Source: a virus. From it: 36,347 bases of DNA. This document shows, in pieces, positions 1-36,347 of this stretch (its first letter is position 1; each line of letters opens with the position of its first letter). The stretch lies in the IMG/VR virus record IMGVR_UViG_3300028829_002384, positions 1 through 36,347 of that record; one strand, 5' to 3'. The notes under the pieces are model-generated. The model had not been told where the DNA came from, did not search any database, and saw only the letters and a list, made by a program, of their open reading frames with translations. The translations under genes and the position numbers were made by a program.

Positions 1-1898
1 CATATATGGTAATGGCAGATACTGCATTTGAAATTGATCAAACAGTAACACCGTTAACTGGATTTACAAGAATAGGCGAAGGCTTAACTTCTAAAGGAAC
101 AAACGTTGACGGAGTAACATCAGGAACTACAAGATTCTTTGGTACAGCAGGCGATGCAGATAGATTGGGTGGACGTTTAGCAAGTACTTGGGCAAACAGA
201 AACGACAATGAAGTTATTACAGGTACTTACAGTTTTCAAAACGACGGTGGTATTACAATAGGTGATACACTTGAATTAAGTTTAAAAGTTATTAACGCTA
301 ATGAACCAAGTATTTTTGCAGATTTTGGCGACCAATTAAATTTAGGTGTTAACTATTCAGGTAGTGGATTTGATAAAACAACAATTTACTTAAAAGAAAA
401 AAGTGTTTTACCTTATGCAAACAATGAAATAAGTTTAGGATCACCAAGTAGAAACTTTAGAAACGTATATGCAACAGACATTTATGCAAACTTTATTGGT
501 ACACTTGCAGGATCTATGGTTGGTACAACAACAGGTGCTAACAGAGGTCCACTACAAGATAGTTCAGGAGCGACAGTTATTGATCCAGACACAGGATTAT
601 CGTACACAATTAACGTTGGTAATTCACAAGCAACAAACGGCCTAACAGTAGTAGATGTTGATGCAACTACAACAGCACCGATTGTACCAACTAGTGCAGG
701 AACACTTAGAGGTAGATTTGAAGGGTCAGCGGCATTTGTTGATTACGGAGTTTATACTAATCAAAATAATGTATTAGCAGGATCAAACACTTATAACGGC
801 ACATCAGTTTTTAACGGAAGTTCTACGCATACAGCACTAACTTCAACAAACGTAAACTTATCAGTTGGTAGAATTGGTAGAGGAGCAATTACAAGTCCTA
901 ATCCAGATCCAAACACTACTATTGGAGATTTATTAATTGATAGAGTAACTGTTAACGAATCTAGAATACAAGACGGGGATATAAGAGCAGGAACAATTAC
1001 AAATGGTACTGTAATTGACGGAGCCGACATTGGTAAAAATGCACCAGCAATACAAGTCAAAGCACAAAAATTTGTTGATGCTGTTGGAGCAGAAGCAACA
1101 CGTATCAGCAATGACGGACAGTTTTTACAAAACAGTGCAACTAACTTAGTCACTGAACGTGCTATTAAAGAATATGTAGATACAACATTCCAGTCAACAG
1201 GACAAGACATACAGTTTTATCTTGATACTAAAGATATGACAACAGCAGATGTTGGAACACAACTTACAAGACTTGCACCACCTGAAAATTTCAAAGAAGG
1301 AACTATTGCAAGAATACTAGGAAGTTACTATTATGGTAACCTAGGCGTTAATGGTGAAGGCAATCCAATCTATGTTAAAAAATACAGCACAACGAGACAA
1401 CGCGGTATTGGCTGGATTGGCGGCAGAAATGTTGAAAGCGGTGCAGGAGTTATTACAGATATTATTGACAAAAAAGCCGCTACTACAGGTTATGAATTTC
1501 AATTAAGTGCAACAGGAAGTATTACAACTGATACTCAAACACACAATCCAAATACAACTCAAGGTGACTTTACACTAAAATTAGGTAATGGTACTATTGA
1601 CGGTTGGTATGTATTTCCAAATGGTGCATTAAATGGAGACCAAGCAGATGAATTTTCAACTGATGCAGTACAAGGTGCACAAGTTGTTGTAGTAAGAAAT
1701 GGTCTAGTAGAAACTTATAGTTCGAATGATAGTATTTTACAACTAGTAGTTGGTAACGTTACATTTACTAGAGCGGCGGCTAGTTATTGGAATGGCACAG
1801 TTAACATTGCAGGATATGCAGTGGCAGTACAAGGATATGCATTTGATAGAACTTCTAGAACAAGTAGTGCGGCATGGGTGTATAAAGGTAATTTTTAA
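1..1898 (+). CDS. Fiber-like virion protein, 5' end may lie outside window
   Basis: Large, Gly/Thr/Asn-rich beta-type protein of at least 630 residues, typical of a tail fiber or other receptor-contacting structural protein of marine T4-like phages. The frame is open to the window edge; the first visible ATG is at base 6, so the true start may lie upstream. Around residues 140-175 there is a segment of the kind 'LGSPSRNFRNVYATDIYAN' followed by GTLAG/GTTTG repeats, a pattern also present in the second large fiber gene at 2898. The C-terminal third has no recognised domain and ends in an aromatic tail (WVYKGNF). Its stop overlaps the next start (TAATG). The structural role is inferred from composition and repeats; the exact position in the virion is unknown. 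Confidence 0.7.
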   Translation, partial: YMVMADTAFEIDQTVTPLTGFTRIGEGLTSKGTNVDGVTSGTTRFFGTAGDADRLGGRLASTWANRNDNEVITGTYSFQNDGGITIGDTLELSLKVINANEPSIFADFGDQLNLGVNYSGSGFDKTTIYLKEKSVLPYANNEISLGSPSRNFRNVYATDIYANFIGTLAGSMVGTTTGANRGPLQDSSGATVIDPDTGLSYTINVGNSQATNGLTVVDVDATTTAPIVPTSAGTLRGRFEGSAAFVDYGVYTNQNNVLAGSNTYNGTSVFNGSSTHTALTSTNVNLSVGRIGRGAITSPNPDPNTTIGDLLIDRVTVNESRIQDGDIRAGTITNGTVIDGADIGKNAPAIQVKAQKFVDAVGAEATRISNDGQFLQNSATNLVTERAIKEYVDTTFQSTGQDIQFYLDTKDMTTADVGTQLTRLAPPENFKEGTIARILGSYYYGNLGVNGEGNPIYVKKYSTTRQRGIGWIGGRNVESGAGVITDIIDKKAATTGYEFQLSATGSITTDTQTHNPNTTQGDFTLKLGNGTIDGWYVFPNGALNGDQADEFSTDAVQGAQVVVVRNGLVETYSSNDSILQLVVGNVTFTRAAASYWNGTVNIAGYAVAVQGYAFDRTSRTSSAAWVYKGNF

Positions 1899-2389
1899 TG
1901 TATGAGATTGTTGATGAATATATTACAAACGTTGACGAAATCATGCAAAAAGTGTATGAACACGAAGAACAAGGCAAATTTACAAATAGAGGCATAGGAG
2001 GCACTGACAAACACGCTACTATATATGGTGAAAGCCATTTTGCTAGTTTATATCAAAAAGATATGAATGAAGATTTAGTAGAAACTGTATGGAAAACACT
2101 ACCTGAAAGTGAACGCAAATGGGTTTCGCAGATAGTAGTAAACAAATACAAACCTGGAGATTGGTTAGTCAAACATCAGGACAGTGCAGGCGGTTACTGG
2201 CAGTTTAAGTTAGTGTTTTTAACTGAAGGCAAGCCTCATTTTAAATACTGGGACAAAGGTGATACAGAGCATCTAGTTCAAGAAAAAAAAGGAGCAATGT
2301 TTAAAATGCCGATAGAAACATGGCATGAAGTAACAAAGATAGAAAAAGATGAAGAACCAAAATATAGTCTTTGTCTAATATGGGAATAA
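1898..2389 (+). CDS. 2OG-Fe(II) oxygenase-like protein
   Basis: A 163-residue protein resembling small 2-oxoglutarate/Fe(II) dioxygenases. The visible iron-binding pattern is H93-x-D95 (in KHQDS) and a distal His143 (TWHEV), followed by a basic residue and Ser (K155-Y-S) where the family usually binds 2-oxoglutarate. The segment from VNKYKPGDWL to the C-terminus fits the double-stranded beta-helix core. The start overlaps the stop of the fiber gene by one base, so it is probably translationally coupled. Such oxygenases are common next to fiber genes in marine T4-like phages; the substrate is unknown (hydroxylation of a phage protein is one guess). Confidence 0.65.
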   Translation: MYEIVDEYITNVDEIMQKVYEHEEQGKFTNRGIGGTDKHATIYGESHFASLYQKDMNEDLVETVWKTLPESERKWVSQIVVNKYKPGDWLVKHQDSAGGYWQFKLVFLTEGKPHFKYWDKGDTEHLVQEKKGAMFKMPIETWHEVTKIEKDEEPKYSLCLIWE

Positions 2390-2393
2390 GGAT

Positions 2394-2870
2394 ATGGCAA
2401 AAGAAAAATTTAAAATGATGTTTAATGCTAAAAATGGTGCCCTATTAGGTCATTTACCTAAAGGAATGAGTACCTTTGGCTTAAACCCAGATGAAGTAAA
2501 AGTAAAAAATGTAGAATACGATCCAGATACAGAAATGTATATTGGAACACTAACTGAAGGTGGTGTAAAAAAGATTGCCGATCTAGATAGTGGTAAAGCA
2601 TTTATTGATGAAGAAGTGTTAAATGCAAATACAGCAGATAGTATTCATCAAAAGTACACTATGCACAAACAACTTAACATTATTATTGATATGTTAGATA
2701 AATGTGAATATCCAAATACTCCTGAATTTGCAGAAATGGTTTCTTATATTAAAGACCTAAGAGAACGCAATAAAGCAAGTAAAAAAGTATATGAAGAAAG
2801 CGATGCTTATGTTTATGCGGATAAAAAGATTATTGAATTAGATCGCAAGAAACGTATGGGCGAAGCATAA
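2394..2870 (+). CDS. Conserved hypothetical protein in the fiber cluster
   Basis: A 158-residue soluble protein that I do not recognise. The N-terminal half is mixed beta (MMFNAKNGALLGH..., a possible small beta domain). The C-terminal half, from about residue 85, is helical and charged (KDLRERNKASKKVYEE, KKIIELDRKKR) and may form a coiled coil. It starts 4 bases after the oxygenase stop behind AAGGAT and is followed by a fiber gene. Its position suggests a fiber-associated structural or assembly role, but nothing in the sequence proves it. Confidence 0.6.
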   Translation: MAKEKFKMMFNAKNGALLGHLPKGMSTFGLNPDEVKVKNVEYDPDTEMYIGTLTEGGVKKIADLDSGKAFIDEEVLNANTADSIHQKYTMHKQLNIIIDMLDKCEYPNTPEFAEMVSYIKDLRERNKASKKVYEESDAYVYADKKIIELDRKKRMGEA

Positions 2871-2878
2871 GGTAAATA
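2871..2878 (+). promoter_or_regulatory. Possible T4-type late promoter box
   Basis: GGTAAATA lies 20 bases before the fiber start at 2898 and resembles the T4 late -10 box TATAAATA (6 of 8). A single short box is weak evidence; the support is that a structural, hence late, gene follows. Confidence 0.25.
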
Positions 2879-2897
2879 CTGCAAGTAGAGGAAAAAC

Positions 2898-4514
2898 ATG
2901 CCATATATTATTAATACATACAACGGACAACAAATTGCAGTAGTACAAGACGGTACTGTAGATAGTACTACGGATATTAAACTTGTAGGTAAAAACTATG
3001 CTGGATTTGGTGAAATTATTAATGAGAACTTTGTACACCTATTAGAAAGTTTCTCAGGTGCTAATCAACCACCTAACCCTTTAGCAGGACAAGTTTGGTA
3101 TGATAGTGCTAACCGTGTTATTAAGTTTTATGATGGTAATAGATTTAGAATTGCAGGCGGCGCTGAAATTGGACCAAACCAACCAGTAGGTTTAGCACGT
3201 GGAGACCTTTGGTGGGAAACAGACGGTGAACAACTATATGTTTACAATGGTGAAGATTTTATTCTTGTTGGTCCTGTAAGTACAGGTGGTGAAGGTGTAT
3301 CACAGGTTACTTCAAGAGTAGTAAAAGATGTTAGTGCAAACGACAGAACAATATTAACTTATACAGTTAATGACGCAGTAATGGGTATTACTGCTAAAGA
3401 CGAATTTATATTAGATAGTTCTAAAAATCCTATTGCTGGATTTAGTTCAATCAAAAAAGGTTTTAACCTAGCAAACGAATCTTCAGTTCCAGGTATACGT
3501 TATCACGGAACGGCAGTAAATGCAGATAACCTAGGCGGAATTCCAGCGGCACAATATGTACTTAATAGTGGACTACAAAGTTTTGCAGATCAAGTTAAAT
3601 TCTTAGGTGACGAAGGACTAACTGTAGGTGCAGGTGAAGATTTAAAATTACACATCACAAGTGGTGATGTTGGAAACCTTACTAACCAAGTAGGTAATGC
3701 AATACAGTTTCAAGTTAATACAGGAACAGGCGCGGCAGTAGTTGCAAAGTTTAATCAAAATCAATTTTTACCAGTAACAAATAATACAGGATCATTAGGA
3801 TCAATTAGTACACGTTGGGCAAACGTCTATTGTGGAAATATTGATATTGATTCAACAGGAGTATTAACTGGTGATGTAACAGGTAACTTAACTGGTAACA
3901 GTGCAGGTACACACACTGGCGATGTAGTAGGTAACGTTACTGCAAGTACAGGAACAAGTTCATTTAATAACCTTACTGTAAACGGTACATTAACTGCAAC
4001 AGTACAAGGTACATCAGATGTTGCTAACAAATTAGTAGTAGATGCAGGTACAGCAAGAGAAGCAAATACATTACTTGTGAGAGATGGTAATAAAGATTTA
4101 ACAGCAAGAAAGTTCTTAGGAACTGCAACCGCGGCACAGTTTGCTGACTTGGCTGAAATATACAAATCAGATTTAGATTACGAACCAGGTATAGTTTTAA
4201 TATTTGGTGGTGATGAAGAAGTTACAACAACTGACAAGTTCTGTGATCATAGAATAGCAGGTATTGTTAGTACTGAACCAGCACACTTAATGAATTCAAA
4301 TGCTGAAGGTGTTGCAGTAGCACTTAGAGGTAGAGTTCCGTGTATGATGGAAGGTCCTACTAAAAAAGGTGACCTAGTTGTAACAAGTCCAAAAAATGGA
4401 ATAGCAACTTGCTTATCAGCAGATAGTGCTTTACCTAGTTCAATTTGTATCCTAGGAAGATGCTTAGAAAACAATAATGAGCAAGGTATTAGACTAGTAG
4501 AAGTTGTAGTTTAA
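2898..4514 (+). CDS. Fiber/virion structural protein with conserved C-terminal domain
   Basis: A 538-residue structural protein. The N-terminus has two tandem units of the pattern W-x-D/E...YxGxxF (GQVWYDSANRVIKFYDGNRF at about 65-84, then GDLWWETDGEQLYVYNGEDF at about 102-121). The middle holds short Gly-Asn-Thr repeats (GDVTGNLTGNSAG, GDVVGNVTAS) typical of trimeric phage fibers. The last ~125 residues (from ADLAEIY, YEPGIVLIFGG) look like the fiber C-terminal domain shared by many phages, related in style to the Peptidase_G2/IMC auto-processing domains, though I cannot confirm a catalytic residue. AGAGGAAAAAC ATG supplies a ribosome site. It is the last gene before the strand switch. Confidence 0.72.
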   Translation: MPYIINTYNGQQIAVVQDGTVDSTTDIKLVGKNYAGFGEIINENFVHLLESFSGANQPPNPLAGQVWYDSANRVIKFYDGNRFRIAGGAEIGPNQPVGLARGDLWWETDGEQLYVYNGEDFILVGPVSTGGEGVSQVTSRVVKDVSANDRTILTYTVNDAVMGITAKDEFILDSSKNPIAGFSSIKKGFNLANESSVPGIRYHGTAVNADNLGGIPAAQYVLNSGLQSFADQVKFLGDEGLTVGAGEDLKLHITSGDVGNLTNQVGNAIQFQVNTGTGAAVVAKFNQNQFLPVTNNTGSLGSISTRWANVYCGNIDIDSTGVLTGDVTGNLTGNSAGTHTGDVVGNVTASTGTSSFNNLTVNGTLTATVQGTSDVANKLVVDAGTAREANTLLVRDGNKDLTARKFLGTATAAQFADLAEIYKSDLDYEPGIVLIFGGDEEVTTTDKFCDHRIAGIVSTEPAHLMNSNAEGVAVALRGRVPCMMEGPTKKGDLVVTSPKNGIATCLSADSALPSSICILGRCLENNNEQGIRLVEVVV

Positions 4515-4534
4515 GGTATCTTAAACGCATTTTA

Positions 4535-4595
4535 AGCGTCATACAGCGGTGTTATATACTATATGCTTCAACTATGTTGTTTGCTGTATAACGTT
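4535..4595. terminator. Inverted repeat at the convergent junction
   Basis: Between the converging fiber and thyX genes, AGCGT-C-ATACAGC (4535-4547) can pair with GCTGTAT-A-ACGTT (4583-4595), giving 12 pairs with one mismatch and one G-U and a 35-base loop. A smaller ACGC/GCGT hairpin lies just before it. No strong U-tract follows on either strand, so a bidirectional terminator is suggested by position rather than proved. Confidence 0.35.
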
Positions 4596-4615
4596 AAAAT
4601 AAGACGGTTTAAATG

Positions 4616-5275
4616 CTATAGTTCTTGTACTAAAGGAAAGATTTCAGCGATAACTTTGGCACAAGCATGTGCAATATCCATATGTTCCTGTTGTGTACCG
4701 TTAGCACCACGCAACTCAATATAATGAACCCAACTACGTAAACTACCATTCATGTACAATGTTGTCTTAGTAATACCTTCGGGTAATACTTTACGTGCTT
4801 GTTCTTTAGCAATACCTTTTTTAATAGCCCAGTCATATTCTTTCTTGGCTAGTACTGCAATACGTCTTTGTGCATGTTCCCAATCAAGTTGTAATTGTTC
4901 ATCTTCTACTTTGATTGAATTCTGCCTGTTCTTTGGATCTTGTAATCGTGCTTCACTGTATTCGAACATATCGCCTTGATCTTCAGGATTAGCATAACGT
5001 TGACTAAACTCTTGAAAAGCAAAACTTCTATGTCTTACAATTTGGTGTGCAATATCACGTGTAGTTTGAATTTCTAAACAAGCACTTACCATTTCTAAAG
5101 GTGACCAATGTGCATGTTTAATTAAGTACTTGATAAGTTTTTCATTAGTCTCTTTATTCATTTGATTGCTTGGGTTACTTACCCTAGCACAAAAGGCAAT
5201 TAGATCTTGTACATTATCTAAGTCGTTTTTAAAATCTTGTGTTGGTTGTGAATAACTTACTAGATTAACTTTCAT
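4616..5275 (-). CDS. thyX: Flavin-dependent thymidylate synthase ThyX
   Basis: 219 residues, the usual ThyX length. It methylates dUMP to dTMP with methylene-tetrahydrofolate and FAD/NADPH, supplying thymidine for phage DNA synthesis. The ThyX signature RHR-x7-S is present (R81-H82-R83 ... S91, then QRY), as are conserved YLIKHAHWSPLE (50-61) and the late ELRGANGTQQEHMDIA segment. It ends the minus-strand block, just past the convergent junction, and its start lies immediately after the stop of the upstream 128-residue gene, implying co-transcription. ThyX is common in marine T4-like phages. Confidence 0.95.
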   Translation of the reverse strand: MKVNLVSYSQPTQDFKNDLDNVQDLIAFCARVSNPSNQMNKETNEKLIKYLIKHAHWSPLEMVSACLEIQTTRDIAHQIVRHRSFAFQEFSQRYANPEDQGDMFEYSEARLQDPKNRQNSIKVEDEQLQLDWEHAQRRIAVLAKKEYDWAIKKGIAKEQARKVLPEGITKTTLYMNGSLRSWVHYIELRGANGTQQEHMDIAHACAKVIAEIFPLVQEL

Positions 5276-5662
5276 TTACTTGTTCTTTCCTTTTTTCTTT
5301 GCTTCAGCGTTTTTACGTTTGATTGTTTTGTTTACTTTTTTAGTAAAAGCATTTCTTGCTTGAACAACTTGTCCTTGTAGATTAGTCATATCAACTCTAA
5401 AATCAATATGCTCAATATTACTACCGTGTTCTCTAATTAGATTGTTTACTCTGACTGCGGCCTCTTGTAGATGTCCGCTTTGAGCAAGGATACTAGGTAC
5501 GTCGATTATTATCTTTTTACCTACTTTTAGATTAAGTGTGAGTTCTCTTATGTATTGAATGGGAAGGCTTTCGATTTTAATTTCATCGATAACACCCTCC
5601 CATTCTGGATTATTTGCCTCATCGCCTTGGAGTATTATTCGTCCAGGGTTCTTTCGGTCCAT
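5276..5662 (-). CDS. Conserved hypothetical protein with basic C-terminus
   Basis: 128 residues, function not recognised. The first ~90 residues look like a small alpha/beta domain (IDEIKIESLPIQYIRELTLNL, KKIIIDVPSIL, IDFRVDMTNL). The last ~25 are very Lys/Arg rich (KKVNKTIKRKNAEAKKKGK), suggesting nucleic-acid or acidic-protein contact. It overlaps the upstream gene by one base (TAATG) and abuts thyX, so it is part of the same operon. Confidence 0.65.
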   Translation of the reverse strand: MDRKNPGRIILQGDEANNPEWEGVIDEIKIESLPIQYIRELTLNLKVGKKIIIDVPSILAQSGHLQEAAVRVNNLIREHGSNIEHIDFRVDMTNLQGQVVQARNAFTKKVNKTIKRKNAEAKKKGKNK

Positions 5663-6249
5663 TATGCACTAGTCTTAGATTTTTTAGAAGCAGGCTTTGG
5701 AGCCAATTCTTCTGCTTTCTTACGAAGTTCTTGTACTTCTTTATATAGTGCATCAGCATCTGCTCTATATTTTTTAGCAAGATCTTCGTCAGTCATAATG
5801 CCTGCATCATCTGCAGGAATTTCATTTGCTACGGCAACTGTTTTACCAGGTTTTCCATCTTCACCAATTGCAAGTTCATCAATGCCAACTCCTCGTTGGT
5901 CAGCAATAATTTTATTCAACTCATCTAGTTTAATCCATGAGTCTTTAGTTGTTGCTGGAGTCATTGTTACTTCGCTTGTTGGAACCTTTTGTAAGTGTCC
6001 TTTAGCATGTAATGAAGGTAACATAGTACTTCCATCACTGAATTTACGTACATTTAAAATTGTCGCAAGTTCAAATGCCTGTTGTGCTTCTTCTTTCATA
6101 ACCAATGAATCAAGTTCATCATGATATGTTTGTTTTAATGCCGCAGTAGGAATTACTAAAGCGTTAGTTGGTTCACCCGGAAGTGTTCTCATTGCAACTA
6201 ATACTTTTGTTCCGCTAGTACCTACTGTGCCTACGTGCTTAACTGTCAT
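5662..6249 (-). CDS. Conserved T4-like marine phage protein, function unknown
   Basis: 195 residues. It resembles a protein family I remember from T4-like cyanophages with an N-terminal KHVG start, a central LPSLHAKG segment (here about 79-86) and a KLDELNKII helix. No catalytic motif is evident. The C-terminal ~60 residues are helical, Ala/Lys/Glu rich (LYKEVQELRKKAEELA) and end in a basic PASKKSK tail. GGAGTAAACT precedes the ATG. It overlaps the next gene by one base. Confidence 0.65.
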   Translation of the reverse strand: MTVKHVGTVGTSGTKVLVAMRTLPGEPTNALVIPTAALKQTYHDELDSLVMKEEAQQAFELATILNVRKFSDGSTMLPSLHAKGHLQKVPTSEVTMTPATTKDSWIKLDELNKIIADQRGVGIDELAIGEDGKPGKTVAVANEIPADDAGIMTDEDLAKKYRADADALYKEVQELRKKAEELAPKPASKKSKTSA

Positions 6250-6252
6250 AGT

Positions 6253-6582
6253 TTACTCCTTAGGAGCCTCTGCTACTGGAGCAGGAGCCGCTGTTTCTGG
6301 TTGAGCAGGTGCACTTGTTGGTACCGGCGTTGCTGGTGCTTCACCGTCTGCTGATTCTGTCTTAGGCGTAATTGCCGCTAAGAAAGTGTCTAGTCTATTG
6401 TAAGTACGACCAACAACTTCCATTTCATTTGGCTTGTATGCACCACGTTGACTTGCAACGTCGATGATTGCCTTTAATGCTTGTAGATCTTGTACTGTAA
6501 GATCTGGTGCACCTTTTACTGGTGCTTCTGACTGAGGTGCTTCTGCTGTCGGCGCCTGAGTAGTTTTATTTTCGTCTGTCAT
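6253..6582 (-). CDS. Small Ala/Pro-rich conserved phage protein
   Basis: 109 residues: a Pro/Ala/Glu-rich, probably disordered N-terminus (1-25), a compact helical core (LTVQDLQALKAIIDVASQRG, then VVGRTYNRLDTFLAAI, about 28-75) and a disordered Ala/Pro tail. The core with LTVQDLQ...IDVASxRGA is familiar from T4-like cyanophage genomes, but its function is unknown. A clear ribosome site (GGAGTTAACTTAA ATG) fixes the start. Confidence 0.65.
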   Translation of the reverse strand: MTDENKTTQAPTAEAPQSEAPVKGAPDLTVQDLQALKAIIDVASQRGAYKPNEMEVVGRTYNRLDTFLAAITPKTESADGEAPATPVPTSAPAQPETAAPAPVAEAPKE

Positions 6583-6627
6583 TTAAGTTAACTCCTTAAT
6601 TAAGTTTGTTTGTTATAACACTAGTAA

Positions 6628-6936
6628 TTAGTATGTTGTTAGGGTGTTGGTATGCAAAACTGAACAACCCAAACTAAACATAGTTGATTCAGAACCTTGT
6701 TCAAAACCAACCTTATACACAATTTCAATTTTGTTATCTACTAGTTCTGTATCACTAATAATACAAAATCTTCCGCTTAGATTATTGTAAATCCATTGTC
6801 TACAAAAATCTATATTTGATGTAATATCCCATGGTTGACCTTTTATCATTACAGTAGTCCATGATTTTGGACAAAAGTTTATTTCACGTATTTCTAATAC
6901 ATTTAATGGATTAGGTTTGTCGTGTAAAAACCTCAT
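6628..6936 (-). CDS. Hypothetical protein coupled to the VWA gene
   Basis: 102 residues, not recognised. Mixed alpha/beta with several Trp/Phe/Cys (WTTVMIKGQPWDITSNIDFCRQWIYNNL). The start overlaps the stop of the VWA/metallopeptidase gene by four bases (ATGA), indicating translational coupling and perhaps a functional link. It has no predicted membrane segment or signal peptide. Confidence 0.6.
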   Translation of the reverse strand: MRFLHDKPNPLNVLEIREINFCPKSWTTVMIKGQPWDITSNIDFCRQWIYNNLSGRFCIISDTELVDNKIEIVYKVGFEQGSESTMFSLGCSVLHTNTLTTY

Positions 6937-8222
6937 GCCGCCATTTCGCCTTTAGCATCATAATGGCAAGTAATGCCATGTGGTGCTTCAATTGAAGTAT
7001 CTGAATGTATAACCCAAATTGTATCACAATAGTTTTCGTCACCCCAGTTCCATGAGTAACCGTCTGTGAATACAATTAGTTTTTTAGGTTGAATATCATT
7101 CTCTTTCATATATACCCAATTAGCATCAAAGTCTGTACCACCACCACCGTGTAATTCGTAATCTTCAATAGTTACACCTGAGTCTGGTGTAAAGTCTTGT
7201 TCATTGTACACTTCAGTATCAAAGCACCATACTTTAATTTTGTAATCATCATATTGATCACAAATGCCTTTAACTTCACTTAAGAAGTCTTGTGCTTCTG
7301 CATTAGCAATTGATCCTGACATATCAAGTGCAATAGCAATGTCAATTGTTTGATCAAAATCCATACCAGGAAGTACTGCACCTGTGTGCCATGCTTTACG
7401 TGATGGACGCATAAATGTATAGTTACTCTTAATAACACTTTGAATCTGTTGATTAAGTAGTTCACGCCAATTCATTTTAGGCTCTGTAAGATCTTTAATC
7501 AATCTTGCTACACCTTTAGGAACATTACCAACACCAGCCGCCTGTGCCGCTGATACCATTGCTTCTTTCATTTCGTCACGTATCTTTTTCAATTCTTCTT
7601 TTGAGTAAGAAGGTTGTTTACCTTTACCACTTTTACTCTTTTTAGTTTTACCTGCAGGACCTTGTCCTTTACCTTTTTCCCAATCAATATGTTCGTCAAG
7701 CAATCTACCTAATTGTTCAAGTTGTTCTTGATCATACTTTTTAAAGATGTCATCGTATACTTCTTCTGAAGCCCAACCATAATATTTTGCATCGTGAAAT
7801 GGTTTTACTTGTGTAATTACTTCGCCAATGTTATGACGAATCAAATCACCGTTAACACAATAGTCAGCGGCAATGTTATAAATTTGTGCATCACGGTCAT
7901 CTCTACGTGTAAAGTGATCATAAACACAGTGTAGGATTTCATGTCCAAACAAGAATTCAGTTTGCTTTTGATTAAGACTGTTTACAAAGTTTTCATTGTA
8001 ATAAAAGTTTTTACCATCAGTTGCGGCAGTTGCACACCAGTCTGTTGCATCAATAATTTTAAGGCGTGTTGCTAAATTACCAAAAAACGGCTGACGGATT
8101 AGCAATGCAATTCTTGCAGTTGTTAATCTTTCTTTTACTTTAACACTATCGACAGCAGGATCTTTATCATAGATCTTACCATCTAACATTGTTTGCTCTA
8201 CTGCGGTTGTTTCTTGTGACAT
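6933..8222 (-). CDS. VWA-domain protein with HExxH metallopeptidase-like region
   Basis: 429 residues in the style of the DUF2201/VWA-like metallopeptidase family. The N-terminal domain has a zinc-protease motif H94-E-I-L-H98 followed by NIAADYCVN (116-124), where a third ligand (D120) could sit. A Lys/Gly-rich linker (about 183-207) leads to a VWA domain with a complete metal-ion-dependent adhesion site: D300-M-S302-G-S304, T363 (GGGGTDFD) and D387 (VFTDG). It is one gene cluster with the MoxR-type AAA ATPase at 9606-10697; MoxR-VWA pairs usually act as chaperones that load or remodel a metal enzyme or complex. Start: GGAGCAAAAAT ATG. A sigma70-type promoter lies directly upstream. Confidence 0.85.
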   Translation of the reverse strand: MSQETTAVEQTMLDGKIYDKDPAVDSVKVKERLTTARIALLIRQPFFGNLATRLKIIDATDWCATAATDGKNFYYNENFVNSLNQKQTEFLFGHEILHCVYDHFTRRDDRDAQIYNIAADYCVNGDLIRHNIGEVITQVKPFHDAKYYGWASEEVYDDIFKKYDQEQLEQLGRLLDEHIDWEKGKGQGPAGKTKKSKSGKGKQPSYSKEELKKIRDEMKEAMVSAAQAAGVGNVPKGVARLIKDLTEPKMNWRELLNQQIQSVIKSNYTFMRPSRKAWHTGAVLPGMDFDQTIDIAIALDMSGSIANAEAQDFLSEVKGICDQYDDYKIKVWCFDTEVYNEQDFTPDSGVTIEDYELHGGGGTDFDANWVYMKENDIQPKKLIVFTDGYSWNWGDENYCDTIWVIHSDTSIEAPHGITCHYDAKGEMAA

Positions 8223-8254
8223 ATTTTTGCTCCTAACTTTCTAACTATACTTAC

Positions 8255-8282
8255 ATTATAGCATCAACTAGGTATTTGTCAA
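8255..8282 (-). promoter_or_regulatory. Sigma70-type promoter for the VWA gene
   Basis: On the minus strand TTGACA (8282-8277), a 16-base spacer, then TATAAT (8260-8255), about 33 bases before the ATG at 8222. Both boxes match the consensus perfectly. Confidence 0.8.
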
Positions 8283-8283
8283 C

Positions 8284-8859
8284 CTAAAATTGTGCTAAAA
8301 AGTCTTGTTGCATCTTCTTTTTAGCGTCTTTGTATGACTTAGATTCTACTAGATCTTGTGGTTTATACTCACCTGGAACAAATACATATTGTACCATATG
8401 ACTTGGTAGTTTGGAGGTTTTTAAGCCATCACCTGCATCGACTACAAAGTTAATTAGGTCTTGTTTGGCAATAACCGCCGCACTATCAGTATCGCATATT
8501 AATAAAAAATCTGCATATCCTGGCGGTAATGTTCTTCCGGCACTTGATCCTCTACTGTTCATTAGTTGTAAATCGGACACGTTCTTTTTCTTTTGTTTCT
8601 TTTTACGAGTAAACAAACTACCTTCAGTGTATTTCATTTCGATTGTTGATGCTTCAGGACCAATATGATCTACACCTTCTAGGTTAACATATATCATTTC
8701 ATTGTTACTAAACAGTTCTAAAGAACGTTCTAATAAATCACTTTTATCAAAGCGAAGTTTACGTTCGTTGAGTTCATCACCGATAGTTTTAACCAGTGTG
8801 GTATACTTGTGCCAGTCGATGTTTTCTCTTAGCCAAATTGCAAGATCTACTGTTTGCAT
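8284..8859 (-). CDS. Hypothetical protein, possible nuclease-like fold
   Basis: 191 residues, not firmly recognised. Segments NLEGVDHIGPEASTIEMKY (about 59-77) and ADFLLICDTDSAAVI suggest an alpha/beta domain. The acidic residues followed by E-M-K recall the PD-(D/E)xK nuclease core, but this is a weak inference. A strongly basic stretch (RKKKQKKK) follows at about 85-92. The start has AAAAAGGATTTTAAAA before ATG and its own promoter at 8892-8920. It lies between the VWA gene and another unknown, inside the MoxR-VWA neighbourhood. Confidence 0.6.
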   Translation of the reverse strand: MQTVDLAIWLRENIDWHKYTTLVKTIGDELNERKLRFDKSDLLERSLELFSNNEMIYVNLEGVDHIGPEASTIEMKYTEGSLFTRKKKQKKKNVSDLQLMNSRGSSAGRTLPPGYADFLLICDTDSAAVIAKQDLINFVVDAGDGLKTSKLPSHMVQYVFVPGEYKPQDLVESKSYKDAKKKMQQDFLAQF

Positions 8860-8891
8860 TTTTAAAATCCTTTTTGCTTTGTAATGTAATT

Positions 8892-8920
8892 AGTATAACA
8901 GAAAGTTATCTAGAGGTCAA
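8892..8920 (-). promoter_or_regulatory. Sigma70-type promoter for the 8284-8859 gene
   Basis: Minus strand TTGACC (8920-8915), a 17-base spacer, TATACT (8897-8892), 33 bases upstream of the ATG at 8859. The -35 box overlaps the last codons of the upstream gene. Confidence 0.7.
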
Positions 8921-9534
8921 ATGATTTGGAAAAACTTGTTTGGCTGTATTGGTGGTTTATTGATTGTTGCCATTTCTTCAAAACTTGCACATTCATAACT
9001 CCACCATTTACGATGTCGTTGTGGATCACAATTAAAATCTGGTTCTTCAGTAATTCCACTTTTATTATGAATTACAATTTCTAATTTACCTTGTATTTCG
9101 TTAGCAGGAATACAAAAGAAATAAAACTTTTTATCGATTGTATTGTATCCACAGATCCTTACTAATCCTTCTTTGTGTTTAGTACCTGGAACTGAAAAAG
9201 TGTGTGTCCAACTGCCACGTTTTTTGTCGTTATTTCTAAATTGACTGGTTGTAAACTTTGCATCCGAATAGTCATCAAAATCACTACCGTAGCCTAGTGT
9301 AATAGTAATATCTTTGTTAACACAGCCTATTGCAAGTTCTAGTAGATCTTCGTATGTAAGATTGCGTAAAAAATCTGCTGTATATACAACATCTATTTCT
9401 GGCTGATGATAGTAAATTTTATCAAGAAGAAAGTCTTTGATAATTTCATTTTGTTCGGCTCTACGAGAGAACCAATCCATTTTTAGGCGTTCTTCAAAAT
9501 CCATGTCAGTAGTACTTACCGGATTTGCTAACAT
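8917..9534 (-). CDS. Hypothetical protein in the MoxR-VWA cluster
   Basis: 205 residues, not recognised. The N-terminal third is helical (FEERLKMDWFSRRAEQNEIIKDF). The middle has ...GSDFDDYSDAKFTT and a beta-rich stretch GLVRICGYNTIDKKFYFFCIPANEI (about 128-152), a pattern reminiscent of nuclease-type folds but without a clear catalytic set. The start follows AAAAAGGATTCAAAA. It lies downstream of moxR beyond a terminator hairpin, with the next promoter inside its 3' end. Any role with the MoxR-VWA pair is inferred from position only. Confidence 0.6.
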   Translation of the reverse strand: MLANPVSTTDMDFEERLKMDWFSRRAEQNEIIKDFLLDKIYYHQPEIDVVYTADFLRNLTYEDLLELAIGCVNKDITITLGYGSDFDDYSDAKFTTSQFRNNDKKRGSWTHTFSVPGTKHKEGLVRICGYNTIDKKFYFFCIPANEIQGKLEIVIHNKSGITEEPDFNCDPQRHRKWWSYECASFEEMATINKPPIQPNKFFQII

Positions 9535-9574
9535 TTTTGAATCCTTTTTGAAAGTGATGCTTTAGAAAAGAAGC

Positions 9575-9596
9575 GAGGGGATCCGAAGACCCCCTC
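9575..9596 (-). terminator. Rho-independent terminator after moxR
   Basis: GAGGGG at 9575-9580 pairs with CCCCTC at 9591-9596, extended inward to a 9-base stem with one mismatch and a CGAA loop. On the minus strand it is followed by CTTCTTTTCTAAA, a U-rich tail. It sits 10 bases past the moxR stop. Confidence 0.75.
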
Positions 9597-9605
9597 TATA
9601 GTTAG

Positions 9606-10697
9606 TTAGGATGCCATAGCGGCTTGAACATACTTGCCGTACTTGTCATGGAAACGGTCAAAGTTTTTCAAGTCTTTTGGCGAAAATGGCAGTTTGTAAG
9701 TAGCGATAGCAACTCGCGTACCCATTACAACTAGTTCAGTTTCAAAATTATCCATCATAAAACCAAAGAAGTTATCTGCCATTTGTGTCCAACCCTTCTC
9801 CTTGCGTTTGAACGCCTCTTGAAGTTCATAACACATACTTACAGTTAGTGAATACATTGCCGAAATTTCTTTCGTCTCCATAGTCTTAACCTTGCCATTA
9901 AGTATGTCTGTTGGATTAGGCAGTTTCGCCGCAACCTTACGGCGTGCCGCAAATTTAACTGCCAGGCCTTCGCCGACTGAACCTGCTACCAAGTCTGTTA
10001 GTGTAGACTCTTGCAAGTTATCATCGAGAAGTTCGCTTACGAAACTCCAAGAACGTGGAGTTGCGAATGCTCTTGAACTTGACTTAGGATCAAAATCATA
10101 TAGATCTTGTTTTGCAAAAGTCAAGTAACCCACAACGTCTGCGTGGATTTTATGTTCTGTCGCCCATGTCAACCAATCTTCAAAGTCAACACGTAGTTCT
10201 AAGTGTACAAACCTGTTAGCAAGTGGTGCCGGCATACGATAAGTAACACCCTTATCAGTTTCACGGTTACCTGCCGCAACAATTACAACATTGTCTGGAA
10301 GTTTGTATGTACCAACTTTACGGTTTAGAATAAGTTGGTAAGCGGCCGCCTGTACTGCTGGTGCCGCAGAATTCATTTCATCTAAGAAAAGAACGATGCT
10401 TTTAAATTGTGATGCAAATTCTTCTGTTGGAAGTTCTGCTGGTGGTGCCCACGCCATTACATTGTCGTTTGCAGAGTAGTAAGGTATACCCTTAATATCT
10501 GTAGGCTCCCAAAGTGATAGTCTAATATCTATCAAATGTGAATTATCTAATGACCCATTAATCTGTGCCATAATATCTGATTTACCAATGCCTGGAGGTC
10601 CCCACATAAAGATAGGACGCTTCAATTTCATTGCGTGTTGTACTGCTGATTTCGCCTCGTTTGGTGTAACTGTACGTGCTTCTGTTGTTTGTGCCAT
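9606..10697 (-). CDS. MoxR-type AAA+ ATPase
   Basis: 363 residues. Walker A GPPGIGKS (33-40), Walker B VLFLDE (102-107), sensor 1 region VVIVAAGNRE followed by YRMPAPLANRF, and an ATPR-type motif (RAFATPRSW) match MoxR/CbbQ-like AAA+ ATPases. These act as hexameric chaperones with a VWA-domain partner; that partner is the protein at 6933-8222, two genes downstream. The gene has its own sigma70-type promoter, a strong ribosome site (AAAAGGAGCATAGCAAA ATG) and a terminator, so it is an independent transcription unit. The client in phage infection is unknown; host enzyme or RNA polymerase remodelling, or virion assembly, are possibilities. Confidence 0.88.
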   Translation of the reverse strand: MAQTTEARTVTPNEAKSAVQHAMKLKRPIFMWGPPGIGKSDIMAQINGSLDNSHLIDIRLSLWEPTDIKGIPYYSANDNVMAWAPPAELPTEEFASQFKSIVLFLDEMNSAAPAVQAAAYQLILNRKVGTYKLPDNVVIVAAGNRETDKGVTYRMPAPLANRFVHLELRVDFEDWLTWATEHKIHADVVGYLTFAKQDLYDFDPKSSSRAFATPRSWSFVSELLDDNLQESTLTDLVAGSVGEGLAVKFAARRKVAAKLPNPTDILNGKVKTMETKEISAMYSLTVSMCYELQEAFKRKEKGWTQMADNFFGFMMDNFETELVVMGTRVAIATYKLPFSPKDLKNFDRFHDKYGKYVQAAMAS

Positions 10698-10732
10698 TTT
10701 GCTATGCTCCTTTTGTTTCTAACTATAATACT

Positions 10733-10760
10733 ATAATACACTCAACTAGCAAAAAGTCAA
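10733..10760 (-). promoter_or_regulatory. Sigma70-type promoter for moxR
   Basis: Minus strand TTGACT (10760-10755), a 16-base spacer, TATTAT (10738-10733), about 36 bases before the ATG at 10697. A second TATAGT-like sequence lies just downstream. Confidence 0.7.
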
Positions 10761-10806
10761 CCGGTTATTCCACTATTTTTAATAAAAAACTGTCCAAAAT
10801 GAATGA

Positions 10807-11196
10807 TTAGTCGTCTAGTTCTTGTGCCATAGCACGAGCAAGGCCATATTGCTTAATATCTCCAGCAAACATCATAAGTTGTAGACCCATTTTTTCGCTG
10901 AATACATATATTCTTTTCTTCGTAACGTAATACGGACAATCAATAAAGTTATCTAAGTATAAGAATACTTGTGGTGTAAACTTTATCTCGTTAGGAAATT
11001 TTATTTCATATGTGGCTAAATCTGCATGATCAACAGCAAAATCAAAGCCGTCTTTAGTTAGGCGTAATCCGCTGTCGCCTTTCATGCGTGTATTCTGCCA
11101 CCAAAGCATATAGTTTTTCTTAATCTCAGTATCAAGTATATTTTCTTGTCCTGCGGAGATCATGAAAGTTTTAGTGTATGCTTCTTTAATATCCAT
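10807..11196 (-). CDS. Conserved T4-like marine phage protein, unknown
   Basis: 129 residues. It resembles a protein widely kept in T4-like cyanophages: ILDTEIKKNYMLWWQNTR, a GLRLTKDG segment, then FLYLDNFIDCPYYVTKK (about 77-93) and a C-terminal FAGDIKQYG. No known catalytic motif is visible. Its ATG overlaps the upstream gene's stop by one base (TAATG). Confidence 0.65.
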   Translation of the reverse strand: MDIKEAYTKTFMISAGQENILDTEIKKNYMLWWQNTRMKGDSGLRLTKDGFDFAVDHADLATYEIKFPNEIKFTPQVFLYLDNFIDCPYYVTKKRIYVFSEKMGLQLMMFAGDIKQYGLARAMAQELDD

Positions 11197-11480
11197 TATG
11201 CGATTTTATCGCCTTTAGTTAACTTGTAAACTTCAAACTCTGCAGATTTAAATGTAGAGTTTAATTTCTTAGCCAAATTAATTGCATGTCCTGGATTAGA
11301 GAATGAAGTCTTTTTATATTTAGGTCCTGGAGTAGGTGAAATTGAATTTGAACTTTTAAGATTAAAAGGTTTACCCTGATAGAAGACTGCCCATATTGCT
11401 TCTGCATCTAGCACTTCTTCTCTACGATAGGTGTTCTTGTCAGTAAATTCTAACAATATATTTGGTTTAGGTCTACTCAT
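11196..11480 (-). CDS. Small hypothetical protein
   Basis: 94 residues beginning MSRPKPNILLEF, chosen because AAAAGG lies 11 bases upstream of this ATG; a TTG three codons earlier is too close to it. Contents: beta strands, a Pro/Ser linker (SNSISPTPGPKYKKTSF) and a helix GHAINLAKKLNSTFKSAEF, so possibly a single small domain. The function is not recognised. It is coupled to the 129-residue gene downstream. Confidence 0.6.
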   Translation of the reverse strand: MSRPKPNILLEFTDKNTYRREEVLDAEAIWAVFYQGKPFNLKSSNSISPTPGPKYKKTSFSNPGHAINLAKKLNSTFKSAEFEVYKLTKGDKIA

Positions 11481-11512
11481 TATACGCAATTCCTTTTAGT
11501 TAACTACGTATA

Positions 11513-11520
11513 TATTTATC
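11513..11520 (-). promoter_or_regulatory. Possible T4-type late promoter box
   Basis: GATAAATA on the minus strand matches the T4 late -10 box TATAAATA at seven of eight positions and lies about 32 bases before the ATG at 11480, in a short intergenic gap. Confidence 0.35.
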
Positions 11521-11525
11521 GTTTT

Positions 11526-11753
11526 TTAGAAGTTTCCGCCGTCCATTTTTATATCTACACTTACGTCTTGTGGTTGTTGTAGACGTTTATCTTGTAGTTC
11601 TACTAGTCTTGTCATTAATACTGCTATACTATCTGACAAGTCTTTATATTCTTTAGAATCTAGTTTAAGTTCACGTTGTTGAGTTTTAGTTGCAACCTTT
11701 GCCTTCTGCAAAAAGTTTTCTATTGGAATAGTATTAACTGGATTTCGAGACAT
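11526..11753 (-). CDS. Small conserved coiled-coil-like protein
   Basis: 75 residues, mostly helical (IPIENFLQKAKVATKTQQRELKL..., then a heptad-like region DLSDSIAVLMTRLVELQDKRL), ending in a short polar tail. The type is familiar from T4-like marine phages but without an assigned function. It overlaps the end of the upstream gene by 20 bases and has AGG nine bases before the ATG. Confidence 0.6.
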   Translation of the reverse strand: MSRNPVNTIPIENFLQKAKVATKTQQRELKLDSKEYKDLSDSIAVLMTRLVELQDKRLQQPQDVSVDIKMDGGNF

Positions 11754-12222
11754 TTGATAAAACCTGACGCATTTCTAGTTCTGTTGTAAACGGCCCTTTA
11801 TAGTCATAACGTTGTAGTGTTATAAGTTTAGGACAAAAACTTTTTACCCAACCTTTAGCAAATCTAATTGTGTAGTAACCTGCACAATATAAACTTTTAG
11901 ATTTTCTGCTTTTACTGTAAAGAGGTAGATTATTTTGTACATCTAACAATGGATTCCATGCTTGTGTGCTTGTAGGAAATCCGTGTACTTCCATTACTTT
12001 ACTAGGTTTAATTTTCTTTGTAGCAGTATGTTCAAAAAAGTCTTTACCAAATGCATCATAAACTTTTTCTACGTTTTCAAAATGAATTTTATCTTTGTGT
12101 GTAACAAGAACATACCCTTCTTTGTTTTTCTGTAGTGTTCCTACTTTTTGACCATAGTTTTGTACTATCCAAAATTTATTAGGTACTAATTGTTTTGCTT
12201 CAAGTTCTTTTTCTTTTGTCAT
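11734..12222 (-). CDS. Conserved hypothetical protein
   Basis: 162 residues from MTKEKELEAK; this ATG is preferred over one seven codons earlier because GGAGG stands five bases before it. Contains an SH3-like beta start (FWIVQNYGQKVGTLQKNKEGYVLV) and a central FPTSTQAWNPLLDV. Late it has a basic, aromatic stretch (YCAGYYTIRFAKGWVKSFCPKLITLQRY). This layout matches a conserved T4-like cyanophage protein of unknown role. It follows the RNase H gene directly. Confidence 0.65.
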   Translation of the reverse strand: MTKEKELEAKQLVPNKFWIVQNYGQKVGTLQKNKEGYVLVTHKDKIHFENVEKVYDAFGKDFFEHTATKKIKPSKVMEVHGFPTSTQAWNPLLDVQNNLPLYSKSRKSKSLYCAGYYTIRFAKGWVKSFCPKLITLQRYDYKGPFTTELEMRQVLSNVSKSS

Positions 12223-12223
12223 T

Positions 12224-13204
12224 TTAACCTCCGTATCTTGCATTTAATGGTTTAGCAAATGTTTCTGCTTGTTCTGTAATTTTATTAAGTTCATAACTAT
12301 TCGCAAACTTAATTAAACGAATACCTACTTGACTAATTTCTTTAGGCTCTACAGCATCTATAGCATCATTAATAATGCTTCTAATATCGTCAGGTTGTGC
12401 TGACAAATCACATAATGTAACATTACGTGTATAATCATCTAATACTCTATGTTCTTCACCTAAGTGATCAGTCCAACGTTGTAGCATCATGTTATTCCAG
12501 TTGTAGCCTTTAGTTGCTCTATCTTCAAATGCTTCTAGTAAGCCTACTTTGTTCTTAGTGCCTTTTTTACGAACACCAGGATAAGCACTGAATACATTGT
12601 CACTTGTGTCACCACGCATACACTTTTCAAATAATAACCATTGCGGATCAGGTGCACCTTTAGTTTGTTTAGTTTTCTTGTCTATAACTTCCTTACCTTT
12701 GTCATCAAAGTAACCTTCGTGTGTAATAGTTACTTTTTGTACACCATTGTATTGCTTTACATTAGGTGCAATAAGTTGTGCAAAGTCACCATCGGTACTA
12801 ATAATAACATGATCATCATTAGGATGTGATTGTATCCAACCAGCAATTAAGTCATCTGCTTCTAATTGTTTATGTTGTAATACAGTACAATTTGTTTTAT
12901 TAGTTAAGAAGTCTTTAAAGTCATCGAATGTTTCCCAAAATACTTTTTCTTCTTCTTGTTGTGAAACTGTAAGAGCATCACGAGCAACTTGTCTGTTACG
13001 TTTGTAAGGTTCGTAATAATCTTTACGCCAACTGCGTCCTTCTAAACAAAAAACAACATGACTGCCATTAAAGTCTTGCCATGCTTTACGTATGCTTTGT
13101 AATGTTGTGTGTAAAGCCATGCCAATCTTAACATCAGCATCACCTCTTACGGCGTGCCTAGCACGGAAAAAAGTGTTTGCAGTATCTACTAAAATATATG
13201 TCAT
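12224..13204 (-). CDS. rnh: RNase H / 5'-3' FEN-type exonuclease
   Basis: 326 residues; T4 Rnh is 305. It removes RNA primers and 5' flaps during lagging-strand synthesis. The FEN-family metal site is visible: D7 (ILVDTAN), E115-A-D117-D118 (EADDLIAG), D138/D140 (STDGDF) and the GDTSDN helix-hairpin approach (198-203). The N-terminal RSWRKDYYEPYKRNR is typical of 5' nucleases. The start follows AGGAGAACAC ATG. It belongs to the replication set together with polymerase and clamp. Confidence 0.88.
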   Translation of the reverse strand: MTYILVDTANTFFRARHAVRGDADVKIGMALHTTLQSIRKAWQDFNGSHVVFCLEGRSWRKDYYEPYKRNRQVARDALTVSQQEEEKVFWETFDDFKDFLTNKTNCTVLQHKQLEADDLIAGWIQSHPNDDHVIISTDGDFAQLIAPNVKQYNGVQKVTITHEGYFDDKGKEVIDKKTKQTKGAPDPQWLLFEKCMRGDTSDNVFSAYPGVRKKGTKNKVGLLEAFEDRATKGYNWNNMMLQRWTDHLGEEHRVLDDYTRNVTLCDLSAQPDDIRSIINDAIDAVEPKEISQVGIRLIKFANSYELNKITEQAETFAKPLNARYGG

Positions 13205-13217
13205 GTGTTCTCCTAAC

Positions 13218-13391
13218 TTAAATTATACCATTTGTCCAATTTTCAGCACAGTCTTCTGCATATCTTTTACTATGTCCTACGATTGGGCGTTCTTCTACTA
13301 ATTCATCACCTACATACATTTTAACTACGTAGTGTGTTTCTTCAACTATCTCTGCTCTGCGATTTTCTTTTTTAAACTTTACATTATCCAT
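13218..13391 (-). CDS. Small hypothetical protein (57 residues)
   Basis: A short gene filling the gap upstream of rnh. A good ribosome site (AAGGAGATGAG) stands before ATG at 13391, and the frame runs to TAA at 13218. Protein: MDNVKFKKENRRAEI, then VEETHYVVKMYVGDELVEERP and a C-terminal helix KRYAEDCAENWTNG. The charged beta-then-helix layout recalls small accessory proteins of T4-like phages. No function is recognised. Confidence 0.6.
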   Translation of the reverse strand: MDNVKFKKENRRAEIVEETHYVVKMYVGDELVEERPIVGHSKRYAEDCAENWTNGII

Positions 13392-13400
13392 CTCATCTCC

Positions 13401-14015
13401 TTATACAATATTAAAACTAATTGCAATTCTATCACGTTCGTGTCTTTGTTGTGCAACACTATGTTTCAAATACCCAGGAAAGATGTTTAACATACTTGTA
13501 CTAGGCTTAAAACTAACTTGTGTTGTATTAAAGTCATTGTATTCGTTTATTACATTACTAGCCCAATGATTGTCTGATATCGCAGGACTAAAAAAGTTTA
13601 ATGAAGCATCATCTTCGTGTGCTTCTACATAATACACACCACTCCAAATACTAGGAGTATGTGTGTGCGTTTCGTGGTAACTGCCTTTTCTGTTAATAGC
13701 AAACCACATGTCTTTAATAGTGAATTCATGTTCTTTTGTAAAACCCATAAAGTCGTTAAGTTTTCTAACATTGTCAGATAAAAAATTTACAAAAGGTTTC
13801 ATTTCATCATATTCTATTAATTGTTTGTCTAATACTTTATTATAACTGGTATAGTAGTGATCTGTCAAGTTAAAAGATGTACTATCCATAGGAAATTTTT
13901 CTTCAATTTGATAAAACAGATGTTTCATATCCAAATTGAACTTGTTTCCTTCGTTCCAAACTTTACGTGCTAGAACGTTGGGAAACAAACCTACAATTTC
14001 CCCTTGTTGGTCCAT
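13401..14015 (-). CDS. Putative 2OG-Fe(II) oxygenase
   Basis: 204 residues with the architecture of the TIGR02466 putative 2OG-Fe(II) oxygenase family. It begins with the LFPNVLARKVW motif typical of that family (10-20) and has the beta-helix signature GSYHETHTHTPSIWSGVYYV (111-130). The iron is probably bound by H117/H119, with distal H185 (GYLKHSV) and R196 (DRIAISFN) for 2-oxoglutarate. It overlaps the upstream gene by one base (TAATG). The substrate is unknown; such enzymes are frequent in marine T4-like phages. Confidence 0.85.
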   Translation of the reverse strand: MDQQGEIVGLFPNVLARKVWNEGNKFNLDMKHLFYQIEEKFPMDSTSFNLTDHYYTSYNKVLDKQLIEYDEMKPFVNFLSDNVRKLNDFMGFTKEHEFTIKDMWFAINRKGSYHETHTHTPSIWSGVYYVEAHEDDASLNFFSPAISDNHWASNVINEYNDFNTTQVSFKPSTSMLNIFPGYLKHSVAQQRHERDRIAISFNIV

Positions 14016-14386
14016 TAACTAATCTCAGACTTATCGTCGCTAATCTTCTTTGTGTTAATGTATCCTGCACCCATTGGTTTTTCTTCACTAGCAACACCAT
14101 CGCTTTGTGCTACGTTACCACAAAGTTCTTTAAACCATGCATCTACAATTTCTTCTTCTGTTGCACCGTTATATCCGTTTATTCTTAGTTCTTTAATAAA
14201 GTATTCATTCCAGTCAAGTTCAAAGAACCCGTTACGTGGATTGTTATCCTTCATTTCAACATTAAGAACAGTTACGTATGCTTCTTTCTTTTTTGTTGCT
14301 TCTGCTTTAGCATCTGTACTTTTTTCTTTAGATACTGTAGCAGGGATCTTATCTTTTGTAAACAACTTTTTTAGTTTATCTATCAT
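14015..14386 (-). CDS. Conserved T4-like marine phage protein, unknown
   Basis: 123 residues: a Lys/Ala-rich N-terminus (1-35), then a domain with VTVLNVEMKDNNPRNGFFELDWNEYF and a helical EEEIVDAWFKELCGNV (about 80-95), a layout I recognise as conserved in T4-like cyanophages without known function. AAGGACTACT precedes the ATG, which overlaps the preceding short gene's TGA. Confidence 0.65.
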   Translation of the reverse strand: MIDKLKKLFTKDKIPATVSKEKSTDAKAEATKKKEAYVTVLNVEMKDNNPRNGFFELDWNEYFIKELRINGYNGATEEEIVDAWFKELCGNVAQSDGVASEEKPMGAGYINTKKISDDKSEIS

Positions 14387-14499
14387 AGTAGTCCTTTTTC
14401 TCTCAATTCTTCATCGAGTGGTTTTTTAATTTCAGCCTTCATTGCCTTTTCATGTTGACTGTTTTTATATTCTCTCAACTTATCAAGTTCCCCAGGCAT
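14383..14499 (-). CDS. Very short gene overlapping the queE 3' end
   Basis: 38 residues (MPGELDKLREYKNSQHEKAM, then AEIKKPLDEELREKGLL), a single charged helix. The ATG lies within the last codons of queE (overlap 14483-14499, different frame), with GGA close before it, so translation would be coupled to queE termination. The stop overlaps the next start (ATGA). The charged coding-like composition beyond queE and the tidy ends favour a real gene. Confidence 0.45.
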   Translation of the reverse strand: MPGELDKLREYKNSQHEKAMKAEIKKPLDEELREKGLL

Positions 14500-15379
14500 T
14501 TCCGAATAGGCTGATGTGTAGTCTTGGAGTGAATCTCCATCCTCTTTCCATACATGCTTCTGCGACTTGGTTAACGTTGAGAACATATTCTTCACTGCGT
14601 CCACCCAGCGGCATAAGATATACCGGACATTCCACCCCGGCATTTCTGTAAGCGTCCACAGCCTTTGTAACTTCATCAAAATCTTTATCAGTAGCGACAA
14701 CAAACTTGAGATACATGTCGCTATCAGTAACAGTGTTATACTGCTGAGCCACATCAGGTTTGATAGCAGTTTCCCAAGGTTCTCCGCTAACTGAAAGTTT
14801 TGGGGAACAAGACCAAGTGACTTGGATTCTGTCCTGATTGTTGAGATAGTTGAATAAATCGTCGTGTAAAGTTTGTGTAGTGTTTGTTTCAAATGTAACA
14901 TTTTTTAAATCCTGCATACGTGGATGCTCAAATAATTCTACGTACAATCGTTGCCACGCCAACAAAGGTTCGCCGCCTGTCATAATTAAATGGATGTCTT
15001 GACCGTTGTCCATAGTCCATTTACCTTCTGGTAATAAACTTAACAAGTGTTCAACTACTTCGTCTACAGTTGCTTGTTTATTAAATTTCTTAAACTCAGG
15101 ATAGATACTTGCATATGTATCACAGCCTGTATGTATAATAGGTAAGTCGTTAAACTCTTTTGTAGTTTCATGTACGCCAGCGTCTAACAAATCTTGTACT
15201 TCCTGATTACGGATAATACCAGCCTTTTGTTTTTCATCTCGCATTGGTTCATCAGTTAATCCAAAGTTCATGCAACGAAAGTTACAACCAAAAGTACGTA
15301 AGAACACACTTGGTACTCCTACAAACTTACCTTCACCTTGTACACTATAAAACGCTTCTGAGTATCTTAGTTTCTGCAT
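14483..15379 (-). CDS. queE: 7-carboxy-7-deazaguanine synthase-like radical SAM protein
   Basis: 298 residues. QueE turns 6-carboxytetrahydropterin into 7-carboxy-7-deazaguanine with S-adenosylmethionine and a 4Fe-4S cluster, a step to preQ0. The N-terminus FYSVQGEGKFVGVPSVFLR (10-28) and TGGEPLL (134-140) are classic QueE features, as is the C-terminal RLHISLFGN region. The cluster loop reads GC32-NFR-C36-MNFG: where a third Cys is expected there is F39. The next Cys, C86 in IIHTGCDTYAS, may take over. The gene has its own perfect promoter (15400-15428) and AGGAGAATAAT before the ATG. Together with FolE, QueD-like, YhhQ and the DpdA-like enzyme it points to 7-deazaguanine DNA modification. 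Confidence 0.88.
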   Translation of the reverse strand: MQKLRYSEAFYSVQGEGKFVGVPSVFLRTFGCNFRCMNFGLTDEPMRDEKQKAGIIRNQEVQDLLDAGVHETTKEFNDLPIIHTGCDTYASIYPEFKKFNKQATVDEVVEHLLSLLPEGKWTMDNGQDIHLIMTGGEPLLAWQRLYVELFEHPRMQDLKNVTFETNTTQTLHDDLFNYLNNQDRIQVTWSCSPKLSVSGEPWETAIKPDVAQQYNTVTDSDMYLKFVVATDKDFDEVTKAVDAYRNAGVECPVYLMPLGGRSEEYVLNVNQVAEACMERGWRFTPRLHISLFGNAWGT

Positions 15380-15399
15380 ATTATTCTCCTATTGTGTAT

Positions 15400-15428
15400 A
15401 TTATAGTGTTTATTTAGGTTTTTGTCAA
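15400..15428 (-). promoter_or_regulatory. Sigma70-type promoter for queE
   Basis: Minus strand TTGACA (15428-15423), a 17-base spacer, TATAAT (15405-15400), 20 bases before the ATG at 15379: perfect consensus and spacing. The -35 box overlaps the end of the HIT gene. Confidence 0.85.
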
Positions 15429-15844
15429 CCGTTAATAACATCTTCTATGTCCATTTGACTATTATTTTTTTTGGAATACTTTTGTTTTTCTGGAATAACA
15501 CCACGAATTCCGCCTGCTGGATCGATCATATCTCCGTCTCTACGGAAAATTAAATGTACATGTGGATACATGCAAGTTTGTCCTGCACTCTTACCCATAT
15601 TAATACCTACATTATATCCTGTAATGTTATTATTATCTGATTTGATATTATCATTGCCCATTGAATTAGCAAATTTAAAACATTTTAAGATTGCTTCTTC
15701 TGTATTTTCTTTAGGTACAACAAGTGTATGTCCTTGTGTAACAGGATAGATATCATTGTAAACAACAAAATCACGTGTGTCAATTTCAACTTCAGTCCAT
15801 GGTGCTCGACCTTCAGATTGTGCTTTTTCTAAAGTATCAGTCAT
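15425..15844 (-). CDS. HIT-family protein
   Basis: 139 residues starting MTDTLEKAQ, chosen because AGGA precedes it and the ATG overlaps the upstream stop (TAATG). HIT proteins are nucleotide hydrolases or transferases. Seen: VTQGHTLVVPK (35-45), GINMGKSAGQT (80-90) and a histidine-triad region Y93-P-H95-V-H97-L-I. The first His of the usual HxHxH is Tyr here while the middle (catalytic) and third are kept. The C-terminal ~35 residues (IRGVIPEKQKYSKKN...) are extra. Possible roles are dinucleotide or adenylylated-intermediate hydrolysis; the substrate is unknown. Confidence 0.8.
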   Translation of the reverse strand: MTDTLEKAQSEGRAPWTEVEIDTRDFVVYNDIYPVTQGHTLVVPKENTEEAILKCFKFANSMGNDNIKSDNNNITGYNVGINMGKSAGQTCMYPHVHLIFRRDGDMIDPAGGIRGVIPEKQKYSKKNNSQMDIEDVING

Positions 15845-16581
15845 TAAAAATCCTGTGTCCAAATAGCGGCACTATATCCTTTGCCATTAGTATCTCCACC
15901 TTGATTGTCTATTTCAGCATCATTGTAATAAACTGCCGACACAGTATCTTCACCATTAGGTAGTTCGTACATATGTATTTTTAATTTTTTAGCATCAAAG
16001 TCACCAATAGTTTCTACTATTCCTTCAAAAAATGTACCTTTTTCCATTGAGAGCATTTGGATAATGTGTGTTCCTTTTTCTGGGTACGCATCGTCTTGAG
16101 GTTGTAAAATTTCAACTTCGTTATCAGAGTCTTCATCAACTTTATTAACCCATTCATTTAAATCTTCTCCTTCGACAATATCTCTAATATGTTCTGCAGA
16201 ATAATCATCTCCGCTAACTTCGTCTATAGTAATGTAAGCACTATCTATAGAAACATTATTAACATGTTCAAATTCAGTTGGCATTTCAAACCAACTACTA
16301 CGCCATTCATTGCCGTCACTACCTGCACTCATTAAAAAGTCTGCCTCAGGTGGAACTTCATCAATGTTTTCAAAATCAAAATCACCTTCTTCAGCATTAA
16401 GTGCATAATTACATAAATCGCTATCACCGTGTTCTTCTACAATAGGCTTCCAAAAATCATACTGTTCTTGAGTCAATGTTCCGTACACATGTTCGCCGCC
16501 GTATCCGTTAAGCATGATACGATAAAATCTAGGACCTTTAATAGTTTCTAGTGTGTGTTCTTTTTCTTGCAGTGTTGCCAA
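15844..16581 (-). CDS. Acidic hypothetical protein, TTG start
   Basis: 245 residues, strongly acidic (long Asp/Glu runs in the middle, 55-165). The N-terminus GPRFYRIMLNGYGGEHVYGTL and the C-terminus FFEGIVETIGDFDAKKLKIHMYEL are beta-like. It may be a nucleic-acid mimic or a binding protein, but nothing is proven. The start codon is TTG at 16581, with AAGGAA seven bases before it, the site lying in the end of the upstream gene. The stop overlaps the HIT gene start. Confidence 0.6.
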   Translation of the reverse strand: MATLQEKEHTLETIKGPRFYRIMLNGYGGEHVYGTLTQEQYDFWKPIVEEHGDSDLCNYALNAEEGDFDFENIDEVPPEADFLMSAGSDGNEWRSSWFEMPTEFEHVNNVSIDSAYITIDEVSGDDYSAEHIRDIVEGEDLNEWVNKVDEDSDNEVEILQPQDDAYPEKGTHIIQMLSMEKGTFFEGIVETIGDFDAKKLKIHMYELPNGEDTVSAVYYNDAEIDNQGGDTNGKGYSAAIWTQDF

Positions 16582-16585
16582 TGTT

Positions 16586-16786
16586 TTATTCCTTGCTGAT
16601 CTTAATCATAGGATCAACAGTATTGCTATCGTGCCAGTCTGTTTGATCTGAATTAAACTTACGTGTTGTTACTTCCTTACGTAGCATACCATCTTTGATA
16701 CGATATGTGACTAGTTCTTGTTTTACTACTCCTGTAGGATCGCTTTCAAAAGCACTTACAAGTGGTCCGTCGAATTTTCTATTCAT
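16586..16786 (-). CDS. Small conserved phage protein
   Basis: 66 residues: VVKQELVTYRIKDGMLRKEVTTRKF (about 20-44) followed by a polar DWHDSNTVDPMI end. The VKxELVTYxxxxGMLxKE pattern is familiar from T4-like cyanophages with no known function. The ATG overlaps the clpP stop (TAATG), so it is coupled to clpP. Confidence 0.65.
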   Translation of the reverse strand: MNRKFDGPLVSAFESDPTGVVKQELVTYRIKDGMLRKEVTTRKFNSDQTDWHDSNTVDPMIKISKE

Positions 16787-17343
16787 TAGTATAACTCCTC
16801 TATTTTATCGCATATTTTTAATTTCTTTGCTTCACTAGCACTTAACCAAACGTCTTGCGGTGGAAGTAAAATTTCTTTAATTTTAGCCTCTGTCATACCA
16901 AGACATTTTTTGTAATGATCTATCATACGTTGTGTGCTTAATTCAAATTCTTTTACACGAGCATATAACTCATGTTCTTTTCCTTTACTACCCCAACTGT
17001 ATTGATGTGAAAGGATTGCAGTATTAGGAGTAAGAATACGTTTACCTTTTTTCCCTGCAATAAAAATTAAGAATCCACAACTTGCAATAAGTCCTAATCC
17101 TACTGTTTTAATAGGAATATTACTTGCTTTCATAGTATCAATTAATGCAAAGGCGGCATGAACATCACCACCTGGTGAATTTATAATAATTGTTAATTGT
17201 GGTAATGGATTATCGCTTAGGTTATGATTCATTATCCACTTAATTGCTTCTCGACAAGTTGCATGATTAATTTGATCCATTAAAACATAGATACCGTTTG
17301 ATTCAATATTTTGTGGTTGTGCTGGTTGTTTTTCTTTAGCCAT
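16786..17343 (-). CDS. clpP: ClpP-like serine protease
   Basis: 185 residues starting MAKEKQPAQP; this ATG overlaps the upstream gene's stop (TAATG). ClpP forms a barrel peptidase fed by a Clp ATPase. Motifs: INSPGGDVHAAFALIDTM (55-71), nucleophile S89 in GLIASCGFL, catalytic H113 in ILSHQYSWG, and D164 in PPQDVWLSASEA, so the catalytic triad is complete. No ClpX/ClpA is seen in this window, so it would have to use a host unfoldase, alter the host Clp machine, or act as an ATPase-independent peptidase. It sits in an overlapping operon with a phosphoribosyltransferase. Confidence 0.88.
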   Translation of the reverse strand: MAKEKQPAQPQNIESNGIYVLMDQINHATCREAIKWIMNHNLSDNPLPQLTIIINSPGGDVHAAFALIDTMKASNIPIKTVGLGLIASCGFLIFIAGKKGKRILTPNTAILSHQYSWGSKGKEHELYARVKEFELSTQRMIDHYKKCLGMTEAKIKEILLPPQDVWLSASEAKKLKICDKIEELY

Positions 17344-17909
17344 TAGTATTCTCCTACGTTTTCCCAAGGATATACTAACCAAACATCCTCTTCTGCTTTG
17401 TTAACTTCATGACAGTAATAAGATACTTGATCAAACTCACTTGCTAAATTTTCTGTAAGTGTAGCAAACTTAACGTTGTCTCCCCAAATTTGGTTCCATA
17501 AAGGACTGTCTGGTAAACAACAATTTTGCCAATCATTTTTAATCCAATTAAATGTTGCACCTGTATCATTAATATCATCTACAATAAGAATTTTTCTTTC
17601 TTGTTCAGGGTTATTTTTAAATTGACCCATTTCAGCATTGTACGAACCTTCATCGTCATAGCCATATGCATCACTAGCCATCCAAGTCATGCTATCGCCA
17701 GTCTTACCTGATTCACCATCACGTAAACTTACTTTAAATGATTCACAACGTATGCCTGTCATGTTACTAATAATAGTAGCAGGTACGTTACCGCCTCTTG
17801 TAATTCCTACAATGTAATCAGGTTTCCAATTTTCTTTGTACATTTGGTTTACAATGCTAACACACATTTTTTCTACGTCTGACCAACTGTAATAATGTTT
17901 CTTAATCAT
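17343..17909 (-). CDS. Phosphoribosyltransferase-like protein
   Basis: 188 residues of the type I PRTase fold. The PRPP-binding loop is clear: ILIVDDINDTGAT (107-119). The early GITRGGNVPATII (35-47) is the other conserved loop of the xanthine/hypoxanthine PRTase group. The protein probably salvages a purine base onto PRPP, but the base is not evident. A longer insert (62-102) and a C-terminal extension are phage-style. It starts behind AAGGATTAAAC ATG and overlaps clpP by one base. A link to 7-deazaguanine metabolism is possible but unproven. Confidence 0.8.
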   Translation of the reverse strand: MIKKHYYSWSDVEKMCVSIVNQMYKENWKPDYIVGITRGGNVPATIISNMTGIRCESFKVSLRDGESGKTGDSMTWMASDAYGYDDEGSYNAEMGQFKNNPEQERKILIVDDINDTGATFNWIKNDWQNCCLPDSPLWNQIWGDNVKFATLTENLASEFDQVSYYCHEVNKAEEDVWLVYPWENVGEY

Positions 17910-17911
17910 GT

Positions 17912-18070
17912 TTAATCCTTGTTTATAATATCAGGAGTAATAGCGTCTACTGTGTTTACTACAGTTTTCCCTGCATAAATTGCCGTAGATGTTGCTACAT
18001 CAACTACTGCTACAGTTGTAGAACAACCTGTACATAGTAATATAGCAGTCATAACAAATACTTTATGCAT
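17912..18070 (-). CDS. Tiny lipoprotein
   Basis: A 52-residue frame. The N-terminus MHKVFVMTAILLCTGCS has a basic start, a hydrophobic stretch and a Cys after LLCTG, a lipoprotein signal with a slightly unusual -3 Cys. The mature part, TTVAVVDVATSTAIYAGKT, continues to VVNTVDAITPD and ends INKD. This looks like a small outer- or inner-membrane lipoprotein; in phages such proteins can act as outer spanins or superinfection factors, but there is no direct evidence. The start overlaps the upstream stop by 8 bases (ATGCATAA). Confidence 0.6.
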   Translation of the reverse strand: MHKVFVMTAILLCTGCSTTVAVVDVATSTAIYAGKTVVNTVDAITPDIINKD

Positions 18071-18350
18071 TAGTTTCAACATCAGTTACGTTTGCCCATC
18101 TAAAACTACGCCAACCTTTAGCATTAGTGTCCCATACTATTTGTGTTTCTTCACTAATAGAACGAACTTTCTTTTGACTAGCAGTGTCATCTTTAGTTGC
18201 AGGCGGAATAACACCTTCTTCAAGTGTACACGTCATTACTCTTTTGTCACCGTTTATTTTTGTAAATGTAACAACAACTTCACCTTGTTTAAGTTTTGTT
18301 ATTGTTGATTCTTTTAATTCTTCATATGTTTCCACATTAACTTCTTTCAT
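18063..18350 (-). CDS. WYL_2/Sm-like SH3-barrel protein
   Basis: 95 residues resembling the WYL_2, Sm-like SH3 beta-barrel family (formerly DUF2693). Typical parts: LKQGEVVVTFTKINGDKRVMTCTL (20-43) and a C-terminal IVWDTNAKGWRSFRWANV (about 71-88), where basic and aromatic residues are conserved. Family members are found in T4-like phages; nucleic-acid or ligand binding is suspected. The start follows GAGGAGTATTTAA within the end of the upstream gene (14-base overlap). Confidence 0.75.
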   Translation of the reverse strand: MKEVNVETYEELKESTITKLKQGEVVVTFTKINGDKRVMTCTLEEGVIPPATKDDTASQKKVRSISEETQIVWDTNAKGWRSFRWANVTDVETNA

Positions 18351-18813
18351 TTAAATACTCCTCGTTATGAACCCATCTGTATCCAGTATGTTTTACCCAA
18401 CGCATAAAGCCCCATTCTTTTTGTTTCTTTCCCATAAAGAATATGCTTGTGCATGGTAGTTCGTTTCCGTCTTTGTCTTTAGCAAGTTCTAACCAATGTA
18501 AGTCGCTTGCCTTTCGAAATCTAATATGTCCTGGACCACGCCAATGTGAAGTTGCACCACATACGTGTCCTTCTTGTGCAAATACTGGAACATGTTCCCA
18601 ATACCCACCTTTTAAAATAATAGCACCCCAACTCCATGGATGATCATGTAACACAGGTTCATCACTTACAAGAACTTTATGAAGTGTAATATTAAATGGA
18701 AAGTTTTTTCTTTCCTTTAAGAATAGATAATATCTAATCAAATAAGGTATTTTTCCTGAGCGATCAGTAATCACTCTGCGTCTACCTAGTTTATCCATTA
18801 TCTTACTAAACAT
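18337..18813 (-). CDS. Cupin-like protein
   Basis: 158 residues with a cupin-style beta barrel. LHDHPWSWGAIILKGGYWEHV (about 55-75) has the metal-ligand-like H-x-H and G-x-Y/E pattern. A later His, DLHWLEL, could be the fourth ligand. The N-terminal helix is basic (GRRRVITDRSG). The enzyme activity and substrate are unknown. Its start directly abuts the upstream stop, and its end carries the ribosome site of the WYL_2 gene. Confidence 0.65.
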   Translation of the reverse strand: MFSKIMDKLGRRRVITDRSGKIPYLIRYYLFLKERKNFPFNITLHKVLVSDEPVLHDHPWSWGAIILKGGYWEHVPVFAQEGHVCGATSHWRGPGHIRFRKASDLHWLELAKDKDGNELPCTSIFFMGKKQKEWGFMRWVKHTGYRWVHNEEYLNERS

Positions 18814-19065
18814 TTATTCTTCCATTTCTTCATTAACTTTACATATATTATACACGTTTATGAACTGTTTGTAAAGAGATTTTGCAGTCGGATACTTTTC
18901 TAATAAGTCCAAATCAATCATCTCAAAATTATCAAATCTATCTTCCCAACTACTTGTATCTATTGTAATATGATCTGTTGACATTGTTGTATTGTAAGTA
19001 TCACTAATAGAATACGTAATGTTAGAAGTATCACTTAATGTAAATGTATAATCATCGTTATCCAT
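18814..19065 (-). CDS. Small acidic hypothetical protein
   Basis: 83 residues, Asp/Thr/Ser-rich N-terminus (YTFTLSDTSNITYSISDT) followed by an acidic helix (DNFEMIDLDLLEKYPTAKSLYKQF). No family recognised. TTGGAGATTCTTAA before the ATG supports the start. It lies just after the terminator that ends the yhhQ unit, so it must be reached by read-through or a promoter that I could not identify. Confidence 0.55.
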   Translation of the reverse strand: MDNDDYTFTLSDTSNITYSISDTYNTTMSTDHITIDTSSWEDRFDNFEMIDLDLLEKYPTAKSLYKQFINVYNICKVNEEMEE

Positions 19066-19087
19066 TTAAGAATCTCCAATATAGAAA

Positions 19088-19109
19088 AGTGGGGGATTTC
19101 TCCCCCACT
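19088..19109 (-). terminator. Rho-independent terminator after yhhQ
   Basis: A perfect 9-base stem (AGTGGGGGA / TCCCCCACT) with a 4-base loop. On the minus strand it is followed by TTTCTAT. It sits 13 bases past the yhhQ stop. Confidence 0.8.
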
Positions 19110-19121
19110 ATACTAAAACAA

Positions 19122-19778
19122 TTAACCTACTGATTTATCAGCAAGTTTGCCTTTAAGGTATTTTAAAAGAATACCGTATGCTGGAAGGAATACTACCAAT
19201 CCTACGACAATCTTTGTTAATGTATTGTTCTGTGCAACAATGTGCCAGTTTTCACCAATCCATGTTAATTTACCTTCTGCATCTGTTGATCCAGCAAACG
19301 CCACGTAAAAGAACGAGTATGTGTCAATTACATTTGCAACGATTGTTGAAAGTGCCGGCGCCGCCCACCATGCAGATGAACGTTCTCTAATTGCTTGGAA
19401 AACATATACGTCAAGCATAGTACCAATTGCGTATGCAGTACCTGATGCTAAACCTACTCTGTATGCGTGTTCGTCACCTAATGCTAATAGTACAAGCACT
19501 GATGCAACGATAGCAGGAATAATAGCCATTGCTACAACGGCTCTACCTGCTTCTTTACCAACCATACGTACTGTAAGGTCAGTTGCTACTACAACGATCG
19601 GAAATGTAAATGCCGCCGCCGCTAGTGGAAATGATCCAAACAAGGGCAACTCTGCACCTGGAAATAAATCAAATCTAATTGTAACTAGATAATTTGATAC
19701 CGCAATAACAAGGGTATGTAAAATTACTAGTTTAGTTACAAGTGCCCTATCGACACCCTGTAAAAGTTTTGTGAACAT
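19122..19778 (-). CDS. yhhQ: YhhQ-type queuosine precursor transporter
   Basis: 218 residues from MFTKLL, chosen because AAAGGAGG lies right before it; an ATG ten codons earlier has no such site. This is a VUT/DUF165-family integral membrane protein with about six hydrophobic segments (first around 15-32, ALVTKLVILHTLVIAVSNYL). Conserved features are the FPIVVVATDLTVRMVGKEAGR loop and later GTAYAIGTMLDVYVFQAIRE. In bacteria YhhQ imports preQ0/preQ1. In this phage it could feed the DNA modification enzyme, or bypass missing steps such as QueC. It is preceded by two tandem hairpins and ended by a terminator, just downstream of folE. Confidence 0.87.
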   Translation of the reverse strand: MFTKLLQGVDRALVTKLVILHTLVIAVSNYLVTIRFDLFPGAELPLFGSFPLAAAAFTFPIVVVATDLTVRMVGKEAGRAVVAMAIIPAIVASVLVLLALGDEHAYRVGLASGTAYAIGTMLDVYVFQAIRERSSAWWAAPALSTIVANVIDTYSFFYVAFAGSTDAEGKLTWIGENWHIVAQNNTLTKIVVGLVVFLPAYGILLKYLKGKLADKSVG

Positions 19779-19796
19779 TAGTTCCTCCTTTATTTT

Positions 19797-19834
19797 GGTG
19801 CATGGCACCTTTTAACACAGACATCTGTGTTAAA
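19797..19834. other. Tandem hairpins in the folE-yhhQ gap
   Basis: Two perfect inverted repeats: GGTGC/GCACC around ATG at 19797-19809 and TTTAACACAGA/TCTGTGTTAAA at 19811-19834. They lie upstream of the yhhQ ribosome site. No U-tract follows, so they are more likely an mRNA structure controlling yhhQ or a processing site than a terminator. The sequence does not match a preQ1-I riboswitch as I know it. Confidence 0.5.
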
Positions 19835-19851
19835 CTCTTTATAGATAATGA

Positions 19852-20535
19852 CTAACATGCAAATTGTTGTTGCAGTTTAACATTGTCAATAAATTCTTTT
19901 TTAGTTGCAGGATCATCTTTAAACGCACCACGTAATACTGTTGTTTGTGTTAATGAACTGTGGGCTCTAATACCCCTGTTCTCACAACAACCGTGTGTTG
20001 CTTGTACATATACACCTACGTGTTCACTACCTGTTTGTTCTTGTATTGCATTTGCAATCATAACATTCAGTTCTTCTTGTAGTGTACCTCTTGTAGCACA
20101 CCATTGTGCAATACGAGTGTACTTACTTAAACCTAATAGTTTAGGTCCTGCAATGATACCAATGTATGCTACACCTTTTACTGTCTGGTGATGATGCGAA
20201 CATAAACTTGTAAGTTCACTTCGCACTACTAACATACCTTCATAACCGCCTTCAATATAGTTAGGAAATGCACTTGGATTAGGCATTGGATCATAACGTC
20301 CTGCCATAATCTCATTAATGTACATCTTAGCCATACGTCTTGCAGTATCCTGACTGTTAGGATCTGTTTTAGTATCAATTAATAATTTTTGTAATACATT
20401 TTCAAAAGCAGGAACTGCCTCATCAATTAATTGTTGCTTATCGCCTTCTTTAATGTAATCAGCAATATTATCATTAGCCCAATATCTTACACCATCTTGT
20501 TCTAATTTTGTTTTTATTTCTTCACTTTTACTCAT
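19852..20535 (-). CDS. folE: GTP cyclohydrolase I
   Basis: 227 residues, normal FolE length. It converts GTP to dihydroneopterin triphosphate, the first step toward 7-deazaguanine and folate. The zinc site is visible: C112 and H115 in SLCSHHHQ, C183 in ATHGCCENRG (H181 next to it). The core LGLSKYTRIAQWCATR (134-149) is the substrate-binding helix region. The start follows CGGAGAAACAA. In this phage, next to yhhQ and with QueD-like, QueE and DpdA-like genes, it most likely serves base modification rather than folate. Confidence 0.93.
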   Translation of the reverse strand: MSKSEEIKTKLEQDGVRYWANDNIADYIKEGDKQQLIDEAVPAFENVLQKLLIDTKTDPNSQDTARRMAKMYINEIMAGRYDPMPNPSAFPNYIEGGYEGMLVVRSELTSLCSHHHQTVKGVAYIGIIAGPKLLGLSKYTRIAQWCATRGTLQEELNVMIANAIQEQTGSEHVGVYVQATHGCCENRGIRAHSSLTQTTVLRGAFKDDPATKKEFIDNVKLQQQFAC

Positions 20536-20571
20536 TTGTTTCTCCGATGTTTAGGCAGTGGATTGCCTCTT

Positions 20572-21672
20572 TTATTGTAACTTCTCAAGTAAGTTTTTAC
20601 AACTAAAATAATTGTCATTTAATTGAGTAGCAAGTTTATTTAGGTCAACAAGGTAGTTGTCATAATTTTCCATATAGTTAATTATACGTGCAACTATCTC
20701 GTCTTTGTGTTCTTTATACGAAACAAACGATTCTGTCCATTCGCTTGGGTATAAGAACTTGCCTGTATTGTCCATTTCAGTGTAACTTAAACGATCTGGA
20801 ACCATAGGCAAGGTGCCGACCAAAGCACCTTCGTACCAACTAATACCTAGTGTTTCTTGTAGGTTAGCACTAAAGACAAGTTTTGCTTCTCCTAGTGCGT
20901 TGTAGTATTCTTGTTTTGAATAGTTTTTATCCATACAAATTTCAAATTCATATTGTGTAAGTGTGTCTTTTAAATCTAAAAATATCTCAGGTTGTTTTTC
21001 TGGAGCAACTCTGTGCGGAAACAAAATTAAATTACGTTTCGTCATACCTTTAAATGCTTCTAATTCTTTGCGTACATATTCCATAGGCCAACCGCAACGT
21101 ACAATCTTTCCGTTATTGAATCTATTGTTGTATGCTTCGTTATACATGTCTGTAGGTTCGTTGTTGCCATCTAAAAGTAATTCATCAAAGAACAACTTTA
21201 CATGGAAGTCTGTTGCAAAGTAATTATGATCATAACTGTGAAAGAAACTTTTCTCTGCATGTCTTACCCACGGTGCATTATTAATAAGTCTACCTAAAAA
21301 GTCTTGTGGGTCATATGAGCCAGCATGCCAAAGTGCATGTGTTATAACTTTAATGCCAAGTAGTTCACTCATATACTTAATATTAGTGATACCAGGATGC
21401 CAAGCATCTGTAAAGATAATATGATCACCTTCGTGTACTTTACCTGTTGTAAATGCTCTACTAATTTGTTCTATTTGATTTGCTTTGTAAATATTAGTAC
21501 CACCAAAGTTCAAAAAAGCACCTGGAGTTGTTGCATTAGGAATATCTGTTGGACCTTCTACAACAAATACTTCGTGATTATTCTTACGTAGTAATGCAGG
21601 AAAGAAAGTTTTCCATTGTTTAGTGTAGCGTGTTTCTACACTTTCTATATCTATTAACCATATTCTAGCCAT
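20572..21672 (-). CDS. GT-B glycosyltransferase-like protein
   Basis: 366 residues. It has the two-domain layout of GT-B glycosyltransferases. The C-terminal domain has the E-x7-E motif E273-TLGISWY-E281 followed by GALVGTLPMVPDRL, a typical nucleotide-sugar binding edge, and ILFPHRVAPEKQPEIFLDL (216-234) is the hinge/donor strand region. The N-terminus MARIWLIDIESVETRYTKQW is shared by glycosyltransferases of T4-like marine phages. In T-even phages such enzymes glucosylate DNA bases; here the base could be a 7-deazaguanine, but a protein or host target is also possible. Its start overlaps the previous frame's stop by 8 bases. Confidence 0.8.
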   Translation of the reverse strand: MARIWLIDIESVETRYTKQWKTFFPALLRKNNHEVFVVEGPTDIPNATTPGAFLNFGGTNIYKANQIEQISRAFTTGKVHEGDHIIFTDAWHPGITNIKYMSELLGIKVITHALWHAGSYDPQDFLGRLINNAPWVRHAEKSFFHSYDHNYFATDFHVKLFFDELLLDGNNEPTDMYNEAYNNRFNNGKIVRCGWPMEYVRKELEAFKGMTKRNLILFPHRVAPEKQPEIFLDLKDTLTQYEFEICMDKNYSKQEYYNALGEAKLVFSANLQETLGISWYEGALVGTLPMVPDRLSYTEMDNTGKFLYPSEWTESFVSYKEHKDEIVARIINYMENYDNYLVDLNKLATQLNDNYFSCKNLLEKLQ

Positions 21673-21949
21673 TTGTTAATCCTAATATTGTTAGTATTCT
21701 TAAATCGTTATATTCAAATATTATAGCATCATCCATACTATCTGTATAGCCTTGATCTTGCCAAATAAAATCACGACCGTAAACATAACCATGATTGCCT
21801 AGTGTATTACTCACTTTGGCGACTGCGTCTACGGTCGTATAATTTGCATTTAATGCACCACCTTCTACTGAATTTCCAAATTTATCAGTCAAGTATGGAC
21901 CTCTATCGCTTTGGTCCTCGGTTCTTAGCGTTACGATTTTTGTGAACAC
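21665..21949 (-). CDS. Small hypothetical protein, GTG start, overlapping upstream gene
   Basis: 94 residues. The frame is open back to an ATG at 22084, but that stretch lies inside the upstream gene and lacks a ribosome site. The protein-like part begins near DRGPYLTDKFGN and continues NYTTVDAVAKVSNTLGNHGYVYGRDFIWQD to a C-terminal IIFEYNDLRILTILGL. A GTG at 21949 with GGAAAG upstream is the most plausible start, giving a 47-base overlap. Production by ribosomal frameshifting from the upstream 73-codon frame is the alternative. Function unknown. Confidence 0.5.
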   Translation of the reverse strand: MFTKIVTLRTEDQSDRGPYLTDKFGNSVEGGALNANYTTVDAVAKVSNTLGNHGYVYGRDFIWQDQGYTDSMDDAIIFEYNDLRILTILGLTNG

Positions 21950-22124
21950 GTTGTTTTGCTTTCCGTGGATTGTTACGACCTTCGTATGCCCTCCACTCTC
22001 TTGTTTCCCTTTTGTAAAGGAACTTTTCGTTAAATTTAAACCCTTCAAATCGACAAAAGTCGCGGAAGGAATCGAGATCATCAAAGATTTTTACAATCTC
22101 TGGACGTTGTGCAAGGTAAGACAA
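21903..22124 (-). CDS. Small basic conserved phage protein, TTG start
   Basis: 73 residues: VKIFDDLDSFRDFCRFEGFKFNE (about 11-33), then a highly basic tail (NPRKAKQRVHKNRNAKNRGPKR) suggesting nucleic-acid binding. The N-terminal pattern QRPEIVKIFDDLDxFRDFC is familiar from T4-like cyanophages. The start is TTG at 22124, six bases after the strong AAAAAGGAG; no ATG is available at that spacing. Confidence 0.65.
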   Translation of the reverse strand: MSYLAQRPEIVKIFDDLDSFRDFCRFEGFKFNEKFLYKRETREWRAYEGRNNPRKAKQRVHKNRNAKNRGPKR

Positions 22125-22138
22125 TGTTATCTCCTTTT

Positions 22139-22594
22139 TTACTTTGCATAGTACTCAATGTGTGCGCCGTTTTCTCCATCTTCACTTACGTCAATATGGA
22201 CTTCACGACCTGGGTGTTTTGCGATAATTTGTTCATATAAATCATCACTCATCATTTCACAACTCTTATAATCTAGTTCAAGTGTTTTCTCCTGATAAAG
22301 TTTTTCTAGCCAACGTTTAAATTGAATAAATTCTATATCTCTGTCGTTGTGTGTAACAGTGATACCTACTTTAAAATGAAATATGTGTCTGTGGGGATAT
22401 CCCAAAAAACTAACATCATATTCATCACCTGTAGCAAGTGCCGGATCGTCCAGTGCCGCAGGATACTTGTGAATACCTTCTTTAGTAAAGGTTACCCATA
22501 TCATTCTTTTTGCGTTTTCCATAATTACCTTTTCGTTTTCTTCTCTGGTTCTTCTTAACATATAATCGTAGTAAGGTTCTCGTTGATTATTCAT
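22139..22594 (-). CDS. queD: QueD-like (6-carboxytetrahydropterin synthase family) protein
   Basis: 151 residues with features of the tunnelling-fold pterin synthases. Candidate zinc ligands are H42 (GIHKYP) and H68/H70 in LGYPHRHIFHFKV. The following segment DRDIEFIQFKRWLEKLY (85-101) resembles the QueD 'MDFxDLK' region, and the end SEDGENGAHIEY recalls the catalytic Glu and final Tyr strand. QueD makes 6-carboxytetrahydropterin from the FolE product. The assignment is by pattern and context, not certain. A promoter overlaps the first ATG (22597-22625), so translation may start at M25 (22522), preceded by AAAAGG. Confidence 0.6.
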   Translation of the reverse strand: MNNQREPYYDYMLRRTREENEKVIMENAKRMIWVTFTKEGIHKYPAALDDPALATGDEYDVSFLGYPHRHIFHFKVGITVTHNDRDIEFIQFKRWLEKLYQEKTLELDYKSCEMMSDDLYEQIIAKHPGREVHIDVSEDGENGAHIEYYAK

Positions 22595-22596
22595 TT

Positions 22597-22625
22597 ATAA
22601 TACATTCTTTCTGTACAGTTGTCAA
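22597..22625 (-). promoter_or_regulatory. Sigma70-type promoter at the queD-like start
   Basis: Minus strand TTGACA (22625-22620), a 17-base spacer, TATTAT (22602-22597). The -10 box is only 2 bases before the first ATG (22594), so transcription would begin inside the frame. Either the real start is M25 or the promoter is not used. The -35 overlaps the aminotransferase stop. Confidence 0.65.
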
Positions 22626-23869
22626 TTACTTTTCCAGTTATTTTGGTCCCATATTTTACCATTATTAACAAGGGTTACAAACTTTTGAAATGTATGTTCA
22701 ATATAGTCTGCTTCTTGTTTATTTAGGTCGTAGAAACTCAAGAACCAAATTCTTGTGTGTTCTGAGTTCCATAATTTATGACTGTTTAAAAATGTTGATA
22801 ATATTTTACATTGATCATTGTCATAATTGTTCACAAAGTTACAGTAAAGAATACTGTTGCTGTGTGTTACTTCAAATGTATCTACTTGTTTTAGTATGTT
22901 TGCAATACGTTCAACAAACGGTACAACATCATTTATTACTTTTGTACCAATATCTTCTTCAATACATTTATTAATTGTTTCTATTGTTGCTCTAGCACCT
23001 GTATTTGATTGTGCCCTTGTATTACCTACTGCAATAGGAAAGTTATCCCATAGGCTAGGATCAAATGCACTTATTGTATCGTGAATGTTTTTATGTAATA
23101 CGGTAATAGCCAAAGTTCCAAACCCACCTGTAAGTGCTTTTCCAAAACAGATCATATCGGGGTTTAAGTTTTTATGTATACTATGTGAAAAATGTCCCAT
23201 ACGCCACATGCCTGTAAGTATTTCATCTACTATTAACAAGCAACCTGTTTGTTTTCTTGCAGTTTGTATTTTTTCTAATACTTCGTCACTTACTTCACTA
23301 ATACCATTGTACCAATTTACGGTATCTAACATAATACCTGCAAGGGTATCTTTGTGTTTTGTAAACATAGCATCAAAGTTATCATCAAAGAAGTCTACAA
23401 AATCAATATGTGGCCAATTTCCTAAAATCCAATCTTGATCATCTGTCATTTGCCAACCAGTAATACTACCTGAATGAAAACTTCCTTTTCTTACAAGTAC
23501 TGTACGTCTGCGAGATTGTTCTTTTTTAGTCCAATATCTCCATGCAATTTTTAATGAATTGTCTACACTATCACTGCCTGTAAGTGCAGGTATAAACCCT
23601 GTGTATGTGTTAGGTAAAACTTTTTTAAGAGTATCTTCTAGTTCATACCATACAGTACTTTTAGTTGTCCAATCATCGTTTGGAAACTGAAAACTTGTTT
23701 CTGCTACTTTGGCTTGTATCTCAGGCTGTGTAAATCCAAAAATATTACATCCTGTTCCGCCACTTAGGTCATACCATTGCTGAGTTTCACCTACTAGGAA
23801 GTGTCCATTCATTTCTTTAACTTTAGGATGTTCGTCCTTGGGCTGAGAAAAGGGGTGTATTAATTTCAT
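22622..23869 (-). CDS. Class III PLP-dependent aminotransferase
   Basis: 415 residues, similar in layout to glutamate-1-semialdehyde and other class III aminotransferases. Visible motifs: GSDSVDNSLKIAWRY (98-112), KGSFHSGSITG (128-138), the PLP-ring Asp in VDEILTGMW (D215) and the Schiff-base lysine K244 in CFGKALTGGFG. It would transfer an amino group to a keto or aldehyde substrate. It sits between the DpdA-like transglycosylase and the QueD-like gene, so addition of an amino group to a base or sugar precursor is a reasonable hypothesis. A link to phage lipopolysaccharide or cofactor metabolism is the alternative. Confidence 0.85.
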   Translation of the reverse strand: MKLIHPFSQPKDEHPKVKEMNGHFLVGETQQWYDLSGGTGCNIFGFTQPEIQAKVAETSFQFPNDDWTTKSTVWYELEDTLKKVLPNTYTGFIPALTGSDSVDNSLKIAWRYWTKKEQSRRRTVLVRKGSFHSGSITGWQMTDDQDWILGNWPHIDFVDFFDDNFDAMFTKHKDTLAGIMLDTVNWYNGISEVSDEVLEKIQTARKQTGCLLIVDEILTGMWRMGHFSHSIHKNLNPDMICFGKALTGGFGTLAITVLHKNIHDTISAFDPSLWDNFPIAVGNTRAQSNTGARATIETINKCIEEDIGTKVINDVVPFVERIANILKQVDTFEVTHSNSILYCNFVNNYDNDQCKILSTFLNSHKLWNSEHTRIWFLSFYDLNKQEADYIEHTFQKFVTLVNNGKIWDQNNWKSN

Positions 23870-23873
23870 TGTG

Positions 23874-24389
23874 TTACTCTACTGAATTATCGTTTTCGTA
23901 TTTAGACCAATCAGTAAACTTATCTCTTGGCTGTAAATCTCTAGCATAATGTACCCAAACACCTGCGTTAGATGCTTTAAAGTCTTTATCATCAATCTTA
24001 ATACAAGCATTATAATTTAAATGATCGATATGAGGAAGTTTAACACTAATCATACTAATGAATTTATTATGTTCGTTATATCCTGCTTCAATAACATATT
24101 CATGATATCTTACATCATAGTCTAGTGTAACCATATAATTTTCTTTAAGTAACCCTTTTACAAGTTCGTCCCAAGCATAACTTGTACCGCCATCAATATT
24201 AAAACTTTGATTAGCACCTAAGTAAATATGATCTACTGTATTTTTCTTTGCTTGTTCTAATACTTCTTGTAATGGTCTAGGCCCTACTACAAATAACGTG
24301 TGTTCTTCAAATGCTGGAGTTTTTTCTACTTCGTAACCTGTGAAGTAAACAACATCGTCCTTAACACCATCATCATAATCACGCTTCAC
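23874..24389 (-). CDS. Conserved phage protein of unknown function, GTG start
   Basis: 171 residues. N-terminus MKRDYDDGVKDDVVYFTGYEVEKTPAF, then THTLF-like VVGPRPLQEVLEQA (about 34-47), HIYLGANQSFNIDGG and a strand VTLDYDVRYHEYVIEA. I remember a family with the same start and ANQSF motif in T4-like cyanophages, without known function. The start is GTG at 24389 with GGAGG six bases before it. It sits between the DpdA-like gene and the aminotransferase and is a candidate unknown member of the base-modification cluster. Confidence 0.65.
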   Translation of the reverse strand: MKRDYDDGVKDDVVYFTGYEVEKTPAFEEHTLFVVGPRPLQEVLEQAKKNTVDHIYLGANQSFNIDGGTSYAWDELVKGLLKENYMVTLDYDVRYHEYVIEAGYNEHNKFISMISVKLPHIDHLNYNACIKIDDKDFKASNAGVWVHYARDLQPRDKFTDWSKYENDNSVE

Positions 24390-24594
24390 TTTGTGCCTCC
24401 AATGAAGTTATTTCTAAGTTAATTTTCCACATCTCGTCTTTAAGAGAAAGTTTTTGTTTTTTCATTTCTACTAAAAACTTTTCTTGTACTTTTTCTGCCT
24501 CTGCAACTTCGACTTTTTCATGTACTAGTTTATGTTTTGCAATAAGGCTTTGCAGTCTATTGTTTAACTTATCTATCTTTTCTACGTTAGTCAT
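24379..24594 (-). CDS. Small coiled-coil protein, YdcH/DUF465-like
   Basis: 71 residues from MTNVEKIDKLNNR, all helical with heptads. The motif KKQKLSLKDEMWKI (about 47-60) matches the end of the YdcH/DUF465 small helical family. The ribosome site GAGGAGGTATAGT lies in the last codons of the transglycosylase gene, and the next gene's start overlaps by 11 bases, so all three are likely translated together. Confidence 0.65.
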   Translation of the reverse strand: MTNVEKIDKLNNRLQSLIAKHKLVHEKVEVAEAEKVQEKFLVEMKKQKLSLKDEMWKINLEITSLEAQSEA

Positions 24595-24595
24595 A

Positions 24596-26044
24596 CTATA
24601 CCTCCTCGAATAAGTTTGTGTATTGTGTACTAGCATTAACAGTCTTCCTGCCAGTAGCACCTCTAGTTCCAATAATAGACATCCAAAACCTTGAAAATTC
24701 TTCTACTATTTGATTTGCTTCGTCTCTGTTTGAAGTTGCAAATATTGCTTCCACAACATCTCTAAAAAATAACCTGTCAAAGGACTCTTCGACAAGCATG
24801 TTTGGAATGATTCCATTGTCGTATTGTCTGTTTGCTTCTTGTACTGCATTGATATGACTCCATACATTATGACCCATTTGGATCGCATAAGAAAAACTAT
24901 CCCATGATGTCTTTCCTTCTTTACCTATTTTATTTAGATCACCAGGAGCATAAATGCAAACATCTCTGGCTTTTAAGTTTTTTGTAAGTGGCGAATCTTT
25001 AAAACTACCATGCTTACCTTCTCTAACAAATGCTTGTGCAAAAGGAGTATTGTCAGTTGCTAATCCTTTGTCGTCAATACTTGGTACCATTCTATATACC
25101 CATTTACTTCGATCTTGTGTTTCGAGTTCACAATAAATTTGACCATTTGCTGTGGCTAAGAACGGACTAGCACAATCAAATGTAATCATAAAGTTTTCAT
25201 TGTGATACTTGCGAACTGCTCTTTGAATATCTGTCAGTAGTGTTGCCCACTCTAATTTACTAGTACCCAAAAAGTGCATAACATCATGTTTGCCTTTTTC
25301 AAGTAATCCATCAAAGCGTAATGCAACTAAACGTTTTAATACTAGATGTACATCACACATGTTCTGTCCACCCATCGACCAACCATTAAAATGATTTTCA
25401 TACTTTTTAGGATCACAGTAATCTTTCATTTGTTGATACCAATCTTCTGCATCAGCATGATTTTCACCTTGTAATACATTTAAGAACTTACAAGCACCGC
25501 TTCTGTGTTTCATAAAGTAGTCGTTGTTAATACGTGTAGCATTAACGGCATCTTGATAGTTGTCAATACCTGTTGCTTTTGCACCTGCTGGTGAACGTGC
25601 TACCCACGCCGGAATATCAAGTATCATTCCATAGTCCATATAAGCGTCCATCCACGCAAGTACTTGCTCACGTTTCTTTTGTGCTTTAGGACAATTAGGA
25701 TCTTTCCAATCGCCTTCCCACACACCTTTACCTATCTGGAAACCACCCGAGTCACCTAACATCCAACTATTGTTACGATCTCTATCTCGTATCATATCTT
25801 CTTTAGGTGCATCTTTATTAATATCTAGTTCGGCATGTCCTGCGGAATATAATGACCAATGATAGTTAAACAGTCCTTCTTTCTTGTTTAACCAATTCAT
25901 ACTTTCCATACTAGGATACGGAATACGACTCTTATCAACGTATTCTTCTCTGCGTTGCTTACCTATAAAGGTAGCATAGAAACCACTCAACGCCGGTAAA
26001 AACGTTGCGTAGTCTTTTTGTTCTGTTGTTAAGTCCGTATTCAT
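24596..26044 (-). CDS. dpdA: TGT-family DNA guanine transglycosylase, DpdA-like
   Basis: 482 residues related to tRNA-guanine transglycosylases. Family marks: D98-SGGFQ-103 (in MLGDSGGFQ, the general acid/base Asp and purine pocket), LNVLQG (188-193, as in TGT 'IVQGG'), GWSMGG (221-226, as in 'GGLSVGE'), FLGTS (258-262) and ITFDCASPF (287-295) with D290 where TGT has its nucleophile Asp. The TGT zinc motif CxCxxC is absent, as expected for DpdA-type enzymes, which swap guanine in DNA for a 7-deazaguanine. No other TGT function fits a phage with FolE, QueD-like, QueE and YhhQ in the same region. It lies directly after the clamp gene, with GGAGATATA before the ATG. The DNA target is inferred. 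Confidence 0.78.
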   Translation of the reverse strand: MNTDLTTEQKDYATFLPALSGFYATFIGKQRREEYVDKSRIPYPSMESMNWLNKKEGLFNYHWSLYSAGHAELDINKDAPKEDMIRDRDRNNSWMLGDSGGFQIGKGVWEGDWKDPNCPKAQKKREQVLAWMDAYMDYGMILDIPAWVARSPAGAKATGIDNYQDAVNATRINNDYFMKHRSGACKFLNVLQGENHADAEDWYQQMKDYCDPKKYENHFNGWSMGGQNMCDVHLVLKRLVALRFDGLLEKGKHDVMHFLGTSKLEWATLLTDIQRAVRKYHNENFMITFDCASPFLATANGQIYCELETQDRSKWVYRMVPSIDDKGLATDNTPFAQAFVREGKHGSFKDSPLTKNLKARDVCIYAPGDLNKIGKEGKTSWDSFSYAIQMGHNVWSHINAVQEANRQYDNGIIPNMLVEESFDRLFFRDVVEAIFATSNRDEANQIVEEFSRFWMSIIGTRGATGRKTVNASTQYTNLFEEV

Positions 26045-26052
26045 TATATCTC

Positions 26053-26784
26053 CTATTTAGATTGTGCTGGCAAAATGTATTCATAAGTTGCCAAACCACT
26101 GTCTACTTGAATTTGCATAGCACCTTGATCTGAGAACTTCATTACTTTGTCGCCATCTAAACTTAAAATAGCAAGGGTTTGTTGTACTGGCCATGCCCAT
26201 TCATTTTTAAGTGAACCTGTTACACCTGTAGCAAAAATAAATTCACCTGCGTGTGTACTAGCATCACCAAATTTAAATTTGATATCTGTACCATCTGTAA
26301 GCACAGTAAACACAGTTTCTTCTGCGTTTGCAGTTGCCTGCATTTTAAATCTCTGTACACTTGCCATACTAGGCGAAACTTCTACGTCCCACGCCGCACC
26401 TTTAAACTTAACAGTCTTAAGTTTTTCATTAATGATTTCTGCGTTCATAAAACGATAATCATTTTTAAAGTCACCTGTTTTGTTTTCAAAGTGTATACCT
26501 GTTGGAATCTGTACACCGTTTCTATCTTGACGTACAACATCAATAGTTGCATCATCTTTATATTCTGGACACTTCAAATGAATGTCTAGTTTGTTTAAGT
26601 TTGGCATACCAAACGTGCCCTTCATTTCTACTTGGGCGTTTTTAGTATTTGCCTGCATGATCACAGAGCGATCCTCTGCCATGCTATCAATACCTGTTTG
26701 TGCATCATCACCATTGACCTTAACAATGTTAAGAAAGCCAAGTGCATGTGTATGTGCAACAATGTCTTGTAAAATGTCTTTCAT
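26053..26784 (-). CDS. gp45: Sliding clamp, gp45-like
   Basis: 243 residues (T4 gp45: 228). The clamp encircles DNA, gives polymerase processivity and activates late transcription in T4-like phages. Repeated beta-domain segments are seen: FGMPNLNKLDIHLKCPEY (about 58-75), AAWDVEVSPSMASVQRF (146-162), and strands such as IFATGVTGSLKNEWAWPVQQTLAIL. Identification rests on the size, beta composition and place next to DNA polymerase, not on a unique motif. CGGAGAAAACT before the ATG. It is followed by the DpdA-like gene within 9 bases. Confidence 0.75.
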   Translation of the reverse strand: MKDILQDIVAHTHALGFLNIVKVNGDDAQTGIDSMAEDRSVIMQANTKNAQVEMKGTFGMPNLNKLDIHLKCPEYKDDATIDVVRQDRNGVQIPTGIHFENKTGDFKNDYRFMNAEIINEKLKTVKFKGAAWDVEVSPSMASVQRFKMQATANAEETVFTVLTDGTDIKFKFGDASTHAGEFIFATGVTGSLKNEWAWPVQQTLAILSLDGDKVMKFSDQGAMQIQVDSGLATYEYILPAQSK

Positions 26785-26807
26785 AGTTTTCTCCGTTCCT
26801 TATATAC

Positions 26808-26820
26808 TATTATATTTAGA
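26808..26820 (-). promoter_or_regulatory. Promoter-like box before the clamp gene
   Basis: Minus strand TCTAAATATAATA. It can be read as a T4-late-like TCTAAATA or as a -10 TATAAT without a good -35. About 25 bases before the ATG at 26784. Confidence 0.3.
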
Positions 26821-26823
26821 AAA

Positions 26824-29493
26824 TCATTCAAAGTCAAATAAATTATTGAATGTATTCTTCTGTTCGGTTGATTTAATATCCCAATCTAGCACTCCAATTA
26901 GATTATCTAACTTTTTATCAATGATCGCAGTTTCCATTTCATCATCTTCAAAAGGTAGTTCTTGGAACCATTTTGGTAGTCTTAGTTCGTCCGTTGGGTA
27001 TGCAACCGAAGTATATCCCATTGGATTTTGTTTTAGTTTGCAAACAATAACTTTCATACCGTCCACAATCTGCATACTAAATTTGTCACCGTTCATATCT
27101 TTTAATGTGTTCCAATTAATAGAAGCACGAACGTGTCCAGGCATGTTTACTTTGCCTAATTTTTTAAGTTTAGCAAGATAGTCTGTTACGTTGTTTGCAC
27201 GTTTAGGAGAACCTTTCTCCCAACCAGGCCTTGCTTTAAATTTAGTTCTAAAATCTGTGATCATATCAAGTATTTCAACTTCCGTGCCATCTGTTAGTAC
27301 TGCTAACAATACTTCACTTAAAAAGTCTTGCATAAACACAGGAGTATCAGAACGTTTAAGATCTAAACCCATTGCTTTTACTTTACCAGGCTTACCATCT
27401 GTATCTGTTCTAAATCCTTCATTGTCATATATTAGAATTGCATAACGTTTTTTAGTAATAAACAATCCTTTTTCACCAACAACTTCTCTACCAGCGGCAA
27501 TAACTTCACCTCTACTTTTAGGACAGTGAAATGCATTTCCCATAAACTTTGGAAAAGTTACATTTGCTTCTTCACATATTTGATCATACAGTTGAATTAC
27601 ACTTTCTTTATTCCAAGGAATATCTCCTTTGTCAATTTCTGCACGTAAACTAGTATAAGCACTAAAGTACACAGAGTCTGTATCACCATATATAATACTT
27701 TTACCTACGTGATCATATTCGCCTGTAATAATTTCATTTACTTTTGCACTCATATGTTTTGCAATAGCACGACCTGTAAGTGTAGTTGATTGCCCAATTC
27801 TATGATCAAAGAATCTACACCCTGGGTTTAGGATTGCTCCATATAAACTATTTAGGTTAATCTTTTTAACAAGTTGTCTTTTATCCCAAAAAGCAGTTTC
27901 AATTTTATTGCCTGCATCTTGTGCCGCAATCTTTTTAGCCTGCATTTCTTTACGTTCAGCATACCAACGTTTTAGTAGTCCAGGAATAATACCTTCAAAC
28001 TCTGTTGTAAACAATGTACCGTTAGCACTAACCATCCATGGTTGATTACTATCAAAAATTAGTTTGTAAACTTCTGCGGCACTTAATGTATCGCTTTCGC
28101 CACCTTCCCAATCAATAGTAATTTCAACGTCCTTGCGTTGTTCCATTACATAATCATATTCAAGACTACCAAACTTTCCTTCCCAAGCACCTGCAAATGA
28201 CTTCTTTTTAAACTTCATTTGTTCGCCTATGAATTCTTCTGTATGGTTTTGTTTAAGTTGTCCTATAACTGTTGCTGGATCCATGTTCAAACTTCTAATA
28301 ACAGAAGGATATAGTGAATTCAAATCCATTGATGCAATCCAATCATGCAATCCTTTCTTAGGATATGCAACATATGCACCAGCCGCCTGCGATGAACCTG
28401 GCTCTCTATGTACTCTATTGGGTACAACATAACCACGCCTGTGTGCTTCGTTAATAATTGCTTGTTCTGTAACTGCAACAGCACCCATTGTCGTTGGTAG
28501 CAACACTGTGTTTGCGTGTGCAAGTTCATTTGCTAGATCAATAAAGCGTAATTTCTTATCAAGTTTATCTAACAACAGAACGTCTTGTCTGTTATATTCA
28601 ATAAATGTTTTAAAGTCATTGTTATATAGTTGATCTAATGTACCTTCATATTCAGTTTTCTTTTCACCTACTTCTAGTTCACCAATAGCATCTAGTCGAT
28701 AAGTGTGTCGTTCTTCATATGTGTACTTACGATATAGTTCAAGACTATCTAAGTGTTGACGTCCTATAAGATCATATGTTTCTTGTTCTCTACCAAACTT
28801 TTCATATACTCTTTTCTTAGGATAAGCGTTCCATAAACAAAAACGTCTTGTGTCTTCTTTACTTAAAACTCTTGTAATTCTATTAACAGTATAAGGAATA
28901 TCATAACCTTCACTGTTCCAGCCTGATAAAATATCAGCGTCTTTAATTAAATCTAAAAACGTATCAAGCATTTCTGCTTCTGTTTCAAACAAATATGTAT
29001 TAGGAAAGTCTTTACATTCTTCCTTTGCTTGTTCCATAGTAAGTGTTTTAGGAGGAAGTGCTAGTGTAATAAGACTATCAAGCCATTGTAAATGTACTGT
29101 AATTGCAGTAATGGCAGTAAAAGGATCTTCTGGTGAACTATAACCACGTTCAGGATCAAAGTCAACCTCAATATCAAAAAATGCAACGTTTAGATTAGGT
29201 GCATCTTGACCTAAATAGTTTTCTTCTAGTAGTCTGTATACAGGATTGATGTCTGCTTCATATAGTCCGCGATGTTTATTAATCTTTTGTTCCTTAAGAA
29301 AGTCTTTCCAACTTTTACAAACAACACGACTTACCGGATCACCAAAAGTACTTTTTTGTTTACCTTTGCCGTCGCCATAATAAAACACATATCTTGCGGG
29401 GAATTCGCGAAACTCTCTTTCGCCTTTTTTGTTTCTCTCTACAACTTTGATAATATCTTTATCACGATCCCAGAGTGCGTCTACATAACTCAA
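26824..29493 (-). CDS. gp43: Family B DNA polymerase, gp43-like
   Basis: 889 residues (T4 gp43: 898). The exonuclease domain shows Exo I DIE (107-109), Exo II around ILSGWNSEGYDIPY (188-201) and Exo III YNRQDVLLLDKL (300-311). The polymerase domain shows motif A DLNSLYPSVIRSLNMDP (390-406), motif B KKINLNSLYGAILNPG (543-558) and motif C IYGDTDSVYF (601-610). All catalytic acids are intact. The start is TTG at 29493, with AAAGGAG six bases ahead; no ATG fits. A promoter and a structured leader precede it. The gene is followed by the clamp, but no clamp-loader or regA gene lies between them, unlike T4 (order 43-regA-62-44-45). Confidence 0.97.
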   Translation of the reverse strand: MSYVDALWDRDKDIIKVVERNKKGEREFREFPARYVFYYGDGKGKQKSTFGDPVSRVVCKSWKDFLKEQKINKHRGLYEADINPVYRLLEENYLGQDAPNLNVAFFDIEVDFDPERGYSSPEDPFTAITAITVHLQWLDSLITLALPPKTLTMEQAKEECKDFPNTYLFETEAEMLDTFLDLIKDADILSGWNSEGYDIPYTVNRITRVLSKEDTRRFCLWNAYPKKRVYEKFGREQETYDLIGRQHLDSLELYRKYTYEERHTYRLDAIGELEVGEKKTEYEGTLDQLYNNDFKTFIEYNRQDVLLLDKLDKKLRFIDLANELAHANTVLLPTTMGAVAVTEQAIINEAHRRGYVVPNRVHREPGSSQAAGAYVAYPKKGLHDWIASMDLNSLYPSVIRSLNMDPATVIGQLKQNHTEEFIGEQMKFKKKSFAGAWEGKFGSLEYDYVMEQRKDVEITIDWEGGESDTLSAAEVYKLIFDSNQPWMVSANGTLFTTEFEGIIPGLLKRWYAERKEMQAKKIAAQDAGNKIETAFWDKRQLVKKINLNSLYGAILNPGCRFFDHRIGQSTTLTGRAIAKHMSAKVNEIITGEYDHVGKSIIYGDTDSVYFSAYTSLRAEIDKGDIPWNKESVIQLYDQICEEANVTFPKFMGNAFHCPKSRGEVIAAGREVVGEKGLFITKKRYAILIYDNEGFRTDTDGKPGKVKAMGLDLKRSDTPVFMQDFLSEVLLAVLTDGTEVEILDMITDFRTKFKARPGWEKGSPKRANNVTDYLAKLKKLGKVNMPGHVRASINWNTLKDMNGDKFSMQIVDGMKVIVCKLKQNPMGYTSVAYPTDELRLPKWFQELPFEDDEMETAIIDKKLDNLIGVLDWDIKSTEQKNTFNNLFDFE

Positions 29494-29520
29494 TATCTTC
29501 TCCTTTGTATGCCACTTTCG

Positions 29521-29555
29521 GTTGGCAAAAACCAGTAATGTTGCTTATGGCCAAC
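29521..29555 (-). promoter_or_regulatory. Inverted repeat in the polymerase leader
   Basis: GTTGGC (29521-29526) and GCCAAC (29550-29555) flank a 23-base loop in the leader between the promoter and the polymerase ribosome site. T4 gp43 represses its own mRNA by binding a hairpin near its ribosome site, so an operator is possible, although this stem is farther upstream and its sequence differs. Confidence 0.4.
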
Positions 29556-29579
29556 TAACCTTCTTCAACACTATTTACT

Positions 29580-29608
29580 ATTATAGTATCTTACTACTAC
29601 AAAGTCAA
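29580..29608 (-). promoter_or_regulatory. Sigma70-type promoter for DNA polymerase
   Basis: Minus strand TTGACT (29608-29603), a 17-base spacer, TATAAT (29585-29580). The polymerase start is 86 bases downstream of the -10 box. Confidence 0.82.
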
Positions 29609-29619
29609 GACTTTTTTTA

Positions 29620-29790
29620 TCAAAATCCAAATAACTTTGTACCATGATTTGCTATTGCATTTAAGATAATAGCAATGCAAGTAAAAATGTGTAGCAACAC
29701 CCACCCAGTGCGTATAATTGCCACTCTGTCAGCCTTATTGTCATCTTCATATGCCTTTGTTCCTATTGCCTTGCACCAAATATCCCACAA
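29620..29790 (-). CDS. Small membrane protein, TTG start
   Basis: 56 residues: WDIWCKAIGTKAYEDDNKADRV, then one strong transmembrane helix (about 31-47: VLLHIFTCIAIILNAIA) and a short tail. The pattern WCKAxGTKAYED...IRTxWVxLH is familiar from T4-like cyanophages. The start is TTG at 29790 after AAAGGTGATTAAAG. It follows the 93-residue membrane protein and is probably made from the same mRNA as dsbA. Confidence 0.65.
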   Translation of the reverse strand: MWDIWCKAIGTKAYEDDNKADRVAIIRTGWVLLHIFTCIAIILNAIANHGTKLFGF

Positions 29791-29807
29791 CTTTAATCAC
29801 CTTTCAT

Positions 29808-30089
29808 TTACCACCACATGGCGGCAACTCCATATCCAAATACGTTAATAACAGCAAAATATCCTGTTAGTAACATGACCCATGCCGCGCCTCTGCGTAC
29901 AGCCGCGTAGCATTGTGTAACCGATCCTACAAAGAAGAACGGATATATAATTAGCATGTTTGGATCTACAGCATTAAATGCCAAAGTCAAACTTGCTACT
30001 ACCGTAAATATAAAACTTATTAGTTCAAACCCAAAAGCAACCTGATCACTTTTGTAACTATTGATCCAAAAATCTTTTACCTTTTGCAT
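29808..30089 (-). CDS. Small integral membrane protein
   Basis: 93 residues with about three hydrophobic segments (ELISFIFTVVASLTLAF; MLIIYPFFFVGSVTQC; AAWVMLLTGYFAVINVFGYG), plus a conserved-looking YAAVRRGAAWVMLLTGYF block around 61-78 seen in T4-like cyanophage membrane proteins. The start overlaps the dsbA stop by one base (TAATG). Function unknown. Confidence 0.7.
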   Translation of the reverse strand: MQKVKDFWINSYKSDQVAFGFELISFIFTVVASLTLAFNAVDPNMLIIYPFFFVGSVTQCYAAVRRGAAWVMLLTGYFAVINVFGYGVAAMWW

Positions 30090-30352
30090 TAGAGTTTGTC
30101 GCGACCAGTAGTAACCATAATAGTTTCTAGGTCTTCAAACTCATCAACGGCTTTATGCCATTCACCTTTTTGTGCAATCTTAATTGCTTTGTTAATTAGA
30201 CTTGGCTTAACATCCATTTCTTCTGCTACTGCTTTTACAGTATCTCTTAAACCTTCTTGTAGGTCTGTAACTTCTTGCAAAACATTTACACCTTCGTTAA
30301 CGATCTGAATTAGTTTTGCTTTCTCTTCAGCACCAAATACTTTGTCACTCAT
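30089..30352 (-). CDS. dsbA: DsbA-like double-stranded DNA-binding protein
   Basis: 87 residues, all helical. It resembles the small T4 DsbA family (DNA-binding protein A, unrelated to thiol oxidase) as found in T4-like cyanophages: AEEKAKLIQIVNEGVNVLQEV (8-28) and DTVKAVAEEMDVKPSLINKAIK. In T4, DsbA binds double-stranded DNA near late promoters. It has its own consensus promoter (30380-30408) and AAAAGGAGTCTCAC before the ATG; membrane-protein genes follow in the same transcript. Confidence 0.75.
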   Translation of the reverse strand: MSDKVFGAEEKAKLIQIVNEGVNVLQEVTDLQEGLRDTVKAVAEEMDVKPSLINKAIKIAQKGEWHKAVDEFEDLETIMVTTGRDKL

Positions 30353-30379
30353 GTGAGACTCCTTTTAGTAATTTGTTAT

Positions 30380-30408
30380 ATTATATATAGATTTATGCTA
30401 GTTGTCAA
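30380..30408 (-). promoter_or_regulatory. Sigma70-type promoter for dsbA
   Basis: Minus strand TTGACA (30408-30403), a 17-base spacer, TATAAT (30385-30380), 27 bases before the ATG at 30352. It overlaps the last codons of the upstream methyltransferase-like gene. Confidence 0.85.
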
Positions 30409-30952
30409 GTAATTTAAACGGAATTGGCACCGTTTTGTCTAAACATTTAAACCAAACGTTATTTGGACCTATATGATGGTCGTCTGGTAACAGTTCATTA
30501 ACTGCTTTGTTTACACCTGGGAAATCCATATCATGTCCACATAACCAACCGTTTGGTTTTAATTTAGGTGTGTAGTATTCAATATCACCTTTTACGCTAT
30601 CATAATCGTGACTAGCATCAATGAATACGAAGTCTAAACTGCCGTTTTCTATCTGTTCGTGTACTGTATGACTATGTCCTTGTATTGCTTTTAGTCTAGG
30701 ACCATACTTTATTATCATGTTATCTTTATAGAACAACTTTATGTTATAGTCAATAGCATACATTTTTAATTTTGGAAATGCTTCTAGTAAATGAAATGTT
30801 GTTCTACCGTTTCTTACGCCGACTTCGCAACCCACTGTTGGTTGTATTTTTTTAAATAAGTCTGCTAAAAAGTAATCTCTTTTGTTAGGTCCAGTGTATT
30901 CGATTGTTCTTTTAATTTTAATTTTATCATTAGCCAATGTTTTCTGCCTCAT
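30398..30952 (-). CDS. Class I SAM methyltransferase-like protein
   Basis: 184 residues from MRQKTLAND. Rossmann-type methyltransferase: motif I CEVGVRNGRTTFHLLEAFP (about 42-60), acidic end of strand 2 in MYAIDYN, and DFVFIDASHDYDSVKGDIEYYTPKL in the style of the Methyltransf_24 group. The target is unknown. The start is uncertain: an ATG lies 12 codons upstream, and a TTG at 30937 has a GAGG nine bases ahead. The gene overlaps the upstream gene's end. Confidence 0.75.
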   Translation of the reverse strand: MRQKTLANDKIKIKRTIEYTGPNKRDYFLADLFKKIQPTVGCEVGVRNGRTTFHLLEAFPKLKMYAIDYNIKLFYKDNMIIKYGPRLKAIQGHSHTVHEQIENGSLDFVFIDASHDYDSVKGDIEYYTPKLKPNGWLCGHDMDFPGVNKAVNELLPDDHHIGPNNVWFKCLDKTVPIPFKLLDN

Positions 30953-31583
30953 CTTTTGATTTATATGCCCATTCGTCAGTGTGTCCAACTGACCATTTAG
31001 GATTATTTTCTACTGTATAATTTTGTGTACAAACTTTAAAGTCTGGCATCTTTCGATCTCCAATTACTAAACTTTGGTCTGTAAAAATAACTCTATTATT
31101 AGGTTGTGCGGCAAACTGTCCGTTATCTAGTTTAATAAAGTTAAAACTTTTGTGTTCTGGATCGTGTTCACTAAAATTTACATTTAGTGTTGAGTGTTGT
31201 GCATGACAAGTATCAAGTGTAAACATATATTCGCCTTTGTGCATCTTTTTATCTTTACCAAAGAATTCACAGTCTGCTAACATAGGCTTTTTAATTAATG
31301 TAATATCATAATCAAAACAATCCCATATTTGTAGTGTGTCTAAAGGTAATTGGTCACTGTGTAAGTAATCATCTTTCCATACAAACGCACTAATAGGTAA
31401 TTTATCGTACAATGCACCGTATTCTGTAAGTAATGTTTCTACGTATAATGCTTTGCCCATTATACTTCTAATACTAATCCAAATACCAGGAGTAACTTCT
31501 CCATGCCCTTTTTGGTGGTCATATAGATATTCTTTTTTCACATAAACTTCAACAGGAGGTAAGTTATGTACTAAGAATGCCAT
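30930..31583 (-). CDS. Conserved T4-like marine phage protein, unknown
   Basis: 217 residues. The N-terminus MAFLVHNLPPVEVYVKKEYL followed by GHGEVTPGIWISIRSIMGKAL (26-46) and PISAFVWK resembles a protein of T4-like cyanophages with no assigned function. It is beta-rich throughout and has several Cys/His (DTCHAQH). The ribosome site is weak, so translation may depend on the upstream 51-residue gene, which ends just before it. Confidence 0.65.
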   Translation of the reverse strand: MAFLVHNLPPVEVYVKKEYLYDHQKGHGEVTPGIWISIRSIMGKALYVETLLTEYGALYDKLPISAFVWKDDYLHSDQLPLDTLQIWDCFDYDITLIKKPMLADCEFFGKDKKMHKGEYMFTLDTCHAQHSTLNVNFSEHDPEHKSFNFIKLDNGQFAAQPNNRVIFTDQSLVIGDRKMPDFKVCTQNYTVENNPKWSVGHTDEWAYKSKDEAENIG

Positions 31584-31586
31584 ACT

Positions 31587-31742
31587 TTATTTCTTTTGTT
31601 TCTTTTGTTTCTTTTTTACATGCAGTTTTGCATGTGGTACTTTTAAATTTTTCTTGCCATACACATCGCCTATTTTATGCTTGTATGACATATGTGCCGG
31701 ATCTAATCCGTAGAAGTAATCTGTTACTTCACATATTTTCAT
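31587..31742 (-). CDS. Small Lys-rich protein (51 residues)
   Basis: An open frame of 51 residues (MKICEVTDYFYGLDPAHMSY, then KHKIGDVYGKKNLKVPHAKL) ending in a Lys/Gln tail HVKKKQKKQKK. Its ATG overlaps the upstream stop (TAATG) and its TAA lies just before the next gene. The basic tail suggests nucleic-acid or capsid contact. Function unknown. Confidence 0.6.
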   Translation of the reverse strand: MKICEVTDYFYGLDPAHMSYKHKIGDVYGKKNLKVPHAKLHVKKKQKKQKK

Positions 31743-32326
31743 TACTCAAACTCTTTCAAAAAACTTGCAAATCCTTTTGTTAGAGATTGTTCTGTTGTAA
31801 TTTTACCTGATTTATGATCTTTTTCTAATTCTAGTCTACGTCTTATTAGTTCTTTTTTAAGTTTAGGATCTTTGTTTGTTTCAGGATTTAATTGTATATC
31901 TTGTAACGCTTTTCTTTTTTCTTCATATTCTTCGTTACTCATTTGTTTTAAACCTTCAAGGCTTTCAAACACTTTTGCTAGTGTATTTTCAATTTTTGAA
32001 AGTCTACTGTCTACTTCATGCCACTTATTGTCTACAGTATTTTGCGGATAAGTTTGAACAACTTCAACACTTTTCTGCACATTTGGAGTTGTATTACCTA
32101 CTCCTGCTAGTGCGGCCATATCACTTGCACTAGTATCACTTACACCAGGAATATGTTTTCCTTTAATACTTTCTGCAACCATACGTGCATGAGAGTTAGC
32201 ATCTGTGCTTTGATTATTGTTTTGTTCTTGTAACGCTTGACCTTGTTGCGGAGCATCTACAGTAAGTCCTTTATTTTCGATTCCTAACTCAGTAAATTTA
32301 TTTAAAATGCTTTGTAAATCTGCCAT
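31742..32326 (-). CDS. Hypothetical protein, likely virion-associated
   Basis: 194 residues. A Gln/Asn-rich stretch (about 26-42) follows an N-terminal helix MADLQSILNKFTELG. The middle, including GKHIPGVSDTSASDMAALAGVG, is unusual; the C-terminal part is helical with a coiled-coil heptad (VDSRLSKIENTLAKVFESLEGLKQ, about 103-126) and basic KELIRRRLELEKDHK. The layout fits a scaffold or internal structural protein. The start follows GGGAGTAATT. Confidence 0.6.
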   Translation of the reverse strand: MADLQSILNKFTELGIENKGLTVDAPQQGQALQEQNNNQSTDANSHARMVAESIKGKHIPGVSDTSASDMAALAGVGNTTPNVQKSVEVVQTYPQNTVDNKWHEVDSRLSKIENTLAKVFESLEGLKQMSNEEYEEKRKALQDIQLNPETNKDPKLKKELIRRRLELEKDHKSGKITTEQSLTKGFASFLKEFE

Positions 32327-32335
32327 AATTACTCC

Positions 32336-32788
32336 CTACATTTTGACACAGTTGTCTACAGTCTTTCCGCCTTTTTTCTTGGTGCCCATACGCTTGTAGC
32401 CTTTCCAGCATACTTTACCGTCAACACCTTTTTGCTTTTCTTCAGGCAATGTAGTATAACTTGGGTTACCACATTCTTTGCAAATACCTTTAGACTCGTT
32501 AAGTTTACGTTCTAGTGATTCAAAATAATCATCTTTCATGTCTTTCATACTCATCATACGTTCACGTTCTTTGGCTTGCATACGCTCGCCTTCCATATAA
32601 GCATGAAGTGTTTTTACTTTTTCGTGTACACCACTGAATTTGTTTTGAAACCACTCAGGGAATGTTCCACCCTTGTGTACATGGTCATGAATTTCTTCTA
32701 CTGCGTATTTGATGTATGCAACCTGATTGGCAAGCATTTCATCTTCGTACTTTGATGCTGGTTCATCGTACTTGTCTTCATTAATCAT
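32336..32788 (-). CDS. Hypothetical protein with Cys-rich C-terminal tail
   Basis: 150 residues. N-terminal helices (LANQVAYIKYAVEEIHDHVH and a charged Met/Arg/Lys-rich helix) are followed by a small Cys cluster ICKECGNPSY (about 102-111) and CWKGYKRMGTKKKGGKTVDNC (126-146), possibly a zinc ribbon. This WKGYK...GTKKKGGKTVxNCV tail is a C-terminal module I associate with marine T4-like phage virion proteins. AGGAGCAATCG precedes the ATG. Confidence 0.65.
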   Translation of the reverse strand: MINEDKYDEPASKYEDEMLANQVAYIKYAVEEIHDHVHKGGTFPEWFQNKFSGVHEKVKTLHAYMEGERMQAKERERMMSMKDMKDDYFESLERKLNESKGICKECGNPSYTTLPEEKQKGVDGKVCWKGYKRMGTKKKGGKTVDNCVKM

Positions 32789-32826
32789 CGATTGCTCCTA
32801 TAATGTGTTTTGTATTATACGAATAT

Positions 32827-33396
32827 TTATCGTTTTAATGGTCCGCCGAAGATAGATGTGTCTTTCATATTAAGAGCATTATCTGTTGGCTTTTGCTTTT
32901 TTGCTCGAGGAGGATTAGGTAAACCGCCTACTAAACCGTATTTTTTACGTGTTTTTTCGTCACCTATTGCTAAATGCGGACTTGCAACTGATGCAATACT
33001 AGCAGAAACTGTTGCTCCTGCTGTTGCTGTTTCTTCAACTTGTTCTAATCCTTTGAATATATCGCTAGATTCTTGACTAAGTTTGGCCGCAATAGCCATT
33101 TGTCTACGTTTTGCTTTGCTCTTACCTTTAAATTGCGGAGCATCGCTTTTGTAGAAATCTTTAATAACATCACCCATTTCAGTATCTTTAGTAATCTTTT
33201 CAGATACAAAACTTTCAAACTGTTGTTCCATAGGTGTTTTTTTGTATTTTTCTTTACGTGGAATAGTCTTAGTTTTATCTTTATGAGAGCCAGATGCACC
33301 GCTTTTACGTAGTGCTTCCATATCACGCCAATTAGGATCACGTGATTTACTTGGTTCTAATTTTTTTACTGCTTCTACTAAGTCTTTTAAACGCAT
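32827..33396 (-). CDS. Hypothetical virion-like protein with MRLKDLVEA start
   Basis: 189 residues. It begins MRLKDLVEAVKKL, like its neighbours upstream (MLLKELF, MLLNELLEAQ, MRLFEIS). A basic middle (RKEKYKKTPMEQQF), a segment QFKGKSKAKRRQMAIAAKLSQ (about 89-109), and near the C-terminus ETATAGATVSASIASVASPHL, a low-complexity pattern common in marine phage virion proteins. No enzyme motif. Possibly packaged in or on the head (see findings). Confidence 0.6.
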   Translation of the reverse strand: MRLKDLVEAVKKLEPSKSRDPNWRDMEALRKSGASGSHKDKTKTIPRKEKYKKTPMEQQFESFVSEKITKDTEMGDVIKDFYKSDAPQFKGKSKAKRRQMAIAAKLSQESSDIFKGLEQVEETATAGATVSASIASVASPHLAIGDEKTRKKYGLVGGLPNPPRAKKQKPTDNALNMKDTSIFGGPLKR

Positions 33397-33404
33397 ATTG
33401 ATAT

Positions 33405-33596
33405 TTACCTATCTTTAAGAATGTTTTTCATAACATCAGTTGCTGTATTAGTAAAGCATCTTGGAGCAATACTATGTACTAGTAGTGCAGGAACTAGCAG
33501 TTGTAATTTTACTGCTGTTTTAATTGCTTTCCTCATATGCTGTAATCCTGTTTCACCTTGTTCTTCTAGGTGTAGTCTACATTGTTTACTTAACAT
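33405..33596 (-). CDS. Small DUF6356-like protein
   Basis: 63 residues beginning MLSKQCRLHLEEQGET, with a hydrophobic helix AVKLQLLVPALLVHSIAP (28-45). The HLEE...HMRKAIK pattern recalls the small DUF6356 family of membrane-associated proteins. This ATG is chosen because it overlaps the upstream stop (TAATG); an ATG eleven codons earlier lies within the upstream gene. The role is unknown. Confidence 0.6.
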   Translation of the reverse strand: MLSKQCRLHLEEQGETGLQHMRKAIKTAVKLQLLVPALLVHSIAPRCFTNTATDVMKNILKDR

Positions 33597-34303
33597 TATT
33601 TCTTCTTTCCTGATTTCATATTCGCACACCAGTGATACATTTTAGCCTTTTCACCACTTGCTTTTTTAGCCTTTGCTCTTAAACTTGTAACTGACCCGTT
33701 ACAACTAGCACCTGACTTCTTTACTCTTCCTGGACGACTTTTACCCTTTTTTTTACCGTCGGCAAAGTTTTCTTTTACATTATTACTATCTAAGTGTAAT
33801 AGTATTGCTTTAAAACTTCTTTCGAATTTATGATCTTTGTGCTTGACTCCAAGTCCGCCGGCGGCGTTCCATTTATCAATATTTTGCCCAAAATCATCTA
33901 TTAGTATGTTAGGAGTACCATCACTTTGCTGTGCATACTTGGCTTTGTTTCCTGTGATGATTACTGATTTAGGTGGAAACTGTTTAAGATTGTTTTTCAC
34001 CCACATACGTTTATGTGGTTCTGATCTAGGATCGTCAGCCAAAGGCGAACTTAAAATAGTATAACTGCCTTTATGTTTTTGAATCAAAGCCAAAAGTTTT
34101 CCTGCGTTAGGAGTAGGTTCGAGATCTAACCAAAAGTTGTCTGCATCTCTAATTGCTTGAAGACCTGCATCGATATCTTTAATATCACGAAAGTCTTTTG
34201 TACCCATAAGTTTTGCCCAGGCACCAAAGAAGTCAACAAGTACACCATCCATGTCTACATAGATTTCAGATTTTGAATTACTACTGATTTCAAATAATCT
34301 CAT
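33596..34303 (-). CDS. HAD-like phosphatase fused to a basic C-terminal module
   Basis: 235 residues. The N-terminal HAD domain has the nucleophile motif D17-M-D19-G20-V (EIYVDMDGVLVDF), motif II in TILSS (82-86) and later ILIDDFGQN (133-141) for the metal acids. It is short, like deoxynucleotidase/phosphatase HADs. From about 183 follows a Lys/Cys-rich module (KSRPGRVKKSGASCNGS...LRAKAKKASGEKAKMYHWCAN) that I know as a tail module of marine phage structural proteins. The N-terminus MRLFEISS resembles the neighbours' shared start. The start overlaps the upstream TGA by four bases. Confidence 0.78.
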   Translation of the reverse strand: MRLFEISSNSKSEIYVDMDGVLVDFFGAWAKLMGTKDFRDIKDIDAGLQAIRDADNFWLDLEPTPNAGKLLALIQKHKGSYTILSSPLADDPRSEPHKRMWVKNNLKQFPPKSVIITGNKAKYAQQSDGTPNILIDDFGQNIDKWNAAGGLGVKHKDHKFERSFKAILLHLDSNNVKENFADGKKKGKSRPGRVKKSGASCNGSVTSLRAKAKKASGEKAKMYHWCANMKSGKKK

Positions 34304-34515
34304 TTACGTCCTCTAAATCCTTTAAATCCTGCGCCAGTCATATAAGGTCTTGAAAACCATAATTCAAACCATTCTTTGTCACCGGGTTTGACACCTAACT
34401 TACGTTCTTTATCTTTTAGTTCTTGTGCAGTATGTGACATGTTTTCTAATGTTTGATGATTATCATTTCTAACAACATCTACACCTGCTAATCTTTTTAA
34501 CTCATCTAATGTCAT
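34300..34515 (-). CDS. Small protein with MTLDELKRLAG start
   Basis: 71 residues: MTLDELKRLAGV, a charged helix (HTAQELKDKERKLG), then PGDKEWFELWFSRPYMTG (about 44-61), an aromatic block familiar from marine T4-like phage structural clusters. It overlaps both neighbours by four bases (ATGA). It is possibly an internal head protein; function unknown. Confidence 0.6.
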   Translation of the reverse strand: MTLDELKRLAGVDVVRNDNHQTLENMSHTAQELKDKERKLGVKPGDKEWFELWFSRPYMTGAGFKGFRGRK

Positions 34516-35378
34516 ATTAGTTTGTACGCTTTCATCATTTTTTTAAGAGTACCTTTTTTAACATCTTTAGTTGTGTTTTGCTTTGTAACAATGCCAACAC
34601 CTGCGGCTTCTTGTTTCTGTAAACTGTTATGTTTGAATGCTTTATCTACACCTACCTTATTGGCCATTGCTCTACGTTTTTTAATTTTATCTGCAACACT
34701 TAATTCTTCTGGTTCTGGAGGCCGTCTTTTAACTACATTTCTTTTTGGAGTTCTAGTTGCAAATCCCATAATTTCGTTAACTTCAAGACCCATTCCTTTT
34801 CTTACTCTAGCAAACATTTGTTTAGCAAGAGTTTCATTTCCTGAAATACCTTGTACAAAACTAGTAAAATCATCGTCTGCGGCAAACTGTCTTAGTTTAC
34901 TTGCACTCATGCCTTGTACACCTTCAGCATCAGGATCACGTTCTCCACTGCTTACTACTTTTGCATTTGCAAACGTAAACGGAACTTCACCTTTAGTATC
35001 TGGCTTATTATTGTACTTGTCAATTAAATCTTGATATTGTTGTACTCTATCACTTCCTGCAACAAGTATAACATTATCATAACCTTTACCTTGTAGATGT
35101 TGAAACATTTGAATAATAGTTTTTATACTAGTATTTTTATCTACGGGTACATTAAACATTTCTTGAGCAAAATGTAATTTTTCTGCAAATGATAATGGGT
35201 CTGTTTTTGGTTTTTGTGTTTTAGTTAAAAACAAAATAGGATCACCCATAAACTTTTGTGCATGTTGATTAACAACATCTATAACTTTTTGGTGACCTAT
35301 AGTTGGCGGATTCATTCTTCCCCAAGCAACTACTGCTGTCTTCTTTGGTTGTGCTTCAAGCAGTTCGTTGAGTAGCAT
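34512..35378 (-). CDS. Nucleotidyltransferase-like protein (cytidylyltransferase/NMNAT fold)
   Basis: 288 residues. After MLLNELLEAQ comes the nucleotide-binding start VVAWGRMNPPTIGHQKVID (16-34, with the T-x-G-H motif) and later MSASKLRQF (157-165), the counterpart of ISSTxxR in cytidylyltransferase-like enzymes. It could adenylylate or cytidylylate a small molecule, as in NAD or lipid metabolism. The C-terminal ~80 residues are basic and extra (KRNVVKRRPPEPEELSVADK...). In T4-like marine phages such a gene lies in the head cluster. GGAGGCTTAA precedes the ATG. Confidence 0.75.
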   Translation of the reverse strand: MLLNELLEAQPKKTAVVAWGRMNPPTIGHQKVIDVVNQHAQKFMGDPILFLTKTQKPKTDPLSFAEKLHFAQEMFNVPVDKNTSIKTIIQMFQHLQGKGYDNVILVAGSDRVQQYQDLIDKYNNKPDTKGEVPFTFANAKVVSSGERDPDAEGVQGMSASKLRQFAADDDFTSFVQGISGNETLAKQMFARVRKGMGLEVNEIMGFATRTPKRNVVKRRPPEPEELSVADKIKKRRAMANKVGVDKAFKHNSLQKQEAAGVGIVTKQNTTKDVKKGTLKKMMKAYKLI

Positions 35379-35738
35379 TTAAGCCTCCTTGGTATCGTAT
35401 GCGCCGTCTTTAATGTGTGGTAGGTGTTTTTCCGCTAGTTTGTGACATATACTAGACATTAACTCTTGTGTGTAAACTTCTTCAGTCTTGCCAGATATAT
35501 TATAAGTTTCGTTGTACTTCATACAACCTGCTGTAACCATTGCTTCAAAGTATGGTGCAACTTCTTCAATTGAATCTTTTTCAACAATATTTTTTCTTTT
35601 TAGATCTGCTATAGCAGGTAAAAAGAATTCTTTATGGATTGAATCGTCATTATCAATGAAGAAACTAATATCATCTATTAAGTCGTATTGTGGAGTACTA
35701 TTATCGCTGTCTGCTGTAAAAAGTTCTTTTAATAACAT
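35379..35738 (-). CDS. Hypothetical protein with MLLKELF start
   Basis: 119 residues, acidic, mostly helical (ISFFIDNDDSIHKEFFLPAIADLKRKNI; ELMSSICHKLAEKHL). No recognised domain. Its start MLLKELFTA is nearly the same as that of the next gene (MLLNELLEA). It directly abuts the gene for the nucleotidyltransferase and follows the partial gene at the window end. The ribosome site is weak (GGTAATTACAC). Confidence 0.6.
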   Translation of the reverse strand: MLLKELFTADSDNSTPQYDLIDDISFFIDNDDSIHKEFFLPAIADLKRKNIVEKDSIEEVAPYFEAMVTAGCMKYNETYNISGKTEEVYTQELMSSICHKLAEKHLPHIKDGAYDTKEA

Positions 35739-35744
35739 GTGTAA

Positions 35745-36347
35745 TTACCATTTTCTACATGACCAGTAACGTGCCTTAGTCTTAGGACCAGGATTGTCAC
35801 AGTTGTGTCTAGCACGGAAACTTCTACGTCTTGCTGGATTAGATTTTTTAATTCTCATATCCGGATCACCAAAGTTAACTTTAACTACATTACCTTTTGG
35901 ATTCTTAACGTATACTTTAAACTTTTTAACATCACCACGCATTGGTTTGTTTAGTTTAACAGTACGTCCTTGGTATTCTGCTTCTACAACATTTTCGTCA
36001 TTTTCTTCAATCCAACCAAATGCTTCATAAAACTCATCACCATTAAATGATACATCAGTTAGTCCTTTAAACCATTCTGCATCTTCAGTTGCTTCTACGC
36101 CTTCTGAATAAAAATCTAATTGAGGATCTTTAAATAATTTTTTTGCAAGTTGTGGATCTTTAGCAAATGATTTTTTAAATCTTCCAATTAGATCTTCTCT
36201 TGGAGATGTATCTAAATCTGCTGGCATCATATAGTCAACAACAGTTTCGATGTCCATGTCTGGATTATCAAGAATCGCTTTCACTTTCACTTGCATATCT
36301 TTTAAATCTCTAAGGTATGGCATTACCATATCTATGTCGCCACCTTC
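35745..36347 (-). CDS. Virion-like protein, N-terminus outside window
   Basis: At least 200 residues, open at the right edge (codons upstream of the first ATG at 36329 are stop-free), so the start is not in the window. Helical first half (MPYLRDLKDMQVKVKAIL; RFKKSFAKDPQLAKKLF). Late beta strands precede an Arg/Cys-rich tail RRRSFRARHNCDNPGPKTKA followed by RYWSCRKW, a C-terminal module I associate with structural proteins of T4-like cyanophages. No enzymatic motif. Likely part of the same head-associated block as the genes that follow it. Confidence 0.6.
   Translation of the reverse strand, partial: EGGDIDMVMPYLRDLKDMQVKVKAILDNPDMDIETVVDYMMPADLDTSPREDLIGRFKKSFAKDPQLAKKLFKDPQLDFYSEGVEATEDAEWFKGLTDVSFNGDEFYEAFGWIEENDENVVEAEYQGRTVKLNKPMRGDVKKFKVYVKNPKGNVVKVNFGDPDMRIKKSNPARRRSFRARHNCDNPGPKTKARYWSCRKW

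What the first reader, a model, noticed from the sequence alone, without database searches (positions are those of the whole stretch)
6933..10760. MoxR-VWA chaperone pair with metallopeptidase-like VWA partner in a phage
A MoxR-type AAA ATPase and a DUF2201-style VWA protein carrying both HExxH and a full MIDAS lie two genes apart, each with its own promoter. Two unknown proteins with weak nuclease-like features sit between. MoxR-VWA pairs activate metal enzymes or complexes; a phage client is not known to me. The two intervening unknowns may be clients or effectors.
Basis: partly seen in the sequence, partly recalled or inferred. Interest (0 to 1): 0.55.

Follow-up and report, generated by a model that had tools for sequence, protein, structure and literature searches.

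The report
Phage MoxR ATPase with metallopeptidase partner
This phage carries a known but little-studied protein-remodelling pair, an ATP-driven ring protein and a partner with a zinc-protease-like domain, and the two unknown genes between them look like unrelated, swappable passengers, not parts of the machine.

Summary
The window (an IMG/VR virus fragment) has a MoxR-type AAA+ ATPase (9606-10697, -) and a DUF2201_N/DUF2201 protein (6933-8222, -) with HExxH and a complete MIDAS. Each has its own sigma70-type promoter, conserved in relatives. The pair is not new: tblastn finds the ATPase in 806 and the VWA protein in 782 of 50,697 phage records; N4 gp24/gp25 are core genes of N4-like phages, and Iyer et al. 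2021 described this pair in jumbo phages and proposed a virion-assembly role. Active-site residues are almost invariant (HExxH glutamate 88 of 89), so both metal sites look selected. The two intervening genes are not conserved partners: the slot is empty in 33 of 33 distinct relatives at 55-80% identity and filled by differing genes in 32 of 32 at 80% or more; neither gene matches any phage record. One (8284-8859) models as a PD-(D/E)XK restriction-endonuclease fold and also occurs away from the pair. The client remains unknown; a phage virion or early/middle protein is most likely. A side finding, bacterial homologues encoded beside retron-type reverse transcriptases, is the most interesting lead.

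The parts
9606..10697 (-). MoxR-type AAA+ ATPase (363 aa); Walker A K39, Walker B D106-E107, sensor-1 N144, arginines R162 and R215
10733..10760 (-). sigma70-type promoter of the ATPase gene (TTGACT-16-TATTAT)
9575..9596 (-). intrinsic terminator-like stem-loop just after the ATPase stop codon
   Evidence: terminator-like sites within 110 nt of the ATPase stop in 15/28 (55-80% group, control 0) and 19/25 (<55%, control 1), but 15/30 with control 15 in the >=80% group
6933..8222 (-). DUF2201_N metallopeptidase-like domain (residues 30-277) fused to VWA-like DUF2201 domain (295-416), 429 aa
7929..7943 (-). HExxH motif, residues 94-98 (HEILH)
   Evidence: H94 and H98 89/89, E95 88/89
7863..7865 (-). 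D120, invariant in the motif N-x-A-x-D-x3-N; candidate third metal ligand (inference)
   Evidence: 89/89
7311..7325 (-). MIDAS DxSxS, residues 300-304 (with T363 and D387 downstream)
   Evidence: 89/89 for D300, S302, S304
8255..8282 (-). sigma70-type promoter of the VWA gene (TTGACA-16-TATAAT, TG extension)
8284..8859 (-). intervening gene P3 (191 aa): PD-(D/E)XK restriction-endonuclease-like nuclease; D64, E74-x-K76 invariant in 15/15
   Evidence: not a partner of the pair
8917..9534 (-). intervening gene P4 (205 aa), no family found; on 5 IMG/VR contigs only
10807..11196 (-). U1 (129 aa), small protein upstream of the ATPase, kept in 11 of 25 pair-bearing records, not universal
11196..11489 (-). 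U2 (97 aa), conserved neighbour in the jumbo lineage
6628..6936 (-). D1 (102 aa), overlaps the end of the VWA gene; lineage neighbour
6253..6582 (-). D2 (109 aa), lineage neighbour downstream of VWA (also 121Q, GAP32, Vibrio 2.275, PA5oct)
5662..6249 (-). D3 (195 aa), lineage neighbour; 12 of 25 pair-bearing records
4616..5275 (-). thymidylate synthase; also a few genes downstream of the pair in 121Q, GAP32 and Vibrio 2.275

Best explanation
The ATPase and the VWA protein are the two parts of one ATP-driven protein-remodelling machine of the MoxR type. Inferred mechanism: a ring of the ATPase works on a client brought to it by the VWA protein, whose MIDAS metal site grips the client (or the ring) and whose zinc domain binds or clips it. 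Shown here: both genes, their near-invariant active-site residues, their very wide co-occurrence, and separate sigma70-type promoters. The most likely client is a phage protein made in the early/middle phase or a tail/virion component matured before assembly (about 0.45); a host target is next (about 0.3). The two genes between them are passengers at an insertion slot between the ATPase terminator and the VWA promoter: one a restriction-endonuclease-like nuclease, the other unassigned. They are not clients.
For: Pair in 806/782 of 50,697 phage records; ATPase HMM hit in 19 of 20 and VWA in 20 of 20 named-phage loci (in the twentieth, Vibrio 1.097, a P-loop NTPase gene cut by the locus edge lies about 6 kb away, not searched). 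Residues: H94/H98/D120/N124/R106 89/89, E95 88/89, MIDAS D/S/S 89/89; ATPase N144, R162, R215 87/87, K39 84/87 with 3 gaps. Bacterial homologues are also paired: ATPase ORF in 65 of 71 loci, mostly overlapping and just upstream. Slot: >=80% identity 32/32 filled (645-2364 bp), 55-80% 33/33 empty (16-111 bp), <55% 13 empty and 16 filled. P3 and P4: 0 of 20 named-phage loci, 0 of 50,697 records. P3 model pLDDT 91; nearly all of its best matches are restriction endonucleases (NaeI Z 11.1, 140 residues, 3.5 A). Structural link: structural genes just upstream in 121Q, 'second structural module' next to gp24/gp25 homologues in RPP1, with a similar one in LIT1 (PMC4193335, passages), ATPase among virion MS proteins of phAPEC6 (6 peptides, 19%; PMC7247149 table) and flagged ESI-MS/MS in the PA5oct record.
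Against: No client is shown. N4 gp24/gp25 are middle transcripts, the promoters are sigma70-type and neighbours are often replication or nucleotide genes, which does not suit late virion assembly. The phAPEC6 virion list also holds thymidylate synthase and replication proteins, so carry-over is possible, and the neighbouring gp264 (where I expect the VWA protein) is not listed. Agrobacterium phage Atu_ph07 has HQILH (codon CAG), so hydrolysis is not needed everywhere. The virion RNA polymerase is not the general client: found in 5 of 25 pair-bearing records. U1 and D3 are not universal (11/25, 12/25). The VWA model is only pLDDT 76 and its N-terminal domain was not matched to a solved fold.
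Confidence: 0.55

Rival explanations
1. Host takeover or counter-defence: the pair remodels or cleaves a host (defence) protein early in infection.
For: sigma70-type promoters conserved; middle transcripts in N4; close to rIIA/rIIB in rV5 and in the same region as rIIAB in N4 and Frozen, and rII modules of T4, MM02, EdH4, SUSP1 and N4 are presented as Rex counter-defence (PMC11879866, passages); bacterial homologues sit with retron-type RTs, so the machinery may be used in conflict systems.
Against: Core gene across N4-like phages and widespread in several lineages, more like a housekeeping role; no PADLOC match for the VWA protein and only a weak AAA match for the ATPase.
Confidence: 0.3
2. 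Metal-insertion chaperone, like NorQ/NorD or CobS/CobT, loading a metal centre into a phage enzyme.
For: MoxR-VWA pairs such as NorQD do this (PMC9976466 and PMC13036017, seen as search listing and start of abstract); the window holds possible metalloenzymes such as a 2OG-Fe(II) oxygenase and a QueE-like radical SAM protein.
Against: No metalloenzyme neighbour is shared by the examined pair loci. The zincin domain is unneeded in that model.
Confidence: 0.1
3. The four genes form one functional module with P3 and P4 as clients or effectors.
For: P3 is kept in most loci of the nearest clade, with its own promoter.
Against: Slot empty in 33/33 relatives at 55-80% identity; P4 on 5 contigs only; P3 on 6 contigs (4.3-117.5 kb) with no VWA match, next to a ligase-like gene in the four read.
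Confidence: 0.04

Closest known systems
MoxR-vWA/metallopeptidase pair of group 2.2 jumbo phages (Iyer et al. 2021, PMC7824862; ASV44729.1/ASV44728.2 of Agrobacterium phage Atu_ph07)
   Same: Homologous in both proteins (39% and 36% identity), same domain order, adjacent genes
   Different: In Atu_ph07 no gene between them and the HExxH glutamate is Gln; here two passenger genes and Glu
N4 gp24/gp25 (Schitoviridae core genes)
   Same: Homologous ATPase and metallopeptidase-VWA pair
   Different: About 28-29% identity; no U1, D2, D3 neighbours found
MoxR-type pair orf66/orf63 of Bacillus phage 0305phi8-36 (PMC2147016)
   Same: Phage MoxR ATPase with a second subunit nearby
   Different: Homology not tested here
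ATV p618/p892 tail-development chaperones (Scheele 2011, seen only as cited)
   Same: Viral MoxR-VWA pair
   Different: Described as without the peptidase domain; homology not tested here
Bacterial DUF2201/MoxR operons, some beside retron-type RTs
   Same: Same two-gene unit, same motifs
   Different: Phage proteins do not nest within the RT-linked clades; no RT among 40 window proteins scanned

Membership tests
DUF2201 (metallopeptidase-VWA) proteins | DUF2201_N and DUF2201 domains above curated cut-offs | tested here: met
DUF2201 (metallopeptidase-VWA) proteins | HExxH and complete MIDAS | tested here: met
MoxR-class AAA+ ATPases | AAA_5/AAA_3-type AAA+ core with Walker A/B, sensor 1 and conserved arginines | tested here: met
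   (AAA_3 just under its cut-off)
MoxR-class AAA+ ATPases | Partner VWA gene in the same locus | tested here: met
MoxR-class AAA+ ATPases | ATPase and chaperone activity | not testable with these tools
   needs biochemistry
Phage MoxR-metallopeptidase/vWA pair (Iyer 2021) | Homology of both proteins to ASV44729/ASV44728 | tested here: met
VMAP ternary conflict systems | bpMoxR-type MoxR or VMAP component | tested here: inconclusive
   PF20030 bpMoxR only 13.1 bits against cut-off 27; no VMAP model was searched by name
Retron-linked MoxR-VWA operons (bacterial) | RT gene next to the pair | tested here: not met
   no RT among 40 window proteins scanned with PHROGs
PD-(D/E)XK nucleases (P3) | Restriction-endonuclease fold with D...(D/E)xK | tested here: met
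   Foldseek best E 0.011, so weak by that score, Z 11.1 by VIA-align
NorQD/CobST-type metal chaperones | Metal delivery to a client enzyme | not testable with these tools
   none

The most novel reading that the evidence does not exclude
Large lytic phages carry, as a near-core gene pair, the same MoxR plus metallopeptidase-VWA machine that some bacteria encode beside retron-type reverse transcriptases; the phage version acts in the phage-host or phage-phage conflict (neutralising or copying that machinery) and not in virion assembly.
Probability: 0.12. Interest if true: 0.7.

Novelty: new member of a known kind. Interest (0 to 1): 0.35.

Why it matters
The pair is widespread (about 800 of 50,697 phage records, core in N4-like phages) and I found no functional test of it. 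The residue conservation says that both the metallopeptidase-like site and the MIDAS are kept, and the comparison removes the two intervening genes as candidates. That makes N4 gp24/gp25, in a laboratory host, a clean place to look for the client. The name 'HNH endonuclease' carried by PHROG_1314 hides the family in many genomes.

Tried and rejected
Virion RNA polymerase as general client: N4 mini-vRNAP found in 5 of 25 pair-bearing records only, so rejected as a rule. U1/D2/D3 as universal third components: U1 in 11/25, D3 in 12/25 records; not found in the N4-like, rV5-like, G, phiFa and phiR1-37 records searched, and sometimes far from the pair; kept as lineage neighbours. D3 tblastn: 29 records, all 29 also in the list, but these are related jumbo phages. 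T4-type late promoter TATAAATA: 0 in the window against 5.7 expected. PADLOC: no useful match for the window proteins. NCBIfam: none for the window pair. P3 profile against PDB sequences: none. The N-terminal domain of the VWA model was not resolved by fold search, whose rows span 259-426; the only hint is a weak profile hit to MJ1213 (E 0.0045). Not found in the papers read: any mutant or knock-down of N4 gp24/gp25; full-text searches were (open-licence papers only). The recent jumbo-phage review has no MoxR or vWA, nor has the antisense-oligomer phage paper. Terminator counts in the >=80% group equal their control (15 and 15 of 30), so they are no evidence there. Conservation of E95 in the bacterial set is biased, because the search pattern itself contained HE; it is not used as evidence. 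Rows dropped: loci with the same ATPase and VWA ends were merged before the counts; five phage-like contigs binned as bacteria (L151-L155) were kept out of the bacterial residue counts and neighbour clusters; short or truncated VWA ORFs were left out.
Full report
The thing itself. The window is a 36,347-base virus record. On the minus strand it encodes a 363-aa AAA+ ATPase (9606-10697) and a 429-aa protein (6933-8222) with a DUF2201_N metallopeptidase-like domain and a DUF2201 VWA-like domain. The ATPase belongs to PHROG_1297 and the second protein to PHROG_1314. The ATPase family profile finds Midasin as the best solved relative (1.6e-29), in keeping with a MoxR-class ATPase. The VWA domain is recovered by fold search (Z about 12 over 130-136 residues).

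Active sites. Across 89 distinct VWA proteins from the phage and IMG/VR loci, window included, H94, H98, R106, D120 and N124 are 89/89, E95 is 88/89 (Gln in Atu_ph07), and the MIDAS D300/S302/S304 are 89/89; T363 and D387 are 88/89, the missing one being a truncated copy. In 87 ATPases N144, R162 and R215 are 87/87, K39 84/87 with three gaps and D106 85/87. D120, in an N-x-A-x-D-x3-N motif on the helix after the HExxH helix, is the likely third metal ligand; this is inference. Selection keeps both metal sites, but one natural Gln shows that hydrolysis may be dispensable in one phage.

Distribution. tblastn finds the ATPase in 806 and the VWA protein in 782 of 50,697 phage records. I examined 20 named-phage loci: PA5oct, Phosso, 121Q, SSE121, rV5_ev146, LUZ7, N4, Atu_ph07, SCTP-2, G, KLEP7, At2, GAP32, phiFa, Vibrio 2.275, SonariX, POP17, Vibrio 1.097, phiR1-37 and Frozen. 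The VWA HMM matches in 20 of 20, the ATPase HMM in 19 of 20.

The slot between the genes. Among distinct loci with both genes on one strand, the gap is 645-2364 bp in 32 of 32 at >=80% VWA identity, 16-111 bp in 33 of 33 at 55-80%, and mixed below 55% (13 under 200 bp, 16 longer). The fillers differ: an HNH protein in 24 loci rows (PF01844 1.1e-05 for its representative), a T5orf172 protein, and several families without Pfam match; PA5oct carries an annotated putative homing endonuclease with a homologue in Vibrio 2.275. P3 is in most loci of the near clade; P4 is on five contigs. Neither is in any of the 20 named-phage loci nor in the 50,697 records. Many of the rows come from overlapping pieces of the same contig; one search merges them.

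What P3 is. Its model (15 sequences, pLDDT 91.3) matches restriction endonucleases: Foldseek best is NaeI at E 0.011; VIA-align gives NaeI Z 11.1 (140 residues, 3.5 A) with DpnI, Eco15I, NhoI and the homing enzyme I-Ssp6803I below. D64, E74 and K76 are invariant in 15 of 15. On six other contigs (4.3 to 117.5 kb; L105-L110) P3 lies away from the pair: 0 of 6 show a VWA match, with the warning that contigs may be fragments. In the four of these that I read (L105, L107, L109, L110) it sits just upstream of a gene whose sequence looks to me like a phage DNA ligase, from memory and untested. That is how a movable free-standing nuclease behaves. P4 stays unassigned.

Expression. The VWA gene has a 12/12 extended -10 promoter and the ATPase a 10/12 one. 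In relatives, promoters of 10/12 or better precede the ATPase in 30/30 and 28/28 and the VWA gene in 30/30 and 27/28 loci, against 0/58 inside the ATPase gene; below 55% identity 9/25 and 9/25. A terminator-like hairpin follows the ATPase stop codon. The slot thus lies between a terminator and a promoter, where an insertion harms neither unit.

Conserved neighbours. U2, U1, D1, D2, D3 flank the pair in the IMG/VR relatives. HMMs from these find U1 in 121Q, GAP32, Vibrio 2.275, Phosso, Atu_ph07 and PA5oct, and D2 and D3 in 121Q, GAP32, Vibrio 2.275 and PA5oct. Over 25 whole records (20 named, 5 IMG/VR), U1 is in 11, D3 in 12 and the N4 mini-vRNAP in 5. The only unit kept throughout is the ATPase-VWA pair. 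Frequent company is nucleotide and replication genes (thymidylate synthase in 121Q, GAP32, Vibrio 2.275, Frozen; dCTP or dCMP deaminase in N4, Frozen, KLEP7; DNA polymerase in LUZ7, Phosso, Atu_ph07, SCTP-2, 1.097), rIIAB genes in rV5_ev146 and N4 and a rIIA-like gene in Frozen, and, in 121Q, annotated structural genes.

What is in print. Iyer et al. 2021 (PMC7824862, passages) describe this pair in group 2.2 jumbo phages, citing ASV44729.1 and ASV44728.2, which are the Atu_ph07 genes, and propose virion assembly with processing. Chan et al. 2014 (PMC4193335, passages; author name recalled) list N4 gp24 and gp25 (vWFA) among 14 core genes, as middle transcripts, near a second structural module. 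The N4-diversity paper of 2020 (PMC7650795, one passage) lists gp24 as AAA+ ATPase. The 0305phi8-36 paper (PMC2147016, passages) names a two-subunit MoxR-type chaperonin. The phAPEC6 virion proteome (PMC7247149, passages) lists the ATPase but not gp264, and also lists thymidylate synthase, a topoisomerase subunit and SSB. A functional test of the pair was not found in searches.

Mechanism. Shown: two paired proteins with complete active sites. From family knowledge: MoxR ATPases with VWA partners remodel dedicated clients (PMC9976466 and others, listings and starts of abstracts). Inferred: the VWA protein brings a client by its MIDAS and the zinc domain binds or cuts it. Client identity is open: virion or early/middle phage protein 0.45, host protein 0.3, metal centre 0.1.

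Side finding. Bacterial relatives (71 loci): 65 have the ATPase ORF, mostly directly upstream. 32 of 66 non-phage loci have an RT-like ORF upstream. In one clade of 28 rows (support 100/99) 23 are RT-linked; four of the other five (L178, L182, L185, L190) have at most about 0.3 kb upstream of the ATPase or start within the VWA gene, while the fifth, L200, has 5 kb and no RT found. The RT matches PADLOC RT_XIII best (1e-76, one representative); all 24 such ORFs carry the YADD-type motif; the N-terminal extension and the gene between RT and ATPase have no Pfam or PADLOC match of their own in the representatives scanned. A smaller alphaproteobacterial set has another RT. Phage proteins do not fall within these clades. 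Whether this equals a described retron type I could not check; the accessory genes of retron type XIII are recalled, not read.

Verdict. Observation confirmed; pair known; intervening genes are passengers; client open.

Noticed in passing
Genome-contig loci L159, L162-L164, L167, L169-L172, L174-L177, L179-L181, L184, L187, L191, L192, L196-L198, L201: Bacterial MoxR plus metallopeptidase-VWA pairs preceded by a retron-type RT (PADLOC RT_XIII 1e-76 for one; YADD-type motif in 24 of 24) with a long unassigned N-terminal extension (about 640-740 aa in the two measured), an unknown ~300-350 aa protein and sometimes a DNA methylase, in several phyla.
   Followed up: partly
L188, L204, L207-L209, L212, L213, L215: Gut alphaproteobacterial pairs with a different RT upstream (RVT_1 1.1e-17 for L215; only a 55-aa piece in L204); a 161-aa unknown gene recurs in 15 loci of this kind.
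   Followed up: no
L199:2779-5295: Clostridial MoxR ATPase with a ~370-aa N-terminal extension that looks by eye like a lectin-type/DUF6273 sensor region.
   Followed up: no
window 6933-8222 and PHROG_1314: PHROG_1314 is named 'HNH endonuclease', and this name appears on many phage records, but the window protein has only metallopeptidase and VWA domains in Pfam.
   Followed up: yes
L118:5254-6543 (Atu_ph07 ASV44728.2): The published example of this phage family has Gln (CAG) in place of the HExxH glutamate.
   Followed up: partly
window 14483-15379 and 19852-20535: QueE-like radical SAM and GTP cyclohydrolase genes, possibly part of a 7-deazaguanine DNA modification pathway.
   Followed up: no
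window 6-1898, 15844-16581, 20572-21672, 24596-26044: Large ORFs without any PHROG match at E 0.01.
   Followed up: no
window 13401-14015, 18337-18813, 30930-31583: PHROG matches to a 2OG-Fe(II) oxygenase, cysteine dioxygenase and ferredoxin family, i.e. several possible redox or iron proteins in one phage fragment.
   Followed up: no
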